From positions 43,309 through 107,308 of the forward strand of contig JADGNZ010000020.1 of assembly GCA_017883205.1 (NCBI GenBank): 64,000 nt of DNA, in the 5' to 3' direction. Each line of letters starts with the position of its first letter. The stretch's first letter is position 1. The translations under genes and the position numbers were made by a program. This DNA comes from Thermoanaerobaculia bacterium (GTDB taxonomy: Bacteria > Acidobacteriota > Thermoanaerobaculia > Gp7-AA8). Shown one piece after another: positions 1 through 64,000 of this stretch. The notes beneath the pieces are model-generated. The model made no database searches, was not told the origin of the DNA, and saw only the letters and a program-made list of their open reading frames with translations.

Positions 1-67
1 GCCAGTTGAGGGATTTTCGCTCTGCACGTGACGCAACGGAGATCGATGTCGACATCGAGCCTTCAAG

Positions 68-380
68 GAATGAGGATTCGACCTCCGGGATGCCGATTTC
101 GAACAAAACGATGTCATCGATGACATCCACGATGCCGATTTCGCTTGAGAAATGTCATCGATGACTTCCAGGATTCGGATTTTGGTCAAAAAATGTCATC
201 GATGACTTCCAGGAAGCAAAATTTGTCCAACAAATGTCATCGATGACTAAAAATATGTCATCGATGCCTTCCGGGATGCAAAATTTGCTTCGAAAATGTC
301 ATCGATGACATTCGCGATGCCGATTTCGCATCCAAAATGACGACGCTGGCTTCGAAAATAGCGATGCCGCGACATCCAAA
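68..380. repeat. 41-bp phased array of the palindrome GTCATCGATGAC
   Basis: Perfect 12-bp palindromes GTCATCGATGAC start at 113, 154, 195, 236 and 298, with a one-mismatch copy at 257. Degenerate units are at about 72 and 339. The steps are 41, 41, 41, 21 and 41 bp. Halfway between palindromes lie AT-rich dyads such as CAAAATTTG, so the underlying step is about 20.5 bp. A separate 16-bp palindrome sits at 43-58. I see no gene in 1-572. Flanks between palindromes are themselves similar, so this is not a CRISPR array. Confidence 0.9.
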
Positions 381-572
381 TCGTCGAGCGTCACGCCGGG
401 GTTGTCACAGCTAGGAACCCATTGCCGAGCTGATTCGTCTGAGTAATAAAGGCGACAACTCGTGGCAAGTGCAGATCCGAACTGTCGCATGCAGCGGTGG
501 TAACTGTGAAAGGCCGTCGTCAGGGAGCCGGCCGCCCAGTCAGCAGTGCACGATTTGCTAGAGTGACAGCCG

Positions 573-806
573 ATGAAGGTCACGCTCGAAGAGGTTCTGA
601 GCGAAGCGTCCCAGTATCTCCATCGCGTGATCGATGGGGAGACGATCGTCGTCTATCAGGGCGACCGGCCTGTAGCGGAGCTCCGGCCGACCTCGGAGAC
701 GGAAACCCTTCGGCCGATCGGACTTGCCGCAGGCGAATTCGTGGTGCCGGACGACTTCGACGATCCGCTACAGGACGACGTGCTCGACGCCTTCGAAGGC
801 CGATGA
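573..806 (+). CDS. Phd/YefM-like antitoxin of a type II toxin-antitoxin pair
   Basis: This 77-residue acidic protein has the N-terminal fold signature of Phd/YefM antitoxins. A short helical start (MKVTLEEVLSEASQYLHRVIDG) is followed by the strand ETIVVYQGDRPVAELRP. The C-terminal tail ends VPDDFDDPLQDDVLDAFEGR, as in VapB/Phd partners of PIN toxins. Its stop overlaps the ATG of the PIN-type toxin remnant at 803 (ATGA), the usual coupling for these operons. Such antitoxins bind DNA at their own promoter and neutralise the toxin with the C-terminal tail. Because the toxin is broken, this is probably an orphan antitoxin. No strong ribosome binding site is visible before 573. Confidence 0.8.
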   Translation: MKVTLEEVLSEASQYLHRVIDGETIVVYQGDRPVAELRPTSETETLRPIGLAAGEFVVPDDFDDPLQDDVLDAFEGR

Positions 807-1150
807 AGCTGCTTCTCGACACGCACGCCTTCCTCTGGTACATCAGCAGCAATCCCCGGCATCCGCGATACGCATCATCAAACGCTGTCATCCTGAGCCG
901 CCGAAGGACACGAAGTGCCGGAGGACGGTCGAAGGACCCCCTCCCCTTGTGCCGGATGGGTGGCGGGCGCGACGTGGAAACACGCTATGGCGAGATTGGC
1001 GCGACTGGGACGGTGCACATGCGCAGGGGGTCCTTCGACCGTCCTCCGCCGCCGATGTACGCCGTGTGCGAGAGCAGCGAATCTTGCGGCGGCTCCGGCG
1101 GCTCCGGATGACAGCCTCCGACGCAATCCGCGATAAATCCAACGATCCGG
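803..1150 (+). pseudogene. VapC-like PIN-domain toxin interrupted by a hairpin element
   Basis: The reading frame from ATG 803 begins MKLLLDTHAFLWYISSNPR, the diagnostic start of VapC-type PIN ribonucleases (first active-site Asp in LLDTHAF). About 25 codons in it runs into an inverted-repeat element (about 882-1112). On the far side, in another frame, is SDAIRDKSNDP, which fits the next PIN helix. After that the similarity stops at VKVLTHA. The sequence GCATCCGCGATA before the element and GCAATCCGCGATAA after it look like a duplicated target. The gene has therefore lost three of the usual acidic active-site residues and is probably dead. Confidence 0.72.
882..1112. repeat. Long snap-back element inserted in the PIN toxin gene
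   Basis: The left arm begins with GCTGTCATCCTGAGCCGCC and contains CGGAGGACGGTCGAAGGACC. The right arm contains GGTCCTTCGACCGTCCTCCG and ends CGGCTCCGGATGACAGC. The arms are imperfect inverted repeats around a central spacer of about 85 bp. There is no open reading frame of its own. A shorter relative (TCCTCCGACCGTTCCTTCGG and then GATGACACC) lies at about 57390-57430. Confidence 0.8.
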
Positions 1151-1311
1151 TCAAGGTGTTGACGCACGCCTGATCGAGAGCTTAGCCATTCGCTATCGAT
1201 CCCGCGATGATCTGCCAACGATCGTTCTTCTTCATGCGGACGTTTTTCTTGCCAAACCTGAGCCGCTATTGGCCAGTCCTGTGCACTTGTTTTCAGTCGG
1301 AGGACATGCAA

Positions 1312-1815
1312 ATGCCGGAGAAGCAGACTCTACGACGCGCAAGAAAAGATAAGGCGGAAGGGAAGGCGACGTCGACGCAGGCGGGCGAGTTCGTTCGTGA
1401 AGAGATCGATCACATTCGCGAAGGAAAGCATGGAGCACGATCGGCGAAGCAGGCCATCGCCATCGGGTTGTCGAAGGCTCGCCGCGCCGGTGTGAACCTG
1501 CCGCCGCCGGCGAAAGGAAGGACGAGCGAGAGGGTGCGGAAGTCCGCCGCGCGTGAATTGAAAAGCGTGCGAGCTGGTGCGCATCACAAGACGTCAGCCG
1601 CACGATCGAAAGCGATGCTGAAAGCGCTGAAGCGCGAGCCACGTGCCGCAGGATCGCATCTCGCGCTCGAGCGTCAGGCGTTGAGCAGCTCGCGCAAACG
1701 CGGTCCAGCTGCCAGACACAAAGCCGCGGAAAAAGCGGTCGAGACGAAAGGGCCGGCCGGTCTTCATCGCGCTGCGGTCAAAGCGGCAGCGACGAGGAGC
1801 CGTGCGCACCATTAG
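1312..1815 (+). CDS. Basic DUF6496-type DNA-binding-like protein
   Basis: This 167-residue protein is extremely rich in Lys, Arg and Ala. Its N-terminal third (MPEKQTLRRARKDKAEGK, then TQAGEFVREEIDHIREGKHGARSAKQAIAIGLSKARRAGV) matches the small DUF6496 family, as far as I can recognise it. The rest resembles histone H1-like tails with repeated KAAEKAVE and AAVKAAATR blocks. The start at 1312 is chosen because GGAGG lies 8 bases upstream; the ATG at 1306 is too close to it. A nucleoid or nucleic-acid-binding role is inferred from composition only. The downstream small gene begins 29 bases after the stop and may be co-transcribed. Confidence 0.75.
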   Translation: MPEKQTLRRARKDKAEGKATSTQAGEFVREEIDHIREGKHGARSAKQAIAIGLSKARRAGVNLPPPAKGRTSERVRKSAARELKSVRAGAHHKTSAARSKAMLKALKREPRAAGSHLALERQALSSSRKRGPAARHKAAEKAVETKGPAGLHRAAVKAAATRSRAHH

Positions 1816-1844
1816 TGATGAATCCCGAACAGAGGAGGTCGATG

Positions 1845-2045
1845 ATGAAAAAGGTTCGATTGAGCATTCCGCAGATGATGTTTGTGATCGGCACGCGCGC
1901 GGCACTGGCCGGCGGCGTTGCCCTGTTGAATTCAGACCGGGTCAAGAGGCAGACGCGGCGAAGGATCGGCTGGATGTTGGCAGGGATTGGCGTACTCACC
2001 ACGGTGCCAGCCGCGATGATGGCGCGCCGCAATCTCGTTGCCTGA
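1845..2045 (+). CDS. Small hypothetical membrane protein
   Basis: This is a 66-residue protein with two short hydrophobic stretches (around residues 10-25 and 45-60) separated by a basic hinge, DRVKRQTRRR. It could be a small two-helix inner-membrane protein. The start at 1845 has GGAGG six bases upstream; an adjacent ATG at 1842 is an alternative. It follows the DUF6496-type gene on the same strand and ends 8 bases before the convergent hydrolase gene. I do not recognise a family. Confidence 0.6.
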   Translation: MKKVRLSIPQMMFVIGTRAALAGGVALLNSDRVKRQTRRRIGWMLAGIGVLTTVPAAMMARRNLVA

Positions 2046-2053
2046 TGTGACAC

Positions 2054-2716
2054 TCAGCGGAGGTACGTCTGGAACCAGTCGCGGGCCAGCTCGGCGACTC
2101 GTTCCAGCGTTCCCCGCTCTTCGAACAGGTGCGTCGCTCCCGGAACGATCTCCAGTCGCCGGACGGCGGTCATTTGTTCGAATGCGCGGCGATTCATTCC
2201 GATGACCGGATCATCGTCGCCTCCGACGATCAGCAGGGTCGGCGCTTTGACTAGTGGAAGCGCGTCGCCTGCCAGATCGGGCCGGCCGCCGCGCGAGACG
2301 ACAGCGGCCACTCGGTCCGGGTGGCGCGCCGCTGCCACGAGCGCAGCACCACCGCCGGTGCTCGCGCCGAAGAGTCCGATCGGCAACGACTTCGTTTCCG
2401 GGTTCTGACTGAGCCATTCCACCGCTCCGGCCAGCCGTCCTGCCAGCATGTTGATGTCGAATCTCAGATGCGCGGTCCTCTCATCGACGCGCTCCTCCTC
2501 GGCTGTGAGCAGGTCGATCAACAACGTTCCCAGCGAGCCTTCTCTCAAGAACTCCGCGACGTGCCGGTTGCGCGTGCTGAAACGGCTGCTTCCGCTGCCG
2601 TGGGCAAAGAGCACGAGGCCTGTTGCCGCGTGAGGGATGAGCAGGTTTCCGTCGAGTGTAACGGGGCCGATCGGCACATGAACGAGTCCTTCTTCGCGAG
2701 CCGTCATCGTGGGCAT
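2054..2716 (-). CDS. Alpha/beta hydrolase, dienelactone hydrolase-like
   Basis: This 220-residue single-domain alpha/beta hydrolase has an HGSGSS oxyanion-region motif near residue 40 and the nucleophile elbow GASTGG near residue 117. A late Asp in VGGDDDPV and the catalytic His in PGATHLFEE complete the triad. The family includes dienelactone hydrolases and small esterases; the substrate cannot be told from sequence. It lies 87 bases downstream of a phosphoribosyltransferase on the same strand. The two functions occur together, sometimes fused, in many soil bacteria, so they are probably one transcript. Confidence 0.85.
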   Translation of the reverse strand: MPTMTAREEGLVHVPIGPVTLDGNLLIPHAATGLVLFAHGSGSSRFSTRNRHVAEFLREGSLGTLLIDLLTAEEERVDERTAHLRFDINMLAGRLAGAVEWLSQNPETKSLPIGLFGASTGGGAALVAAARHPDRVAAVVSRGGRPDLAGDALPLVKAPTLLIVGGDDDPVIGMNRRAFEQMTAVRRLEIVPGATHLFEERGTLERVAELARDWFQTYLR

Positions 2717-2803
2717 AGATTGCTCCTCAATCGATACAGTTGAATCTTCCGTTCAGCGCGTGTGCCAAGGTGCGAATGGCGTCGATGATCTGCCGGCCGG
2801 AGG

Positions 2804-3472
2804 TCATGGTGCCGCTCCGATCGTCTTCGAAGCGCGGTCGAGTAACTCGTGAACTTCTTCGTCGGAGGTCTGGGCGAAGTTTTCGTACCACAAGCCAACC
2901 GCCTGGAACGGCGAAGGCGTGCGCAAGCAGATGATGTCGTCGGCGATGGTGCGAAACTCGATGTACGTATCCTTTGCTGCCACGGGAACGGCCACGATCA
3001 CTTCGCGTGCGCTCATGTTGCGCAATGCCTGGACGGCGGCGCGCATCGTCGAACCGGTGGCCAGGCCGTCATCGACGACGAACACGGTTTTGCCGGCCAC
3101 GTCGAGCGGCGGTCTGGTTCCGCGATAGCTTTTCTCGCGGCGCTCCAGCTCCTGCTGCTCGGACTTGGCCACTGCGTCGATGACCTGATCGGGAATCGAC
3201 GCGTAGCGGATGACGTCGCGATTGAGCACGCGTACGCCGCCGCTGGCGATGGCTCCCATGGCCAGCTCTTCCTGCCCCGGCACGCCGAGTTTCCGGACGA
3301 TGAATACGTCGAGCGGTGCCTTCAGTGCTTCCGCGACTTCGAAGCCTACCGGCACGCCGCCGCGTGGGAGCGCGAGGACAAGAGCATCCGGGCGATGGCC
3401 GAATCGCCGGCTCAGTTCAGCGCCCAGCAGGCGTCCGGCTTCGACGCGATCTCGGAATGGCTGATCCATCAT
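2804..3472 (-). CDS. Phosphoribosyltransferase-family protein
   Basis: This 222-residue type I phosphoribosyltransferase fold has the PRPP-binding signature VFVVDDGLATGSTM around residue 130. The early loop ALPRGGVPVGFEVAEAL and the sequence IVRKLGVPGQEELAMGAIA are characteristic of the stand-alone family often paired with dienelactone hydrolases in actinobacteria and acidobacteria. The physiological acceptor base is unknown. An alternative start one codon in (3469) is equally possible. It is upstream of the hydrolase at 2054-2716 and likely co-transcribed with it. Confidence 0.87.
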   Translation of the reverse strand: MMDQPFRDRVEAGRLLGAELSRRFGHRPDALVLALPRGGVPVGFEVAEALKAPLDVFIVRKLGVPGQEELAMGAIASGGVRVLNRDVIRYASIPDQVIDAVAKSEQQELERREKSYRGTRPPLDVAGKTVFVVDDGLATGSTMRAAVQALRNMSAREVIVAVPVAAKDTYIEFRTIADDIICLRTPSPFQAVGLWYENFAQTSDEEVHELLDRASKTIGAAP

Positions 3473-3611
3473 CTGATCACCCCAGCGACCTTATTTTCGC
3501 AACGGTACCCGTCGCTGCGAAATTCGTAGCCGTAGCCGTTGCCGGATTCATGGTTCCATTTCGCGGGTTGCATCGAAATCTCCTGTCATTGCTCATCTTT
3601 CACGCCTTTGT

Positions 3612-3956
3612 TCAGACCAAGCCATCAACGAGCTCCGGCGAGATGGTGATCCGAAAGCGGAGGACGGTCTCGCCCGAAGCGGTCACGATCCGCAGTGCAG
3701 AGATGGCGTCCGCGCCGACCCGGTCGACGAACAGATCCGTGACGCCCTCGACGCGGTGGCCGACGCGGTCGCGATCATCACGTCCGGCCGAAATCTCGAT
3801 CGAGCCATCATCGAGGCGAACATCGAGAAGTGGTTCCTCACCGATGATTACGCGGTGATCGCACTGCTCGACCGTGATCAGCCATCCGTGATGCTGCGCG
3901 GCGAATCCTTCGAGAAAGGCGGCCCACGATCGTGCGTCGATTCGTTCTGCTGGCAT
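3612..3956 (-). CDS. DUF5335-like hypothetical protein
   Basis: The frame is open further upstream, but conserved-looking sequence starts at MPAERIDARSWAAFLEGF (ATG at 3956), giving 114 residues. The pattern of a short helix, then EEPLLDVRLDDGSIEISAGR, a polar segment and LRIVTASGETVLRFRITI recalls the DUF5335 family, whose function is unknown. No ribosome binding site is obvious. It stands alone between the phosphoribosyltransferase and a large inverted repeat. Confidence 0.6.
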   Translation of the reverse strand: MPAERIDARSWAAFLEGFAAQHHGWLITVEQCDHRVIIGEEPLLDVRLDDGSIEISAGRDDRDRVGHRVEGVTDLFVDRVGADAISALRIVTASGETVLRFRITISPELVDGLV

Positions 3957-4036
3957 CGATTGGGAAACGTGCACAGAGCGTGCGCATGAGCATGAATTGT
4001 GGCTCTCCTCACGGTCATCTGTGATGTGCAGAGGCA

Positions 4037-4192
4037 ACGGCGGCGAGACGCCGCCGAGCCAGCCGGCGAGGACGCCAGCGTTCCATCCGCACATGCATCA
4101 CGTTGGCGCTGGGCGGTTCTCATCCGCGGATGGCATCGTGTGCCGGCGGAACGCTGGCGTCCCGCCGGCTGGCCAGGCGGCGTCTCGCCGCC
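4037..4192. repeat. GC-rich inverted repeat (about 45-bp arms)
   Basis: The left arm (about 4037-4082) and right arm (about 4148-4192) are imperfect reverse complements built around GGCGGCGAGACGCCGCC, CCAGCCGGC and GACGCCAGCGTTCC. The loop is about 65 bp. It lies between the 3' end of the kinase gene and the 5' end of the DUF5335-like gene. It belongs to the large collection of snap-back intergenic elements in this window. Confidence 0.8.
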
Positions 4193-4208
4193 TCGAGCCT
4201 GCCAACGA

Positions 4209-7082
4209 TCACCCCGCGCCCAGCAGCACGATGTCGCTCGTCCGGATGTAATGCGTCAGCACGATCCGGCTCCCGTCGGCGGACCACTCGTAGTTGTTGA
4301 TCGAGCCTTCCGTGAAGTTCGTCAGCGCGGTTGGTGGTCCGCCTGCGAGCGGCTGCACGAAGAGATTCTCCTGTCTGCCGTCGTGCTTGATGTAGACGAT
4401 GCCTTTGCCGTCGGGCGTCCAGCGATAGAGGCGGCCGGAGAGGTCGAAGATGCGCATCGGCGCGCCGCCGTTGACGGAGACGATGGCCAGTTTGGGGTTG
4501 AACGGCGACTTCCATGCGCATGCGATCAGTTTTCCGTCGGGCGAGATCGAGCCGTAGTTCGAGGCTTCCGAGGTCAGCCGGGTCACGGCGCCGCCATTCA
4601 TCGCGACTTTGAACAACCTGATCGCCTGGCCATCGAGAGACGTGAAGATAATCGTGCGTCCGTCGGGCGTGATCTGCAGGGGTCTGAGGAATGCGCCTGC
4701 TGTCGCAATCGCCGAGGGGTTGCCGCCGTCGACGGGGACGCTCATCAGCGACGAGACGCTGGTCGCGTCGTTGCCGGATGCGTAGACGATCTGTTTTCCA
4801 TCCGGTGTGAGAATGTAGTCGTAGATCACTGGCGCGCTGACGAGCTCGCGCTGCTGTCCGCCGTCGATGTTCATCCGCCAGAGAGACGACCGTCCTTGAT
4901 TGGGGCTTAAATAGACGATCGTTGTGCCGTTGCCCGTCACGACGGGATGTCTCTCCAGCCGTTCATCATTGGTCAGTTGGCGGGCGTCGGATCCGTCGGC
5001 ATTAGCGATCCAGAGATCCGCGGTTCCGCCGGCGGCAGACGAGTAAATGATGCGGTGGTCGGGCGCGGTCGTCAGGCCGGAAAGGCCGTCGGAGCTGCCG
5101 AGGCCGCGGGTCAGTTGCGCGGGTGCGGTGCCGGGTGTTACGGACCAGATCGCGGACTGAAACTTCGACTGAATGGCGGCGACCGACTTGCCGATTGCGT
5201 GTGGCTCGGCGTAGTCGTCCGCGTCGTCGGTCACGTTGCTCACGGCGCCGGTGGCGAGATCGACGCGCAGCAGTTGGCAGTGTCCTGCCCAACGGTCGTC
5301 GTTCGCGGTTACAAGCAACGCGTCGCCGGCATTGGTCCATGCGACGTCGCGAATCGAGCCCGCGGAGGTTGTCATCGGGATGCTCGTCTTGGCGCCGGTG
5401 TTGACGTCGATGGTGAAGAGATTATGGCCGTGCGAAACGGCGATCCGCGTTCCGTCCGGCGACCACGATGGCGAGGGCATCATCATGCCTTCGGTAAGCG
5501 GCAGCGTCGCCAGAACGCGCTCGTGCGATCCGTCAGGCGACGTGAGCAGAAGACGGCTCTCGCCCTTTTCGAGAACATTGCGTATCACGGCCAGAAGCTT
5601 GCCGTCGGGCGACGGAGTGACGGCCGTGTCAGCGTCGCCGATGATGCGGGCCGGAGTGCCGCCGAGGAGCGGCACCTTCACGACCGCGCCGAAGATCGTC
5701 CCTTCGTAGCGTGTGGCCAGCAGATGGTTTCCATCCGCGGAAAACGCGAGACCGCTGTACTCCGTTTTCGGCGAGGCAGGGAGAACCGCGACGCGGCTTC
5801 CCGTAGCGATCTGCTGAAGCCACACGGTCGGGCCGGCAGTCTCGTCATCCAGCGAGTACGCGGCGAATCGTCCGTCGGGCGAAACGGCGAGATGGCTGAC
5901 ATGGCCGTTGGTTGTGATTCGTTGCAACGTGGTGTGCGTTGCCGGCGCGGCCGCCGTTGCCGAAGCGCTCATCCGAAGATGGATCTGCCAGCCGATGATT
6001 CCGATGACCACGGCGGCGGCAAGAACAGCCAGCCAGCGCAGACCGTGAGCGACTTTGGGCTGCTCGAGCTGTGGCAGCGTGATGGGGCCGGTAGGATTGC
6101 CCGCGCTCGCGGCTGCGGCGCGCAGGTCGAGGGCGACATCGCGAATCGACTGGTAGCGGTACTCGCGGTCTTTCTCGATGCACTTGCCGACGATGCGCCG
6201 CAACTCCTGCTGCATCAGAGGGTCGAAGTGCTCGATCGGCCCAGGCGTGGCGTGCAGCACTTCGTGCAGCGTGTCGACGAACGAATCGCCGTCGAATGGC
6301 TTCGTGCCGGTGATCGTTTCGTACACGATGCAGCCGAAGGAGAAGATGTCGGACCGCTGATCGATGACCTTTCCCAGAATCTGCTCCGGCGACATGTAGC
6401 CGGCTGTTCCGATCAGTTCGCCCTGTTGCGTGAGTGCCTTCATCGTCGGCGAGTCGGCGCCGAGCGGGTTCCATCCCGTGGTGGGCTCCACGAGTTTCGC
6501 AAGCCCGAAGTCGACAACCTTCGCGTACCCCTCGGCGGACACCATGATGTTGTCCGGTTTGAGATCGCGATGAACGATGCCGGCCGCGTGCGCTTTGCCG
6601 AGGCCCTCGGCGGTTTGGGCGAGGACTTCGAGACGGCGCGTCAGTGAACGGCCGGCGGCGATGAACTCGCGCAAGGTCTCGCCTTCGATCAACTCCATGG
6701 CGATGTAATGGATCTCTTCCGGACGCTGCCGCTGATCGGTTCCCGGGATCGGCTGCACGATGCAGGAGGGACGGGCCTGGCCGATCTCGTAGATCGTGAC
6801 GATGTGCGGATGATTCAGCGCCGAGGCCGATTTCGCTTCCTGCGCGAAACGCTCGAGGCGCTCGCGGTCGTCGGTCAAACCGGTCGGCAGAACCTTGAGC
6901 GCCACGTTGCGGCCGAGGCGCTCATCACGGGCGCGGTAAACGTCGCCCATTCCACCGGACGCGAGCAGGGAGAGGATGCGATACGGGCCAACGTTGGTTC
7001 CATCGGGAAGCGCCTGGCGTGGTGACTCGTCGGTGATCGCTAGTCCGTGAACCAGAATCCCAGCATCGGCCGATTGCATCAC
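4209..7082 (-). CDS. Serine/threonine protein kinase with C-terminal WD40/TolB-like propeller
   Basis: This is a 957-residue PknB/Hanks-type kinase. The glycine loop SGGMGDVYRA is at residues 42-51 and the ATP lysine is in VALK (residue 63). The catalytic loop HRDLKPDN is at about 171-178, followed by DFGLAKL and the activation-segment motif AGYMSPEQ. One transmembrane helix (about 355-375) separates the cytoplasmic kinase from a large outer domain. That domain carries repeated SPDGK/SADG blade motifs typical of TolB/WD40 beta-propellers. This architecture is greatly expanded in Acidobacteriota, where the propeller is thought to sense or bind partners. The gene is monocistronic, and 7083-7373 upstream of it contains nothing I can identify. 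Confidence 0.93.
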   Translation of the reverse strand: MMQSADAGILVHGLAITDESPRQALPDGTNVGPYRILSLLASGGMGDVYRARDERLGRNVALKVLPTGLTDDRERLERFAQEAKSASALNHPHIVTIYEIGQARPSCIVQPIPGTDQRQRPEEIHYIAMELIEGETLREFIAAGRSLTRRLEVLAQTAEGLGKAHAAGIVHRDLKPDNIMVSAEGYAKVVDFGLAKLVEPTTGWNPLGADSPTMKALTQQGELIGTAGYMSPEQILGKVIDQRSDIFSFGCIVYETITGTKPFDGDSFVDTLHEVLHATPGPIEHFDPLMQQELRRIVGKCIEKDREYRYQSIRDVALDLRAAAASAGNPTGPITLPQLEQPKVAHGLRWLAVLAAAVVIGIIGWQIHLRMSASATAAAPATHTTLQRITTNGHVSHLAVSPDGRFAAYSLDDETAGPTVWLQQIATGSRVAVLPASPKTEYSGLAFSADGNHLLATRYEGTIFGAVVKVPLLGGTPARIIGDADTAVTPSPDGKLLAVIRNVLEKGESRLLLTSPDGSHERVLATLPLTEGMMMPSPSWSPDGTRIAVSHGHNLFTIDVNTGAKTSIPMTTSAGSIRDVAWTNAGDALLVTANDDRWAGHCQLLRVDLATGAVSNVTDDADDYAEPHAIGKSVAAIQSKFQSAIWSVTPGTAPAQLTRGLGSSDGLSGLTTAPDHRIIYSSAAGGTADLWIANADGSDARQLTNDERLERHPVVTGNGTTIVYLSPNQGRSSLWRMNIDGGQQRELVSAPVIYDYILTPDGKQIVYASGNDATSVSSLMSVPVDGGNPSAIATAGAFLRPLQITPDGRTIIFTSLDGQAIRLFKVAMNGGAVTRLTSEASNYGSISPDGKLIACAWKSPFNPKLAIVSVNGGAPMRIFDLSGRLYRWTPDGKGIVYIKHDGRQENLFVQPLAGGPPTALTNFTEGSINNYEWSADGSRIVLTHYIRTSDIVLLGAG

Positions 7083-7373
7083 TCACCTCCTGTAAGCAGA
7101 CCCGTGTTGAGTTATACGCGGGCATTCCCAAAGGTTCGTGGCCGAGCGGTTACGGTTCGGAGCCGGAACGGGAAGGAATGCACGCATCAATCGGCAGGAT
7201 GCAGCGGACGTGTTACAGTCCTTTCCGTGGGACACCATCGCGGTGACTCATCGACGGTGCGTTAGTTACCTGCTGGCGCCGTTGCCGCAAGGTTGTGCGA
7301 GTTCCACACGCCACGTCTCGCGAGGCCATCCTCGTGCTCCTGGCCGCGGTCGAAACCCGCTGAAAGGCACCAG

Positions 7374-8369
7374 ATGTCCTCATGTTCGTTTAAACCCACG
7401 GCGGAGCTGTTGCAGGCCCGCAATTCGCGTCTCTCCGATGCTCCGATCGTCTCGAGCCTCGGCCCCGAACCATGGAAGAGTCCGTGGTGGAAGACTGCGA
7501 AAGGCGACCGCGCGACGTTTTACTACATCGTCGCAATCCACATACTCGCAGCGATCGGCCTCGTCTTTTTCCCGACGCCTGGCTGGAAGGTGATTGTCGC
7601 GTCTGTCGCGCTCGGTTGGCTGGGTGGGTTGGGAACGACGGTCTGCTACCACCGCGCGCTGGCACACACAGCGCTTCGTCTGCACCCCGTGGTGAAACAC
7701 GCGCTCATCTTCTTCGCCATGTTCAACGGCTCCGGATCGCCCGATTCCTGGACCGCGAATCACAGACAACATCATTCCAAGGTCGAGACGGTGGACGACA
7801 TCTCCAGTCCCGCCATCGGCGGCTTCTGGTGGGCGCATCTTCGCTGGCTGTGGCAGGCGGGAAATGTTCCGCTGAATCGCTGGTGCCCCGATCTCAACAA
7901 GCCGGAGTATCGCTTCTGGAACCGGATCCAGGTGCCGATGCTGGCCGTCTCGCTCTTCGGCGGTCTTGCCTTCGGTTGGCCTGCGTTTTTCTGGCTCGGC
8001 GCCATGCGCCTCGTGGCGTCGCTGCACGCGCAGTGCTTCGTCAACAGCATCGCGCACATGCGGGAGAATCGCGAACATGGCGAGGACTCTTCGCAGAACA
8101 TCGGATGGCTCGGACCGATCCAGTTTCTTCAAGGCGAGAACTGGCACCAGAATCATCACGCTTCGCCGTCGTCGGCGCGTTTCGGATGGAAGTTCTGGCA
8201 GATCGACGTCGGCTGGTACAGCATCTTCATGCTCGAGCTGGTCGGTCTGGCGACGTCGGTAAAGCGTCCGTCGCGTCGGGAGAGCGCGGTCATCTCGGTG
8301 GTTACTCCGCAGGTTATTGCTCCCCAGGTTATTGCTCCTCAGGTTGTTGCGTTCGACACGCCTGCCTGA
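7374..8369 (+). CDS. Acyl-CoA/acyl-lipid fatty acid desaturase
   Basis: This 331-residue membrane desaturase has the three histidine boxes of the di-iron family: HRALAH (93-98), HRQHH (130-134) and HQNHH (about 258-262). Hydrophobic segments near 50-90, 105-120 and 185-215 fit the usual four-helix layout. It introduces a double bond, most likely delta-9, into fatty acyl chains in the cytoplasmic membrane. ATG 7374 is chosen because AAAGG lies just upstream; the frame is open further 5' but has no family similarity there. The extreme C-terminus carries a short tandem repeat (PQVIA three times) that is unusual for the family. Confidence 0.92.
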   Translation: MSSCSFKPTAELLQARNSRLSDAPIVSSLGPEPWKSPWWKTAKGDRATFYYIVAIHILAAIGLVFFPTPGWKVIVASVALGWLGGLGTTVCYHRALAHTALRLHPVVKHALIFFAMFNGSGSPDSWTANHRQHHSKVETVDDISSPAIGGFWWAHLRWLWQAGNVPLNRWCPDLNKPEYRFWNRIQVPMLAVSLFGGLAFGWPAFFWLGAMRLVASLHAQCFVNSIAHMRENREHGEDSSQNIGWLGPIQFLQGENWHQNHHASPSSARFGWKFWQIDVGWYSIFMLELVGLATSVKRPSRRESAVISVVTPQVIAPQVIAPQVVAFDTPA

Positions 8370-8443
8370 GGATTCACAACGCTCGTCTCACCGGCGGAAG
8401 CGAGAATCGGAGTACGATCCGATGAGCAGCCGAGGAGGACGTA

Positions 8444-8866
8444 TTGAACTGTCCGCGTGATTCCGCAGTCCTGGAAGTGAAGTCGTTCGGTACGACCCCG
8501 GTCCGGACTTGCCCCGTCTGTAGCGGGATGTTCCTGGCGCATGGACAGTTGAACCAGGTGGCCGGCCCGATCCGAGGCGATCTCGAGTTCTGCACCGTCG
8601 ATCTCGACTCGTTTCAGCACGAAGACGCATACGGTCCGATTACCTGTCCGAACGACGGCGCCGCGATGGGCAAGGTCGACTTCAACATCGACACCACGAT
8701 CATCCTCGACTACTGCAAGAAGTGCCTCGGGTTCTGGATGGACGGCAAAGAGCTCGCCCGCATCAACGAAGAAGTGAAGCGCCTGAACGAAGCGGACGCC
8801 GAGGTCCCGGACCCGCTTCTTGTTCGCATCTCGCAGTTCTTCTGGAACCTGCCCCTGCCGCACTGA
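8444..8866 (+). CDS. Zinc-ribbon (TFIIB-type) protein
   Basis: This 140-residue protein contains two zinc-ribbon knuckle pairs: CPRD with CPVC near the N-terminus, and CPND with CKKC around residues 68-92. The latter is followed by GFWMDGKELARI, the hallmark of the zf-TFIIB-like family. These small proteins are cytoplasmic and their role is mostly undefined. The start is TTG at 8444, supported by AGGAGG six bases upstream and by the first Cys being residue 3. It follows the desaturase by about 75 bases on the same strand. Confidence 0.8.
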   Translation: MNCPRDSAVLEVKSFGTTPVRTCPVCSGMFLAHGQLNQVAGPIRGDLEFCTVDLDSFQHEDAYGPITCPNDGAAMGKVDFNIDTTIILDYCKKCLGFWMDGKELARINEEVKRLNEADAEVPDPLLVRISQFFWNLPLPH

Positions 8867-8884
8867 GCCTGCGTTTCAGACCTC

Positions 8885-8945
8885 GCCGAGGAGTGCGGTC
8901 GTCTCGACCGCGGGCATTCGGGCGTCTCGCCCGAGTGCTGTCAGG
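8885..8945. repeat. Short GC-rich hairpins after the zinc-ribbon gene
   Basis: GGTCGTCTCGACC and CATTCGGGCGTCTCGCCCGAGTG form two adjacent small dyads. The second shares the GGGCGTCTCGCCC core seen at 21660-21718. They probably act as 3'-end hairpins or are remnants of a dispersed repeat. The rest of 8867-9101 shows nothing else. Confidence 0.55.
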
Positions 8946-9101
8946 GCGGAGGTCGAAATTCGTCGACGTTCTTGCTGGCGTGAAGTGGCGTCGTAGTTTC
9001 TGCCGTGCAAACTCCCAGCGCCTCATCTGCGTTCATCTGCGTAATCTGCGGATCGCTTTTGTGGATTTCGCGCCGCCTCCGCCGCGTTCCACGCGTCGCT
9101 G

Positions 9102-10625
9102 ATGAGTGAGCCCAAACCCGACAACGAACTTCCGTTTTCCGAGCGCGTCCGCATCGCCGCGGATTTGCTCGAATCGCTCGACCGCGATCGCGGGCAGCTC
9201 GTCCAGGTGAGCGCGGAGGAGCGTCAGCGTCTGCTTCATGCAACGCGCCGTGTCGCCGAGCCCGATCATCGTGCGCGACGCAAGCTGGTGAAGGCCAGCG
9301 TGCGCGAGCGCAAGGCCGCGCGCGTGAAGCAGGACGATCAGGTGCTCAACTCCGCCGGGATCCGCGAGCTTCGGCGCAAGCCGGTCTACTCCACGCCGAA
9401 TTCGTATCGCGAAGAATCGCCGCAGGAAGATCCGCGGATCCTCACCGAGTCGCAGCATTGCTACGTCTGCAAGCAGCACTATCTGACCGTCCACCATTTC
9501 TACGACCAGTTGTGTCCCGCGTGCGGCGACCTGAATTTCGCAAAGCGCACGGAGCTGGCGGACTTGCGTGGCCGCGTCGCATTGCTGACGGGTGGCCGTG
9601 TGAAGATCGGCTATCAGGCCGGACTCAAACTGCTGCGCGCCGGCGCGCGGCTCATCGTCACCACGCGCTTCCCGCGCGACTCCGCGGCGCGCTACGCCCG
9701 CGAGGATGATTTCGGCGAATGGGCCGATCGCCTGGAGATCTTCGGACTCGATCTTCGCCACACGCCGAGCGTCGAAGCGTTCTGCCACGAGATGCTGACC
9801 ACGCGCGACCGGCTCGACTTCATCATCAACAACGCCTGCCAGACCGTGCGTCGTCCGCCCGCGTTCTACGAGCACATGATGGAGTCCGAGACCGCCGCGC
9901 TCCACACCCTCTCCGACGCCGAACGCCACCTTCTCGGCAGCTTCGAAGGCTTGCGCGGCTACCGGATGCTCCCCGAGGCGTCGTCGAGCACCACGATGAA
10001 TCTCGAAGAAGTGACCGGCCTGACGCATTCGGCGCAACTCTCACAAGTGCCTCTTCTACCGGACGATCATGCCCAGGAGCGCGATCTTTTCCCCGAGGGC
10101 CGTCTCGATCAGGACCTGCAGCAGGTCGATCTGCGCGGACGCAACTCGTGGCGTTTGCTGATGGCCGAGGTGTCGTCGGTCGAGTTGCTGGAAGTGCAGC
10201 TCGTCAATGCCGTCGCACCGTTCATCATCAACGCCCGGCTCAAGCCGCTCATGCTGCGGACCGCGAACCGCGATAAGCACATCGTCAACGTCTCCGCGGT
10301 CGAAGGGCAGTTCTACCGCAATCAGAAGACGACCCGCCATCCGCACACGAACATGGCCAAAGCCGCGCTCAACATGATGACGCGCACCGCCGCCGCCGAT
10401 TACTACACTGACGGCATCCACATGAACAGCGTCGATACCGGATGGGTGACGGACGAAGATCCGGCCGCGCTGGCCGAGCGCAAAACGGCTGTGCACCGCT
10501 TTCATCCGCCGCTGGACATCGTCGACGGCGCCGCCCGCATCCTCGATCCGATCATCGCCGGCATCAACACCGGCGAGCACCTGTGGGGACAGTTTCTCAA
10601 GGATTACAAACCGGCGGATTGGTAG
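9102..10625 (+). CDS. SDR-family protein with an N-terminal zinc-ribbon extension
   Basis: This is a 507-residue protein. Residues 1-110 are helical and charged. CYVC (120-123) and CPAC (138-141) form a zinc ribbon. From about 150 a Rossmann fold starts at VALLTGGRVKIGYQAGLKLL, followed by LDFIINNACQTVRRP and IVNVSAVEGQFY. Where the classical SDR has YxxxK, this protein reads TNMAK, so the catalytic Tyr is Thr while Lys is kept. The closing sequence IHMNSVDTGWVTDEDP fits SDRs. The HPHTNMAKAALNMM signature is, to my knowledge, a property of a distinct SDR subfamily rather than a mutation. Substrate unknown. Confidence 0.85.
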   Translation: MSEPKPDNELPFSERVRIAADLLESLDRDRGQLVQVSAEERQRLLHATRRVAEPDHRARRKLVKASVRERKAARVKQDDQVLNSAGIRELRRKPVYSTPNSYREESPQEDPRILTESQHCYVCKQHYLTVHHFYDQLCPACGDLNFAKRTELADLRGRVALLTGGRVKIGYQAGLKLLRAGARLIVTTRFPRDSAARYAREDDFGEWADRLEIFGLDLRHTPSVEAFCHEMLTTRDRLDFIINNACQTVRRPPAFYEHMMESETAALHTLSDAERHLLGSFEGLRGYRMLPEASSSTTMNLEEVTGLTHSAQLSQVPLLPDDHAQERDLFPEGRLDQDLQQVDLRGRNSWRLLMAEVSSVELLEVQLVNAVAPFIINARLKPLMLRTANRDKHIVNVSAVEGQFYRNQKTTRHPHTNMAKAALNMMTRTAAADYYTDGIHMNSVDTGWVTDEDPAALAERKTAVHRFHPPLDIVDGAARILDPIIAGINTGEHLWGQFLKDYKPADW

Positions 10626-10699
10626 GTGCGTCGCGGTAGCATGAGGCGCATCAAGGGTCCTCGCATCGCGCGACGTTTCTCCGAGCGCGAGCGGTTCCG

Positions 10700-12361
10700 T
10701 CACTTCACGTCACTTCCGATGGTGCAGCCGCCCCACGCTCCCGTCGACGGCTCTTCCGCGATCACCGCCAGCTTCGCTCCATCGCGATGCCGTACGGTGA
10801 TCGTGGTCGCGAACCCCTGCTTCGAAGAGAAGTCGAGCTGGTCGAGACGATTCGTCGATGTGAAGGGCTTCTCGTGAGGTACCACGACGGCGAGCGTGAA
10901 ACGGAGCGTGCCCGATTCGAGCGATGCGAGCTCGCCCTCGATCGGCGCGACGTTCACGCGCACCTCGATCTCGCTGGTCCTCACTCCGTTCGCCAGGGAT
11001 CCCAGTTTGATCGAGCATGTCACGGGCAGCTCGCCGCGATCGTCGCCTTCACCGCGAGCTGTGGATGTCGCAAGGGCCGTCGCCAGAAGCTCCGCCATGA
11101 CGCGCGTCGTTGCCAGAGTCGATCCAGTGCCAACCCATTTCTGAGCACTGATGGTCAGTCCGGCGCGCACCGCCCGGATCTCGACATGCCGCAACTTGTC
11201 ATCCGAGGGCCGGTCCACTTGGTACGTGATGACCACACGTTGATCGAGGTCATCGAGCCGGTTGCCGATCTTCGACGGATCGGTGAGAACGCTTCCACCA
11301 GTCGCATCCGCCAGCAGTTTCAGCGGTTCGAGAGGAGCCTTGTTGATGATCGTGTGACCTACATTCTCGCGGACGTTGAAGAAATGGGGTGCGACTGGCT
11401 CATGCGTCGCTGCGGCGAAGTGAGTAACCGGGTCTACGATCGACGATGGGGCGTAGGAGAGAACCGTCCACCCTTGCGCGGCCAGAGCCTGAGCGATCTC
11501 GTTCTGATGTGTCGAGGCGTTCAGCTCGCGCAACTCCGCTGGCAAGTCTGGGCGCAGGTCCGCATGCAAACCTCGGCGCACGTCCTCGTGATCGATCGGA
11601 TAAAAGCCGGCGGGGGCGAGATCGAACCCATCGGTAACGAACACCAGCGTGCGCATCGAGTCGCCGGATGCATGCCGAGGGTATCGACTCAGCCAGGCAA
11701 ACATCGCGTCCTGCTGTGCCCGAAGAATCGTCCACTCCTGACGCGCCGCCTTCCGTGCCAGTGACCGGCGCGTTAATCGATCGTCTCTGTCGCTCGTGTT
11801 GCGACCGCCGGTCATGAGCTCCTGCCGAATCCGGATCAGCTCCTCTCTCCCTCGAGCCTCGTTTCCGAGCGTCTCGAAGAGCGAGCGCAGTGCGGATGCG
11901 TCCTGCGTTGGACCGAGCAGCGAGTGTGTCGAAGGATCGTCCGTCACCACCTCGACTTCACCCATTGCCACGAGCCTGTCGGCGTGCGGAAGCAGCGACT
12001 TGATAGCGAGACGAAGTCCGCCCGTCGTCGACAGGGACTGCTGCAGATAGATGACCACCTGCCGCGGCCGTTCCGGTTTCGCTGACGGTGTTCCAATCGA
12101 TTCCTTCCTCGCAGGCGTTACCACTGACGGAGCGCCATGGCTGTACGCCACGCCGATGACCCGCTGGCGCTTGCCGTCCTCGATCAACTCGAAGTCGCCC
12201 GGCTTCAGGTCACTTGGCAGATTTCCATTCGCGTCGCGAACACTTGCCGACACTTCGATGGCCGTCACGTTGATACGGGTTCCGAAGTTCTGACCGGAAC
12301 TGGATATCGGGAAGACGATGAGCCCAGCGCAAACCATCGGGACTACACGGCGGAGGGACAT
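10700..12361 (-). CDS. Secreted VWFA-related domain protein
   Basis: This 553-residue protein has a signal peptide (MSLRRVVPMVCAGLIVFPISSSG). It continues with an N-terminal beta domain (INVTAIEVSASVRDANGNLPSDLKPGDFELIEDGKRQ) that is the hallmark of the acidobacterial VWFA-related family. A von Willebrand A-like region follows (VVIYLQQSLSTTGGLRLAIKSLL and, later, TLVFVTDGFDL). The MIDAS DxSxS motif is not intact in the first strand (LQQSLST), so metal binding is uncertain. These proteins are exported and their role is unknown. The gene is convergent with the SDR gene. Confidence 0.85.
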   Translation of the reverse strand: MSLRRVVPMVCAGLIVFPISSSGQNFGTRINVTAIEVSASVRDANGNLPSDLKPGDFELIEDGKRQRVIGVAYSHGAPSVVTPARKESIGTPSAKPERPRQVVIYLQQSLSTTGGLRLAIKSLLPHADRLVAMGEVEVVTDDPSTHSLLGPTQDASALRSLFETLGNEARGREELIRIRQELMTGGRNTSDRDDRLTRRSLARKAARQEWTILRAQQDAMFAWLSRYPRHASGDSMRTLVFVTDGFDLAPAGFYPIDHEDVRRGLHADLRPDLPAELRELNASTHQNEIAQALAAQGWTVLSYAPSSIVDPVTHFAAATHEPVAPHFFNVRENVGHTIINKAPLEPLKLLADATGGSVLTDPSKIGNRLDDLDQRVVITYQVDRPSDDKLRHVEIRAVRAGLTISAQKWVGTGSTLATTRVMAELLATALATSTARGEGDDRGELPVTCSIKLGSLANGVRTSEIEVRVNVAPIEGELASLESGTLRFTLAVVVPHEKPFTSTNRLDQLDFSSKQGFATTITVRHRDGAKLAVIAEEPSTGAWGGCTIGSDVK

Positions 12362-12388
12362 GTGAAGTTACATTGAACACCAAGATCA

Positions 12389-12451
12389 CCACAGAGACAC
12401 AGAGGACACAGAGATAGTGTCTTCAACTCTGTGTCCTCTGTGTCTCTGTGG
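12389..12451. repeat. Perfect 25-bp inverted repeat, CACAGAG family
   Basis: CCACAGAGACACAGAG extends to a 25-base arm (12389-12413) that is mirrored perfectly at 12427-12451 around a 13-base loop. Relatives lie at 29610-29664 and 45147-45211. The element separates the divergently transcribed VWFA and DUF523 genes. The ATG of the latter lies 15 bases beyond the right arm. Confidence 0.9.
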
Positions 12452-12466
12452 TTAACTGTAACGTCA

Positions 12467-12967
12467 ATGCAGAAGATCCTCGTCAGCGCCTGCCTGTTGG
12501 GCGAGCCGGTCCGCCACAACGGGGCGCACAAACGGTCCGACGATCAGATCCTGCAGCGTTGGATTGAGGAAGGACGCGTCGTCGCCGTCTGCCCGGAGAT
12601 CGCGGGCGGTCTGCCTGTGTCGCGGCCGGCTGCTGAGATCGTGGGAGGCGAAGACGGATCGAGAGTGCTCGCCGGCGAAGTCACGGTAATCGACTTCAAT
12701 GGCCGCGACGTCTCCCACCATTTTGTGAGCGGAGCCGGCGTCGCGCTCGGAGCCGCACGCGCCAACAATATCCGCATCGCCATTCTCAAAGAAGGCAGCC
12801 CCTCATGCGGCAGCGGCTACACGTACGACGGTACGTTCACCTCCACAAGAGTGCCTAGTCACCAAGGAGTTACTGCGGCGCTGCTCCGGGACAATGGCAT
12901 CCGCGTCTTCAGCGAGACACAACTCGCAGAAGCGGAAGAGTGCCTGCGGCAGTTCGGATCGAAGTGA
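12467..12967 (+). CDS. DUF523-family protein
   Basis: This 166-residue protein matches DUF523 throughout. It has ILVSACLLGEPVRHNGAHK at the start, VCPEIAGGLPVSRPAAEI in the middle and ILKEGSPSCGSGYTYDGTF around residue 110. Conserved cysteines (CLLG, VCPE, SCGS) suggest a metal or redox site. In other genomes the domain is linked to DUF1722 and to nucleobase metabolism, but no activity can be assigned here. The start is ATG 12467, since upstream codons lie in the hairpin. The patatin gene follows after 35 bases and may be co-transcribed. Confidence 0.85.
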   Translation: MQKILVSACLLGEPVRHNGAHKRSDDQILQRWIEEGRVVAVCPEIAGGLPVSRPAAEIVGGEDGSRVLAGEVTVIDFNGRDVSHHFVSGAGVALGAARANNIRIAILKEGSPSCGSGYTYDGTFTSTRVPSHQGVTAALLRDNGIRVFSETQLAEAEECLRQFGSK

Positions 12968-13002
12968 TCGTAATCGGAAAGTTGCGGCGTATTCTCTAGC
13001 TG

Positions 13003-14172
13003 ATGACACCCGTCGCCGATTCCTTCGCTCTCGTGCTCACCGGCGGCGGCGCGCGCGCTGCGTACCAGGTAGGCGTGCTGCGCTGCCTCGCGCGCCATTT
13101 GCCGGCGAACGCCTTCGACATCATCACCGGCGTTTCCGCGGGTGCGATCAACGCCGCCTTCGTGGCGTCGCGAAACGCGCCGCTGCCCGCTGTCATCGAC
13201 GAGCTCTCCGAGGTCTGGCGCACGCTCGAGCTGAAAGACGTGATCCGGATCGATTCCCGCTCGCTCGCGCGCAACGTCTTCGGCTGGGGGACGAAGCTCA
13301 TCTCGGGCGGAAAGCCGGTCGCTCCGGGCGTCCGCGGACTGGTCGATACGACGCCCCTTCGTCATCTGCTGGAGCGGCTCTTTGCCACGAACGACAAAGG
13401 CGAGATTGCCGGCATCGCCGCGAACATCGTCCGCTGTCATCCGCGAGCCGTGTCGGTGACCGCGCTCGATTACACCACCGGCAAGACCGTGACGTGGACT
13501 ACCGGCTGTGACATCGAGACGTGGTCGCGCCCGCTCCGCCGCAGCCTTGAGCAGCCGCTGACCGTCGATCACATCATGGCCTCGGCCGCGCTGCCGCTCG
13601 TCTTTCCCGCGGTTCTGGTGGGAAAGCACTGGTACGGCGACGGCGGCATCCGTCTCTCCGCGCCGCTCTCTCCAGCCCTGCATCTCGGCGCCACGCGCAT
13701 GCTGGCCATCTCCACGCACTACGAGCCCTCGGCATCCGAAGCCGACGAGCCCCAGATCGCCGGCTATCCGCCGCCAGCCCAGATCCTCGGCCAACTGATG
13801 GACGCCATCTTCCTCGACGTGATGGACGAGGACACCGTGCGCCTGCAGCGCTCCAACGAGTTCCTGCGCGACCTCCCGCCTGAGCTTCGGAGAGGTTATC
13901 GCCAGGTCGACTTCGCCGTCATTCGCCCGTCGCAGGACATCGGAAAGCTCGCCGCCGAATACGAGCCCGCCCTCCCACGCCCCTTCCGCTTCCTCACCCG
14001 CAGCCTCGGCACCCGCGAAACCTCCAACGCCGATTTCATGAGCCTCTTCATGTTCGTCCCCGAATACCTGCAACGCCTGATGGAAATCGGCGAAGCCGAC
14101 GCGGACGCGAACATCGAAGCGATCAAGAGGGTGGGAACGGGTGCCGTTCAGGCGCCCGGCGTCTCGATGTGA
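13003..14172 (+). CDS. Patatin-like phospholipase
   Basis: This 389-residue protein carries the complete patatin signature. The oxyanion loop GGGARAAYQVG is at residues 14-24, the nucleophile motif GVSAG is near 46-50 and the dyad Asp motif DGG is near 213. These serine lipid acyl hydrolases cleave membrane phospholipids or lysolipids using a Ser-Asp dyad. No signal peptide is seen, so it is presumably cytoplasmic or membrane-peripheral. Unlike toxin-like patatins there is no fused effector-sensing domain. It is probably housekeeping in lipid turnover. Confidence 0.9.
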   Translation: MTPVADSFALVLTGGGARAAYQVGVLRCLARHLPANAFDIITGVSAGAINAAFVASRNAPLPAVIDELSEVWRTLELKDVIRIDSRSLARNVFGWGTKLISGGKPVAPGVRGLVDTTPLRHLLERLFATNDKGEIAGIAANIVRCHPRAVSVTALDYTTGKTVTWTTGCDIETWSRPLRRSLEQPLTVDHIMASAALPLVFPAVLVGKHWYGDGGIRLSAPLSPALHLGATRMLAISTHYEPSASEADEPQIAGYPPPAQILGQLMDAIFLDVMDEDTVRLQRSNEFLRDLPPELRRGYRQVDFAVIRPSQDIGKLAAEYEPALPRPFRFLTRSLGTRETSNADFMSLFMFVPEYLQRLMEIGEADADANIEAIKRVGTGAVQAPGVSM

Positions 14173-14205
14173 TTCTCCGGCCTCGGGTGGTCCTGGGGAG
14201 CACGT

Positions 14206-14252
14206 GTTTCACGCGGAGAGTCTCTCCGCATCTCCGCGACTCCGCGTGAAAC
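14206..14252. repeat. Inverted repeat GTTTCACGCGGAG
   Basis: GTTTCACGCGGAG (from 14206) and CTCCGCGTGAAAC (14240-14252) form a stem with further CTCCGC repeats in the loop. A relative with TCACGCGGAGGCGCGG and CTCCGCGTG lies at 54707-54775. It follows the patatin stop by about 35 bases and could act as a 3' hairpin. Confidence 0.75.
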
Positions 14253-14440
14253 GTCTTCGTTTTCTTCTCCTGAATCGGTGCGAATAACTGAAGAGGCATC
14301 GCGACTGTCCCGATGAGCCCTCGCAAGTAACCGCTTTTCAACGGTTTGCAGACAGGCAACGAGCGAAGGTCTGACCCTCCTGCTTTCGAGTGTGGCGTGG
14401 CGCTGAGCGATTGGGATATGTCAACGCCGTCATCGTTCAA

Positions 14441-14696
14441 GTGAAATCAACTTGTTTTCAGGCGATTTGGTCTTCTCTGAAGTGAAATCACGTTGTTTTT
14501 GGGCGATTTCGTCTTCAGTTAAGTGAAATCAACTTGTTTTCAGGCGATTTCACCTTCGTTTGAGTGAAATCACCTTGTTTTCATGCGATTTCGCCTTCTT
14601 TTAAGCGGAATCCACTTGTCGTCCAACGATTTTGCCTTCTTTTAAGTGAAATCGACTTGTCTTCAAGGCAATCCCACCAACGTTGAAGTGAAATCG
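14441..14696. repeat. 41-bp phased array (GTGAAATC units)
   Basis: GTGAAATC or a near match starts at 14441, 14482, 14523, 14564, 14605, 14646 and 14688. That is six steps of 41 bp with the last being 42. Inside each unit a reversed half (GCGATTTCRCC) recurs 23 bp after the first, also at 41-bp steps, so each unit is a loose dyad. Sequence drifts toward both ends. The rest of 14253-15001 shows no gene; 14700-15001 holds nothing I can identify. Confidence 0.88.
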
Positions 14697-15001
14697 TCAT
14701 CTTTCGAGGGCAACGTCTCGTTCTCGATGGCACGCTCATCAAACTTTGAGTGGAAACCAGCCAGATCGTGACGATTCCACAGACGGCGCACCGCGATCGC
14801 ACGTCACTACAGCGAACCTGCTCTTCTGCGGTGACCTCGCGAAGGCAATTGTCTCTCTTCCGAGATGATCGCTTCGAGAAGGGCTCACCCGTTCGTGGAC
14901 GCTGGTCCGCAGCACCGGATTCGCTTGCCTGAGATCAGGACTGATCAGGCGACCGATGCGGTGATGTAGTCATGTAACCTTACTGTCGTACGCTCGTCTC
15001 A

Positions 15002-16222
15002 ATGATCATGAAACGCTTTGGAATCCCACTCTTCTTTCTGCTGACCATCACCACGGCGTTCGCCTCGAATGAGGTGAACGGCATTGTTGTCGACGCCAGT
15101 TCGAAGGCTCTCTCCGGCGCAACGGTTTACGTCTACACCGCGTTTCCCAAAGTCGGCGTGAGCCCGTTCTGTCCTTCGTGCTATCGCGACTGTGGGAAGC
15201 ACGAGTCGGTCAACGCCGAGGGGAGGTTTCGATTGAAGGCGCTCGACCCCGAGCTTCGGTTCGATCTGTTGGCCGTGGCCGATGGCTACGAGCCGTCGTT
15301 GGTCCGCCATGTCGATCCGATGGGCGGTCTGGTCACGATCAAGCTGACTCCCCGCTCCATCGCCGACGCGGACCGGCTGATCGTCGGAGTGGTCGTCGAT
15401 CCGCACGGCAAGCCGGTCGTCGGTGCGGCGGTCGAGCCCAATGGGTATCGATCCCAGCGCGGCACCGGCTACGGAAACATCCCCGGCGTCGACAAGCTGT
15501 CGTTCACCAACGCGAAGGGCGAGTTTGCGCTGCGCATCCCCGCCGCAGACGGGAAGCTCGACGTGCGGGTGACGGCCCGCTCACTCGCTCCTCATATCGA
15601 GCGGATGCTCGCGCCAGGTGAATCGCGAACGATCCCGTTGACCGAGGGAGCGACGATCACCGGACGTGTGATGCGAGGCGCCAAACCCGTAGCCGGCGCG
15701 CGCGTCGGCTTCATCCAGACCAACAGAGCCTCCAGCGGCTACCTCGGGCGATTCGAGATCGGCACGAACGATGACGGCGTCTTTCTCATGACGAACATGG
15801 GCCCGAACCAGACCTACGCCGTCTACGCGGCGATGGAAGGCCTCTCCGGCGGCGCCGCCGTACGGAAGATCGTGAACGTCGCCGGCGACAAGACGACGAC
15901 GGATGCCGGCACCCTCGCGGTTCAGCCCGGCCGCCGGATCGCCGGAACGGTCGTCGTCCCCGAGGGTGCGACGATCCCGCCGCACACGCAGATCATGCTC
16001 AGTCTTACTGTCGACAGCGATTCCCAACGCGTCGAAGTACGCCCCGATGGCACGTTCTCGATCGAAGGCGTTCCCCCGGGAGGCGCAGAGCTCTACGTCC
16101 GGATCCCCGGCCTCGAGCTGACCCCCTCGGTGCAGGGGAGGTTCGGCGGCGTTTCGCTGCCACCAGATGGTGATGTTAAAGATGTGCGCGTTGTCTTAGA
16201 GCGGGATAAAGGTCGCGAATAG
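15002..16222 (+). CDS. Secreted carboxypeptidase-regulatory-like (CarboxypepD_reg) protein
   Basis: This 406-residue protein begins with a signal peptide (MKRFGIPLFFLLTITTAFA; an alternative Met is two codons upstream). Several Ig-like/CNA-B-like beta modules follow. Each shows the pattern VNGIVVDASSKALSGATVYVYT, GVVVDPHGKPVVGAAVEPNG, ITGRVMRGAKPVAGARVGF or IAGTVVVPEGATIPP, typical of the carboxypeptidase regulatory-like fold. It has no protease domain. The protein is predicted to be extracytoplasmic, with a structural or adhesive role inferred only. Such genes are abundant in Acidobacteriota. Confidence 0.83.
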   Translation: MIMKRFGIPLFFLLTITTAFASNEVNGIVVDASSKALSGATVYVYTAFPKVGVSPFCPSCYRDCGKHESVNAEGRFRLKALDPELRFDLLAVADGYEPSLVRHVDPMGGLVTIKLTPRSIADADRLIVGVVVDPHGKPVVGAAVEPNGYRSQRGTGYGNIPGVDKLSFTNAKGEFALRIPAADGKLDVRVTARSLAPHIERMLAPGESRTIPLTEGATITGRVMRGAKPVAGARVGFIQTNRASSGYLGRFEIGTNDDGVFLMTNMGPNQTYAVYAAMEGLSGGAAVRKIVNVAGDKTTTDAGTLAVQPGRRIAGTVVVPEGATIPPHTQIMLSLTVDSDSQRVEVRPDGTFSIEGVPPGGAELYVRIPGLELTPSVQGRFGGVSLPPDGDVKDVRVVLERDKGRE

Positions 16223-16295
16223 CGTTCGGGCGAGACCGCTGATCTCGACCGGCAGCGGTTGTTGCGAGTCTGGCGAGAGGACCAACTCATTTCGC

Positions 16296-16388
16296 GCGAA
16301 GCGCTTTGGAGTGCGGTGGCGCCAGCCACCGCTTTCTAAGTACGTGATTCAAAGCGGTGGCTGGCGCCACCGCACTCCAGAGTGCTTC
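16296..16388. repeat. Inverted repeat with 39-bp arms
   Basis: The arm at 16296-16334, containing GTGCGGTGGCGCCAGCCACC, is mirrored at 16350-16388 with few mismatches; the loop is about 15 bp. It occupies the middle of the 324-bp gap between two secreted-protein genes. Nothing else is recognisable in 16223-16546. Confidence 0.88.
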
Positions 16389-16546
16389 GCACAAAACAGT
16401 CGGACGCTTAAGTGACGCAGTGAAGCGATCTTGACGACAGCGGCGATGAAAGAGCGTGGCTCACAGCATAGAATGACCTCGCGAAGCGGTTCGCGTACAT
16501 AATCGCGGGTTCGATGAGTCCTCACGTCTGACCCAAAGGCAAACCC

Positions 16547-17071
16547 ATGAAGAACTGCTGCGCCGTGCTTCTCGCCATCGCTCTCTCATCAACCGCCATC
16601 TCTGCCGCCGAGCAGGGCAAGGTAACCGGACAGATGGTGATCAACGGGAAGACCATCAAGCTCACGCACGTCTACGCGTCCGCGGGCCCGAGCCGTTGGG
16701 ACAAAAAGAAGGTGGAGATCCGCGTCATCCTCTCCGACGTGCCGCTCAGCGATGAGGATCTCGCCAGCGGGAGCAAACGCGAAGCGCTGGCCAACGCCGG
16801 CAAGCTACATGCGATGGAACTGATCCTCGCCGATGATCCGATGGGCCACCCAGGCAAGCGCGCGATGTCCAACGACATCTACGATTCCGCCTTCACCACC
16901 GCCCAACAGCCGATGCGCCTGAGCGGTCTCGATACGTTCGAGACAAAGACCGACGACGGCAAGATCATCGCCGGCCATCACTTCATGGAATCCCCGCACA
17001 AGTTCAGCGACATCGGCAACAACGTCACGTTTCAGGATGACGTGACGTTCACGGCAAAGGTTGCGCCGTAG
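16547..17071 (+). CDS. Secreted hypothetical protein
   Basis: This 174-residue protein has a clear signal peptide (MKNCCAVLLAIALSSTAISA, cleavage after AxA). The mature part is beta-rich, with ITGQ/VINGKTIKLTHVYA and a conserved-looking ADDPMGHPGKRAMSNDIYDSAF block. I do not recognise a named domain. It stands alone, preceded by the 39-bp-arm hairpin. Periplasmic or extracellular location is inferred from the signal peptide. Confidence 0.7.
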   Translation: MKNCCAVLLAIALSSTAISAAEQGKVTGQMVINGKTIKLTHVYASAGPSRWDKKKVEIRVILSDVPLSDEDLASGSKREALANAGKLHAMELILADDPMGHPGKRAMSNDIYDSAFTTAQQPMRLSGLDTFETKTDDGKIIAGHHFMESPHKFSDIGNNVTFQDDVTFTAKVAP

Positions 17072-17185
17072 GTGGTGCGAAGGGAGTGAGTCATCGCAAG
17101 CTGAACCCTCAACGGGTTGGGAATCGCCGAAACACGAAGGTCAGACCCATGCGGCAGGCCTGTAGAGTGCGATAATTTCCGCGCC

Positions 17186-18691
17186 ATGGAGATCGTCGGA
17201 GAACCGTCATTCGAAGAGGGATTGTTCGAGCTCGCAAAAGAGATTGGCAGAGGCCGTCGATTGAGTCTCCGGCAGTACTTCGAATTACTTGAGTGGGCGA
17301 CGCTCTTTACGCCACTCCCGGTAGATGGATCTTCTCAAAGCGGTATTGGCTACGAGATAGGGGGGATTCACTACGTCTTGCTTTTCACGCGATCAGAATC
17401 TGCCGCCGACGTTGCTGCGGATGACCGTGACTATATGTCCAGGCCAGTGCGAGTGCGGCGACTGCTTGAACGGGTTCCTTCCGGCTGGGGCGTCATCGTC
17501 GATCATGGCACCGAAGGCGAGGTGCGGATCTCGCCTGATCGATTGACGGAATTGAAGGAGAGAATTCGAATCGCGCCCGTTCATCAGGAGGCGTCGGATC
17601 AGTGGCTCGCGCAAACGAATCAGCAGTTATCGTCTGAGGGAGTAGTTCTGACTGATCGGGCAAACAAAACAAAAGAGCTATGGGCGACACTGAACGGTTT
17701 TGAAGTACTACCATTCTCCAAGCGTGCTCGGCGAATCGACTGGTACTTCGCCGTCGTTGCAGATGCCACGCCCAGCGAGGCCGCGGCTCGGTGTGATGAG
17801 GTCTGGCGTGGCGAATACGCCGCTCACCCATACTTACATCATCTGAGCGACGACGACATACGCAAGCGCCTTGGTGCGGTTCGTGACAATCTACTATTCG
17901 TTGACCGCCAAGCGCTCCCGCACGAGCTCGACGAGCGCGAATGGCGTGAGCTATATGAGCACGTAAGATTCGAGCACGAGGGTCGCGACATCAAGTTTCA
18001 AGAGGCTATCCCAATTGCCGAACGGTTGGCGAGGTGGCCGCGCCTAGATCTGGCCCGGGCAGCGTTTCAAGGTTACGGCGTAAAGGAAGGCGATTTCTTC
18101 AAATTCGGCAAAGCAGAGCATCTCGAACCAATGTTGAGTGAGGGAAGAGTTAGGATCTTTCCCGCGTCTGCGTGTGATTCTCTACTGACAGTGGCGCAGC
18201 GCGATAGCGAATTGAAGCGCTCAATTATCATTGATAGCGACGAGCTGAAGTTTGAACATACGGATAGCGACGGGATTCGACATCCGATCCATTTCACCGG
18301 ACCCTTGGAAATCTCATCGAAATTTCAAGACTACTACCTGTGGTGTATGTCAACGTCGTTTGATCCACGTCTCTTCGACGACTTCAGGGCCGATAGTTGT
18401 CTTATAATTCACGACGGCCAGAAATTCATAGATCGGATGTATGCCGCGATGGCGCAGACATTGCCTGATTGGGATGGCGTCACAGTATTGGTTCACTATT
18501 TCGATCCAGTTAGGCCACGCGACGAAGTCGTGTCGCCGTTGCACAAAGACTTCAGCTACGCATATCAGCGCGAATATCGGTTTATTTGGTACGCAACGTC
18601 CGACGATAAGATAAGTGAGTTCCTTGAACCGGTGGACCTTTGCTTGGGCGATCTCCGAACGATAGCTTCTGTCCTGAGGTTACAAACGTAG
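17186..18691 (+). CDS. Orphan hypothetical protein of foreign base composition
   Basis: This is a 501-residue cytoplasmic-looking protein. The C-terminal part contains DFFKFGKAEHLEPMLSEGRVRIFPAS, YYLWCMSTSFDPRLFDDFRADSCLII and FSYAYQREYRFIWYA. This layout recalls DUF2971-type domains seen in accessory and defence regions, but the match is only by eye. The N-terminal half is unrecognised. Codon usage is clearly AT-richer than both neighbours (many TTA, ATA and AAA codons), suggesting recent acquisition. It stands alone between a secreted protein and the histidine operon. ATG 17186 is chosen because protein-like sequence begins there. Confidence 0.65.
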   Translation: MEIVGEPSFEEGLFELAKEIGRGRRLSLRQYFELLEWATLFTPLPVDGSSQSGIGYEIGGIHYVLLFTRSESAADVAADDRDYMSRPVRVRRLLERVPSGWGVIVDHGTEGEVRISPDRLTELKERIRIAPVHQEASDQWLAQTNQQLSSEGVVLTDRANKTKELWATLNGFEVLPFSKRARRIDWYFAVVADATPSEAAARCDEVWRGEYAAHPYLHHLSDDDIRKRLGAVRDNLLFVDRQALPHELDEREWRELYEHVRFEHEGRDIKFQEAIPIAERLARWPRLDLARAAFQGYGVKEGDFFKFGKAEHLEPMLSEGRVRIFPASACDSLLTVAQRDSELKRSIIIDSDELKFEHTDSDGIRHPIHFTGPLEISSKFQDYYLWCMSTSFDPRLFDDFRADSCLIIHDGQKFIDRMYAAMAQTLPDWDGVTVLVHYFDPVRPRDEVVSPLHKDFSYAYQREYRFIWYATSDDKISEFLEPVDLCLGDLRTIASVLRLQT

Positions 18692-18853
18692 AGTCCCTAT
18701 AGAGCGCTTCGACGTACCGCCGTCGATGAATTTGAAGACGCAACGACGAGATCACCTTTGCGAAGCAGCGTCGTGCGCGTGCAGGCGCGTCCCCATTTTC
18801 ACGGTTCGCGTTTCCTTCGCGGCTTCGCGTGACATCGATTCTTACGCGAAGGT

Positions 18854-19438
18854 TCACTTCTCTCTCTTCGCCAACTCTCCTTCGATCTCGCTCCAGTCGA
18901 TGCCTTCGTCGGCCATCAGGACGGTGACGTGGAAGACGAGGTCGGCGATTTCGCTGACCATGCGGTCGCGTGTTTCGCTGAGGGCGGCGATGACGACCTC
19001 GGTTGCTTCTTCGCCGATTTTCTTGACGATGCGGGCGCGTCCTCCGCTGAAGAGCTTCGCGGTGTAGGAGCCTTCGGGACGTTTCTCGCGGCGGTCGCGC
19101 AGAACGTTCATGAGCCGGTCGAGCGTTCGCGGCGGCGTGCCTACGAAACACGATCGTGCGCCGGTGTGGCATGCGGGACCGTTCGGGATGACACTGACGA
19201 CGAGCGCGTCGCCGTCGCAATCCTCCGTGACAGCGACGACGCGCTGCGTGTTGCCGGAGGTCGCCCCTTTGTGCCACAGCTCGTTGCGCGAACGGCTCCA
19301 TAGCCACGTCTCGCCGCTCTTCCGTGTGCGATCGAGCGATTCCTGATTCATGTAGGCGAGCGTCAGAACCTCACCCGTTCGCGCGTCCTGGATGACTGCG
19401 GGGATGAGGCCGTTGGCGTCGAATTTCAAGTTATTCAT
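18854..19438 (-). CDS. hisIE: Bifunctional phosphoribosyl-AMP cyclohydrolase / phosphoribosyl-ATP pyrophosphatase
   Basis: This is a 194-residue fusion. Residues 1-105 are His[28 protein letters not shown] and the zinc/substrate region [14 protein letters not shown] with [11 protein letters not shown]. Residues 106-194 are His[19 protein letters not shown] and the MazG-like helix [13 protein letters not shown] with [13 protein letters not shown]. It catalyses steps 2 and 3 of histidine synthesis. It is the last gene of the minus-strand his operon, separated from hisA-hisF by a snap-back repeat at 19450-19559. Confidence 0.95.
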
Positions 19439-19449
19439 CGTGGCTCCTT

Positions 19450-19559
19450 ACTTTCAAAATGGGGTCAGGTCTAACTTTGAAAGTGAGCGAGAAGGGATTG
19501 CTTTGGTTTTCGACCAATCGTGGAACTTTCAAATTTAGACCTGACCCCATTTTGAAAGT
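19450..19559. repeat. Inverted repeat of the GGGGTCAGGTC family inside the his operon
   Basis: The arms 19450-19484 and 19525-19559 pair nearly throughout, with ATGGGGTCAGGTCTA at the core and ACTTTCAAA at the tips. The same GGGGTCAGGTC core recurs at 41545-41647. Elements with this core are, to my knowledge, often REP-like and mobilised by Y1 (RAYT) transposases, but none is encoded here. Sitting between hisAF and hisIE, it could attenuate or stabilise the 3' part of the transcript. Confidence 0.85.
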
Positions 19560-19565
19560 GACGAT

Positions 19566-21032
19566 TCATCGCACGGGAATCCCCTCACCAGTCAGATAGC
19601 GCTTCACATCGCCGATCGACAGCCGCCGGTCGTGAAAAAGCGATGCCGCGAGCACCGCTCTTGCGCCGCCGGATTCGATGGCGTCGCGGAAATGTTCGAG
19701 CGCGCCGGCGCCCCCCGACGCGATGACGCTGATGCGGACGACGCTGGTGACTGCGCGCAACAGCTCGATGTCGTACCCGGCGTTCGTTCCATCGCGGTCG
19801 ACCGACGTGAGCAGGATCTCGCCCGTTCCCAGCTCCTCGGCCTGCCTGCACCACGCCACGGCATCGACGCCCGACGATTCTTTGCCGCTGCGCACCATCG
19901 CTTCGAAGTGATCGTTAACGCGTTTGGCGTCGCACGACAGCACCACGGCCTGCACGCCAAATTCGCGCGCGCAATCGGCGATGAGCTGCGGATTGCGAAG
20001 CGCGGCGGTGTTGATGGCCACTCGATCAGCGCCCGCACGAAGCAGCGCGCGAAAGTCTTCGATCGTCCGCACGCCGCCGCCGACGGTGAGCGGGATGAAA
20101 AGCGACTCGGAGACGCGGTGAACGGTCTCCAGCGCGGTGGTGCGATTGGCGTCGGTGGCGGAGATGTCGAGAATCACGAGCTCGTCGGCGCCTTCCGCTT
20201 CGTAGCGCGCCGCGCACTCGACGGGATCGCCGGCATCGCGGATATCGACAAAGTTCACCCCTTTGACAACGCGACCGTCGCGCACATCGAGGCAGGGGAT
20301 GATGCGCTCCGGGATCGCGTTCGGTGTCGCCACGCGCGCCCGCGCCTCGGCCAGTTGCATGCGGCGATCGAGCAGCGCGCGTCCGATGACGCATGCGCCA
20401 ACGCTGCGAATGCGGCTCAGCGAAACGACGTCGCCGAGGGTGGAAACGCCGCCCGAGGCGATGATGCGCAGCTTCGTTTGCAGCGATCGGTAGAGCGCGA
20501 ACGAGGGACCGCGCATGGCGCCGTCTTTGTTGATGTCGGTGATAAGCGCTTCGCCGATCCCGAGCGCCTCGACACGCGCGAGCACCTCGGCCAGCGTGGC
20601 CCGCGCGTCGCTCTCCCATCCGTTGACGCGGACGATGCCGTCGCGGACATCGATGGCGGCGATGACGCGATCGGGTCCGAGTGCGTCGACAATCTCGCGC
20701 AGGATCGCCGGCGAGTCAGCCGCGACGGTGCCGATCACGATCTTTGCCGCGCCAGCTTCGATCCACGCGCGCGCGTCGGCGAGCGAACGAATTCCGCCGC
20801 CGACCTGGACGCGCAAGTCGCGTTTCGCCAGCCGTCGTACAACGTCCAACTCGATCGGACGTCCACTGCGCGACGCTTCGAGGTCGACGAGGTGCAGGCG
20901 CGAGCCGCGCGGCACGTCGAGCGAATCGAGAACGGACTCGGGGTCGCCGTAGGCCGTGACCTTCGCAAAGTCGCCGTGCAGCAGACGGACGACTTGCCCG
21001 CCGAGGAGATCGAGCGAGGGGATCACGTCCAT
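19566..21032 (-). CDS. hisA-hisF: HisA-HisF fusion: ProFAR isomerase joined to IGP synthase cyclase subunit
   Basis: This single 488-residue frame holds two (beta/alpha)8 barrels. Residues 1 to about 238 are HisA: general acid/base Asp in [14 protein letters not shown], second Asp in [10 protein letters not shown], phosphate loops VQVGGGIRS and IIASGGVS. From about 243 comes His[43 protein letters not shown] and [15 protein letters not shown]. The join reads [22 protein letters not shown], with Ile where a separate HisF would start with Met. There is no stop between the parts. It overlaps hisH by 10 bases, so HisH, its glutaminase partner, is made alongside. An in-frame GTG at the junction might allow some free HisF. 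Confidence 0.93.
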
Positions 21033-21625
21033 GAGACGAAGTTCCTCAGGACGCGCAGGCCCGCCGCGGATGATTTTTCAGGATGGAACTGCACGCCGAA
21101 GATTCGATCGCGCTGCACCGCCGCGGTGAACGGCCCGCCGTAATCGGCGCGCGCGATCTCGTCCGGCGCATTCGAAGCAGCGTACGAATTGACGAAGTAG
21201 AACACGCCGTTCTCGACTCCCTCGAAAAGCGTGCGGTCTCCGCCCTCGGCGCACTGAACACGATTCCATCCGATCTGCGGCACGGGGAGCGAGCCTTCGA
21301 ACTTGTGCACTTCACCGCGCACTAGTCCAAGTCCGGCCGTCGTTCCCATCTCGTGCGAGACGTCGAAGAGAAGCTGGTGCCCGACGCAGACGCCGAGGAG
21401 CGATGCGCCGTTTGCGACCGCAGCGTGAATCGCGCTGTCGATGCGATTCTCCTCCAGCCAGCACATCGCGGCGATGAACGAGCCGACGCCGGGAAGGACG
21501 AGCTTCTCGGCGTTGGCGATGGCATCGGGATCGCGCGTCACTTGCAACTCAGCGCCGACCGTGCGGAGAGCCCGCGCGATGTTGGCGACATTCGCCACCG
21601 GTGAATCGATGAGGGTCGTGATCAT
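21023..21625 (-). CDS. hisH: Imidazole glycerol phosphate synthase, glutaminase subunit
   Basis: This 200-residue class I glutamine amidotransferase has [12 protein letters not shown] near the start, the nucleophile Cys in [12 protein letters not shown] and the His/Glu pair in [11 protein letters not shown]. It supplies ammonia to the HisF half of the downstream fusion protein. The start is ATG 21625 ([20 protein letters not shown]), matching the family N-terminus; the frame is open further upstream without similarity. Its TGA overlaps the ATG of hisA-hisF, suggesting translational coupling. Confidence 0.94.
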
Positions 21626-21659
21626 GAGCGTGGTTGGTGGATCGGTTTTGTTTGATTGC

Positions 21660-21718
21660 AACAGCGGGCGGGACGCCCGCGCTCCCAGGCTGGGACCGCG
21701 GGCGTCTCGCCCGCTGTT
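21660..21718. repeat. GC-rich inverted repeat between hisB and hisH
   Basis: AACAGCGGGCGGGACGCCCG and CGGGCGTCTCGCCCGCTGTT form imperfect 29-bp arms with the tips CTCCCAG/CTGGGA meeting at the centre. It fills most of the 112-bp gap between the two his genes and is a candidate REP-like element. Confidence 0.82.
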
Positions 21719-21737
21719 AGCAAGCGAATAGGCGAAC

Positions 21738-22328
21738 CTAAATGACTCCCTTCGTTGACGGGATGTCCGTCCCCACCACGCTCTTCGCCTCGCGCAGCGC
21801 GATCGCGAACGCTTTGAAGATCGACTCGGCGGCGTGGTGTCCGTTGCGGCCGCGGATGAGATCGACGTGAATGTTGCAGGCGCACTTGTTCGCGAACGAC
21901 TTGAAGAACTCCTCGACGAGCGCGAAGGGAAAATCCTTGTGGATGAGAAGCATTTCGCGGTCGAAGGGAACGTCGAAGACGAGGAACGGGCGGCCGGCGA
22001 AGTCGACGACGACGCGCGCGAGGGCTTCGTCCAGCGGCACATAGGCGTGGCCGAAGCGGCGAATGCCGCGCTTGTCGCCGAGGGCTTGAGCGAATGCTTC
22101 GCCGAGGACGAGGGCGGTGTCTTCGACGGTGTGGTGATAGTCGATGTGCGTGTCGCCGGTGGAGACGATGTCGAGATCGATGCGGCCATGGCGCGCGATG
22201 ACGTCGAGCATGTGCGAGAGAAATCCGACCGGCGTCTCGATCTTCGAATGGGTGCCGTCGCCATCGAGGTCGAGCGTGACGGAGACGTTGGTTTCTTTCG
22301 TGGTGCGGGTGATGGTTGCTTGTCTCAT
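21738..22328 (-). CDS. hisB: Imidazoleglycerol-phosphate dehydratase
   Basis: This 196-residue monofunctional HisB has both Mn-binding motif pairs: HMLDVIARHG with DYHHTVEDTALVLGEA, and HAYVPLDEA with RNGHHAAESIFKAFA. It dehydrates IGP to imidazole acetol-phosphate. There is no N-terminal phosphatase domain, so histidinol-phosphate phosphatase must be encoded elsewhere; none is in this window. It lies in the minus-strand his operon between hisC and hisH. Confidence 0.95.
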   Translation of the reverse strand: MRQATITRTTKETNVSVTLDLDGDGTHSKIETPVGFLSHMLDVIARHGRIDLDIVSTGDTHIDYHHTVEDTALVLGEAFAQALGDKRGIRRFGHAYVPLDEALARVVVDFAGRPFLVFDVPFDREMLLIHKDFPFALVEEFFKSFANKCACNIHVDLIRGRNGHHAAESIFKAFAIALREAKSVVGTDIPSTKGVI

Positions 22329-22342
22329 GGTTAGTTCCTGTT

Positions 22343-22446
22343 CCGAAGGATGAATGCTGAAGGATGAAGGATGAGCGGCACCTGAGGCCTGCTCATCGAC
22401 AAGACTCGTCCATCCCTCTGTTCATCCTTCGTCCTTCCGCCTTCAT
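22343..22446. repeat. AAGGATGAA snap-back repeat overlapping the hisC 3' end
   Basis: GAAGGATGAAGGATGAG (22358-22374) is mirrored by TTCATCCTTCGTCCTTCCG (about 22431-22449). The right arm and loop encode the last residues of HisC (KAEGRRMNRGMDESCR), which have no counterpart in normal HisC. The repeat appears to have inserted at the gene's 3' end and supplied a new stop. Confidence 0.72.
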
Positions 22447-23472
22447 GATTTGTTTCAGCGCTGCCAGAAACGCGTCGTTCTCTGCCGGCGTGCCGACCGA
22501 CACACGCAGCGCATTCGGCACCGCGGCGCTGACATCGCGAATGAGGATGCCGCCGGCGTGCAGAGCATTGAAGACGTCCTTCACGTTGTGTTGCGTGGTG
22601 AAGGCGATGAAATTCGATCGCGAGGGGAACGGCGTCACGCCTTCGATTTTCTTCATCGCCTCGAACATCCGTGCGCGCTCGGCAATCGTCGCTGCGACGT
22701 TTCGAGTACGGATCTCGGGATGTTCGAGCGCCGTTGCCGCCACCGCTTCGCTGATGATGTTCAGCGAGTAGGGGAGCTTGACTTTGCGGATCTCGCGGCA
22801 GGTCGAGGCGGTCGACGCCAGCCAGCCGACACGCAGCCCGGCCAGCCCCCACGCCTTCGAGAACGTGGAAAACGTGACGAGGCGATCATGCAACGGCGGC
22901 ATCGTGTCTTCGGCGAAATCGCCGTACGCGCGGTCGAAAAGCACCGTCGCCCCGGTGGCGAGCATCGCGTCGATGCCGCCACCGGGCAGCACGCCGCCGG
23001 TCGGATTGTTGGGTGAACAGACGATGACGACGGCGTTGTCGCAGCGATCGATGGCGTGGAGCATCTCGTCGAGCGGCAGCAGTCCCGTCGATGGATCGAC
23101 GGCGATGGGCAGGGCGATTCCTCCGGCGACTGCGACGAGCTTCTCGTAGAGCGCAAAGGTCGGCTTCGGAAAGACGACCGGCGTGCCCGGGCCGACGAAC
23201 GTCGGGATCGTGGCGGCGAGCAGTTCGTTCGAGCCGTTGCCGACGAGCACGTTCGCCGTGTCGTATCCGTGCGTTTTCGCCAACGCGCCACGGAGCATCA
23301 TCGACTCGAAGTCGGGATAAATGTTCCAGTGCCTCGTGGCCATTTCCGCGAGAACCTTTTCCTTGAGCTCCTGCGGAAAGTCGGTAGGGCTCTCGTTCTG
23401 ATTGAGCTTGATCGCCGCCTCACGCAGCTCCAGCGTGTAGGCGGTCATGGCAGCTACGACGTCGCGAGACAT
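22393..23472 (-). CDS. hisC: Histidinol-phosphate aminotransferase
   Basis: This 359-residue fold-type I PLP aminotransferase has KLNQNESPTDFP near the start, NVLVGNGSNELL, the conserved VCSPNNPTGGVLP, the Asp of VLFDRAYGDF and the Schiff-base Lys in STFSKAWGLAGLRVGW. A distal Arg lies in NALRVSVGTPAEND. It converts imidazole acetol-phosphate to histidinol-phosphate. The start is ATG 23472, overlapping the end of hisD by 19 bases. Its last 15 or so residues come from a repeat element and are atypical. Confidence 0.94.
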   Translation of the reverse strand: MSRDVVAAMTAYTLELREAAIKLNQNESPTDFPQELKEKVLAEMATRHWNIYPDFESMMLRGALAKTHGYDTANVLVGNGSNELLAATIPTFVGPGTPVVFPKPTFALYEKLVAVAGGIALPIAVDPSTGLLPLDEMLHAIDRCDNAVVIVCSPNNPTGGVLPGGGIDAMLATGATVLFDRAYGDFAEDTMPPLHDRLVTFSTFSKAWGLAGLRVGWLASTASTCREIRKVKLPYSLNIISEAVAATALEHPEIRTRNVAATIAERARMFEAMKKIEGVTPFPSRSNFIAFTTQHNVKDVFNALHAGGILIRDVSAAVPNALRVSVGTPAENDAFLAALKQIMKAEGRRMNRGMDESCR

Positions 23473-24662
23473 GCGGTCCTCCTGATAGCCATCGATGCGG
23501 CGTGTGCGGGCAGCCCTTCGAACGTCGCGATCCTTTCGCCGGCCTCGCTGACCTCGGCCAACTCCTCGGCAGAGATCGAGATGACGTTCGAGCGCTTGAC
23601 GAAATCGTAGACGCCGAGGGGGGAGAAGAAGCGCGCGCTGCCCGCGGTGGGAAGCACGTGATTTGGTCCAATCACGTAATCGCCGGCCGCCGGCGGCGCG
23701 GATGGACCGCAATAGATGGCGCCGCAGTTCTGCACGCGTGCGCCGATCGATGCCGCATCGCGCGCGTGAATCGACAGGTGCTCCGGCGCGATGAGGTCGG
23801 TGATGGCGATTGCCTCGTCCATCGATCTGACCACGAACGAGAGCGCGCGCTCGGGCATCTGCGCGGCCAACGACGGCGACGTCGTCAGAAGCACGACCTC
23901 GGAATCGGCGCCATGCTCGGCCTGCGCGAGGAGATCGGCGATGACGAACTTGGCGTCGGCGCTGTCATCGGCGATGACGATCAACTCGGTCGGACCAGCC
24001 GTCATGTCGATTCCGACTTCGCCGATGAGCCGCATCTTCGCGGCGGTCACGTAGGCGTTGCCCGGGCCGACGATCTTGTCGACGCGAGCGAGGGACTGTG
24101 TTCCGAGGGCCGCTGCGGCAACGCCTGCCGCGCCGCCGCAGCGGTAGATCTCGCGGACGCCGAGGCGGTTGCAAACGTAGTGAAGCTCATCGCGATCGGC
24201 AGCGGCGGATGTGGTGATGCATACGATCTCCTCGACGCCGGCGATACGCGCAGGAACGGCGGTCATGATCAGCGTCGAGAGGTAGACCGCGCGGCCGCCG
24301 GGCACGTAGACGCCGGCGCGGCGGATCGGACGGACGCGGTGCTCGAGGTTGCCGAGGCGATAGGACTGCGGAAGCTGTGGCCGGTGAAACGCTTCGACGC
24401 GGTCGATAGCCAGGTCGATCGCGTTCTGCATCTCGGCGGAGATTGTGACTTTGCGCGGCGCGATCTTGATCGCATCAGGTTCGAGTGTCACGCCGTCAAA
24501 TTTCGCGATCACCGCGGCGACATAGGCATCGCCGCGGGCACGCACGCCGGCGATCATCTCGTCGGCGACTCGCAACGCGTTCTCGTTTGTGGCGCTGCGG
24601 CGCTCGAGGATCGCACGCAACGTATCATCGGATTCGGGTGTGTTTGTGGTGAAGACTCGCAT
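23454..24662 (-). CDS. hisD: Histidinol dehydrogenase
   Basis: This 402-residue enzyme has HRPQLPQSYRLGNLEHRVRPIRRAGVYVPGG, then GVREIYRCGGAAGVAAAALGT, VDKIVGPGNAYVTAAKM and EVGIDMTAGPTELIVIADDSA. The zinc-site region LLAQAEHGADSEVVLLTTS, the catalytic EHLSIHARDA and PTAGSARFFSPLGVYDF follow. It oxidises histidinol to histidine in the last two steps. ATG 24662 (MRVFTTNTPES) is preferred because GGAG is five bases upstream. A GTG at 24677 overlapping the hisG stop is the alternative. Confidence 0.95.
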   Translation of the reverse strand: MRVFTTNTPESDDTLRAILERRSATNENALRVADEMIAGVRARGDAYVAAVIAKFDGVTLEPDAIKIAPRKVTISAEMQNAIDLAIDRVEAFHRPQLPQSYRLGNLEHRVRPIRRAGVYVPGGRAVYLSTLIMTAVPARIAGVEEIVCITTSAAADRDELHYVCNRLGVREIYRCGGAAGVAAAALGTQSLARVDKIVGPGNAYVTAAKMRLIGEVGIDMTAGPTELIVIADDSADAKFVIADLLAQAEHGADSEVVLLTTSPSLAAQMPERALSFVVRSMDEAIAITDLIAPEHLSIHARDAASIGARVQNCGAIYCGPSAPPAAGDYVIGPNHVLPTAGSARFFSPLGVYDFVKRSNVISISAEELAEVSEAGERIATFEGLPAHAASMAIRRTACLATS

Positions 24663-24673
24663 GAGTTCTCCGG

Positions 24674-25285
24674 TCACGATGCCACTCGTGCCGCCTCCTC
24701 AATTTTCGCGATCAGCTCCCGAACCATCTTTGGCTCGGTGCGATAGAAGTTCTTTCCGACGATCAGCCGCGGTGAGATCTCGGCCACGACTTCCTGCATT
24801 TCCAGTTTGTGAATGCGCACGGTCTCGCCCGTCTCGACGAGATCGACGACATGCGAGGTGAGATTCAGCACGGCGGCCAGTTCGACCGAGCCGCTCAACG
24901 GAACGATCTCGGCGTGCACGCCGCGCTGGTCGAGAAACTGGCGCGTGATGCGCGGGTACTTCGTGGCAACTTTCGTCAGCGGCGGCGCGCCCGGTGCCGC
25001 AATGAGCATCATCCGGCAGTGGCCGAACGGAAACTCAACCGGCTGATACGCCGTGCATTCGTGCTCGAGAATCTGATCGAGTCCTGCTATGCCCGCGTCA
25101 GCGGCGCCGTGCTCGACATAGACCGGCACATCGCCGTCTTTGACGAATATCCATTCGATGCCGCCGCGGTCGAAGACGAGCTTCCTCGTCTTCAGGTCAG
25201 TCTCCGACGGGATGTCGTATCCGGCGTCGGCAAGAACGCCGAGCGCCCTTTCCTGAAGCCGTCCTTTTGGTATTGCGATGCGCAT
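24674..25285 (-). CDS. hisG: ATP phosphoribosyltransferase, short (HisZ-dependent) form
   Basis: This protein of about 203 residues is the short HisG: MRIAIPKGRLQERALGVLADAGYD at the start, VEHGAADAGIAGLDQILEHE and the PRPP-binding LVETGETVRIHKLEMQEVV. It lacks the C-terminal regulatory domain of long HisG and so needs HisZ, which is the gene immediately upstream. It condenses ATP with PRPP, the committed step. ATG 25285 is chosen; an in-frame TTG at 25294 overlapping the hisZ stop is possible. Confidence 0.94.
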   Translation of the reverse strand: MRIAIPKGRLQERALGVLADAGYDIPSETDLKTRKLVFDRGGIEWIFVKDGDVPVYVEHGAADAGIAGLDQILEHECTAYQPVEFPFGHCRMMLIAAPGAPPLTKVATKYPRITRQFLDQRGVHAEIVPLSGSVELAAVLNLTSHVVDLVETGETVRIHKLEMQEVVAEISPRLIVGKNFYRTEPKMVRELIAKIEEAARVAS

Positions 25286-25290
25286 GTCGT

Positions 25291-26184
25291 TCAATCCAGA
25301 TCGTCGATGGTGAATGTGAATCCGATCGCCGCGGCGCGCTGGCCGAAACGTTCGTAGAGGTTGTCGTACCGTCCGCCCTGCGCAACTTTCGTGCGCGCGC
25401 TACCGGCGTAGACGCGAAAGCGCAGGCCGGTGTAGTAGCTGCTGTCTTCGATGTCGTCGAGATGCAGCGTGAAGACCGCGTCGCCGGCCAATGCTTCCTC
25501 GATCGCCGAAAGCCTTGCCGCCGCCTCGGGTGCAAACGGTGCGACGTCGCTCAGCGTTGCTTCGCCGGAGATCAGTTTCGCGACGATCGTCTGCAGCGCG
25601 GCGGGGACTCCGGCTGTCATCCGCTTTGCCGCAAGCGCTTCGCGCACGGCTCCAGCCTGCGCGATCAGTGCGGCAGCGATCGAGACGTCGTTGTACACGA
25701 TGGTCGGCTCAGCGGCCGGTTCGTCACGGGGCGCGCGCACGAGATCGGCGGCCAGGCGCAACATGGCTACGTCGGTTTCGATGGAGTCATCGCCGACGAT
25801 CTCCGCGCCGATCTGGAAGAGCTCGCGGTTCGCGCCAAGCCGGGATGCTTCGACGCGAATGACGTCGCCGCGGTAGAAGAGGCGAAGCGGCAACTCCTCG
25901 GGCGCGATCGACGGTGCGAGCGCGCGGGCCAGCATCGGCGTGAAGTCCGAGCGGATGGCGATGAGGTCGCCTTCGCGGTCGACGAAGCGGTAGCTCTGCT
26001 TCGCCGTGGCCGGCTCGACGAGCGCGGCATACGGCTCGACATAGTCGATGATCGGCAACACGACTTCGCTGAAGCCGGCGCCCGTCAACGCATCGACGAA
26101 GCGCGACTCCATCCGCCGCCGGCGCGCCGTCTCCTCGGCCAGCAGCGGCCGCACACCAGTTGGATATCTCGATTTCGTGGCCAT
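25291..26184 (-). CDS. hisZ: ATP phosphoribosyltransferase regulatory subunit
   Basis: This 297-residue protein is related to class II histidyl-tRNA synthetase but lacks tRNA-binding parts. The N-terminus GVRPLLAEETARRRRMESRFVDAL, motif 2-like VDREGDLIAIRSDFTPMLAR with LRLFYRGDVIR, and the C-terminal GLRFRVYAGSARTKVAQGGRYDNLYERFG identify HisZ. It forms a hetero-octamer with short HisG and gives feedback control. It is the first structural gene of the operon. Its ATG lies only five bases beyond the U-tract of the attenuator terminator, and its likely ribosome binding site (GAGG) lies in that hairpin. Confidence 0.93.
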   Translation of the reverse strand: MATKSRYPTGVRPLLAEETARRRRMESRFVDALTGAGFSEVVLPIIDYVEPYAALVEPATAKQSYRFVDREGDLIAIRSDFTPMLARALAPSIAPEELPLRLFYRGDVIRVEASRLGANRELFQIGAEIVGDDSIETDVAMLRLAADLVRAPRDEPAAEPTIVYNDVSIAAALIAQAGAVREALAAKRMTAGVPAALQTIVAKLISGEATLSDVAPFAPEAAARLSAIEEALAGDAVFTLHLDDIEDSSYYTGLRFRVYAGSARTKVAQGGRYDNLYERFGQRAAAIGFTFTIDDLD

Positions 26185-26188
26185 AAAG

Positions 26189-26220
26189 TCAAAAACCTCT
26201 TCTCGAAATCGGAAGAGGTT
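26189..26220 (-). terminator. Attenuator terminator upstream of hisZ
   Basis: On the minus strand, AACCTCTTC and GAAGAGGTT form a perfect 9-bp stem around a 9-base loop, followed directly by a T-run (GGTTTTTGACTTT). The downstream arm also contains the GAGG that would serve as the hisZ ribosome binding site. The hairpin could therefore block both elongation and initiation. Confidence 0.85.
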
Positions 26221-26248
26221 CAGGTCAGTTGGCTACGTCCTTCGCTGA

Positions 26249-26272
26249 GCGCCCCTCGTCCGATCGGGGCGC
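26249..26272 (-). promoter_or_regulatory. Second hairpin of the his leader
   Basis: GCGCCCC and GGGGCGC pair with a 10-base loop (GATCGGACGA). Part of its 3' side (GGACGAGG) could instead pair with CTTCGTCC in the leader-peptide coding region (eight pairs including one wobble). That is the type of alternative pairing expected of an attenuator. Confidence 0.65.
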
Positions 26273-26283
26273 GCACGGCACCC

Positions 26284-26328
26284 CTAGATATGATGATGAT
26301 GATGCTGCTGGACGAAGTTGGTGCTCAT
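26284..26328 (-). CDS. hisL: Histidine operon leader peptide
   Basis: This minus-strand 14-codon ORF reads MSTNFVQQHHHHHI then TAG. Five consecutive His codons (all CAT) just before the stop are the classic regulatory device of his attenuation: ribosomes stall here when charged histidyl-tRNA is scarce. It lies between a strong sigma70-like promoter and a terminator in front of hisZ. The predicted transcription start is only about four or five bases before the ATG and no ribosome binding site is present, so translation would be almost leaderless. It is too short for ordinary gene finding. Confidence 0.9.
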   Translation of the reverse strand: MSTNFVQQHHHHHI

Positions 26329-26338
26329 CGGGTTGGCG

Positions 26339-26367
26339 AGTGTAGAGACGGGATCGATCGCTGTCAA
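26339..26367 (-). promoter_or_regulatory. Sigma70-type promoter of the his operon
   Basis: On the minus strand, TTGACA (26367-26362) and TACACT (26344-26339) are separated by exactly 17 bases. Transcription would start near 26332, just before the leader peptide. This is the best promoter match I see in the window. Confidence 0.85.
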
Positions 26368-26395
26368 ATTCCTTGGCGGCGATAGCGTTCGAGAG

Positions 26396-26581
26396 CTATA
26401 TCTTAGTGTTCCGTTCTCGGTCGTCTGTGGGCGGCATGGTCTTCAGTGCCGTACTTGGGTACCCGTCGTAGTAGATGTCAGCCTCGTACCGTTGCTGCCA
26501 TTCCGGCCAACTCTCCACAGTCTGCTTTGCGTCTTCCAGAACGCTCCAAAAATCTACGGACTTCGAAGCTTCGTCTGCCAT
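26396..26581 (-). CDS. Small hypothetical protein downstream of the deaminase
   Basis: This is a 61-residue acidic protein (MADEASKSVDFWSVLEDAKQTVESWPEWQQRYEADIYYDG and onward) with no recognised domain. AAGGA five bases before ATG supports the start. It follows the anti-phage deaminase gene by 36 bases on the same strand and may belong to that transcript, then ends before the his promoter. A role with the deaminase is only suggested by position. Confidence 0.6.
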   Translation of the reverse strand: MADEASKSVDFWSVLEDAKQTVESWPEWQQRYEADIYYDGYPSTALKTMPPTDDRERNTKI

Positions 26582-26617
26582 ACGAGTCCTTTCTGAGAGG
26601 CTGTGCAGTACCGATTA

Positions 26618-28205
26618 TCACTCATCTCCTTCCTGGCCGATGAACTTCTTCAGCTGGTAGAGCGCTTTGGCTTCGAGATCGAGGTAGCTCATCGGAAGCA
26701 TCTCCACTTTTGGTAGCGATGTTTTTGGATCCCAGAGGATTCGCTCACCGGTACTCTTCGTTTTTCGATCTCGTGGGATTCCGGCAGTAGTTGTGATCGA
26801 AAAAAGATCGACGAAACGATGTGGACCGATGCCGAGAAAAGGCTCAAAGCGGACGACGTGCACCGCTCCGCAGTCGCTTGTTCCGCAGTTCGGAAGCGTG
26901 GTGTCGTCGTAGGCCACGATTGCATCACGATGCAATGCAAGCGCCCGGCTCTTTGGGTAAGGCTCGATGTAAACAACTCGCTCGATGCCTGCGGTGATGA
27001 TGAGCCGCGCACACTCGTGACAGGGGAACGTTGTTGTGTAGAGCGTGGCGGCGCGCACGCTCGAGCCGACGCGTGCCGCTGCCAATACTGCCTCCATTTC
27101 GGCGTGCGTTGTTCGGCCAAACTCAAGGAGGTTCATAACGCGAGATTTCCTGAACGCTCTCCGAGCCTCCTCCAGTTCGGGCTTCGATGCCTTAGCAAAC
27201 CATCCGGCGTCGCCGGCGGTGTGAAGGATCTCCGCGATCATCTGGTCAGCGTGCTCGTTGACCGAATCCCTATCAGCTCGAATGTCGCGATGATCGTAGT
27301 GCTCACCGGCTCGATACAACCCTCCGCCACCCTTTGGCACATCGTTCCAGCCGATCCCGAGGACCTCTTGTGTTTGCGAAGTTAGGACAGCTCCGACCTG
27401 CCGGCCGAGCGCGCCTGACGCCAGAGACGCTGCGAATGCCTGATACATCAACTGTTCCTCGGCCGTAGGTGTCTCTCCGAGGTCGCCCAGGATGAGACGG
27501 AGGAAGCGATGAATCTGATCGAATAGAGTCCCTTTGTCGTTGGACATGACGAACAGATCGCACAACTGGAAGACATCTCGTAGCCGTTGGCCGAACTCGT
27601 CCCATTCCTCGTCTTCGTCGCGTTTTGCCAGCGCTTCCGCTTCTACGCGGTCATTCTCGAAGTGCGGTGAGGCTGACGTTTCAGAATGCGATTCAGCGAT
27701 CAGCTTGGCCAACTCCTCCACTCGTGTCGGCCGGTTCACGTTGACGCCGATGAGAAAAGAAGCCTGGTCCGTAGACGCGGCGGAGAAGATTGACCTCTTC
27801 CGGCCGTTTTAGGGATCGCAAGATGTACGCGCGTCGGGCCGGCTTACCACCCGCGCGCTTCCGTCGCCCCCGAACCTCGGCGATCGCAGCGGAGGCGAGA
27901 GCGGCCGGATCCGAACAGAGCCGTCGTATGGCGTTACCAGCATCCATGTACGACGCGATCCGTTTTTCCTCCGGCTTCTCTAACAGTTCGATCGCCGTTC
28001 CGTCGCTGAGTGTCAGCGTCCGCTTCCTCGCGATCTTGCTGATCAAACTGCTTACGCTGATTTCCTCGACCTCGATGTACTCACACTTCTTAAGCGCGTC
28101 GGCGAGCGATCGGCTGATCTGTGGGAGATTGGCCCCGACTGGTCCAGCCAATGCGAATACCAGCTCAAGCTCTCGTGCCGCGATGTCTTCTTGAGTGTCC
28201 GTCAT
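26618..28205 (-). pseudogene. Anti-phage deoxycytidylate deaminase (AvcD/DCD type), frameshifted
   Basis: Two overlapping minus-strand frames together encode a protein of about 527 residues. The 5' part (from ATG 28205, GGAGG six bases upstream) has ELVFALAGPVGANLPQI, a P-loop-like nucleotide-kinase start, and runs to RRVYGPGFF. The 3' part continues LIGVNVNRPTRVEELAKLIAESH and has the deaminase zinc motifs THAEMEAV and PCHEC. The frames join if one T is removed from the TTTT run at 27754-27757. Family members deplete dCTP/dCMP during phage infection. The shift may be a true inactivation, a reversible slip at the run, or a sequence error. The N-terminal P-loop lacks the usual Lys. An alternative GTG at 27739 could make the C-terminal half alone. 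Confidence 0.85.
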
Positions 28206-28393
28206 CCTCGACCTCCACTTTCTTCATCAACCCACGGTGGCAGAACCGACCTCCCATTTCCTTCTCTTTTGTATCCCACTCTTTGCGCTGCCGGTGGATG
28301 TAGAGCGCTCCTTCGATCCGTCCTCAATCTACCGACCGCGAGATCGCCTAATCACGCGGCCACGCACGCGCGACCGCATCTACAATGCGCCCC

Positions 28394-29599
28394 ATGACAC
28401 TCGACGAACAACTCGACTTTCTCGGCAAGGGGACGGTCGACTTTATCGAACGCAAAGATCTGAAGACCAAGCTCGGACGCGGGAAACCGCTCACGATCAA
28501 GGTCGGTTTCGATCCGACGGCTCCCGATATTCACCTCGGGCACACGGTCGTGATCCGGAAGATGAAGCACTTCCAGCAGCTCGGGCATCGCGTGATTTTT
28601 CTGATCGGCGATTTCACGGGACTCATCGGCGATCCTACCGGCAAGAAGGCGACGCGGCCCGCGCTCTCGAAAGAGGAAGTTCTCGAGAACGCGGAGACGT
28701 ACAAGCAGCAGGTCTTCAAGATTCTCGATCCGAAGACGACGGAGATCCGCTTCAATTCCGAGTGGCTCGGCGCGCTTGGCGCGGAGGGGATGGTCCGTCT
28801 GGCGGCGAAGTACACGCTGGCGCGCATCCTGGAGCGTGATGACTTCCGCAAGCGATTCGACGCGCATCAGCCGATCGCCATTCACGAACTTCTCTACCCG
28901 CTGGCGCAGGGTTACGACTCGGTCGCGCTCAAGTGCGACGTCGAGATGGGCGGTACCGATCAGCTCTTCAATCTGCTGGTCGGCCGCGACCTGATGCGCG
29001 AGTACGGCCTCGAGCCGCAGGTCGTCATCACGATGCCGCTGCTCGAAGGGCTCGACGGCATCGAGAAGATGTCGAAGTCGCTCGGCAACTACATCGGCAT
29101 CAACGAGGATCCAGGCTCGATCTTCGGGAAGGTGATGTCGATCTCCGACGATCTGATGTGGAAGTACTACACGCTCTGCACCGATTTGACGCCTGCGGCG
29201 ATCGCGGAGAAACGCGCTGCGGTCGAATCTGGCTCGCTGCATCCGATGGAGGCCAAGCGCGAGCTGGCCAAGTCGATCATTCGCGATTTTCACGATGCCG
29301 AAGCCGCCGAAGCCGCCGAAGCGGAGTTCCGAAGAGTGTTCAGCGAGAAACAGGCACCCGCCGACATCGAGGAAAGAACGCTGCCCGCCACGGCCGAGCC
29401 GCAGTTGCTGTCGAAGATCATCGTCCAGGCCGGCCTCTCGGAGTCGAACAAAGACGCGCAGCGTGTAATCGCGCAGGGCGGTGTGCTCGTCGACGATGCC
29501 AAGGTGAGCGACCCGCGCGCGACGCTCGATGCTTCGAGCGGAAAATCGTACGTGCTGAAGGTCGGAAAGCGGCGGTTCGCGAAGATCACGTTCGGGTGA
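28394..29599 (+). CDS. tyrS: Tyrosyl-tRNA synthetase
   Basis: This 401-residue class I synthetase of the TyrRS type 2 group has the HIGH-equivalent HLGH at residues 47-50 and KMSKS near 230 ([12 protein letters not shown]). The Tyr-binding region [30 protein letters not shown] precedes KMSKS, and a C-terminal S4 RNA-binding domain ([21 protein letters not shown]) ends the protein. It charges tRNA-Tyr. The start is ATG 28394; an ATG three codons upstream is possible. No T-box is visible upstream. It diverges from the deaminase gene. Confidence 0.95.
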
Positions 29600-29609
29600 A
29601 GTCTTTTGA

Positions 29610-29664
29610 ACCACAAGACACAGAGAACGCAGAGATTCCTCTGTGACCTCTGTGACTCTGTGGT
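29610..29664. repeat. Inverted repeat, CACAGAG family
   Basis: ACCACAAGACACAGAGAACG and the mirrored CCTCTGTGACTCTGTGGT pair with a few mismatches. It begins about ten bases after the tyrS stop, where it could act as a 3'-end hairpin between two convergent genes. It is related to 12389-12451 and 45147-45211. Confidence 0.82.
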
Positions 29665-29732
29665 GCTTGGTTTTGACAACAAAAGAGGGACGAAGGCGCG
29701 TGCCCTCGTCCCTGACCTCAAAAACCTCTGAA

Positions 29733-30803
29733 TTACCGAAGATTGACCGGGATCGTGATGATCTCCGTCGAGCCATCGGCCGTCACACGAAGCGTGATGG
29801 TTGTGCTCGTGCCGGACAAGGCTGCACTCGGCGTCCAGAGGATGCCGCCGTGCGTGTCGACGAGTTTCAAGTCGCTCGGGGGATTGACCAGCTCGAACGT
29901 CGCGCCGGTCGACGAGATGACGACGACGCGGAAGCCGATGGGCCACGATCCGGTCTGGACGTCGATTGCGCGGTCCAGCACGCCGTCATGATTGGCGTCC
30001 GCGACGTCGATCGCTGCGTTGTTGCCGAATGAGACGCCGGCAAAGTTGATGCGGAGATCGGGACGGACGAGGAGGCCCGGGACGAAGGTCGGATCGCCGG
30101 AGGCGTTGTTGATGGCGCTGCCGTATGCCAGTGCGCGTCCCTGCGTGACCACTGCGTGAACGGTGTCGCTGTCCTGCGGGCTGGAGTTGAGGAAGGTTGT
30201 GATCCCGTCGTTGTATTGGTTCTGGGCGCCGGCCGCATAGATGACCGTCTTCGATGTGGCGACGCTGCCATCGGCGCGCAGAAGGTCCCACTGTACGGTC
30301 GCTGCGGTGACGGCGTAGACGCCGAAGTTGAAGCGGGCATCGGCTTCCGAGGAAGGTGCGCCGAGGACGATGGTGTTGCCGGCAGCGGGCGCGGTTGCCG
30401 CGTCGATGGCGGGAATGTCCTGGCCGAATTCGCCGCCCGAGGTCTTGTTGAATGTGCGCGAGGCGATGGTGAGCTTCTGTGCGAACGCGCTGTCGAACGT
30501 GATCTCGATTGCGCCGGTTGCACTCTCGCGTCCGAAGCGGGTCGCGATGACGTCGGCGATGGCGACGGTGGCGCGCGGCGCGACAACGACGGTCGACGTG
30601 CCTGCCGCGCCGATCGCGTCATGGAACGTGAGCGTTGCGGTGACCGGGCTCGCGCTGGTGTTGTGGAGCGTCAGCTCCGTTTGCCAGTGACTGCCGTTGG
30701 CGCCGGGGCCCGTGCCGGAAGCAGGAACGATCAGTGTGGTGGCGCTGACGGCGAGTGGAAGAAGTGCTGCGATGGTGGTGGTGAGGATGCGTTTGATATT
30801 CAT
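29733..30803 (-). CDS. Secreted beta-rich hypothetical protein
   Basis: This 356-residue protein has a signal peptide (MNIKRILTTTIAALLPLAVSA). The mature part is beta-strand rich, with two similar domains: SHWQTELTLHNTSASPVTATLTFHD early and FNFGVYAVTAATVQWDLLRADGS later. Such signals are common in acidobacterial exported proteins with immunoglobulin-like or bacterial-surface beta-sandwich folds. AAGGAG precedes the ATG. No enzymatic motif is visible. Extracytoplasmic location is inferred. Confidence 0.75.
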   Translation of the reverse strand: MNIKRILTTTIAALLPLAVSATTLIVPASGTGPGANGSHWQTELTLHNTSASPVTATLTFHDAIGAAGTSTVVVAPRATVAIADVIATRFGRESATGAIEITFDSAFAQKLTIASRTFNKTSGGEFGQDIPAIDAATAPAAGNTIVLGAPSSEADARFNFGVYAVTAATVQWDLLRADGSVATSKTVIYAAGAQNQYNDGITTFLNSSPQDSDTVHAVVTQGRALAYGSAINNASGDPTFVPGLLVRPDLRINFAGVSFGNNAAIDVADANHDGVLDRAIDVQTGSWPIGFRVVVISSTGATFELVNPPSDLKLVDTHGGILWTPSAALSGTSTTITLRVTADGSTEIITIPVNLR

Positions 30804-30989
30804 TGGATTCTCCTTCGTAGTTGCGCTCTGGTACGCCGATACGAAAAAGAACGTCTATAAAATTGTGCGATGAAAGCATCAGAATCAGTGCATGTAAAGA
30901 GATACGAAAAACGCACACGCGCAACCGCTCCGTGCGGCTGCAATCGTGTGCGTTGTGCGTGCTTGATACGATTGTTGTACGTAGAACGT

Positions 30990-31147
30990 TGGGAGTCGGG
31001 GGTCGGGGGTCGGAGCGCAGATGCTTTTCGTGCTCGACGCGTTAGGCCGAAGCTTGATGATCAGACTGATACATTCAGATGGATTCGCTCTCCTTCAGTT
31101 CAAAGCCGTTATCTCCGACCCCCGACCCCCGCCGCTCTCCGACCCCC
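30990..31147. repeat. GGGGTCGG inverted repeat upstream of the aminotransferase gene
   Basis: GGGAGTCGGGGGTCGGGGGT (30991-31010) is mirrored by ATCTCCGACCCCCGACCCCC (31111-31130), with a further GACCCC copy to about 31147 and a loop of about 100 bp. A divergent relative lies at 32310-32390. The remaining part of 30804-31172 is AT-richer and shows no gene. Confidence 0.75.
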
Positions 31148-31172
31148 TCACCACCCGATATACTCCGCCGCC

Positions 31173-32297
31173 ATGCCAGTTCCGCTCCTCGATCTGAAGT
31201 TGCAGTACGCCACGATTCGCGATGAAGTGCTCCGCGTTACCAGCGAGGTCTACGACTCGCAGTACTTCATCCTCGGCAAGCGCGTCGATGATTTCGAGCG
31301 CGATTTCGCCGCCTATTGCCACAGCCGCTACGCCGTCGGCGTCTCCTCCGGCACCGACGCGCTGCTCATCGCGCTCATGGTTCTCAGCGTTGGTCCCGGC
31401 GACGAGGTCATCGTCCCTGCCTACTCCTTCTTCGCGACCGCCGGGGTCGTCGACCGGCTCGGCGCGATTCCGGTCTTCGCCGACGTCGCTCTCGACGACT
31501 ACAACATCGACCCGGCGAAGATCGAGGCGCTGATCACGCCGGCGACGAAGGCGATCATGCCGGTGCATCTCTATGGGCAATGTGCGGCGATGGATGAGAT
31601 CAATCGCATCGCAGCGAAGCACAAGCTGCCGGTGATCGAGGATGCCGCGCAGGCTGTCGGCGCCGAGTATGACGGCCGCCGCGCCGGGGTGCTCGGCACG
31701 ATGGCCGCGTTCTCGTTCTTCCCATCCAAGAACCTCGGCGCGTTCGGAGACGCTGGCGCCGTGACCTGCGAAGACGAAGCGACGTACGAGCGGCTCATCG
31801 ACTTCCGCGTCCATGGGATGCGTCCCAAGTATTACCACCGTTACGTCGGCGGGAACTTCCGCATCGACGCGCTGCAGGCGGCGATTCTCCACGTGAAGCT
31901 CGCGCATCTCGATTCGTGGGCGGAAGGGCGGCGGCGCAATGCGGCGGCGTATGCGGAGCTCTTCGCCGATACCGCGCTCGGCGACCGCGTGATTTTGCCG
32001 CGGGAGCTGCCGCGCCGCCGCCACGTCTACAACCAGTACGTGATCCGCTTCACGGATGGCGGCGATACACGTGACCGCGTCATGAGTCATCTCAAAAGTG
32101 TCGCGATCGGCTGCGACATCTACTACCCGCTGACGTTGCCGCAGCAGGAATGCTTCAAAGACAACCTCTCGGCTGGCGGACAGTTCCCGAGCTCCGATCT
32201 CGCGGCGGCGCAGACACTGGCGATTCCCGTTTTCCCGGAGTTGACGAAGGATCAGATGGCGGAGGTGGTGCGGGAGATCGGGAAGGCTCTGAATTGA
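31173..32297 (+). CDS. DegT/DnrJ/EryC1/StrS-family sugar aminotransferase
   Basis: This 374-residue PLP-dependent aminotransferase acts on nucleotide-linked keto-sugars. Family motifs are MPVPLLDLKLQY at the start, GVSSGTDALLIALM, VPAYSFFATAGVV, PVIEDAAQAVGA and the Schiff-base Lys in SFFPSKNLGAFGDAGAV. The closing GNFRIDALQAAIL is also typical. The product is an amino sugar for a surface polysaccharide. ATG 31173 is chosen on family similarity; the frame is open far upstream through a repeat element. It starts a plus-strand cluster with rmlA and an epimerase. Confidence 0.93.
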   Translation: MPVPLLDLKLQYATIRDEVLRVTSEVYDSQYFILGKRVDDFERDFAAYCHSRYAVGVSSGTDALLIALMVLSVGPGDEVIVPAYSFFATAGVVDRLGAIPVFADVALDDYNIDPAKIEALITPATKAIMPVHLYGQCAAMDEINRIAAKHKLPVIEDAAQAVGAEYDGRRAGVLGTMAAFSFFPSKNLGAFGDAGAVTCEDEATYERLIDFRVHGMRPKYYHRYVGGNFRIDALQAAILHVKLAHLDSWAEGRRRNAAAYAELFADTALGDRVILPRELPRRRHVYNQYVIRFTDGGDTRDRVMSHLKSVAIGCDIYYPLTLPQQECFKDNLSAGGQFPSSDLAAAQTLAIPVFPELTKDQMAEVVREIGKALN

Positions 32298-32309
32298 GTT
32301 AGCTCTTGG

Positions 32310-32390
32310 GAGTCGCTTGTCGGGGGTCGGGAGTCGTAGAGAAGAATCGAATCTCCGACACCCGGCCTCCGAAGTGCGACCCCGGGAACA
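32310..32390. repeat. Degenerate GGGGTCGG snap-back repeat
   Basis: GGGAGTCGCTTGTCGGGGGT and a mirrored segment beginning ATCTCCGACACCCGGCCTCC form an imperfect hairpin between the aminotransferase and rhomboid genes. It is a relative of the element at 30990-31147. Confidence 0.6.
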
Positions 32391-32402
32391 TCTTCATAAC
32401 TA

Positions 32403-33122
32403 ATGATCCCTCTCCGCCACACCCTCCCATTGCGCACGACACCGGTCGTGAATCGCGCCCTCGTCATCGCCAACGGACTCGTTTTCCTGACGCAGCTTTT
32501 TCTGGGATCGCGTACGGAAACGCTCATCAACCTCTTCGGATTCGTTCCGGTGCGGTTCCTCCATCCGGCGGCGTACGGCTACTCGATCTTCGAAGTGACG
32601 CTGACGCTGGTGACGTCCCTTTTCCTGCACGGCGGGTTCGTCCACCTGATCGGCAACATGATCTACCTCTGGGTCTTCGGAGGAGCCGTCGAGGATGCGC
32701 TCGGGCACACGCGCTACTTAGCCTTCTTCGTGATTTGCGGCGTAATCGGGAGTCTCACGCACGCGTTGCTGTTTCCGCACTCCAGCGTGCCGTCGATCGG
32801 TGCCTCGGGAAGCATCGCCGGCATCCTCGGCGCGTTTCTCGTGCTTCGTCCCCGCGCTCGCATCGTCACCCTGCTGCCTCTGGTCGTGTATTGGGCGATG
32901 GTCGAGATTCGCGCCGTCGTTTTCCTGCCGATCTGGTTCGCCATGCAGTTCTTCAACGGATTCCTCTCGATTGCCGCGGCGCACCGCACGCAGGAAGTCG
33001 CGGGAATCGCCTGGTGGGCGCACGTCGGCGGATTTCTGTTCGGCGCGCTGGTCGGATTGATCGCGCGGCGGGGGCAGCGGGAACGTGTGACACCATATGC
33101 AGCCGAAGGAGAGGCTTCTTGA
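32403..33122 (+). CDS. Rhomboid-family intramembrane serine protease
   Basis: This is a 239-residue membrane protein of about six helices. The catalytic Ser lies in [15 protein letters not shown] and the His in [15 protein letters not shown]. The GASG and HxxGF pair with the early HxxN region [13 protein letters not shown] define the rhomboid family. The enzyme cleaves transmembrane substrates within the membrane; its target here is unknown. Its stop overlaps the TTG start of rmlA by four bases, so the two are translationally coupled. Confidence 0.92.
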
Positions 33123-34024
33123 AAAAAGGGATCATTCTTGCCGGCGGTTCGGGCACGCGGCTCTATCCGATGACGTCGGCGATGTCGAAGCAGTTGTTGC
33201 CCGTGTACGACAAACCGATGATTTATTACCCGCTGACGACGCTCATGCTCGCCGGCATCACGGACTTTCTGATCATTACGACGCCGGAGGATCAGTCCAG
33301 CTTTCAGAGGCTGCTCGGCTCCGGGTCGCAGTGGGGCGTGCGGCTCGAATATGCCGCGCAGCCGAATCCGGGCGGTTTGGCGCAGGCGTTCTTGATCGGC
33401 CGCGATTTCGTGGCCGGCGAGCCGAGTTGCCTGATCCTCGGCGACAACATCTTCTATGGTCATGGTCTCCCCGACTCACTGCGGCGTGCCGCCGCGAGTG
33501 AGCGCGGTGCGACGGTCTTTGTGTACCGCGTGAACGATCCGGAGCGCTACGGCGTGGCGGAGTTCGACGACCACGGAAAGGCCATCAGCATCGAAGAAAA
33601 GCCTGCGAAGCCGCGCTCCAACTTCGCCGTGACGGGACTCTATTTTTACGACGAGCGCGTCTGCGACTTCGCCGCGAACCTCGCGCCGTCGCCACGCGGC
33701 GAACTGGAGATCACCGATCTGAATCGTGTCTATCTCGAGCTCGGCGAACTGAGCGTGGAGCAATTCGGCCGCGGATTTGCCTGGTTCGACACGGGAACGC
33801 AGGAGTCGCTGCTCCAGGCCGCGAACTTCGTCGAGACGGTCGAGTTGCGCCAGGGGCTGAAGATCGCCTGCCCCGAAGAAGTTGCGTACCACCTCGGCCT
33901 GATCGACGCCCAGCAGCTTCGTCAACTGGCCTCGAAACTGGCCAAGAGCTCGTACGGCCGCTACCTCGTTGGCCTGATCGAGGAGCAGGAGCAGCGCGCC
34001 GCCCGCGCCGCGGCGGCCACATGA
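33119..34024 (+). CDS. rmlA: Glucose-1-phosphate thymidylyltransferase
   Basis: This 301-residue nucleotidyltransferase has [16 protein letters not shown] at residues 4-19, the signature [29 protein letters not shown] and VEEKP-like [22 protein letters not shown]. It makes dTDP-glucose for rhamnose or related deoxysugars; no rmlB, C or D is in the window. The start is TTG 33119, preceded by AAGGAGAG, in a TTGA overlap with the rhomboid stop. It overlaps the epimerase start by four bases. Confidence 0.95.
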
Positions 34025-34950
34025 CGAAGCACGTTTTGATCACCGGCGGCGCGGGCTTCATCGGATCGAATCTGGCCGATGCCTACGTCGCTCGCGGATG
34101 GCGCGTCACGATCGTCGACAACCTCTCGACCGGCGACCGGCGGAATCTCAATCCGAATGCGGAGTTTCACGAGATCGACATTCGCGACGCCGCGGCCGGC
34201 GATCTCATTCGGAGGCTGAAGCCCGACGTCATCAGCCACCACGCTGCGCAGATGGACGTGCGCAAGTCAGTGAAGGACCCGGCGGCCGATGCGGACGTCA
34301 ACGTCGTCGGGACGTTGCGTCTGCTCGAAGCCGCCGCGGACGCCGGCGTGAAACGCGTCGTCTTTGCATCGACCGGTGGCGCGATCTACGGCGAGCCGGT
34401 CGAGGTGCCGCAACCGGAGACGCATCCGACGGAGCCTCTCTCGCCCTACGGCTGCGCGAAGCTCGCGATCGAACACTACCTGCACTACTTCCGCGTCGTG
34501 CACGGCTTGTCGTCCGCCGCTCTGCGCTACGCCAATGTCTACGGCCCGCGGCAGAACGCGCATGGAGAGGCAGGCGTCGTCGCCATCTTCGCGAAGCGCA
34601 TGCTCAACGGGCAGACGGTCACGATCAACGGCAGCGGCGAGCAGACGCGCGACTTCATCTACGTCGGCGACGTCGTCGCGGCGAACCTCGCGGCATCCGA
34701 GTCCGATTGGCAGGGGGAGTACAACGTCGGTACCGGGGTCGAGACCTCGATCAATGCGTTGTTCCAGACGCTGGCTTCGATTGCAGGACTCTCCATTCCT
34801 GCCGAATACGCACCCGCGAAAGCAGGGGAGCAGATGCGGAGCGTCCTCGATGGCCGGCGCCTCCGTGCACTGGCGGTGCTGCCGGAACCGGTGAGGCTGC
34901 GCGATGGGTTGAACACGACTTTCGACTGGTTTCGAAAGATCTCGTGGTAG
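34021..34950 (+). CDS. NAD-dependent epimerase (UDP-glucose 4-epimerase-like)
   Basis: This 309-residue extended SDR has the NAD motif [13 protein letters not shown] at residues 9-21. DNLSTG follows, then the catalytic Ser region [12 protein letters not shown], the Tyr-Lys pair [13 protein letters not shown] and [10 protein letters not shown]. The fit is to GalE-like enzymes that epimerise UDP-sugars; exact substrate unknown. It is coupled to rmlA by an ATGA overlap, forming a rhomboid-rmlA-epimerase operon for surface sugar synthesis. Confidence 0.92.
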
Positions 34951-34995
34951 ACGGGGGCTGAATACCCAAACGCAGCGGCTGATCGTCCGGAAGGT

Positions 34996-36597
34996 TCAGC
35001 TTCCCGCCTCGGCAACCGCTCCTTCCTCGTATCCCTCTTCTGCTTCTTCCTCCCGCACGCGGTTGTGCAGAAGGCAGGCGATGACCGTGATCGGAAAGGC
35101 GATGAGCAGCACGAGGACGCCGTAGAGCATGAGGCGCTGCGCACTGAATGCCGTCTCCGTGCGAGAGACTGGCGTGTCGGTAACGGCATAGATCTGGGTC
35201 GACGGATTCGTATTGCGCGAGACCACCTGATAGATCTCGTTCATCTTGAGGATGAGCAGGCGCACTTCCTCGACGGACTGTACGATCTGGCGCTGAACAA
35301 CGGCCGGATCGCTCCGCTGCGTTGCCACGGCTGAATTGCGCACCTCATTCAGGATCTGGGTGTCGTAGGCGACCGCTTGCTGCAGCGGAATCATTTTCGT
35401 CGTCGCCAGGCGGTAGTCATTCACGAGACGTTGCCGGTACTGCGTGTCGGCCGACTGTGTGGTCAGTGTGAGGAGGCGGTCGATGAAGCTGTCGCTCAGT
35501 TGCGGCATGACCGTCTCCCCGGTTGGGCGCGCAACTGCCGTTCTTCCGGTCGTGCCGGTGCCGGCTGACGCCATCGATTCGCCTCGCTGCTCCGTGTAAA
35601 CGGCCAGCGCTTGCCTGATGACGTCGGCCTCGCTTTGCCGCGCCTGCAAAAGGCGCTGGTCATAGGCGAGCTGATTCTCGAGGAAGCGGATCGTCAGCGC
35701 CGGGTTCGCGATCAGGCCGCTGTTTCGCACCAGTCCGACCAGCGGTTCGAAACGGAATCGGACGATCTCCTCGAGCCGGAACTGGATCTCGTCCAGAGAG
35801 AGATGATCGCGTGTCCGCGCCAGATCGGCTCCCGGCATTTTCTGCAGGTCGCCGACATTGTCGATGATGCGAAACACCTTCGAGCGCAAGACCTGAATCC
35901 TGGTGATGTAGTCGTCTGGCTCGACGGACGGAACTTCCAGAATCTGCGGCGACAACACGGAGACGCGGTAGTCGAGCGCGTGTTGCTCGTTGATCGCAAA
36001 CTGCGCCCAAGTCGCCAGCGTGTCACTCAGGACTTTGTGGATCAGCGTTTCGGGCATCCCGCGGTCGAAGCCTCGCAGGTAGTTGATCGAGTATTCGTTC
36101 TTGGCCAGACTGGCGCGCTTCATCTCGAAATCGTTTTCGATGCGCTCGCGGTCGATCGGACTCAGTTTCGGATCGGCGAGGCGCGACTGGAATTGCGCCG
36201 AAAGCAGTTCGTAGGCCGGGTTCGATTCGAGGATCACAATCGACTTGCTGAAATTGCCGAAATTCGTGAACCGCTCGAGGTGATTGTCGTCGAACACTTT
36301 TACGAGAACGGGTGCACTTACGATTTCCGAAGGGGAGAACCGGAGCCCGTTCGGGAACTGTCTGCGCTCCGCTCCCTCGAAATCCAGACGAAAGGACAGG
36401 CTGGTGGTTTTGAGCGTCGGAGCGAAAAGATAGAGGGCGATGGCCACGATCGAATACGCAATGGTGACGCCGGCCATCGACAGCACAATCACCACGCCGT
36501 AGGCGCGTAGCGTGTGAAAAAGATGGCTGAATGAGATCGGGGTTTCGGGTTCGAGAGGGAGCTCTCGTTCCCCATAGACGCTATGAGTATTTGGCAC
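34996..36597 (-). CDS. Wzz-like chain-length/polysaccharide co-polymerase family membrane protein
   Basis: This 533-residue protein has two transmembrane helices, near residues 33-58 and 490-512, enclosing a long, largely helical periplasmic region. This is the PCP/Wzz layout (ISFSHLFHTLRAYGVVIVLSM at the N-terminus, YGVLVLLIAFPITVIACLLHNRV at the C-terminus). The periplasmic part has coiled-coil-like stretches (LSPIDRERIENDFEMKRASLAKNE). It likely controls polymer length or export of the polysaccharide made by neighbouring enzymes. No kinase domain is attached. Confidence 0.78.
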   Translation of the reverse strand: MPNTHSVYGERELPLEPETPISFSHLFHTLRAYGVVIVLSMAGVTIAYSIVAIALYLFAPTLKTTSLSFRLDFEGAERRQFPNGLRFSPSEIVSAPVLVKVFDDNHLERFTNFGNFSKSIVILESNPAYELLSAQFQSRLADPKLSPIDRERIENDFEMKRASLAKNEYSINYLRGFDRGMPETLIHKVLSDTLATWAQFAINEQHALDYRVSVLSPQILEVPSVEPDDYITRIQVLRSKVFRIIDNVGDLQKMPGADLARTRDHLSLDEIQFRLEEIVRFRFEPLVGLVRNSGLIANPALTIRFLENQLAYDQRLLQARQSEADVIRQALAVYTEQRGESMASAGTGTTGRTAVARPTGETVMPQLSDSFIDRLLTLTTQSADTQYRQRLVNDYRLATTKMIPLQQAVAYDTQILNEVRNSAVATQRSDPAVVQRQIVQSVEEVRLLILKMNEIYQVVSRNTNPSTQIYAVTDTPVSRTETAFSAQRLMLYGVLVLLIAFPITVIACLLHNRVREEEAEEGYEEGAVAEAGS

Positions 36598-36750
36598 TGA
36601 AATTGGCTCCTGACTGGTGGGATAGAATGTCAGCGCAGCACGCGCTCGTCAAGCATGCTCGGCTGCCTCCTTCGTAAATGGATTCGCTCTCACACCTCCC
36701 GTTCGCTTCGCAGTTCGCCGTCCACTGCTGCACTTAGTTAGTTAGCCTGC

Positions 36751-38610
36751 ATGTGCGGAATCGCTGGTTTTGTCTCCTTCGACGGTGAGAGAAGCGCGGA
36801 GAACCTCCGCGCGACTGCCGAGGGGATGGCAGCGCGCCTCGTGCACCGCGGTCCGGATGATGAGGGGACGTGGGTCGATGCCGCCGCGGGAGTCGCTCTC
36901 GGATTTCGCCGTCTGCGCATCATCGACCTGACCCAAGCCGGCGCGCAGCCGATGACCTCGGCGAGCGGCCGTTACGTGATCGTCTTCAACGGCGAGGTCT
37001 ACAACTTCGAGCGGCTGCGCGAAGAATTGCAGCGCGCGGACGCCGCGCCGGCCTGGCGTGGGCACTCCGATACCGAAGTCATGCTGGCTTGCTTCGAAGC
37101 GTGGGGTGTCCGAAAGGCCGTTGGCCGTTTCATCGGCATGTTCGCCTTTGCCGTCTGGGACCGACAGGAGCGCTCCCTGATCCTCGGGCGCGACCGCGCC
37201 GGCGTCAAGCCGTTGTATGTGGCAGGTGAAGGAAGAAATCTTCTGTTCGCGTCGCAAATCGATGCCCTTGCCGCGCATCCCGATTTCACGATGGCGATCG
37301 ACCGAGGAGCTGCGGCGCTTTACGCTCGGCTCGGGTATGTGCCCGCTCCGTTTTCGATCGCGCGCGGCGTGCAGAAGATCCGGCCGGGAGCGCTGCTCGT
37401 CGTAAAGGAAGACGGAACCAGGACGGAAGAGCAGTATTGGTCGCCAGCGGATGTCGCCGAGTCATCGGCCGCTTTTCAGGGGAGTGAGGACGACGCCCTC
37501 TCGGCGCTCGATGCTCTCTTGCGAGACTCCGTTTCTCTTCGCATGATCGCGGACGTTCCGGTCGGCATTTTCCTCAGCGGCGGCATCGACTCCGCGCTGG
37601 TCGCGGCGATGGCGCAGCGAGGCGCTTCGGCTCCGGTGAAGACGTTCACGATCGGCTTCGACGACCGGCAACTCGATGAATCTGCCGCTGCTGCGCGCGT
37701 CGCCGCACACCTTGGCACCTGCCACGAGGAGCTGCGCGTCGATGAGCGGGCGCTCCTCGACGCGGTACCCCTGATGCCCCGGATTTACGACGAGCCGCTC
37801 GCCGACACGTCCGCCATTCCGACGTATCTCGTCGCCCGGCTGGCGCGCCCGCACGTGACGGTCGCCCTTTCGGGCGACGGCGGCGACGAGTTGTTCGGCG
37901 GCTACCATCGTTATTTTCTGGGCCGGAAGATGTGGCGGCCAATCGATCGCGTTCCCCGTCCCCTGCGCATCCCGATTGGATTCGTGCTTGGCGCGGCGGG
38001 CTTCGCCAGCGAGCGCATTCGTCGTTACGGTGCAGCCTTCCGTGCACGTGACGCGATCGTGTTTCATGCCGCTGCTCTTCTCGATGAAAGGCTGACGATC
38101 GGCGACGCTCCCGCGCTGCCCTTCGCGCTGAATCAGCCTTCGGCGTGGCCACGCCTGCGCGATGTCACCGAACTGCAGATGTATCTCGACTTCGTCTCGT
38201 TCCTTCCGGACGACATCCTGATGAAGGTCGACCGCGCCACGATGGCGGTAAGTCTGGAGTCGCGCGAGCCTCTCCTCGATCATCGCCTGATCGAATTCGC
38301 ATGGTCGCTCCCGGTAACGATGAAGGTCAGGGAACGCACCGGGAAATGGATACTTCGCCGGCTCCTGCAGCGGTACGTGCCCGAATCGCTCATCGGTGCG
38401 GAAAAGCGCGGCTTCGGTCTGCCGATCGCTCACTGGCTTCGCACGGCGCTGCGCGATTGGGTCGAAGCGAACCTGCCACGCGATGACGACTATTTCGATC
38501 GGCGCACGGTGCAGCGTTTCTGGAAGCGTCACCTGGCGGGCGAGAATCATGAGGGGTTGATCTGGCGCGTCGTCATGTTCGAAGCCTGGCGCCGCACTCG
38601 CGCTTTGTGA
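36751..38610 (+). CDS. asnB: Asparagine synthase (glutamine-hydrolysing)
   Basis: This 619-residue enzyme is a class II amidotransferase starting MCGIAGFVSFDG, so the mature N-terminal nucleophile is Cys2. RLVHRGPDDEG and FNGEVYNFERLREEL are typical of the glutaminase domain. The C-terminal synthetase domain has the PP-loop GIFLSGGIDSALVAAM near 270-285 and LSGDGGDELFGGY. Copies beside polysaccharide genes commonly amidate sugars or serve the capsule locus rather than general asparagine supply. It is followed 39 bases later by a NusG-like gene. Confidence 0.94.
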   Translation: MCGIAGFVSFDGERSAENLRATAEGMAARLVHRGPDDEGTWVDAAAGVALGFRRLRIIDLTQAGAQPMTSASGRYVIVFNGEVYNFERLREELQRADAAPAWRGHSDTEVMLACFEAWGVRKAVGRFIGMFAFAVWDRQERSLILGRDRAGVKPLYVAGEGRNLLFASQIDALAAHPDFTMAIDRGAAALYARLGYVPAPFSIARGVQKIRPGALLVVKEDGTRTEEQYWSPADVAESSAAFQGSEDDALSALDALLRDSVSLRMIADVPVGIFLSGGIDSALVAAMAQRGASAPVKTFTIGFDDRQLDESAAAARVAAHLGTCHEELRVDERALLDAVPLMPRIYDEPLADTSAIPTYLVARLARPHVTVALSGDGGDELFGGYHRYFLGRKMWRPIDRVPRPLRIPIGFVLGAAGFASERIRRYGAAFRARDAIVFHAAALLDERLTIGDAPALPFALNQPSAWPRLRDVTELQMYLDFVSFLPDDILMKVDRATMAVSLESREPLLDHRLIEFAWSLPVTMKVRERTGKWILRRLLQRYVPESLIGAEKRGFGLPIAHWLRTALRDWVEANLPRDDDYFDRRTVQRFWKRHLAGENHEGLIWRVVMFEAWRRTRAL

Positions 38611-38649
38611 GGGAATTTCGCGCACGCGCCGCGCCGTCGTAAGGCGCGC

Positions 38650-39207
38650 ATGCCCATCCTGCGCAGGGAGAGCGAGATCTTTCCGGCCGATCTCTTCTCG
38701 ATACCGGCAGGCGGACCGTGGACGATCGTCCATGTCCGCAGCCGTCAGGAAAAGGCGGTGGCGCGTCTCTTCAAGGAACGGAAGCAGCCGTTCTACCTGC
38801 CTCAGATCGAGAAACAGGTTCGCCGCGATGGTCGGACGTTCAAGTCCTTCATCCCACTCTTCGGCGGCTACCTGTTCATCCGGTTGACTGACGAAACGCG
38901 GCAGACGCTCTGGTCGACGAAGGCGGTCGTGCGGATGATTCAGGTCGACGATCAGGAGTTGCTGGATGGGGAGTTGCGGCAGATTCGTGCATTGCAGGAA
39001 GCAGGCGCGATCCTCGTCGCGCATCCGGAGATCGCGGCAGGAGATGCCGTACGAATCGCCGACGGCGTTTTTCAGGGTTACATGGGGACCGTCGTCAGGG
39101 AGCTCGACGCCACGCGGCTCGTCGTCTCGATTACGGCGCTGAACAAGTCGGTCATCGCCGAGTTTCCGCGCGAGAGTGTTGTCCCGGCTCGCGCCGCGAG
39201 ACGGTAG
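38650..39207 (+). CDS. NusG/RfaH-like transcription antitermination factor
   Basis: This 185-residue protein has an N-terminal NGN domain (WTIVHVRSRQEKAVARLFKERKQPFYLPQIEKQ, then FIPLFGGYLFIRLTDE) and a C-terminal KOW motif (IAAGDAVRIADGVFQGYMGTVVREL). This is a specialised NusG paralogue of the RfaH/UpxY/LoaP type, which helps RNA polymerase read through long polysaccharide operons. Its position beside asnB, Wzz-like and sugar genes fits that role. No ops element was identified. Confidence 0.88.
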   Translation: MPILRRESEIFPADLFSIPAGGPWTIVHVRSRQEKAVARLFKERKQPFYLPQIEKQVRRDGRTFKSFIPLFGGYLFIRLTDETRQTLWSTKAVVRMIQVDDQELLDGELRQIRALQEAGAILVAHPEIAAGDAVRIADGVFQGYMGTVVRELDATRLVVSITALNKSVIAEFPRESVVPARAARR

Positions 39208-39241
39208 CGTCAAGATCGAATGCCGTACCAAGGCAATGTGC

Positions 39242-39730
39242 TCATTGCTCCGAATGCGTGGCGTGTTGCGGAAGGAATCGATCGCGGTCCCAGGGAGGCT
39301 TTTCTTTCGGTGGAATTGGCTCGCCGAAACTGCTCTGCCAATGCTGGCGCATGTCCTCGTCGGCGTAGTAGCGAAGATAGATGTCGTTGTCCTCCTCGCT
39401 GCAACCGCCGATCGGACTGATGTGCCAACCGCCATCGGATCCGGCAGCGGGAAGAATCGTCTCCTCACATAGCGCGTCGGTGACGAGGAAGCGATAGAGC
39501 TCGCGGTCGCTCATGTGATCCGTCGAGTCGAGATACATTCCGATCGAAGCCATGGCGTTGACGATTTCCCATAGTTTCACGCGAAGGGACTCATCATCGA
39601 GAGTGGCCCCGTCAGGAGCCGTAATGCCTTTGGTGCGCAGAACGTCGATGGGGCGTTCTCCTTCTTCTTCGCCGTCGAAGAATCGGTCCAGCCGTTCGAG
39701 CTCCGCGATCGGATCGTGTGCATCAGACAT
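39242..39730 (-). CDS. Hypothetical acidic protein
   Basis: This 162-residue, strongly acidic protein of unknown family contains LDRFFDGEEEGERPIDVLRTKGI, a helical core VKLWEIVNAMASIGMYLDSTDHMSDRELYRFLV and a C-terminal ISPIGGCSEEDNDIYLRYYADEDMRQHW. No signal peptide or membrane segment is present. It converges with the NusG-like gene. Its start faces the 21-bp phased array, which may therefore contain its promoter. Confidence 0.7.
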   Translation of the reverse strand: MSDAHDPIAELERLDRFFDGEEEGERPIDVLRTKGITAPDGATLDDESLRVKLWEIVNAMASIGMYLDSTDHMSDRELYRFLVTDALCEETILPAAGSDGGWHISPIGGCSEEDNDIYLRYYADEDMRQHWQSSFGEPIPPKEKPPWDRDRFLPQHATHSEQ

Positions 39731-39799
39731 GTCGTCGCCTCCGTGTGCCGAGGCTTCCTCGGGACGATAAGAGTGTCAAGTTCTTCTACTGCCTGTGGA

Positions 39800-39897
39800 A
39801 TGGGGAGTGGGGAGTCGGAGAGAGTGATTCATCTCCGCGCGTGGACTCACGCCGAGACCCAGGATGAGCCGGCTTCTTTCTCCGACAGCCGACCCCT
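39800..39897. repeat. GGAGTCGGAG snap-back repeat
   Basis: GGGGAGTCGGAGAGAG at the left and a mirrored segment ending CTCCGACAGCCGACCCC at the right form imperfect arms across about 95 bp. It is related to the GGGGTCGG elements at 30990 and 32310 and lies just outside the 21-bp array. Confidence 0.6.
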
Positions 39898-39971
39898 CGC
39901 GGCCCTGGACCCGCATGCCAGGCGTGCTGTCGGGTTGATCGACCAAGAATCGTGTTCCTACAGCACGCCAG

Positions 39972-40502
39972 ACGCGTCAGCTCGCCGGATAAGCGCGACA
40001 ACACCACCAATTCACGCGACAGCTCGTCGGATGTACGCGAGAACACGACAGATGCACGCGACAACACGCCGCATGAACGCGACAGCTCGCCGGATTAACG
40101 CGATTTTCGCGCCGATAAACGTGATCCATCTGTCGTGCTGTCGCGTTTATCGGGCGAGCTGACGCGTTCACCTGTCGTGCTGTCGCGTTTGTCGGGCGAG
40201 CGGACGCGTTTCATCTGTCGTGTCGTCGCGTTTATCCGGCGTGTTGTCGCGTTTATCGGGCGAGCGGACGCGTTCACCCTGCGTGCTGACGCGTTCATCT
40301 GTCGTGCTGTCGCGTTATTCCGGTGTGCTGACGCGTTCATCTGTCGTGCAGTCGCGTTTTTCCGGCGTGCGGTCGCGTTCAACCGCCGTGTTTTCGTGTT
40401 TATCCGCCGAAAAACGCGTTCATCCACCATGCTGTCGTGTTCAACCGGCGTGCTGTCGCGCTTTATCCAGCGAAAGACGCGTTTATCCGCGGAGAATCGT
40501 GT
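39972..40502. repeat. 21-bp phased array that reverses orientation midway
   Basis: A WCGCGW-type hexamer recurs about 26 times at 21-bp steps, with only a few 20- or 22-bp steps. Positions include 39972, 39993, 40014, 40035, 40056, 40077 and 40098, then 40141, 40162, 40183, 40204 and on to about 40497. Left units read as GCATGAACGCGACA-like. Right units read as the reverse complement (TGTCGTGCTGTCGCGTT). Orientation flips near 40110-40140, giving one giant imperfect inverted repeat of tandem units. It fills most of the 1.1-kb gap between two divergently oriented genes. No gene is evident in 39731-40818. Confidence 0.9.
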
Positions 40503-40818
40503 TTGAGTGTCACCGAAACGAGACGCGTTGACCTCCGTGCACGCCGCTCCTCCCGTTCGCCGCGGTTTTCCGGCGGGCGGGCAAGATTCATCTTCCGCTT
40601 GCATCATTCGTTGCGGACTCGAACCGGAGGCCGCCGGTGCGACGATAACCATCGACCGTGCATGAGCTTGCAAACGATGTGGTCGCACGACCGACCGGGT
40701 ACTCCCCATCGACGCTCCGCCTCCGGACGCGTGGCGAGCGAATCGATCCCGCGCTGGCAGAGCCATTGCGAAGGGATGCCTGTCGCCACCGCTCGCAGTA
40801 CCGATTGGAGATCGCATC

Positions 40819-41538
40819 ATGACTCGCTGGTTCTCGGCCCTCGCCTTCGCCTTCCTCCTTTTGTCTGCCTGCGTGACCTCGACGCCTAACCATCAAGTGG
40901 GCGCTCCCGATCCGGGGACGAATCCTCAGTTCAGCGGTGACGCCAGGCCGGTCAGCGATCCGCATGTCAGCGGCGATCTCAATCCGGTCGCCGATGCGAC
41001 TGGCGTCGGCGCGGTCGATGAAGCGGCGCGGGAGTCGCGGGAAAAGGCGGAGGCCGGCGCGCGGACCGGACGCCGCGTCGGCGTTGTGGCCGGAGCTCTC
41101 GCTGCCGTGTTGGGTGGACCGCACAATGACTCGGTGGAGGGAATGGTCGGCCGCTACATCATCACGCGGGACGCAGCCACCTTGGCCGGTGCGATCATCG
41201 GCGGAGTGAAGGGCGGGAAGGAAGGGGCGCAGCGCGGATCTGAGCTCGATCTGCAGTTTGCCGCGCTGAAGAAGATCGACGGCCTCAAGGTGAGCCGGCC
41301 GGCGCCTGATCGCATCGACGTCTACATGGAGACGGTGCCGAGTCACGAAACGCTCGCCGCCATCGCCGGGGTCTTTGCCGGACACGAGCAACGCTCGATC
41401 GACATCGAAGCAGCCGATCCCATTCCCCTCGATCTTCGCGACGCCCTCATCGACCTCGGCGTCCCCGAATCGAGCATCAGCGTGCAGCGCAACGACGACC
41501 TCAAGGGAGCCCTCATCAGGGTTCGGTATCTCTATTAG
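40819..41538 (+). CDS. Lipoprotein of unknown function
   Basis: This 239-residue protein has a lipoprotein signal ending LLLSAC (lipobox, Cys18). A low-complexity linker of NPQF/SGDARPVSD type and a glycine-rich helical hairpin (GRRVGVVAGALAAVLGG and AATLAGAIIGGVKGGKEGAQRG) follow, reminiscent of glycine-zipper outer-membrane proteins. The C-terminal part (IDGLKVSRPAPDRIDVYMETVPSHETLAAIAGVF) may be a small OmpA-like or BON-like fold. It is predicted to be anchored in the outer membrane. It follows the 21-bp array. Confidence 0.75.
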   Translation: MTRWFSALAFAFLLLSACVTSTPNHQVGAPDPGTNPQFSGDARPVSDPHVSGDLNPVADATGVGAVDEAARESREKAEAGARTGRRVGVVAGALAAVLGGPHNDSVEGMVGRYIITRDAATLAGAIIGGVKGGKEGAQRGSELDLQFAALKKIDGLKVSRPAPDRIDVYMETVPSHETLAAIAGVFAGHEQRSIDIEAADPIPLDLRDALIDLGVPESSISVQRNDDLKGALIRVRYLY

Positions 41539-41544
41539 GCATCA

Positions 41545-41647
41545 GCGGAAGGGGTCAGGTCGAAACCGAAACTGACGACGGCGTGCATCGATCGGAATGT
41601 TCGTAGCGAGGCATCGTCAGTTTCGGTTTCGACCTGACCCCTTCCGC
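41545..41647. repeat. Perfect 34-bp inverted repeat, GGGGTCAGGTC family
   Basis: GCGGAAGGGGTCAGGTCGAA starts a 34-base arm (41545-41578) mirrored exactly at 41614-41647, with a 35-base loop. The core GGGGTCAGGTC is shared with 19450-19559. It lies between the lipoprotein stop and the phosphoketolase start. Confidence 0.92.
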
Positions 41648-41666
41648 AATGGCATGATGAACGTGC

Positions 41667-44054
41667 ATGCCTGCCGATACACGATCCGATCGCAGCAACG
41701 TTCTTGAAGCCTCGGAGCTGAACCTCATGCACGCCTGGTGGCGTGCTGCGAACTACCTCTCCGTCGGCCAGATCTACCTGCTCGCCAATCCGTTGCTTCG
41801 TGAACCGCTGCTGCTGGAACACACGAAGCCGCGGCTTCTCGGACATTGGGGGACGACGCCGGGGCTCAACTTCATTTACGTGCATCTCAATCGCGTCATC
41901 AAGGCCCGCGATCTCAGCGTGATCTACATCGCCGGGCCGGGACATGGCGGGCCGGGGCTGGTTGCGAATACGTATCTCGAAGGGACGTACAGCGAGGTCT
42001 ACTCGAACATCAGTCAGGATGCCGATGGGCTGCGCCGGCTCTTCAAACAGTTCTCGTTTCCGGGCGGGATCCCCAGCCATGTCGCGCCGGAGACGCCGGG
42101 GTCGATTCACGAAGGTGGGGAGCTTGGCTACGCGCTCGTGCACGCGTACGGCGCGGTCTTCGACAATCCCGATCTCATCGCCGCATGCGTCGTCGGCGAC
42201 GGCGAGGCGGAGACGGGACCGATGGCGGCGAGCTGGCACTCAAACAAGTTTCTCAATCCGGCGCGCGACGGCGCGGTGCTGCCGATCCTGCATCTCAACG
42301 GATACAAGATCGCCAATCCCACGGTTCTGGCTCGCATCAGCAAAGACGAGTTGCGCGATCTCTTCCGGGGCTACGGCTACGAACCGCACTTTGTCGAAGG
42401 CGACGACCCGGCCACGATGCATCAGTTGATGGCAGCGGCAATGGATTCAGTCCTCGACGAGATTCGCGCCATTCAGACTGCTGCGCGAGCGAACGGATTC
42501 TCCGAGCGGCCCATCTGGCCGATGATCATCCTTCGCAGTCCCAAAGGCTGGACCGGGCCGAAGGAAGTGGACGGGAAACCGACGGAGAACTCGTGGCGAT
42601 CGCACCAAGTCCCATTCTCGGAGCTTGCGAGCAATCCGGGGCACCTCAAGCTGCTCGAAGAGTGGATGAAGAGCTACAAAGCCGAGGAGCTGTTTAGTGA
42701 TGCGGGGAAGTTGAGGCCGGAGATTGCTGCGCTCGCGCCACATGGCGACCGGCGCATGAGCGCCAATCCGCACGCGAACGGCGGCGTGCTGCTTCGCGAT
42801 CTGCATATGCCCGATTTTCGTGACTACGCAACGGACGTCGATGTTCCGGGCACCAAGTTGGCGGAGGCCACGCGCATCGCCGGAGCGTTCCTGCGCGACA
42901 TTATCCGGATGAATCCCGACAACTTCCGGCTCGTCGGTCCCGATGAAACTGCGTCCAACCGCCTCACCGCCGTCTTCGAAGCGACCGACCGCGTCTTCAC
43001 CGGAACGATCCTTCCGACCGACGATCACATCACTCACGAAGGCCGGGTCATGGAAGTGCTGAGCGAGCATCTCTGCCAGGGATGGCTGGAAGGCTACCTG
43101 CTCACCGGGCGGCACGGGCTCTTCAACTGCTACGAGGCCTTCATCCACATCATCGACTCGATGTTCAATCAGCACGCGAAGTGGCTGAAGACCACGCGCC
43201 ACATTCCGTGGCGGCGTCCGATCGCCTCGCTCAACTATCTGCTGACGTCGCACGTGTGGCGGCAGGATCACAACGGCTTCAGCCATCAGGATCCCGGCTT
43301 CATCGATCACGTCACGAACAAGAAGGCCGAGGTCGTGCGCGTCTATCTGCCGCCCGACGCGAATACCTTGCTCTCCGTGATGGACCACTGCCTGCGCAGC
43401 CGCAACTACGTGAACGTGATCATCGCCGGGAAGCAGCCGGCGTTGCAGTATCTCGACATGGACGCGGCCATCAAGCATTGCTCTGCCGGCGCCGGAATCT
43501 GGGAGTGGGCGAGCAACGACGAGAACGCCGAGCCCGACGTCGTGATGGCTTGCGCGGGCGACGTTCCTACGCTCGAGATTCTCGCTGCTGTCGATATCGT
43601 GCGGCAAAGGATTCCGGACTTGAAGGTCCGTGTCGTCAACGTCGTCGATCTGATGGCGCTGCAGCCGCCGTCGGAACATCCGCACGGACTCTCCGACGCC
43701 GACTTCGACTCGATCTTCACGACCAACCGCCCTGTCATCTTCGCCTTCCACGGCTACCCGTGGCTCATCCATCGCCTGACCTATCGCCGCAGGAACCACG
43801 ACAACCTTCACGTCCGGGGCTACAAAGAGGAAGGGACGACCACCACGCCGTTCGACATGACGGTGCTCAACAATCTCGACCGCTTCCACCTCGTGATCGA
43901 CGTCATCGACCGCGTGCCAGGACTCAACGACCGTTGCGCCCACGTGAAACAGGACATGCGCGACATGCTCGTCGAACATCATGAATACATCTGCGAGCAC
44001 GGCGACGATCTGCCGGCGGTGCGGGACTGGACATGGCCGCACAAACGCCCGTGA
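41667..44054 (+). CDS. xfp: Xylulose-5-phosphate/fructose-6-phosphate phosphoketolase
   Basis: This is a 795-residue ThDP enzyme of full family length. Signatures include [66 protein letters not shown] and the ThDP motif [24 protein letters not shown]. Later come [25 protein letters not shown] and [15 protein letters not shown]. It splits xylulose-5-P or fructose-6-P to acetyl phosphate and an aldose phosphate. The next gene, overlapping it, is acetate kinase, which turns acetyl phosphate into ATP and acetate. Together they make a phosphoketolase shunt. Confidence 0.96.
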
Positions 44055-45127
44055 ACATCCTGGCCATCAATCCGGGCAGTTCATCGCTGAAGTTCGGGCT
44101 GTACGCCTTCCCGGAGCCAGCCGAGGTCCTTGCGGCGGGCGACGAGAACGAGATCGCAGCGGACAAGATGGCCAACGCCGTCCACGATGCACTGAAACGT
44201 GTGAACGGCATGGAGATTCACGCCGCCGGATGCCGCGTCGTTCACGGCGGCGACACGTTCGTGGCTCCAGCACTCATCGACGACGAAGTGCTGGCAAAGA
44301 TCCAACAGCTCGCCGATCTCGCTCCTCTTCACAACCCAATCGCCGTCACCGCCATCACCGCACTGCGCACGGCGCTCCCGGGCGTGCCGATCGTGGCTGT
44401 GTTCGACACCGCGTTTCATCAGACGCTTCCTCCGGTGGCCCGGCACTACGCCATCCCTGACGATCTCCACATCCGCAGGTTCGGCTTCCACGGAATCTCG
44501 TACGCCTGGGTCTCGCACCGCCTCACCGCGCACATCCCCTCGCCCAAACGCGCCATCATCTGCCACCTCGGCAACGGCGCCAGCGTCTGCGCCCTCGCCG
44601 ATGGCGTCAGCATCGACACCAGCATGGGCCTCACACCGATGGAAGGCCTGGTCATGGGCACCCGCAGCGGCGACATCGATCCCGGCGCCATCCTCTATCT
44701 ATTGCGCAACGGAAAGAGCGCCGCCGAGGTCGATGAGATTCTCAATCACAAATCGGGACTGGCCGCACTCTCCGGCGGAACGAGCGACATGAAGAAGATC
44801 GTGGAGGCTGCGACGAGCGGCGACGACCGCGCCACTCTCGCTCTCGACCTCTTCTGCTATCGCGTCTCCAAGTACATCGGCTCCTACGCCGCTACCCTCG
44901 GCGGCCTCGACTGCCTCGCCTTCACCGCCGGAATCGGCGAGCACGCGCCGGTAGTCCGCGAGCGCATCTGCGCAAATCTCGCCTTCCTCGGCATCGAGAT
45001 CGACGAGTCCTTGAACCGCGCACAGCGATCCGACGAGCGCCTCATCAGCCGCGGGCGTGTCCCCGTATTCGTCATCCCCACAAACGAAGAGCAGCAGATC
45101 GCGCAGGAAACAAACCAATTGCTCTAA
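44033..45127 (+). CDS. ackA: Acetate kinase
   Basis: This 364-residue ASKHA-fold kinase has [19 protein letters not shown] at the start, [79 protein letters not shown] and [16 protein letters not shown]. It converts acetyl phosphate plus ADP to acetate plus ATP. The start overlaps the phosphoketolase gene by 22 bases, indicating a coupled pair. It is somewhat shorter than typical (about 400), mainly in the N-terminal third. Confidence 0.95.
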
Positions 45128-45146
45128 TTCGAATCAAGAACCATCA

Positions 45147-45211
45147 ACCACAGAGACACAGAGATCACAGAGTTGCATCGACGACCTCTGTGCTCTCTGT
45201 GCCTCTGTGGT
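45147..45211. repeat. Inverted repeat, CACAGAG family
   Basis: ACCACAGAGACACAGAGATC and the mirrored TCTCTGTGCCTCTGTGGT form arms of about 26 bases with two or three mismatches. It separates ackA from the accessory island and may end the ackA transcript. Confidence 0.85.
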
Positions 45212-45319
45212 GATCAGGTCTCTCCGGTCGCTCGCGCCGTACGTCCCGATCTCCGTCCGCGAGTCAGGCAGAATTCACGTACCGTCACCAAAAACAACCG
45301 TTATTGCGGAGGGTGTGGC

Positions 45320-46234
45320 GTGCTCATTGTCGATGCCTGCGAAGCCTTCATTCAAAACTGCGGCGGCGTTCGGAAGCTGTCGGAGCACACCACTCGGGCC
45401 TACCGGCTCGACCTGAACCGATTCGCCGGCTTCGCAGGCGCGGGAGCCGAGGTCACCTCCTGCGAGCGGGCTACGCTCCAGCAGTACATCGAGCATCTCT
45501 TCACCCAGCACAACCTCAAAGAGACCTCGGCCAAACGCCACGTGGCCTCGCTCCGCTCACTGTTCCGGTGGCTCGAGGATGAGGGCCACGTCCCCGAAGA
45601 TCCGTTCCGCGGCGCCCGCATCCGCATCCGTCTGCCGAAGCGTCTCCCGCGCGTGCTCTCCCGAGGCGAAGTGGCCGCGCTGCTCGATCAATCGCCGATG
45701 AACGGCGACTTCATCCAACTCTCCACCCGCGTCGCCGCCGAGCTCCTCTTCGCCACCGGCATCCGCGTCGCCGAGCTGGCCGCCCTCCGCGACGAGGACA
45801 TCGACCTCACCGCCGGCGTCATCACCATCACCGGCAAAGGCGACCGTCAGCGCCGCGTCTACATCCCCGACTCCGAGATCCGCGACCTGCTCGTCGCCTA
45901 CAACAAAGCCCGCACCGACCACGGCCACTCCGGCCCCGCGTTCCTGGTCAACTCGCGCGGCGGCCCCGCCTCCCCCCAATTCATCCGCCGCCTGATCCGC
46001 AAACTCGGCGAGCACGTCGCCCTGAACCGCCGCGTAACCCCCCACATGTTCCGCCACTCGATCGCCACGTACCTCCTGGAAGAAGGCGTAGACATCCGCT
46101 ACGTCCAACGCCTCCTCGGCCACCGCAGCATCGTCACGACGGAGATCTACACGCACGTGGCGGACGCCGCGCTGAAGTCAAGGGTGGTGGAGAGACATCC
46201 GCGGAAGACGATCGTGAGGAGGGTCGATGGATAA
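45320..46234 (+). CDS. Xer-type tyrosine recombinase, copy 1 (invertase of module 1)
   Basis: This is a 304-residue integrase with an N-terminal SAM-like core-binding domain (LSEHTTRAYRLDLNRFAGF; TSAKRHVASLRSLFRWLEDEG). Its catalytic domain keeps Arg149 (ATGIRVAELAAL), Lys173 (ITGKGDRQRR), His242/Arg245 (HMFRHSIATYLLEEG), His268 (LLGHRS) and Tyr277 (TEIYTHV). It is XerC/XerD-like but lies in an accessory island with its own sites. GTG 45320 is chosen because GGAGG lies seven bases upstream. Its TAA stop is part of the recombination site at 46230-46247. A second copy, nearly identical over about 870 bp, is at 50551-51438. Confidence 0.93.
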   Translation: MLIVDACEAFIQNCGGVRKLSEHTTRAYRLDLNRFAGFAGAGAEVTSCERATLQQYIEHLFTQHNLKETSAKRHVASLRSLFRWLEDEGHVPEDPFRGARIRIRLPKRLPRVLSRGEVAALLDQSPMNGDFIQLSTRVAAELLFATGIRVAELAALRDEDIDLTAGVITITGKGDRQRRVYIPDSEIRDLLVAYNKARTDHGHSGPAFLVNSRGGPASPQFIRRLIRKLGEHVALNRRVTPHMFRHSIATYLLEEGVDIRYVQRLLGHRSIVTTEIYTHVADAALKSRVVERHPRKTIVRRVDG

Positions 46235-46247
46235 CTGAGGATTATCC
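46230..46247 (+). other. Putative recombination site A of module 1
   Basis: GATAACTGAGGATTATCC overlaps the recombinase stop codon (GGATAA). Arms GGATAA and TTATCC flank a 7-base spacer, CTGAGGA, a size usual for tyrosine recombinase crossover regions. The same 18 bases occur in reverse orientation at 49926-49943. The spacer's GAGG lies seven bases before the GTG of the next gene and can act as its ribosome binding site. Confidence 0.82.
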
Positions 46248-47357
46248 GTGGAACCAGAGCTTGCGCGCCAGAACCTTCTCTCAGCTGCTCGCGCAAGACT
46301 GCATATCCGTCACGAGTTGGATGTCACCGGTGTGATCGCAGCTCAAAACGCGTGTGTCGGAATTGGCAAGATCATCCACGCGCTCGAATACCTCGGTATA
46401 CGTGGCGACGTCAACTTTGTCGCTTCGCTTGACTTTACGATTACTCGCCACGCGGGGCGGTGGGGCAGTGGATTCTCATACGGTGGAGCACTGGAGGTCA
46501 CCACCGATGGAAATGCAATCGCCTTCCCTGAGATCCGGCCTAACACTTGTGGAACAATCCTCGGCGTAATGAACACGATAATCTCGACTACTGAGTTAAT
46601 TAGTCGGGTGTGCGATGCCAGAAACGCGCGCACTGGTTCATTCGACTACAGCCGCAAAAACCATTTCATCAACGTCTATCGTTCTACAACAACTGATAAA
46701 CGGGTCTTCATCATCCATGGCTGCCCGGGGAATGTGAGGCTTGACACCGTTGACGGCCCAGGCTTGTACCTCGAGACATCAAATTATTGGCGTGCGCGAG
46801 CTCTATCGATCGACACGCCGCTCGGGCCACTGCAGCCACTGGTTGGCGAGCATGCGGTCGCATACTGGGAAAACTATCAACGCTGCGAAGCGAATTCGAA
46901 AGCTGATCGGCTGGCCATCGCCAAGGTCATCTTTGACGATTTCGAGGTTATGGCTAATCACACCCACGAGGGCATGCTTGCACCCCAGGTCTACCTTCAC
47001 GGCTGCCACGCCGCGGCAACAGCGGATCTTGTGTTCCCTGTCATGTCTTCGATGGGAGAGCCGGCGTTCCTCGTATCGAGGGACGTTGAGTCTCCGGTCA
47101 TCTGGAACAACGTCGCAGTTCTGCCTCACGGCACTGGCTACAGCATTCAGGTGCCCGCACGGAATTTCGAAATGCGATACATCTCCGAACGTGATCGCAT
47201 TTTCCTAGGCAGCGGCGCAGCACACCAGGAAGCATATTCAAGTTTTGAAGAAGTCCCATTCATCTATCGATCGAACCAGCACGTTCATGAATGGGCAAGC
47301 CGGAGAATGTTGTCGATTCGCGACGTGCTTCTACCCGAAGTCTTCCTGAAACTATGA
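46248..47357 (+). CDS. Hypothetical protein, first alternative gene of invertible module 1
   Basis: This 369-residue protein matches no family I know. It begins EPELARQNLLSAARARLHIRHELDVTG and has a glycine-rich beta region (GRWGSGFSYGGALEVTTDGNAIAF). Residues about 245-275 read MLAPQVYLHGCHAAATADLVFPVMSSMGEPAFL, and the C-terminus is polar. No signal peptide or obvious membrane helix is seen. The GTG start follows recombination site A directly, using the site's GAGG. Its stop is one base from the convergent STAND gene. Base composition is AT-richer than the housekeeping neighbours. Position makes it the currently selected alternative behind recombinase 1. Confidence 0.68.
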   Translation: MEPELARQNLLSAARARLHIRHELDVTGVIAAQNACVGIGKIIHALEYLGIRGDVNFVASLDFTITRHAGRWGSGFSYGGALEVTTDGNAIAFPEIRPNTCGTILGVMNTIISTTELISRVCDARNARTGSFDYSRKNHFINVYRSTTTDKRVFIIHGCPGNVRLDTVDGPGLYLETSNYWRARALSIDTPLGPLQPLVGEHAVAYWENYQRCEANSKADRLAIAKVIFDDFEVMANHTHEGMLAPQVYLHGCHAAATADLVFPVMSSMGEPAFLVSRDVESPVIWNNVAVLPHGTGYSIQVPARNFEMRYISERDRIFLGSGAAHQEAYSSFEEVPFIYRSNQHVHEWASRRMLSIRDVLLPEVFLKL

Positions 47358-47358
47358 C

Positions 47359-49932
47359 CTACTGCGCTGGGGCGTCGAGGATCGCCGCGTCGTACCGCTG
47401 CTGCGCCTCATGAGAACGCTGAGGCAGACCGATTCGGTCGAACGTTTCAACCGCAATAGCGAGCCAGCGTTCGGCTTCGCTCGTCCGCCCACGACGCACG
47501 CCTATGATGGCAAGCAACGTCGCCGTCATCGCCGCCTCCTTGCGGAAACCGCACTCCTCCGCCTTGCGGAATGCCTTTTGTCCGAAATCCCAAGCGACGT
47601 CGACATCGCCTTGGCGTAGCGCGAGACTTGCCAGTTCGTGCTGTGTAAAAACAACGCCTCGAACGTTTCCGGCACCACGCTTCAATGCGATGCTTTCATA
47701 AAAGAGTTGCTCCGCACCCGCAACGTCACCTCTGCGGGCGGAGATGAGTCCTAGGCGATGCAGCGCGTACGACTCTCGTTTACGGTCTTGAAGACGTCGG
47801 GATTCGACAAGAACGCGCGTCATAACCTCATGTGCGCCATTCAGATTGCCGCGTTTCAACTCGATCAGTCCCATGCGGTAGCGCACTTTGTTGGCGCCAA
47901 ATGCATCTCCCACTGCATCGAAAATATCCCTAGCACGTTGGTATGCGGATTGTGCTTGGTCTAGTTCGCGCCGAGCAAACAGTACTCGGCCGATCAGTGA
48001 CCACGCCGAACCGATAGTTCTGGACGTCGCGTCCGGCATGCCGATAACTGCCAGCGCCTCGTGGTCACAATCGTCAAACTCGCCAACGAGGTATAGCTGC
48101 CTCGCGATTTCAAGGCGATAGGCCGGGACTGCGTCGGGCGCATAGGTGGTCTCGAATGACCACGTTCGGAGCGTGGTTAGCGCCTCCGGCGCCCGACCAA
48201 GTCCGCTAAGAGCGCGTGCAGTGATCATGACAATACTTACGTGTAGTGCGCCAGTGAGCTTTTCGGATGGTATCCGCGATGCGAATTCGAGTGCGGCGTC
48301 CGCATGGCCCGTACGTATCAGCAACTCCCCCCGATTTCTCAGTAATTCGGCTGCTTCCTCGTAGGCTTCGGCAAGCAGGTAGTGATCGATCGCGACAGAG
48401 ACGCGATCGACGTTGTCGACGAAAGTCGCAAACCAACGGGCAAGGCCATGATCGATGGACGCCGGCTTACCAATGATTTCCCGAATCGGCGGTCGAAGGT
48501 CGATATGGATGGCCTCGGTCATTAATGCGTCGCGTCGTGCCAGACCTGCTAATTCCACCTCGGACCACGCTGTCACCAATTCTGATGCGGACGTTCCGAG
48601 AACGGAGCGCAATTCATCCGCGCCAATGTCGAGCTGGAGCGATGCGAGGACACCGAGCAGTTGTTTCGCGCCGCTGGACAGCTCATGCGTAATCGAATGA
48701 ATCGCCTCGCGCTCCACGCGTTCCGTCAGCACCTGAGTCGCTTTGACACTTCCGGCGGCGGACGACGCTAGCGTCGCGAGGAGCGGCCATCCGCCCCTTT
48801 CTCTGACTAAGTAACGCTTCAGAGCGGCAGGTGCCGATTGCCCACGGCGCTGAGCGAAAAGTGCGTCGATCGCGTTTCCGTTGAAGCCACCGAGCTCGAT
48901 GGAGAGGTCGGCCGCAAGGGAGAGTGAGGGTAGCGGTACGCGCGATGTAAATAGCACCCTCGACATCACTGAGTGAGTTGCCAAGGCTCGCAGAAATACG
49001 AGCGGAGCGGTACTGATACTTTCGCTGGCATTCACGTTGTCGACGGCGACAAGTGTTCTGCTCCCAGCGATCGCCGTACCAGCCTCGAACGCGATTTCTT
49101 CAGCATCGTTCCAGCCATAGCGACGCACGTGGTTCAGCAGTCGCTCGTCATGGTGGTCAACGGCGAGACATTTCGCGAGCCGCAGAACGAACGGTCCAAG
49201 GTCTCGGAGAAGGCTACCGAACGACACAGGGACGACGGAATACCCCTGACGTCGGGCCGTGTGCAAGACTTTCGAGACGAGCATGGATTTACCAAAGCCC
49301 GGCGGGGCGACTACCGTCGCGCAGCGATAAGACTCAAACGACTCCAAGCGCGCAACCTCGTCCTCCCGGTTCACGAAGAACCGCGGCTGTGGGGGCTCAA
49401 ATGGCGTGTAACCCTCATCCATGCGGCTGTCGTAGATTCCGGACACACGTATGCGCCGATGCTCGGTGATGCGGTGGTAGATCTCACTGTGGATGGTCTC
49501 GATCAACGACCTCCGTCTGTGCGAATTCTTGCGTTGACGCAGGATTACTTCGGCGTGATCTAGAAACGTTCCATCCCATACGATTGTCGCGAATGCCCTG
49601 TTGGAACGAGTTCCCACGAGCCAGTCGAACGCATCAGCTCCGATACGCGCGTTGGTAGCGAGCACCAGCGCGTCGGGCACATGTACCGCCGCCCAAGACA
49701 CGGCGCCATCGATATCGGCTCGATCGATGGAGCGCGAGCGGTACTTGCATTCAACGATAAGCTTTAGGCGTTCGTCAGGCGCTGACCGGACGGTGGCCTC
49801 GACTATCAGGTCACGACCCCGATCACCACCAGGCCCTAGATGAATGATGCTATCGAATCCAAGCTCGGCGCAGATGGAGGCGACCCTTTTTTCGAAGGCG
49901 GTGCCGGTCGATGGGGTTGTCGTTGGGATAAT
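47359..49932 (-). CDS. PD-(D/E)xK nuclease-STAND NTPase-TPR protein, second alternative gene of module 1
   Basis: From recombination site C the frame is open for about 857 codons. Residues 1-110 form an Mrr-like nuclease: GFDSIIHLGPGGDRGRDLIVEA with Asp41, then LIVECKYRS with Glu61 and Lys63. A STAND/NB-ARC-like NTPase follows: Walker A APPGFGKS (about 210-216), Walker B TLVAVDN (about 297) and RVLFTSR. The C-terminal half is TPR-like (SLIGRVLFARRELDQAQSAYQRARDIFDAVG and similar). This is the architecture of NLR-like antiviral proteins. No ATG, GTG or TTG precedes GTG 49701, which would remove the nuclease residues. Only CTG, ATT or ATC codons in the site are available, so 49932 (ATT) is nominal. 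Confidence 0.82.
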   Translation of the reverse strand: MIPTTTPSTGTAFEKRVASICAELGFDSIIHLGPGGDRGRDLIVEATVRSAPDERLKLIVECKYRSRSIDRADIDGAVSWAAVHVPDALVLATNARIGADAFDWLVGTRSNRAFATIVWDGTFLDHAEVILRQRKNSHRRRSLIETIHSEIYHRITEHRRIRVSGIYDSRMDEGYTPFEPPQPRFFVNREDEVARLESFESYRCATVVAPPGFGKSMLVSKVLHTARRQGYSVVPVSFGSLLRDLGPFVLRLAKCLAVDHHDERLLNHVRRYGWNDAEEIAFEAGTAIAGSRTLVAVDNVNASESISTAPLVFLRALATHSVMSRVLFTSRVPLPSLSLAADLSIELGGFNGNAIDALFAQRRGQSAPAALKRYLVRERGGWPLLATLASSAAGSVKATQVLTERVEREAIHSITHELSSGAKQLLGVLASLQLDIGADELRSVLGTSASELVTAWSEVELAGLARRDALMTEAIHIDLRPPIREIIGKPASIDHGLARWFATFVDNVDRVSVAIDHYLLAEAYEEAAELLRNRGELLIRTGHADAALEFASRIPSEKLTGALHVSIVMITARALSGLGRAPEALTTLRTWSFETTYAPDAVPAYRLEIARQLYLVGEFDDCDHEALAVIGMPDATSRTIGSAWSLIGRVLFARRELDQAQSAYQRARDIFDAVGDAFGANKVRYRMGLIELKRGNLNGAHEVMTRVLVESRRLQDRKRESYALHRLGLISARRGDVAGAEQLFYESIALKRGAGNVRGVVFTQHELASLALRQGDVDVAWDFGQKAFRKAEECGFRKEAAMTATLLAIIGVRRGRTSEAERWLAIAVETFDRIGLPQRSHEAQQRYDAAILDAPAQ

Positions 49933-49943
49933 CCTCAGTTATC
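49926..49943 (-). other. Putative recombination site C of module 1 (inverted partner of site A)
   Basis: On the minus strand it reads GATAACTGAGGATTATCC, identical over 18 bases to 46230-46247 and in opposite orientation. It sits at the 5' edge of the nuclease-STAND frame. Its TAA is in frame with that gene, mirroring the stop codon of recombinase 1. Confidence 0.82.
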
Positions 49944-50049
49944 AGGTGGAGGCACACGTCCTCCAAATAAGGAGTGACGCATCGCAGTGTTTCCCTACCC
50001 TTCTCACCAAGTTTATCAAACTCGTCACCGTTGCCGGGCTAGCCATTGA

Positions 50050-50545
50050 CCCGACCACTCCGCCGAAACACCCCCGCAGCCGCCTCAACCCCTCAGGGGT
50101 CTTCGCGGTCGCGATTCCCCCGTACCCGAGCACGTTCGCGGGCTGCGCCCTTCCGCTTGCCCGGTATCCGGATAGCTGGCCGAAGGCCACATCGTTCGCG
50201 GCGAGGGCGGCGAGGTCGCGTTCGTGTAACGCGGCTCTGCGAGAGCACCGTCGCGGCGATGTTGATTCCGGTAGCTGCGGGATGGGCGGAGACAGTCGGT
50301 TTGCAGGGTGAGCAGGATCATGGCGTGGCGTTCGGCGTAGATGCGGTGCATTTTGCTGAGGTGGCGGCGGAGGACGCCTTCATCGATGAAGGTTGCGAGA
50401 GGGCGGCTTGGGCGGGCCATTGAGTGCAGCGGGCGGCGACCCTGGATGGCGGCGCGGAGGGGGTGGCGCAACGATGGGGAGCGAATCAGGAAGCCGAAGC
50501 GGAGGGCGGGGAGGAGGATTTGGAGAGGGAGCCAGCGTAGATCAC
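50050..50545 (-). pseudogene. MocR-type regulator/aminotransferase remnant, C-terminal part
   Basis: Minus-strand frames give VIYAGSLSK, the PLP-lysine region. After a frame change comes ILLPALRFGFLIRSPSLRHPLRAA with RPLATFIDEGVLRRHLSKMHRIYAERHAMI. After another frame change comes ERDLAALAANDVAFGQLSGYRASGRAQPANVLGYGGIATAKTPEGLRRL. All fit the aminotransferase-like domain of MocR/PdxR regulators. The gene is frameshifted at least twice. It is cut at its 5' side by recombinase copy 2; the missing upstream part lies at 54500-54650. Confidence 0.85.
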
Positions 50546-50550
50546 GCAAG

Positions 50551-51438
50551 ATGCCTGCTAAGCCTTCATGCGGCGGCGTCCGAAAGCTGTCGGAGCACAC
50601 CACGCGGGCCTACCGGCTCGACCTGAACCGATTCGCCGGTTTCGCGGGCGCGGGAGCCGAGGTCACCTCCTGCGAGCGGGCCACGCTCCAGCAATACATC
50701 GAGCACCTCTTCACCCAGCACAACCTCAAGGAGACCTCGGCCAAACGCCACGTGGCATCGCTCCGCTCGCTCTTCCGATGGCTCGAGGATGAGGGTCACG
50801 TCCCCGAGGATCCGTTCCGCGGCGCGCGCATCCGCATCCGCCTGCCGAAGCGTCTCCCGCGCGTGCTCTCCCGAGGGGAAGTGGCCGCGCTGCTCGATCA
50901 ATCGCCGATGAACGGCGACTTCATCCAGCTCTCCACCCGCGTGGCCGCCGAGCTCCTCTTCGCCACCGGCATCCGCGTGGCCGAGCTGGCCGCCCTCCGC
51001 GACGAAGACATCGACCTCACCGCTGGCGTCATCACCATCACCGGCAAAGGCGACCGCCAGCGCCGCGTCTACATCCCCGACTCCGAGATCCGCGACCTCC
51101 TGCTGACCTACAACAAAGCCCGCACGGACCACGGCCACTCCGGCCCCGCGTTCCTGGTGAACTCGCGCGGCGGCCCCGCCTCCCCCCAATTCATCCGCCG
51201 CCTGATCCGCAAACTCGGCGAGCACGTCGCCCTGACGCGAAGGGTGACCCCCCACATGTTCCGCCACTCGATCGCCACCTACCTCCTCGAAGAAGGCGTA
51301 GACATTCGCTACGTCCAACGTCTCCTCGGCCACCGCAGCATCGTCACGACCGAGATATACACGCACGTGGCGGACGCCGCGCTGAAGTCGCGGGTGGTGG
51401 AGAGGCATCCGAGGAAGACGATTGTGAGGCGAAGCTGA
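50551..51438 (+). CDS. Xer-type tyrosine recombinase, copy 2 (invertase of module 2)
   Basis: This 295-residue recombinase differs from copy 1 (45320-46234) by only a few substitutions (for example LLTYNKARTD for LVAYNKARTD, and ALTRRVT for ALNRRVT) and keeps every catalytic residue. Homology between the copies begins abruptly at about 50550. The first residues (MPAKPSCGG) replace the longer N-terminus of copy 1, so this copy is slightly 5'-truncated at the junction with the MocR remnant. ATG 50551 has only a weak ribosome binding site. The stop is followed after two bases by site B. Confidence 0.92.
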   Translation: MPAKPSCGGVRKLSEHTTRAYRLDLNRFAGFAGAGAEVTSCERATLQQYIEHLFTQHNLKETSAKRHVASLRSLFRWLEDEGHVPEDPFRGARIRIRLPKRLPRVLSRGEVAALLDQSPMNGDFIQLSTRVAAELLFATGIRVAELAALRDEDIDLTAGVITITGKGDRQRRVYIPDSEIRDLLLTYNKARTDHGHSGPAFLVNSRGGPASPQFIRRLIRKLGEHVALTRRVTPHMFRHSIATYLLEEGVDIRYVQRLLGHRSIVTTEIYTHVADAALKSRVVERHPRKTIVRRS

Positions 51439-51440
51439 CG

Positions 51441-51457
51441 GATAACTAGGAATTATC
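51441..51457 (+). other. Putative recombination site B of module 2
   Basis: GATAACTAGGAATTATC lies directly after recombinase copy 2. It keeps the GATAA/TTATC arms of sites A and C but has a different 7-base spacer (CTAGGAA). Sixteen bases, GATAACTAGGAATTAT, recur in reverse orientation at 53120-53136. Confidence 0.8.
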
Positions 51458-51495
51458 TTCGAGCTGCCATCCCGAATGCGCTCTCGCTTTCGCGA

Positions 51496-52026
51496 GTGCT
51501 GATGGCTGCGGCAGTCGTCTTCATGTCGCCATGGATCACCCGCCGCACGTGGTTGGCGACAGTGATTGTGATTGCCGTTGCCATGATCACCGACGCATTC
51601 GACGGTTACCTCGCGAGGCGATGGCGTGTCACAAGCGAGGCGGGGTACGTTCTCGATGCGATGGGTGATCGCTCGATTCATCTCGCGCTGATCCTAGTCG
51701 TTTTCGTTCACTATCAAGTCAATGCTGTGTTGATCTGGCTGCTGGTCCTTCGCGACATTGCCATCTACGCTGTACGAGTGTTGACCCGGGACTGGTTGGC
51801 CAGATCTAGAGAACTACAGTGGCTTTCGCGCTTTCATGCAACGAACCTGCGGATTTGGCTCGCCAGTTATTATCTTCGCGACGGAATTCGAGTATTCACG
51901 GGGCGCGATCCGCTCGACGTCTTCTGGTTCGAGTGCACTCAAACTCTTCTCGTGGCGTTCACGATCGTTCTGTCATACTATGGATTGACAAGAAGCTTGG
52001 GCTGGATTACCGACGACCAAGTATGA
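51496..52026 (+). CDS. CDP-alcohol phosphatidyltransferase-family protein, first alternative gene of module 2
   Basis: This membrane enzyme carries the family signature DAFDGYLARRWRVTSEAGYVLDAMGDR (DGxxARx8Gx3Dx3D) and several hydrophobic helices. Such enzymes transfer phosphatidyl or related groups from CDP-alcohols. The conserved N-terminal family sequence AAIPNALSLSRVLM starts upstream of the first usable codon, GTG 51496. The frame is open back through site B to the recombinase TGA without ATG, GTG or TTG. Either a non-standard start in or near the site is used, or the gene is expressed only after a rearrangement. It converges with the next gene, 13 bases apart. Confidence 0.82.
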   Translation: MLMAAAVVFMSPWITRRTWLATVIVIAVAMITDAFDGYLARRWRVTSEAGYVLDAMGDRSIHLALILVVFVHYQVNAVLIWLLVLRDIAIYAVRVLTRDWLARSRELQWLSRFHATNLRIWLASYYLRDGIRVFTGRDPLDVFWFECTQTLLVAFTIVLSYYGLTRSLGWITDDQV

Positions 52027-52039
52027 GTATTGAGTGAAC

Positions 52040-53113
52040 TTAGGATTTTGCGAAACTTACGATGGCCACGGCTGCAGAAATGAGATTGATCAAGCCTACA
52101 ACCGCCAGCGCGCTCTTCGTGTACGGCAATGTATGCATCGCCATGACGTGTCCTCGAAATGCCAGAAGGTTGTCCGCAAACTCGCCTCCGCCAAAAGTGT
52201 TACTAAGTTGAGCATTCAGTATCCTATTGGCAGCTTCGATACACTCCTCTTTTTTTTGCGCGACGAGCCGCTGAATGTAGTACACGCCTAAGACATTTTG
52301 TACTAGCAACAGAAAACATCCAAACAACGACACATCCATGACTAAGTACGTGTGCTTATGTGTCCAAAACATAACGAGCGGCACCGTAAGCAGGCATGCC
52401 CATAGCGCAAGGATCAATAAGTTGAGCATGCCAAACCGTGAAGCACCGCCGCAATTATCGCTGTGAAACACGTTGATTTGTAGAATCCGATGCCGGCTTA
52501 CGAATTTAAGTAGCACGACGATCGAGAATGTAACGCTGGTTGCCAAGAACACGGCAATCGACCAGGCGATAGCAAACACGAGAAAAACGTAGACTTTCGT
52601 GACGTAAAAGCCGTGCGGATGCTTGAGGGCATCGAACACGTCGTGCCCGTAGGTAGGCATAGGGTCAATGGTCATCAGAACGTTATAAACGCCGAAACCG
52701 GCAAACACGAGGCTCAGGAGGACGAGAAGTGTAGAGGACCATGACCTCAGCGACACGTGACTCACCAGACGGTTGACGAGACACTCCAGTTCAACTTTGG
52801 TGTCTGTACCAACTCCGACGAAGTGCACGTCCAGTTGGGTAACCGTCGCCATAAAGCGATCGAGTAGGATGGTCGACAGGATGAGAATCAGGGGGGTGGT
52901 GGCGAAAATGGCCCAAAATCCGTAGTGCTGCGACAGTCCCTTGCCATCGATCGGAAGTGCGAGGGTGTCGTCGAGTTCGCAACACCAAGCGATTAGAAAT
53001 GGGAAAGCGCTGAACAAGATGAGCGCAACGAGCCGGCGAGAGAGATGCGGTATTCCCGCGACCGACGAGGAGTCCAGCACGAAGTATCGTCTTGCCGGTT
53101 CTGGCGTGGACAT
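52040..53113 (-). CDS. Multi-pass membrane protein, second alternative gene of module 2
   Basis: This 357-residue protein has about six transmembrane helices: LVALILFSAFPFLIAW, FWAIFATTPLILILSTILL, TLLVLLSLVFAGFGVYNVL, VYVFLVFAIAWSIAVFL, LNLLILALWACLLTVPLVMFW and MDVSLFGCFLLLVQNVLGVYYI. A final hydrophobic stretch is at the C-terminus. No family is recognised. ATG 53113 lies six bases after recombination site D, whose AGGA may serve as a distant ribosome binding site. It is AT-richer than the genome average and sits in the invertible segment opposite the CDP-alcohol gene. Confidence 0.75.
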   Translation of the reverse strand: MSTPEPARRYFVLDSSSVAGIPHLSRRLVALILFSAFPFLIAWCCELDDTLALPIDGKGLSQHYGFWAIFATTPLILILSTILLDRFMATVTQLDVHFVGVGTDTKVELECLVNRLVSHVSLRSWSSTLLVLLSLVFAGFGVYNVLMTIDPMPTYGHDVFDALKHPHGFYVTKVYVFLVFAIAWSIAVFLATSVTFSIVVLLKFVSRHRILQINVFHSDNCGGASRFGMLNLLILALWACLLTVPLVMFWTHKHTYLVMDVSLFGCFLLLVQNVLGVYYIQRLVAQKKEECIEAANRILNAQLSNTFGGGEFADNLLAFRGHVMAMHTLPYTKSALAVVGLINLISAAVAIVSFAKS

Positions 53114-53119
53114 GTGCGC

Positions 53120-53136
53120 AATAATTCCTAGTTATC
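53120..53136 (-). other. Putative recombination site D of module 2 (inverted partner of site B)
   Basis: On the minus strand it reads GATAACTAGGAATTATT, identical to site B over 16 bases and in opposite orientation. It abuts the 5' end of the membrane-protein gene, as site C abuts the nuclease-STAND gene. Confidence 0.8.
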
Positions 53137-53180
53137 GTTGTCTCTGGGTGTGCACTGGGGGCTAGCATCCGAGTGGGCGT

Positions 53181-54392
53181 TCATTCCGTAAGTGTACTCT
53201 CTAAAGTGTCGATCTCGTCGACGGCGTACCGTTCGGATTGCCAGGTGAGTGCGAGCCGAAGGCTGTCGGCGTGCGTCACTGCGACGAGCATCATCGGGAG
53301 AACCGGCCCGGTTGACACCACGCCACGCACGTTACGAATGTACTCATCCCTGGGAAGTGACGGGACACGAACGTTGGTGAAGCCTGCCGTGGGCATGTAC
53401 GCTGTGTGCGGGGCTGGTCCTGCAGCTCCCTCTCGTCCGGCGGGCCACAAAGTGGCTGCCACGCCAATCCCGATCAGTGATCGCAGATACGACCGGCTGC
53501 GCTTCTCGATGTCTGTCTGACGTCGAATAACCGCAATCAAGTCGTCGCCTTCGTTCACGAATACTGGAAAAGCAGCAACGCCGATACCTCGTGCCAGCGG
53601 CGCGACCCCCCTGCGCAGGGAGACCGCCAGGGACAAGCCGACCGTGTGGCGTTCGGCAGTCAACTCACTCTTGTGGATTGCGAGTAGGCCTCGCGCAAAG
53701 CGAGCAGCGAGAATGTCGTTCACGGTCACACCCGGCCCGTCCGCTATTCGCCGCACTCGTGTCAGAAGTTGATCGTCCTGCCGAAGAAAGCGTATGGACA
53801 CGGCCGGACCCGTTCCGCGAGCCGGTCGACTGTAGACATCTCGCATCCGCCAGAAGTCGCGAACCACGCGAAAGTAAAATTGAGGGTTGAGCCACGCATA
53901 ACCGTCGGACAAGAAGAGACGTCCGCGTTGGTTCGCGCCGATGTCGATGCGTGGAATATCCGCACCGACCGCCCGGAGCAGAGTGCGCCTGGCGAAGACG
54001 GAGGCGCTGTGGCCATCGAACGCGAGATGACGAAACGTGATTGAGACCGTCGAAATCGCTTCAGTTCCCCCTGGTTTCACAGGTGCGAGAGCTACCCTTA
54101 CCGGCGCTCCGTCATCGAAAGGCCGGTTTAGCTCGGTCTCGGCGTCGCGGTCCACATCATCGATTTGTCGTACCTCGACAAACGTTACCGGGTTGAACGA
54201 ATACCTGCGACCCGCACCGAATTCGATGGCGCCGAGCCGCATTTCCGTCAGCGTGTCCGCCGCCGCCTTTTGCAGCAGGCCAGCATCAATACCGCCCGCG
54301 ATGTCCGCTACGCACACGAAGTTGTACGGGTGCACGAGCTCCCATCGACGGATTAGCTCTTGGAACGAGCTGCGTTTGAGGATATTACTCAT
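53181..54392 (-). CDS. Condensation/acyltransferase-like protein (HxxxD superfamily)
   Basis: This 403-residue protein resembles free-standing condensation domains of the chloramphenicol acetyltransferase/NRPS-C/PapA superfamily. The active-site motif is RHLAFDGHS (HxxxDG) around residue 165. A conserved-looking GVTVNDILAARFARGLL and the C-terminal FTNVRVP with FGDLP-like region follow. It could join an acyl group to an alcohol or amine, plausibly a lipid given the CDP-alcohol gene nearby. ATG 54392 is chosen because it directly follows a degenerate copy of the recombination site (TTATCC then CATG). It may be a third cassette gene of module 2. Confidence 0.75.
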   Translation of the reverse strand: MSNILKRSSFQELIRRWELVHPYNFVCVADIAGGIDAGLLQKAAADTLTEMRLGAIEFGAGRRYSFNPVTFVEVRQIDDVDRDAETELNRPFDDGAPVRVALAPVKPGGTEAISTVSITFRHLAFDGHSASVFARRTLLRAVGADIPRIDIGANQRGRLFLSDGYAWLNPQFYFRVVRDFWRMRDVYSRPARGTGPAVSIRFLRQDDQLLTRVRRIADGPGVTVNDILAARFARGLLAIHKSELTAERHTVGLSLAVSLRRGVAPLARGIGVAAFPVFVNEGDDLIAVIRRQTDIEKRSRSYLRSLIGIGVAATLWPAGREGAAGPAPHTAYMPTAGFTNVRVPSLPRDEYIRNVRGVVSTGPVLPMMLVAVTHADSLRLALTWQSERYAVDEIDTLESTLTE

Positions 54393-54393
54393 G

Positions 54394-54412
54394 GGATAAC
54401 TTAGTATATTAG
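54394..54412 (-). other. Degenerate recombination-like site E
   Basis: On the minus strand CTAATATACTAAGTTATCC ends immediately before the condensation-like gene's start. The TTATCC arm matches sites A-D, but the opposite arm (CTAATA) and spacer do not. It may be an inactive or half site marking a third cassette. Confidence 0.45.
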
Positions 54413-54499
54413 TCGAGCTTTGTATCGATATGTGCACACCCGGCGTGAAATCAGCGACAAGTTGAGGTTCAGCGAATTCTGACGATTTGAGTAAGCAGT

Positions 54500-54650
54500 G
54501 AAACGGAGCTCGCTGTCGTAATCGTCTTCGATGATGACGCGTTGCGGCGCTCGGCGCACGCGAGGAGCGGCGCGCGTGCGACATCGGCATCCCCAGCGGG
54601 ACGTGATTCGATGGCGTAGACGAGACTGACCTCGTTCGGCAGGGAGGCGA
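54500..54650 (-). pseudogene. MocR-type regulator/aminotransferase remnant, upstream part
   Basis: Minus-strand frames encode PNEVSLVYAIESRPAGDADVARAPLLACAERRNA and, after a one- or two-base shift, VIIEDDYDSELRF, the hallmark of MocR-type PLP domains. The sequence breaks off right after SELRF. The next expected segment (VIYAGSLSK) is found at 50545, on the other side of module 2. This is the 5' portion of the same interrupted gene. Its DNA-binding N-terminus is not visible. Confidence 0.83.
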
Positions 54651-54706
54651 CCTCGATGCTTCGGTCTTTTCGGCGTCGAAAGCTTTCTTTCGGCTGGCTC
54701 GAAAAG

Positions 54707-54775
54707 CAGGTCACGCGGAGGCGCGGGGAAGCGGAGAAAAGAACCTCCGCGGTCTCCGCGTCTCCGCGTGCCAAT
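54707..54775. repeat. CGCGGAG snap-back repeat
   Basis: GGTCACGCGGAGGCGCGG and CCGCGTCTCCGCGTGCC form imperfect arms of about 25 bases around a short loop. It is related to 14206-14252. It lies just upstream of the debranching-enzyme gene; 54413-54816 otherwise contains only the MocR remnant. Confidence 0.75.
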
Positions 54776-54816
54776 CTCTTTCATGCTCCCGCGACACCCG
54801 TGGCATCCTTGCAGCC

Positions 54817-56745
54817 ATGGATCGCCGGGAATGGCTGGAGACCAACGGGATCGGCGGGTACGCCAGCTCCACCGTTTGCGGAATCAACACGCGCCGGTAT
54901 CACGGGCTGCTCGTTGCGGCGACGAAGCCACCGGTGGGGCGGGTGGTGCTGCTTTCGAAGCTCGATGAGCGCATCACGATCGGGCGGTCGACCATCGACC
55001 TCGGCGCGAACCAGTTTCCGGGCGCGATCCATCCGCGCGGGTTCAAGCACCTGCTCTCGTTCGAGCGGGGAGTTTTTCCCACGTTCGAGTATGCCGCCGA
55101 GGGGGTGCGGATCAGGAAGACGATCGCGGCGATTCATGGCGAGAACACGACGGTCATCGTTTACGAATTGCTGGAGTCGTCGGCGGAGGTGACGCTGGAG
55201 CTGCGGCCGTTCATCGCCGGACGCGACTATCACTCGCTCGTTCATGCGAACGACGGCATTCATCGCGAGGCCGTGTTCGATGACGGCGTCTTCGCGCTAC
55301 AGCCGTACGATGGGCTTCCGACGCTCTTTCTGAGTGTGCCCGAGGGGGCGTTTCATCCGGCGCCGGACTGGTACTTCCGTTTCGAATACGCGATCGAGCA
55401 GGAGCGCGGGCTCGAGGCGCACGAGGATCTCTTCACGCCCGGGACGTTCTCTCGGCTGCTCGCGAAGGGAACGGCGCTCGCCGTGATCGCATCGACATCC
55501 GATCCTCGGGGGCGGGACGGGTTGGCGTTGTTCGAGCAAGAGCGCCGACGCCGCGAAGCGATCGCGAACGCGGCGCCGATGACGGGCCGGTTCGGACGTG
55601 CGCTCACGTTCGCGGCCGATCAGTTCATCGTCCGGCGCGGCGCCGACCGGAAGACGATCATCGCCGGCTATCACTGGTTCACCGACTGGGGGCGCGACAC
55701 GATGATCGCGCTGCCCGGGCTTTGTCTCACCACTAGCCGCTTCGAAGATGCGCGCAGCATCCTGCTCGCGTTCGCCGAGTGCGCGAGCGATGGGATGCTT
55801 CCGAACTGCTTTCCCGATGGCGGCCAGGCGCCCGAATACAACACGGTCGATGCCACGCTCTGGTTTTTCATCGCCGCGCAGCGCTATCTCGAAAGCAGCG
55901 GCGACGAAGCTTTCGTGCGCGACAGGCTGCTGCCGGTGCTGCGCGACATCGTTGCCTGGCACGAGCGCGGAACGCGGCACAACATCCACGTCGATGACGA
56001 CGGCTTGCTCATCGCCGGCAGCGAGGGCGATCAGCTCACGTGGATGGATGCGAAGGTCGGCGACTGGGTGGTCACGCCGCGGCACGGCAAAGCGGTCGAG
56101 GTCAACGCGCTCTGGTTCAACGCGCTGATGATCCTTGCGAACCTCGAGCAGCGATGGGGGACGGCGGACGCATCCCGTGCGCTGACCGAGTCCGCGGCGC
56201 GCGTGCGCATTCGCTTCCGCGAGGTCTTTTGGAACGAAGCGGGCAGCTCGCTGTTCGACGTCGTGCGCGGTGAAGATCGCGACGCCAGCATTCGTCCGAA
56301 TCAGATTTTCGCCATCAGCCTTCCGCATCCTCTCCTCGACGGCGCCGACGCGGAGAACGTGCTGCGCATCGTCGAGCAGCATTTGCTGACGCCGCGGGGA
56401 TTGCGGTCACTGTCGCCGGAAGATCCTCGCTTCATCGGCACCTACATCGGCGGCCCGCGCGAGCGCGACGCCGCCTATCATCAAGGAACAGTCTGGTCCT
56501 GGCTCCTCGGCCCCTACATCACCGCGCTGGTTCGCGTGCGCGGCGAAGCCGGAATCGCCGAGGGCCAGCGCATCCTCAAAGCATTCCAGCCTCACCTCGA
56601 GGAATCGTGCATCGGCACCATCTCCGAAATCTTCGACGGGTCACCCCCGCATGCGCCGCGCGGCTGCGCCGCACAGGCGTGGAGCGTGGGAGAGGTTTTG
56701 CGCGCGGCGGTGGAGGATCTGGGGATGGGGGCTCCGTCGGGCTGA
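54817..56745 (+). CDS. Glycogen debranching enzyme family protein (amylo-alpha-1,6-glucosidase type)
   Basis: This 642-residue protein has the GDE N-terminal domain (EWLETNGIGGYASSTVCGINTRRYHGLLVAA) and a C-terminal (alpha/alpha)6 catalytic barrel. The barrel holds IIAGYHWFTDWGRDTMIALPGL, PNCFPDGGQAPEYNTVDATLWFFIA and LTWMDAKVGDWVVTPRHGKAVEVNALW. The closing YHQGTVWSWLLGPYITALVR with AQAWSVGEVLR is typical of GH133-like debranching enzymes. It hydrolyses alpha-1,6 branches in glycogen. The start at ATG 54817 fits the family N-terminus. The gene is monocistronic, followed by a 21-bp array. Confidence 0.93.
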   Translation: MDRREWLETNGIGGYASSTVCGINTRRYHGLLVAATKPPVGRVVLLSKLDERITIGRSTIDLGANQFPGAIHPRGFKHLLSFERGVFPTFEYAAEGVRIRKTIAAIHGENTTVIVYELLESSAEVTLELRPFIAGRDYHSLVHANDGIHREAVFDDGVFALQPYDGLPTLFLSVPEGAFHPAPDWYFRFEYAIEQERGLEAHEDLFTPGTFSRLLAKGTALAVIASTSDPRGRDGLALFEQERRRREAIANAAPMTGRFGRALTFAADQFIVRRGADRKTIIAGYHWFTDWGRDTMIALPGLCLTTSRFEDARSILLAFAECASDGMLPNCFPDGGQAPEYNTVDATLWFFIAAQRYLESSGDEAFVRDRLLPVLRDIVAWHERGTRHNIHVDDDGLLIAGSEGDQLTWMDAKVGDWVVTPRHGKAVEVNALWFNALMILANLEQRWGTADASRALTESAARVRIRFREVFWNEAGSSLFDVVRGEDRDASIRPNQIFAISLPHPLLDGADAENVLRIVEQHLLTPRGLRSLSPEDPRFIGTYIGGPRERDAAYHQGTVWSWLLGPYITALVRVRGEAGIAEGQRILKAFQPHLEESCIGTISEIFDGSPPHAPRGCAAQAWSVGEVLRAAVEDLGMGAPSG

Positions 56746-56765
56746 AACGTCGACGGCTTGGAACG

Positions 56766-57250
56766 TACTGTCGTGGTTCAAAAAGCACCGTCGATGGCCG
56801 AAAAGCACCATCGATGGATGAAAAAGCACCATCGATGGCCGAAAAGCACCGTCGATGGATCAAAAGGCACCGTCGATGGATGAAAAAGCACCATCGATGG
56901 ATCAAAACGTACCGTCGATGGATCAAAACGTACGGTCGTTGGATGAAAAAGCACCGTCGTTGGATCAAAACGCACCGTCGATGGTTCAAAACGTACGGTC
57001 GTTGGATCAAAACGCACCGTCGTTGGATCAAAACGCACCGTCGATGGTTCAAAACGAACCATCGATGGATCAAAACGAGCCATCGTCGGATCAAAACGAA
57101 CCGTCGATGGTTCAAAACGAACCATCGATCTCAAAACGCACGGTCAACGGTTCAAAACACACCGTCGATGGTTCAAAACACAGCCCCGGCGCTGTAAAAC
57201 ACAGCCCCGGCGGACTGAAACACAGCTCCGAGGGTTCAAAGCACACCAGT
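56766..57250. repeat. 20-21-bp phased array (CACCGTCGATGGATCAAAA units)
   Basis: About 23 units of the type CACCGTCGATGGATCAAAA follow each other. The TCG core starts at 56771, 56791, 56811, 56832, 56852, 56873, 56894, 56915, 56936, 56957, 56978 and 56999, and then on to 57165. The first steps alternate 20 and 21; the later ones are almost all 21. The last units (57170-57250) change to an AAAACACAGCCCCGG type while keeping the period. Each core TCGATGG/CCATCGA is a short dyad. It separates two convergent genes; 57251-57458 shows only a partial relative of the 882-1112 element. Confidence 0.9.
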
Positions 57251-57458
57251 TCCCGGAGGGAATCGTCGCGCTGCTCGACGTTTCTCAGATGGAGTGGTTC
57301 AAAATGCGGGGAGACTCGTTGGTTCAGCGCGAGCGAATGTCATTGATCACGACCGCTCCCTCTGGCTGAACACGATCGACGAATGTCGAGATCCTCCGAC
57401 CGTTCCTTCGGCGGTCAGGATGACACCGCGGATGGCACGGAGAGCGCGAATTCACCAT

Positions 57459-57905
57459 TCAGTCACGAGGCATCAGGACCATGTTGAGCGCGGACTCCGC
57501 GACGCTTTGCGGGTCGCGAAGGATGTCGGTCTCCCAGAAGCGGAGCACGGTCCAGCCGAGTTGCTCGAGCTCTCGAGTCTTCTTTCGATCGCGTTGAATG
57601 TTGGCTTCGATCTTAGGGATCCAATAGGCGGCGTTTGCCCCGCGGGCGAGTTTTGCTTTGCGCGAGCGCCAGTTGCGGCCATGCCAGAAATCGCCATCGC
57701 AGAAGATGACCACTCGAGCTTTGGCGATGATGATGTCGGGCTTGCCGGGCAGCGTGGCGACGTGGAGACGGTAGCGAACACCCAGTTTCCAGAGCGCTCG
57801 TCGAAGGAGCATCTCGGCTTTGGTGTCCCGGCTTCGGTTTTTCTTCTTGATGTCCGAGGCGTTGCGGGAGGCCGGTTGGAATTCGGTGTAGCGGGGCACC
57901 TTCAT
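57459..57905 (-). CDS. vsr: Very short patch repair endonuclease
   Basis: This 148-residue protein has the Vsr signature: RSRDTKAEMLLRRALWKLGVRYRLHVATLPGKPDIIIAKARVVIFCDGDFWHGRNW. It includes the catalytic Asp of PDI and the zinc/active region CDGDFWHG, ending with RELEQLGWTVLRFWETDI. Vsr nicks beside T:G mismatches left by deamination of 5-methylcytosine. It therefore accompanies C5-methyltransferases such as the one at 59143. Its start is 31 bases from the divergent endonuclease gene, so the two probably share a regulatory region. Confidence 0.92.
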   Translation of the reverse strand: MKVPRYTEFQPASRNASDIKKKNRSRDTKAEMLLRRALWKLGVRYRLHVATLPGKPDIIIAKARVVIFCDGDFWHGRNWRSRKAKLARGANAAYWIPKIEANIQRDRKKTRELEQLGWTVLRFWETDILRDPQSVAESALNMVLMPRD

Positions 57906-57936
57906 GCGCTGCTGTCTGTATCATGAGCCACAGTTA

Positions 57937-59133
57937 ATGCCATCCAAACGTCGTCCCGAGCCTGAGGAAAGCTACCGCCAATACACGGTCAGCCGGAAGC
58001 ATCGTGCACCACTGGTGCAATTCATTCTGGCCGCGCTCGAAGGCAAAGGATGCCGCATCATTCAAACGTCGCCGCCCGACCGCGCGCCATTCCGAATCAC
58101 TTTCGAGACGGCCGATGGCGAGAGGATGGGCATCCTGGCGTACGCGTTCTACGCGAACAACAAGCTGACGAAGAACCGGCCGCCCGATGAGTACCGTTTC
58201 CAACTCAAGTACGGAACGAAGACCGGCGAAGAGCATGAGCTCTGGCAGGATCCGTATGGCCTCTACACCACGCTTCTCATGGGCGTGAGTCCCGAAGAGG
58301 AGTTCTTTGTCGGTTTCGATCCGGTTCTGCACAACCCTACCAAGCACTTCATCTCGCTGGAGTTCAAAGAGTCATTCGTCGACGAGGTTCAGAAAAAGGG
58401 CTGGGCGCAGGAGGAACGGCAACGACAGGCGAAGGGTTTTGACGAGCCGGTGGAAGTCATCGTCGGCGGCAAACCACCGTCGATCCTCGATTACATCCGA
58501 TTTGAGCGGGAGGCGGTCGGCGAAGACCAGGGCCATCGCGCGCTTCTCGCGGAGAACCGTTCCACGATTCTCCGCCCTGCTGCGACGACGTCCATCGATG
58601 TTGCCACCGACTCCCCGTACGTACACGCGCTCGCCGGTGAGCTCGAGCTGAGTCCGGACGAGGTTCTCGACCTGATCAACAACGCACGGCGCCTCAAGAT
58701 GGCGGTGCGTGGATGGGTCGCCGAAGAGCATCTCGTGCGTCGCCTTCGTCAGGTCGAAGGCGTCACCGACTGCGTGCGACTCGATGCAGAAGGCTCGCCC
58801 GATATCGAGCTTCGCTTCGAGGGGAGCGATCTACTCTACGTGGAGTGCAAGAACGTATTGCGCAAAATCAAAGGTGGCCTGCCGCACGTCGACTTCCAGC
58901 GAACTCGTGTATCCAAAGGTGATCCCTGCACGCGTTACTACAGTCCCAAGGACTTCGATGTACTCGCGGCCTGTCTCCATGCGCTCACGCAGAAATGGGA
59001 GTATTCGTTCGCTTTGACGCGGGGCCTCGAGCCGCACAAGAAGTGTCCCGGAAAGCTGTCGAGTAACGTGCTGGTCGACACTGGGTGGAGTCGTGAGATC
59101 CGAGGTATCCTCGGTCAAGCCGCACGGGGATAG
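57937..59133 (+). CDS. Type II restriction endonuclease (PD-(D/E)xK-like)
   Basis: This is a 398-residue protein. The C-terminal region has GSPDIELRFEGSDLLYVECKNVLRKIKGG (about residues 287-315), a PD...ExK nuclease core. An upstream winged-helix-like segment reads ARRLKMAVRGWVAEEHLVRRLRQVEGV. The N-terminal half (FRITFETADGERMGILAYAFYANNKLTKNRPPDEYRFQLKYG) may recognise DNA. It is followed after nine bases by the C5-methyltransferase, forming a restriction-modification pair. Recognition sequence unknown. ATG 57937 is preferred over an upstream ATG because similarity-like sequence starts there. Confidence 0.83.
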   Translation: MPSKRRPEPEESYRQYTVSRKHRAPLVQFILAALEGKGCRIIQTSPPDRAPFRITFETADGERMGILAYAFYANNKLTKNRPPDEYRFQLKYGTKTGEEHELWQDPYGLYTTLLMGVSPEEEFFVGFDPVLHNPTKHFISLEFKESFVDEVQKKGWAQEERQRQAKGFDEPVEVIVGGKPPSILDYIRFEREAVGEDQGHRALLAENRSTILRPAATTSIDVATDSPYVHALAGELELSPDEVLDLINNARRLKMAVRGWVAEEHLVRRLRQVEGVTDCVRLDAEGSPDIELRFEGSDLLYVECKNVLRKIKGGLPHVDFQRTRVSKGDPCTRYYSPKDFDVLAACLHALTQKWEYSFALTRGLEPHKKCPGKLSSNVLVDTGWSREIRGILGQAARG

Positions 59134-59142
59134 CAACGAGCC

Positions 59143-60390
59143 ATGGGAAAGCCGACAGTCATCAGCCTTTTCACCGGAGCAGGCGGTCTGGACTACGGTT
59201 TCGAAGCGGCTGGATTCCGCACCGCGGTGGCTCTCGATCTCGATCACGACTCCTGCGAGACGATCCGCCACAATCGTGATTGGCCGGTGATCGAAAGCGA
59301 TCTTCTCGAAGTGCCGGTGGAGAAAATCCTGGAGACCGCGAAGCTGACGAAAGGCGAGGCGGACATCGTCATCGGCGGTCCTCCCTGCCAGCCGTTCTCG
59401 AAATCGGGTTACTGGTCGCGCGGCGAATCACAGCGGCTGAAGGACCCGAGGGCCGCGACGCTTGACGGCTATCTGAAAGTCATCGAAGGGACACTACCCA
59501 AGGTGTTTCTGCTCGAGAACGTCCATGGGATTGCGTACTCATCGAAGAGCGAGGGACTTGAGTTGCTCCTTCGTGAGATCGCTGCGATCAATCGAAGGAC
59601 AGGAAGCAACTACCGTCCCTCCTGCGCGGTCCTCAACGCCGCATGGTATGGAGTTCCCCAACTTCGCGAGCGCTTCTTCATGGTTGCCGCTCGCGATGGA
59701 TCGCAGTTCCGTTTTCCTGCTGCCAGTCATCGGGCGGCATCCGCCGAGGAAGAAGATCTGATCGCGCTTCCGAGCTATCGCACGGCATGGGACGCGTTGG
59801 CCGACGTGATCCCTTCACCCGACGAGGATCTTGCGATGAAGGGAAAGTGGGCTGATCTCCTTCCGTCGATCCCCGAAGGTTGGAACTACATCTGGCACAC
59901 CGATCATGGCAAAGGTTTGCGGCTCTTTGGATGGCGCCGCCGCTACTGGACGTTTCTTCTGAAGTTATCGAAGACTCTGCCGTCGTGGACGATCCAGGCG
60001 CAGCCGGGACCCTCCGTCGGTCCATTTCATTGGCAGAACCGGCGCCTGAGCATGCGCGAGATCTGTCGATTGCAGACGTTCCCCGATGACGTCGTGATCA
60101 AGGGGGCGCGCGGTGAGGTGCAGAGGCAAGTGGGGAATGCGGTGCCCTCTCTTCTTGCCGAGGTACTGGCGCGAGAGATCAAAGCGCAACTCCTCGGATT
60201 CCGGCGAACGACATCAGCGCCGAAGCTTCTTCCTATCGATCGATCTCCCGCTCCGCCGCCCGAACGCGTGAAAAGCGTACCGGCGAAATACCGCGAGCTT
60301 GTCGCGGACCATAAGGCTCATCCAGGCACGGGGAAGGGGCCGGGTGCGCGGTCGCAGGGAGCAGTCGCCGAACAGCCGGCGCTTTTGTAG
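59143..60390 (+). CDS. DNA (cytosine-5-)-methyltransferase
   Basis: This 415-residue enzyme has the ordered C5-MTase motifs. Motif I is VISLFTGAGGLDYGFEAAGF (residues 4-23). Motif IV is IVIGGPPCQPFSKSGYW with the catalytic Cys, VI is VFLLENVHGI, VIII is QLRERFFMVAAR and X/IX is EVQRQVGNAVPSLLAEVLA. It methylates cytosine at C5 in the site cut by the upstream endonuclease. With Vsr at 57459 the cluster forms a complete methylation, restriction and mismatch-repair unit. The start follows the endonuclease stop by nine bases. Confidence 0.95.
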   Translation: MGKPTVISLFTGAGGLDYGFEAAGFRTAVALDLDHDSCETIRHNRDWPVIESDLLEVPVEKILETAKLTKGEADIVIGGPPCQPFSKSGYWSRGESQRLKDPRAATLDGYLKVIEGTLPKVFLLENVHGIAYSSKSEGLELLLREIAAINRRTGSNYRPSCAVLNAAWYGVPQLRERFFMVAARDGSQFRFPAASHRAASAEEEDLIALPSYRTAWDALADVIPSPDEDLAMKGKWADLLPSIPEGWNYIWHTDHGKGLRLFGWRRRYWTFLLKLSKTLPSWTIQAQPGPSVGPFHWQNRRLSMREICRLQTFPDDVVIKGARGEVQRQVGNAVPSLLAEVLAREIKAQLLGFRRTTSAPKLLPIDRSPAPPPERVKSVPAKYRELVADHKAHPGTGKGPGARSQGAVAEQPALL

Positions 60391-60399
60391 GTTTCGACC

Positions 60400-60840
60400 T
60401 CACAAACCCACGTGCAACGGCACCGGCGTCGCTGGCGCGGTCGCGAGAATGGGCAGCAGCTTATCGGCAGTCAGCATCGCCTCCACACGCGCGAGGATCT
60501 CCGTCAGCACGAAGGGTTTGCTGAGGAAACCGTTTGCGCCCGCGGCCAGCGATTGCGCTTCCTGCCTCGGGTCGGCGGAGAGGACGAGGACTGCGACGGG
60601 CGCTTCGTTCGCGAGGGCGGCCAGGACTTCGAAGCCGTTCATGCGCGGCATCTGCAGGTCGAGCAGGATGAGGTCGTAGGGATGTTCGCGGTGCAGTTCG
60701 CACACGCGGTCGCCCCGCATCGTCGACGTTACGGCGAGGTAGCCGCCGCGGCGGAGGGCGAACTCAAGCAGGCGGACGTTCGATTCCTGATCGTCGACGA
60801 TCAGGATTCTGGCGCCGAACGCGTTAGTGGACGAGGACAT
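60400..60840 (-). CDS. Single-domain response regulator
   Basis: This 146-residue receiver domain has ILIVDDQESNVRLLEFAL (acidic pair), the phospho-acceptor Asp in DLILLDLQMPRMNG (about residue 59), VLVLSADPR and the Lys in GFLSKPF. No output domain is attached. It overlaps the end of the hybrid kinase gene by 17 bases and probably takes phosphate from that kinase. Confidence 0.92.
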   Translation of the reverse strand: MSSSTNAFGARILIVDDQESNVRLLEFALRRGGYLAVTSTMRGDRVCELHREHPYDLILLDLQMPRMNGFEVLAALANEAPVAVLVLSADPRQEAQSLAAGANGFLSKPFVLTEILARVEAMLTADKLLPILATAPATPVPLHVGL

Positions 60841-63800
60841 GGCCCTCTTCGGCGAACTCCATCGCTGCGTTCAACGCGTCGGTGAAGTCGGCGACCTTGA
60901 TTGGTTTCGTGAGGTAGCGGAAGAAGCCGGCTTCGAGGCCTTTCTCGATGTCGCGCGGGATGGCGTTCGCGCTCAGGGCGACGACCGGAATGTGCGATGT
61001 GCTCTTGTCTTCGCGCAGGATCTTCAGGGCGTCGATGCCGCTGATGCCGGGAAGGTTGATATCCATCAGGATCACGTCGGGCTGACAGGTGCGGGCAAGC
61101 TCGACGCCGCGGATGCCATCGATGGCACTCAGGAGCCGGACATCGTGACGCCGGGCCACGAGCTTCTCGATCAGCTTGAGATTCGCAGGGTTGTCTTCCA
61201 CGTAGAGCAGAGTTCGCATGTGCGGGCCCGTCGCGACCGCCGTTGGTGAGGCTGCGGTGATCTCAATCCGAGGGGGGAGTGTGAGCGGTGCGGTCGAGGA
61301 CAGCTCGATCCAGAAGACGCTTCCCCTCCCGACCGTGCTCTCCACACCGATGACGCCGTTCATCAACTCGACGAGGCGTTTGCTGACGACGAGGCCGATG
61401 CCGGTGCCCTCCTCAGTGTTGCTCTCCTGGCCGAGGCGGTTGAAGGGCTGGAAAAGCTGGGAGAGTTTTTCCGGAGTCAATCCGGCGCCGGTATCGGTGA
61501 CCGTCATGCGGACGTTGCCCGGTGTGCTCGATGCGCAGCAGTCGACGATAACGGATCCTCCCACCTCGTTGTACTTGATGGCGTTGGTGAGAAGGTTGAT
61601 CAGAACCTGCTTGATTCGCGTCCGGTCGCCTCGTACCGAGTGAGGCTTGTCGAGGATGGGGAAAGTCATGTGGATCCCCCTTCTCTGCGCCAGCGGCTCG
61701 ATCATCGCCTGGCACTCGATCATCACCTCGGTCAGCGAGACCGGTTCCAGCGACATGGAGAGCTTTCCCGACTCGATCATGGCCAGATCGAGGATCTCGT
61801 TGATCAGGTCGAGCAGGTACCAGCCCGCGCTCAGGATCTGGCTGATGCTGTCGGTTTGTGCTTGCGTCGGCGGCGGCGAGTCGGACTCCATCAATTGCGC
61901 GAAGCCCAGGATGGCGTTGAGCGGGGAGCGAAGCTCGTGGCTCATGCTGGAAAGGAAGTCGGACTTGGCGAGATTGGCTTTTTCGGCGACGACCCGGGCG
62001 CTCTCCAGCTCGACGTTCTTCTCGTGCAGCACTTCATCCAGCCGTTTGCGCTCGGTTACGTCGCGCGCGGCCGCGAACACACCTTGCAGTCTCCGGTCGC
62101 GGTCGTAAAACGTGGTGGCGTTGTACGAGACATCCGTTTCCTTGCCGTCTCTGGCACGTGCGGTGAGCTCGTAGTTGGTGACTTTCGTTCCGGTCAGGAC
62201 GAGCTTGATGCCGGCTTCAGCGCGCTCCGGATCGGTGAAGTAATTCTTGAACGGCGCGCCGATCAGCTCGTCGCGCGTGCAGCCGGTCAGCGCCTCCATC
62301 TGCTTGTTGACGTCGGTGATGATTCCGGAGGGATCGGTTGTCATCAGAGCGTCGATGTTCGACTCGATGAGCGAGCGCGTGTAGAACTGCTGATCGCGCA
62401 GCCGCTGATCGAGCCGCTTCTGCTCCGCTTCGACCTGCTTGCGCGCCGTGTTGTCGGTACCGATGAGCAGGTAGCCGATGATCGCGTTCTGCACGTCGCG
62501 AAGCGCCGTGACCGAAACGATGGCCGGAAAGCGGCTCCCGTCTTTGCGGATGTAGGTCAGTTCGTAGATGTCTTCGATGCCGCGTGATGCCTTGAAGACA
62601 AGTGCCTCGAACCCTGGAGTGATGGGCGTCTCGAGCTCGCGGCTGAGCGCCGCGGCGCGCGCGATCACTTCTCCCGGATCGGAGATGTCGGCCGGCGTGA
62701 TCTTATCCATCACCTCGGCTGCTGCGTATCCGAGCATCCGCTCGGCGCCGACATTGAAGATCTGGATGACACCTTTCGCATCGGTGGCGATGCTCGAAAA
62801 GTTTGCGCTGTTGAAGATCGCGTTCTGCAGCGCACCTGCTTTGATGAGCGCTTCCTCCGCTTGTTTGCGCGCGGTATTGTCGGTGCCGATGAGCAGGTAG
62901 CCGATAATCGCGTTCTGCACGTCGCGCAGAGCGGTGACCGAGACGATGGCCGGAAAGCGGCTCCCGTCTTTGCGGATGTAGGTCAGCTCGTAGATGTCTT
63001 CGATGCCGCGCGATGCCTTGAAGACAAGTGCCTCGAAACCGGGAGTGATGGGCGTCTCGAGCTCGCGGCTGAGGGCCGCAGCGCGTGCGATCACCTCCTC
63101 CGGATCGGAGATGTCGGCCGGCGTGATCTTGTCCATCACCTCGGCGGCTGCATATCCGAGCATGCGCTCCGCGCCGACGTTGAAGATCTGGATGACACCT
63201 TTCGCATCGGTGGCGATACTCGAGAAGTTTGCGCTGTTGAAGATCGCGTTCTGCAGCGCTCCCGCTTTGATGAGCGCTTCCTCCGCCTGTTTGCGCGCGG
63301 TGTTGTCGGTGCCAATGAGCAGGTAGCCGATGATCGCGTTCTGCACGTCGCGCAGCGCGGTAACCGAGACGATGGCCGGAAAGCGGCTCCCGTCTTTGCG
63401 GATGTAGGTCAGCTCGTAGATGTCTTCGATGCCGCGTGATGCCTTGAAGACAAGTGCTTCGAAACCTGGAGTGATGGGCGTCTCGAGCTCGCGGCTCAAC
63501 GCGGTGGCGCGCGCGATCACTTCCTGGGGATCGGAGATGTCGGCGGGAGTGATCTTGTTCATCACCTCGGCGGCGGTGTAGCCAAGCATGCGCTCGGCGC
63601 CGACGTTGAAGATCTGAATGACGCCCTTCGCGTCGGTGGCAATGCTCGAGAAGTTGGCGCTGTTGAAAATCGCGGTCTGCAGGGCGCCCGCTTCACGCAA
63701 CGCCTCTTCCGCCCGCTGGCGCGCGGTATTGTCGGTGCCGATGAGCAGATACCCGATGATGGTGTCCTGGTCGTCGCGCAACGCAGTGACCGACACGACT

Positions 63801-64000
63801 GCCCCAAAGCGGCTGCCGTCCTTGCGGATGTAGGTCAGCTCGTAGATGTCCTCGATCCCGCGCGATGCCTTGAAGACCAGCGCTTCGAATCCCGGCGTGA
63901 TGGGAGTTCCGAGCTCAAGACTGAGCGCCGTGGCCCGTGCGATCACTTCCTGAGGATCGGAGATGTCTGCCGGTGTGATCTTGTTCATCACCTCGGCGGC
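60824..64000 (-). CDS. Hybrid sensor histidine kinase with tandem PAS repeats (5' end outside window)
   Basis: At least 1055 residues are visible; the 5' end lies beyond 64000. From the N-terminal side there are three or four nearly identical PAS-PAC modules (142 residues each, with NSANFSSIATDAKGVIQIFN and IVSVTALRDVQNAIIGYLL). A further PAS (NIDALMTTDPSGIITDVNKQM), a coiled coil, HisKA (SSMSHELRSPLNAILGFAQLM) and HATPase_c (LINLLTNAIKYNEVGG; DTGAGLTP; GTGIGLVVSKRL) follow. A C-terminal receiver has its Asp in DVILMDINLPGISG and Lys in YLTKPI. No membrane helix is seen in this part, suggesting cytoplasmic sensing. It is coupled to the downstream response regulator. Confidence 0.93.
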   Translation of the reverse strand, partial: AAEVMNKITPADISDPQEVIARATALSLELGTPITPGFEALVFKASRGIEDIYELTYIRKDGSRFGAVVSVTALRDDQDTIIGYLLIGTDNTARQRAEEALREAGALQTAIFNSANFSSIATDAKGVIQIFNVGAERMLGYTAAEVMNKITPADISDPQEVIARATALSRELETPITPGFEALVFKASRGIEDIYELTYIRKDGSRFPAIVSVTALRDVQNAIIGYLLIGTDNTARKQAEEALIKAGALQNAIFNSANFSSIATDAKGVIQIFNVGAERMLGYAAAEVMDKITPADISDPEEVIARAAALSRELETPITPGFEALVFKASRGIEDIYELTYIRKDGSRFPAIVSVTALRDVQNAIIGYLLIGTDNTARKQAEEALIKAGALQNAIFNSANFSSIATDAKGVIQIFNVGAERMLGYAAAEVMDKITPADISDPGEVIARAAALSRELETPITPGFEALVFKASRGIEDIYELTYIRKDGSRFPAIVSVTALRDVQNAIIGYLLIGTDNTARKQVEAEQKRLDQRLRDQQFYTRSLIESNIDALMTTDPSGIITDVNKQMEALTGCTRDELIGAPFKNYFTDPERAEAGIKLVLTGTKVTNYELTARARDGKETDVSYNATTFYDRDRRLQGVFAAARDVTERKRLDEVLHEKNVELESARVVAEKANLAKSDFLSSMSHELRSPLNAILGFAQLMESDSPPPTQAQTDSISQILSAGWYLLDLINEILDLAMIESGKLSMSLEPVSLTEVMIECQAMIEPLAQRRGIHMTFPILDKPHSVRGDRTRIKQVLINLLTNAIKYNEVGGSVIVDCCASSTPGNVRMTVTDTGAGLTPEKLSQLFQPFNRLGQESNTEEGTGIGLVVSKRLVELMNGVIGVESTVGRGSVFWIELSSTAPLTLPPRIEITAASPTAVATGPHMRTLLYVEDNPANLKLIEKLVARRHDVRLLSAIDGIRGVELARTCQPDVILMDINLPGISGIDALKILREDKSTSHIPVVALSANAIPRDIEKGLEAGFFRYLTKPIKVADFTDALNAAMEFAEEGHVLVH
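62430..64000. repeat. 426-bp tandem direct repeats encoding PAS modules
   Basis: The PAS-coding units repeat in register. For example, GCGCTGTTGAARATCGCG starts at 62805, 63231 and 63657, a 426-bp (142-codon) step. Units are highly similar at DNA level, more so than needed for protein similarity, implying recent duplication or gene conversion. Loss or gain of a unit keeps the reading frame. Confidence 0.88.

Follow-up and report, generated by a model that had tools for sequence, protein, structure and literature searches.

Pairs of facing genes, enclosed by short inverted sites and preceded by a gene for an XerC/D-like tyrosine recombinase, probably constitute invertible modules in which the module's own recombinase flips the enclosed DNA and a promoter beyond the far site drives the gene adjacent to it. 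Two such modules lie side by side in the window, a 64,000-nucleotide stretch of a Thermoanaerobaculia contig (Table 1), and the design is common to relatives in eight phyla, including the window's own, from which 38 modules were parsed. In each module the recombinase gene precedes two gene blocks that face each other and are bounded by inverted sites of 17-18 bases; the adjacent recombinase likely flips the site-bounded DNA, and the gene brought next to the far site would be driven by a predicted fixed promoter that lies beyond this site. The resulting choice would be between an RtcB-like RNA ligase and an Mrr-STAND-TPR nuclease in module 1, and between a lipid-headgroup enzyme and a predicted channel in module 2.

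Table 1. Features of the two modules (positions in the window)
Feature	Position	Strand	Remarks
Module 1 recombinase, rec1 (XerC/D-like tyrosine recombinase)	45320..46234	+	start GTG
Module 1 site S1, GATAACTGAGGATTATCC	46230..46247	+	architecture GATAA-CTGAGGA-TTATC(C)
Module 1 cargo A, RtcB-fold RNA-ligase-like, 369 aa	46248..47357	+	GTG abuts S1
Module 1 cargo B, Mrr nuclease - P-loop (STAND-like) - TPR	47359..49938	-	859-codon open frame
Module 1 site S2, S1 inverted	49926..49943	-	exact copy
Promoter-like element, GGTAGGGA-N12-CGTCACTCC	49971..49999	-	outside far site of module 1, pointing at S2
Module 2 recombinase, rec2	50551..51438	+	Phage_integrase 4.9e-35; rec1 alignment
Module 2 cargo A, CDP-alcohol phosphatidyltransferase-like	51439..52026	+	CDP-OH_P_transf 1.9e-15
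Module 2 site S3, GATAA-CTAGGAA-TTATC	51441..51457	+	
Module 2 cargo B, 357-aa membrane protein	52040..53113	-	predicted fold like insect gustatory/odorant receptor channels
Module 2 site S4, inverted S3 partner	53120..53136	-	same 7-bp core, one arm mismatch

A first-pass annotation of the region had reported that the module 1 recombinase gene ends inside an 18-base site and that these bases recur inverted beyond two genes. Both observations hold: the rec1 stop codon (TAA, 46232-46234) falls within S1, and exact copies of GATAACTGAGGATTATCC across the genome (6,374,606 bases) are limited to S1 and S2, with four further places at three mismatches. The window holds no other match at up to three mismatches and 0/100 shuffles contained one, whereby a chance repeat was rejected as the origin of the pair. 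The rec1 frame is open over its full length and carries both Pfam integrase domains (Phage_integrase, 1.5e-35, and a SAM-like N-terminal domain), and its site, GATAA-7-bp core-TTATC, is built like a core site of the Xer/dif type. As the paired cores are equal and opposite in orientation, recombination between them would invert the intervening DNA, not excise it. The annotation's description of two convergent genes, one base apart and touching both sites, stands for the layout; the cargo B frame does extend to S2, but its first ATG, GTG or TTG is the GTG at 49701, within the nuclease domain.

The same design repeats at 50551-53136, in a second module that the first-pass annotation overlooked. 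Rec2 is 94% identical to rec1 across a 300-nt block and differs at its N-terminus, with an 8-nt deletion relative to rec1. An arms-only search (GATAA-N7-TTATC, up to one mismatch) locates four places in the 64 kb, namely S1-S4, against 0.36 expected and a maximum of three in 100 shuffles; cores are equal within each pair and different between the two modules. The module 2 cargo A frame is open back to the rec2 stop, its first canonical start being GTG 51496, and a search for a promoter of this module identified none. An Rfam scan of positions 44000-56000 (E up to 1) gave only five microRNA-family matches, all below gathering scores and all on the inverted repeat 45141-45217.

The relatives bear out the proposal that recombinase and site pair belong together: they carry a like site near the recombinase stop, with its inverted partner some 1.5-7.7 kb farther along. 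In a survey of 81 recombinase genes followed by 1.5 kb or more of sequence, the motif lies near the stop in 44, and 30 have a partner with the same core in inverted orientation no more than 8 kb away; a direct same-core partner within that distance was found for 0/81, on which count an integron-like direct array was rejected, and one shuffle of each downstream stretch yielded no pairs. Core identity within these pairs is partly built in because the survey demanded identical cores; arms-only searches were free of that demand, and in relatives found single sites at 4 of 12 places (G003, G007:C152, G009 and G010). Nor is 30/81 an unbiased rate, because late loci were picked by recombinase similarity: ten late regions gave pairs in L142, L144, L145 and L147 and none in L140, with less than 2.3 kb downstream in L141, L143, L146, L148 and L149; a further six loci gave five with pairs and one without (L152), and a further three gave two with pairs and one that stops at the gene (L138). 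Site-like pairs follow 23 of 56 contig-scan genes with more than 2 kb downstream (25 listed, L073 and L094 not being site-like), and the pattern GATAACTNAGGATTATC occurs at five places among 148 genomes of the class, every one beside this recombinase family (backward control, 0). Plasmids provided 13 records, of which five (two near-duplicates) were scanned and one held a pair (L134); from 19 viral-contig loci, three were put to the pair script, and the only one above the 35% identity filter, L156, lacks a pair.

The 51 surveyed genes without a pair divide into 31 with 30-37% identity to the nearest query and 20 with at least 40%. The latter include some short sequences and L050, L064 and L072 (two rows), which hold pairs missed by the script and counted in the 38 modules but not in the 30; the L072 pair lies about 3.4 kb beyond the intact recombinase, adjoining a recombinase fragment. 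Pairs are absent from L037 (72% identity, 7 kb downstream, near-site motif present), L049 (66%) and L140 (65%), nine pairless loci rescanned with four mismatches allowed still gave none, and a site is absent from the 250 bp following the recombinase of G017 (61%). Five loci (L150, L151, L153, L154 and L155) joined the 38 modules after the survey, and genomes G016, G008 and G007 were equated with L024, L025 and L072 by identical site positions or spacing and sequence. With cargo genes called by a simple longest-ORF rule, facing gene blocks are present in 36/38 modules. The modules use 29 different cores, CTAGGAA being common to six.

Comparative sequence data establish the design, the match of cores within pairs, the occurrence of homologous cargo in both orientations and one site-exact 7.7-kb inversion. 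The last comes from two species of one family (L142 and L144), in which a 7,711-bp cassette is 99.1% identical and oppositely oriented, with breakpoints exactly at the sites and colinear flanks of 86% identity on the recombinase side (1,204 bp) and 84% on the far side (757 bp). About 200 bp immediately outside the far site are unalignable, and the cargo is not a simple facing pair. This constitutes strong comparative evidence for site-specific inversion together with cassette exchange; a DNA search of 400 genomes for the cassette returned only these two copies. Opposite orientations in related genomes, which the first-pass annotation had proposed to look for, are likewise met in other cargo families: the ATP-grasp/STAND pair is oriented six against seven, the CDP-PT/membrane-protein pair is opposite in the window and Devosia, the methyltransferase/336-aa pair in L038 and L153, and homologous cargo in L145 and L062. 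L024 and L072 carry their homologous pair in one shared orientation, and for the window's own modules neither the opposite state in this genome nor a flipped close relative was seen. Within one Blautia genome, the first 394 bp inside the L045 site match the opposite end of the L046 cassette at 99.2% identity, which is not counted as a flip because the match stops there. Exchange of cassettes between modules also seems to occur.

The predicted promoter side is the same across most modules. Sigma-70-like promoter scores, computed over the site flanks with matrices approximated from general knowledge, favour the exterior of the far site over the stretch upstream of the near site in 34/36 modules (L050 and L064 being excluded for short flanks). 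Outside the far site, the inward score exceeds the outward score in 25/35 modules (p 0.0014; L147 also excluded), though this asymmetry is weak outside the Bacillota (15/23, p 0.065). The element beyond the module 1 far site has 16 genome copies within one mismatch, itself included. On the other side, a strong hairpin (-13 to -37 kcal/mol) lies between recombinase and near site in 12/38 modules, and in 22/38 the recombinase stop is positioned -8 to +15 nt from the near site. The fixed driver is likely to be a promoter beyond the far site rather than one at the recombinase; the gene next to the recombinase would sit silent behind a hairpin resembling a terminator (most Bacillota modules) or be only weakly coupled to the recombinase (the other modules).

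The first-pass annotation had assigned the opposite polarity, with the recombinase's upstream signals driving the near-site gene and the far gene silent. Translational coupling is conceivable where the recombinase stop lies so near the site, but the far-side scores, the hairpins behind the recombinase and the recurrent element outside module 1 make this arrangement distinctly improbable. They also speak against its choice of the RtcB-like gene as the current state: given the promoter-like element outside the module 1 far site, the gene now at the promoter end is probably the STAND gene. It is also unlikely, if somewhat less so, that the switch is old and inactive in the window genome, its sites persisting as part of the 5' ends of genes. 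Two window genes without a canonical start near the site, the altered rec2 N-terminus and the identically oriented pair of L024 and L072 would suit such decay, against which stand the intact rec1 and cores that are equal within pairs and different between modules.

A more serious rival, possible though less probable than switching, is that the inverted sites form a dock at which whole two-gene cassettes are swapped between modules, inversion being a by-product; engineered recombinase-mediated cassette exchange is an analogue. Since the facing genes start at each site, a cassette would work in either orientation. Exchange would explain a cassette more alike than its flanks in L142 and L144, the unrelated cargo of the near-identical rec1 and rec2, and the core shared by six modules. 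It also agrees with cargo classes that are unclustered on the recombinase tree (21 changes vs 22.4 shuffled, 47/200 as low), a quick tree with long branches on which the classes 'other' and glycosyltransferase/REase-STAND are mixed. However, the diversity of cores would block most exchanges, and hairpins on one side with promoter signals on the other suit an on/off choice better than orientation-neutral expression. That the inverted sites are instead the ends of a transposon-like element moving as a unit is very hard to credit: cargo does vary while the recombinase family is constant, but the recombinase lies outside the site-bounded DNA in the parsed modules and pairs are always inverted, never direct, so that a dif-like reaction between them inverts and does not excise. 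The transposon reading was rejected on these grounds.

The proposed inversion has several known counterparts. The Hin H1/H2 system, the phage Mu Gin G segment and P1 Cin are gene-choosing inversion switches that use serine recombinases and alternate versions of one function. The proposed modules are alike in that a dedicated recombinase would flip a segment to express alternative genes, but they use an Xer-like tyrosine recombinase, two unrelated facing genes and very diverse cargo. FimB/FimE, PsrA/CreX with hsdS, RecV in C. difficile and gut invertons are described as reversible tyrosine-recombinase systems acting on short inverted repeats (PMC11892184); what they invert is a promoter, or they reshuffle segments within a single gene family. 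The present modules share the integrase-fold recombinase, inverted pairs and both orientations in relatives; unlike in those systems, a whole two-block cassette would flip, the best-scoring promoter candidates in the scanned flanks lie outside the far site, and same-module cargo genes gave zero BLASTP matches to each other at 1e-3 in the 26 modules compared, as opposed to the homologous alternative parts of hsdS or shufflon types. The modules resemble integrons in having a tyrosine recombinase, a site beside its gene and exchangeable cargo, but their sites are paired and inverted and form no direct-repeat array. Among the open-licence PMC titles and abstract openings listed by literature searches, none describes such a switch; the gene-altering inversion survey of Milman et al. 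(2023) falls outside that set.

Cargo often pairs an enzyme with a sensor- or effector-like protein, and the two genes may be partners, as in Thoeris-like modules; if so, flipping would change which partner dominates in a cell. The 369-residue protein of module 1, previously called unknown, has an RtcB RNA-ligase fold, with C101, N138-H139, H157, H240 and H294 invariant across 12 sequences, residues reminiscent of the RtcB catalytic Cys/His set. It is about 110 residues shorter than RtcB RNA ligase at 11-14% identity, has zero Pfam matches at E 1 and, unlike RtcB, is encoded facing a nuclease-sensor gene. For that gene, read earlier as PD-(D/E)xK-STAND-TPR, Pfam supports the nuclease and repeats (Mrr_cat, 34.8 bits against a cut-off of 21; TPR_12, 39.8 bits), while P-loop/STAND matches fall below cut-offs; its best PADLOC match, PDC-M58A (5e-6), covers residues 13-122 only. 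We take the 859-codon frame to resemble the P-loop NTPase conflict systems of multicellular prokaryotes. A term search of the article on those systems found neither inversion nor phase variation, with 'recombinase' appearing only in a reference title (Kaur et al. 2020; PMC7159879). BLASTP at 1e-3 gave zero homology between the module 1 proteins and the ATP-grasp/STAND pair. Module 2 is predicted to pair a CDP-alcohol phosphatidyltransferase with an insect-chemoreceptor-channel-like protein; by profile comparison, a relation to the latter is undetectable in the membrane cargo of L024/L072 and L059 and detectable in that of L053.

Surface structures and restriction specificity are the main settings in which reversible DNA inversion is known. 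A recent case in phage defence is PinQ, which inverts the e14 P segment in E. coli and protects against phage T2; as described, it is a serine recombinase that acts on a distant prophage and yields chimeric tail-fibre proteins, with no paired enzyme/sensor cassette involved (PMC12529663). Here, inversion appears to govern paired enzyme-and-sensor modules, Thoeris-like included, across several phyla. If so, cells within a clonal population could differ in immune-like state, flanking sites could lead to uncharacterised conflict systems, and inverted-site cassette exchange would already be used in nature. The predicted partners are an ATP-grasp enzyme with a STAND sensor, an RtcB-like ligase with a nuclease sensor and a lipid enzyme with a chemoreceptor-like channel. 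A wider and tentative reading, to which we give a little less than even weight, makes the modules pan-bacterial, cargo-agnostic two-sided coins, in which an Xer-like invertase, matched inverted dif-like sites and a swappable cassette, one face being an enzyme that makes a signal or performs repair and the other the corresponding receptor, killer or channel, render cells of a clone stochastically producers or responders of immune-like systems; the examples named for it are Thoeris, ATP-grasp/STAND, RtcB/nuclease-STAND and lipid enzyme/chemoreceptor-like channel. Thoeris requires both parts simultaneously, a poor match to partner swapping unless each end retains some expression. The L147 cargo is Thoeris-like (ThsA, 7.8e-101; TIR/ThsB, 1e-10; STALD, 1.1e-38; SIR2_2, 3.3e-21; TIR_2, 1.3e-14), its SIR2-STALD and TIR proteins matching ThsA and ThsB, and L050 is a second such module by 64% and 51% identity to the L147 proteins only; unlike in Thoeris, the genes in both face each other inside an invertible module beside a recombinase.

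The two modules of the window are built alike, each with a tyrosine recombinase gene followed by two facing gene blocks between inverted sites, in which GATAA and TTATC arms surround a 7-bp core. For module 1, the first-pass annotation had described an 18-bp site at 46230–46247 that overlaps the stop codon of the recombinase (rec1), an inverted copy at 49926–49943 and two convergent frames taking up the space between them. All of this was borne out, and exact copies of the site occur at only these two places in the 6.4-Mb genome. The sites of module 2 (see table) enclose two facing genes, one CDP-alcohol phosphatidyltransferase-like and the other encoding a membrane protein. Cores are pairwise equal, with CTGAGGA at both ends of module 1 and CTAGGAA at both ends of module 2. 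When only the arms are specified (GATAA-N7-TTATC, ≤1 mismatch), the 64-kb window contains four matches, against 0.36 expected, each of them an end of one of the modules. Neither the STAND frame of module 1 (47359–49938, minus strand) nor the CDP-PT frame of module 2 (stretch 51439–51495, plus strand) has a canonical start close to the site. Both are in frame with a recombinase stop, the STAND frame only after a flip, and a non-canonical start or re-initiation is possible.

Features of module 2 and of the element outside the far site (S2) of module 1, in window coordinates
Feature	Position	Strand	Remark
Module 2 recombinase copy (rec2)	50551-51438		
Module 2 site GATAACTAGGAATTATC	51441	+	After rec2 stop
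Module 2 partner site GATAACTAGGAATTATT	53120		Inverted relative to 51441 site
Element GGTAGGGA-N12-CGTCACTCC	49971-49999	-	Outside S2, pointing inward

The module family is real and is present in several phyla. Long recombinase matches were found in genomes G007, G008, G016 and G017, and a part-length match in G010. Three of the four long-match genomes contain paired sites, at loci L025 (739/3301), L024 (7919/10119) and L072 (9981/12202), the last pair lying beyond a recombinase fragment; in G017, no site was present within 250 bp after the recombinase. An unguided inverted-repeat search recovered site-like pairs for 23 of the 56 genes with >2 kb of downstream DNA, which come from 80 loci found by a scan of genome contigs. 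A broader survey covering 81 recombinase genes located the motif near the stop in 44 and an inverted same-core pair in 30, with direct same-core pairs in 0/81 and no pairs after the downstream DNA was shuffled; many recombinase relatives in this survey, some at 65–72%, had no site pair. Facing gene blocks are present in 36 of the 38 modules parsed, the exceptions being L142 and L144, two copies of one cassette. As named in the records, the parsed modules belong to Acidobacteriota, Pseudomonadota, Bacteroidota, Cloacimonadota, Thermodesulfobacteriota, Bacillota, Verrucomicrobiota and Saccharibacteria. Carriers available in culture include Methylobacterium radiotolerans JCM 2831 (plasmid pMRAD01, about 402.0–405.6 kb), Herbaspirillum sp. 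alder98, Blautia caecimuris DSM 29492 and Oleiagrimonas citrea MEBiC09124. The system is rare, given that a close recombinase was detected, at the cut-offs used, in 7/392, 14/400 and 7/397 genomes of three families. At L072, an FAD oxidoreductase gene (8772–9968, minus strand) is directed away from the near site, with its start immediately outside that site and next to the truncated recombinase copy; this locus is possibly a rearranged module.

Inversion by a recombinase is a known type of reaction. The L142 and L144 cassettes, from two species of one family, span 7,711 bp at 99.1% identity, lie in opposite orientation and end at the sites. Their flanks are colinear (86% over 1,204 bp on the recombinase side, 84% over 757 bp on the far side), except that ~200 bp immediately outside the far site is unalignable. 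This is the pattern that site-specific inversion would be predicted to leave, and the abrupt increase in identity at these ends suggests cassette exchange as well. Cargo families also occur in both orientations: for the ATP-grasp/STAND pair, the enzyme is at the far site in six modules (L026, L031, L062, L067, L139 and L150) and the STAND protein in seven (L029, L034, L036, L042, L069, L134 and L145), with the larger partner in L031, L139 and L150 assigned partly from position and size. Devosia (L053) has the module 2 pair in reversed order, and L038 and L153 carry the methyltransferase/336-aa pair in opposite orders. Inversion may be the function of the modules or a by-product of cassette exchange. 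Cargo classes are not distributed according to the recombinase tree, and a single orientation was seen among pairs such as L024/L072, L028/L060 and L147/L050, as well as for both modules of the window. In one Blautia genome, L045 (7989–8382) and L046 (11024–11416) are 99.2% identical over 394 bp immediately inward of opposite sites and then diverge, a possible mosaic or partial exchange.

The proposal that recombinase-side signals drive the gene turned toward them was not supported: in 34 of 36 modules, sigma-70-like promoter scores over the 90 bp outside each site were higher at the far site than at the near site. Since recombinase coding sequence makes up most of the near side, inward and outward strands were also compared outside the far site, and the inward strand scored higher in 25/35 modules (p 0.0014; 10/12 in Bacillota versus 15/23 elsewhere, p 0.065). 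TTGNNA-17-TATAAT ends within 20 bp of the far site in six Bacillota modules (L142, L144, L147, L150, L151 and L154), and a hairpin of -13 to -37 kcal/mol separates recombinase and near site in 12/38 modules. Together with the GGTAGGGA-N12-CGTCACTCC element outside S2, these sequence features make the far end the likely driver. The element occurs at 16 genome places within 1 mismatch (the window copy and 15 in L116–L131), with 0 matches in the backward control. L024, L025 and L072 also have it beyond their far sites, whereas module 2 does not. The longer frame begins downstream at 12 of the 16 places (p 0.025); the window copy, whose gene lacks a canonical start, is among the four exceptions. 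Often just upstream of gene starts, the element resembles a promoter or operator of an uncharacterised class.

Cargo is diverse, though we infer a shared theme in which an enzyme is set opposite a sensor or effector. The pair on Methylobacterium radiotolerans plasmid pMRAD01, which was also run against Pfam, is named in its record as D-alanine--D-alanine ligase and ATP-binding protein. Elsewhere, glycosyltransferases are the partners of P-loop proteins, of which that of L027 has a significant Mrr nuclease domain. L024 encodes a lycopene-cyclase-like FAD enzyme and a hydrophobic protein without a Pfam match, L025 has a sub-threshold lycopene-cyclase match, and in L059 the partner of a polyprenyl synthetase is a hydrophobic protein; several cargo genes lack any family match. 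Convergent TIR and SIR2-STALD genes in L147 (reverse complement 1497–3740) match Thoeris ThsB and ThsA, and L050 has convergent relatives of both; these Thoeris-like genes differ from Thoeris in their convergent order within a predicted invertible module. No title or abstract among the open-licence PMC papers searched described the module design, and we know of no precedent for the architecture, cargo and breadth of these modules.

Three further features were observed in the window. Upstream of rec1 (45147–45211) is a 26-nt inverted repeat, 92% complementary (ACCACAGAGACACAGAG...), for which Rfam returned sub-threshold microRNA-family matches only. A degenerate site-like sequence, GGATAACTTAGTATATTAG (54394–54412), immediately precedes a possible ATG (54392) of a minus-strand gene ending at 53181, and is possibly the remnant of a further site. 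The membrane protein facing the CDP-alcohol phosphatidyltransferase gene (52040–53113, minus strand) has a predicted fold closest to insect gustatory/odorant receptor channels, and may be a prokaryotic relative or look-alike of this class.
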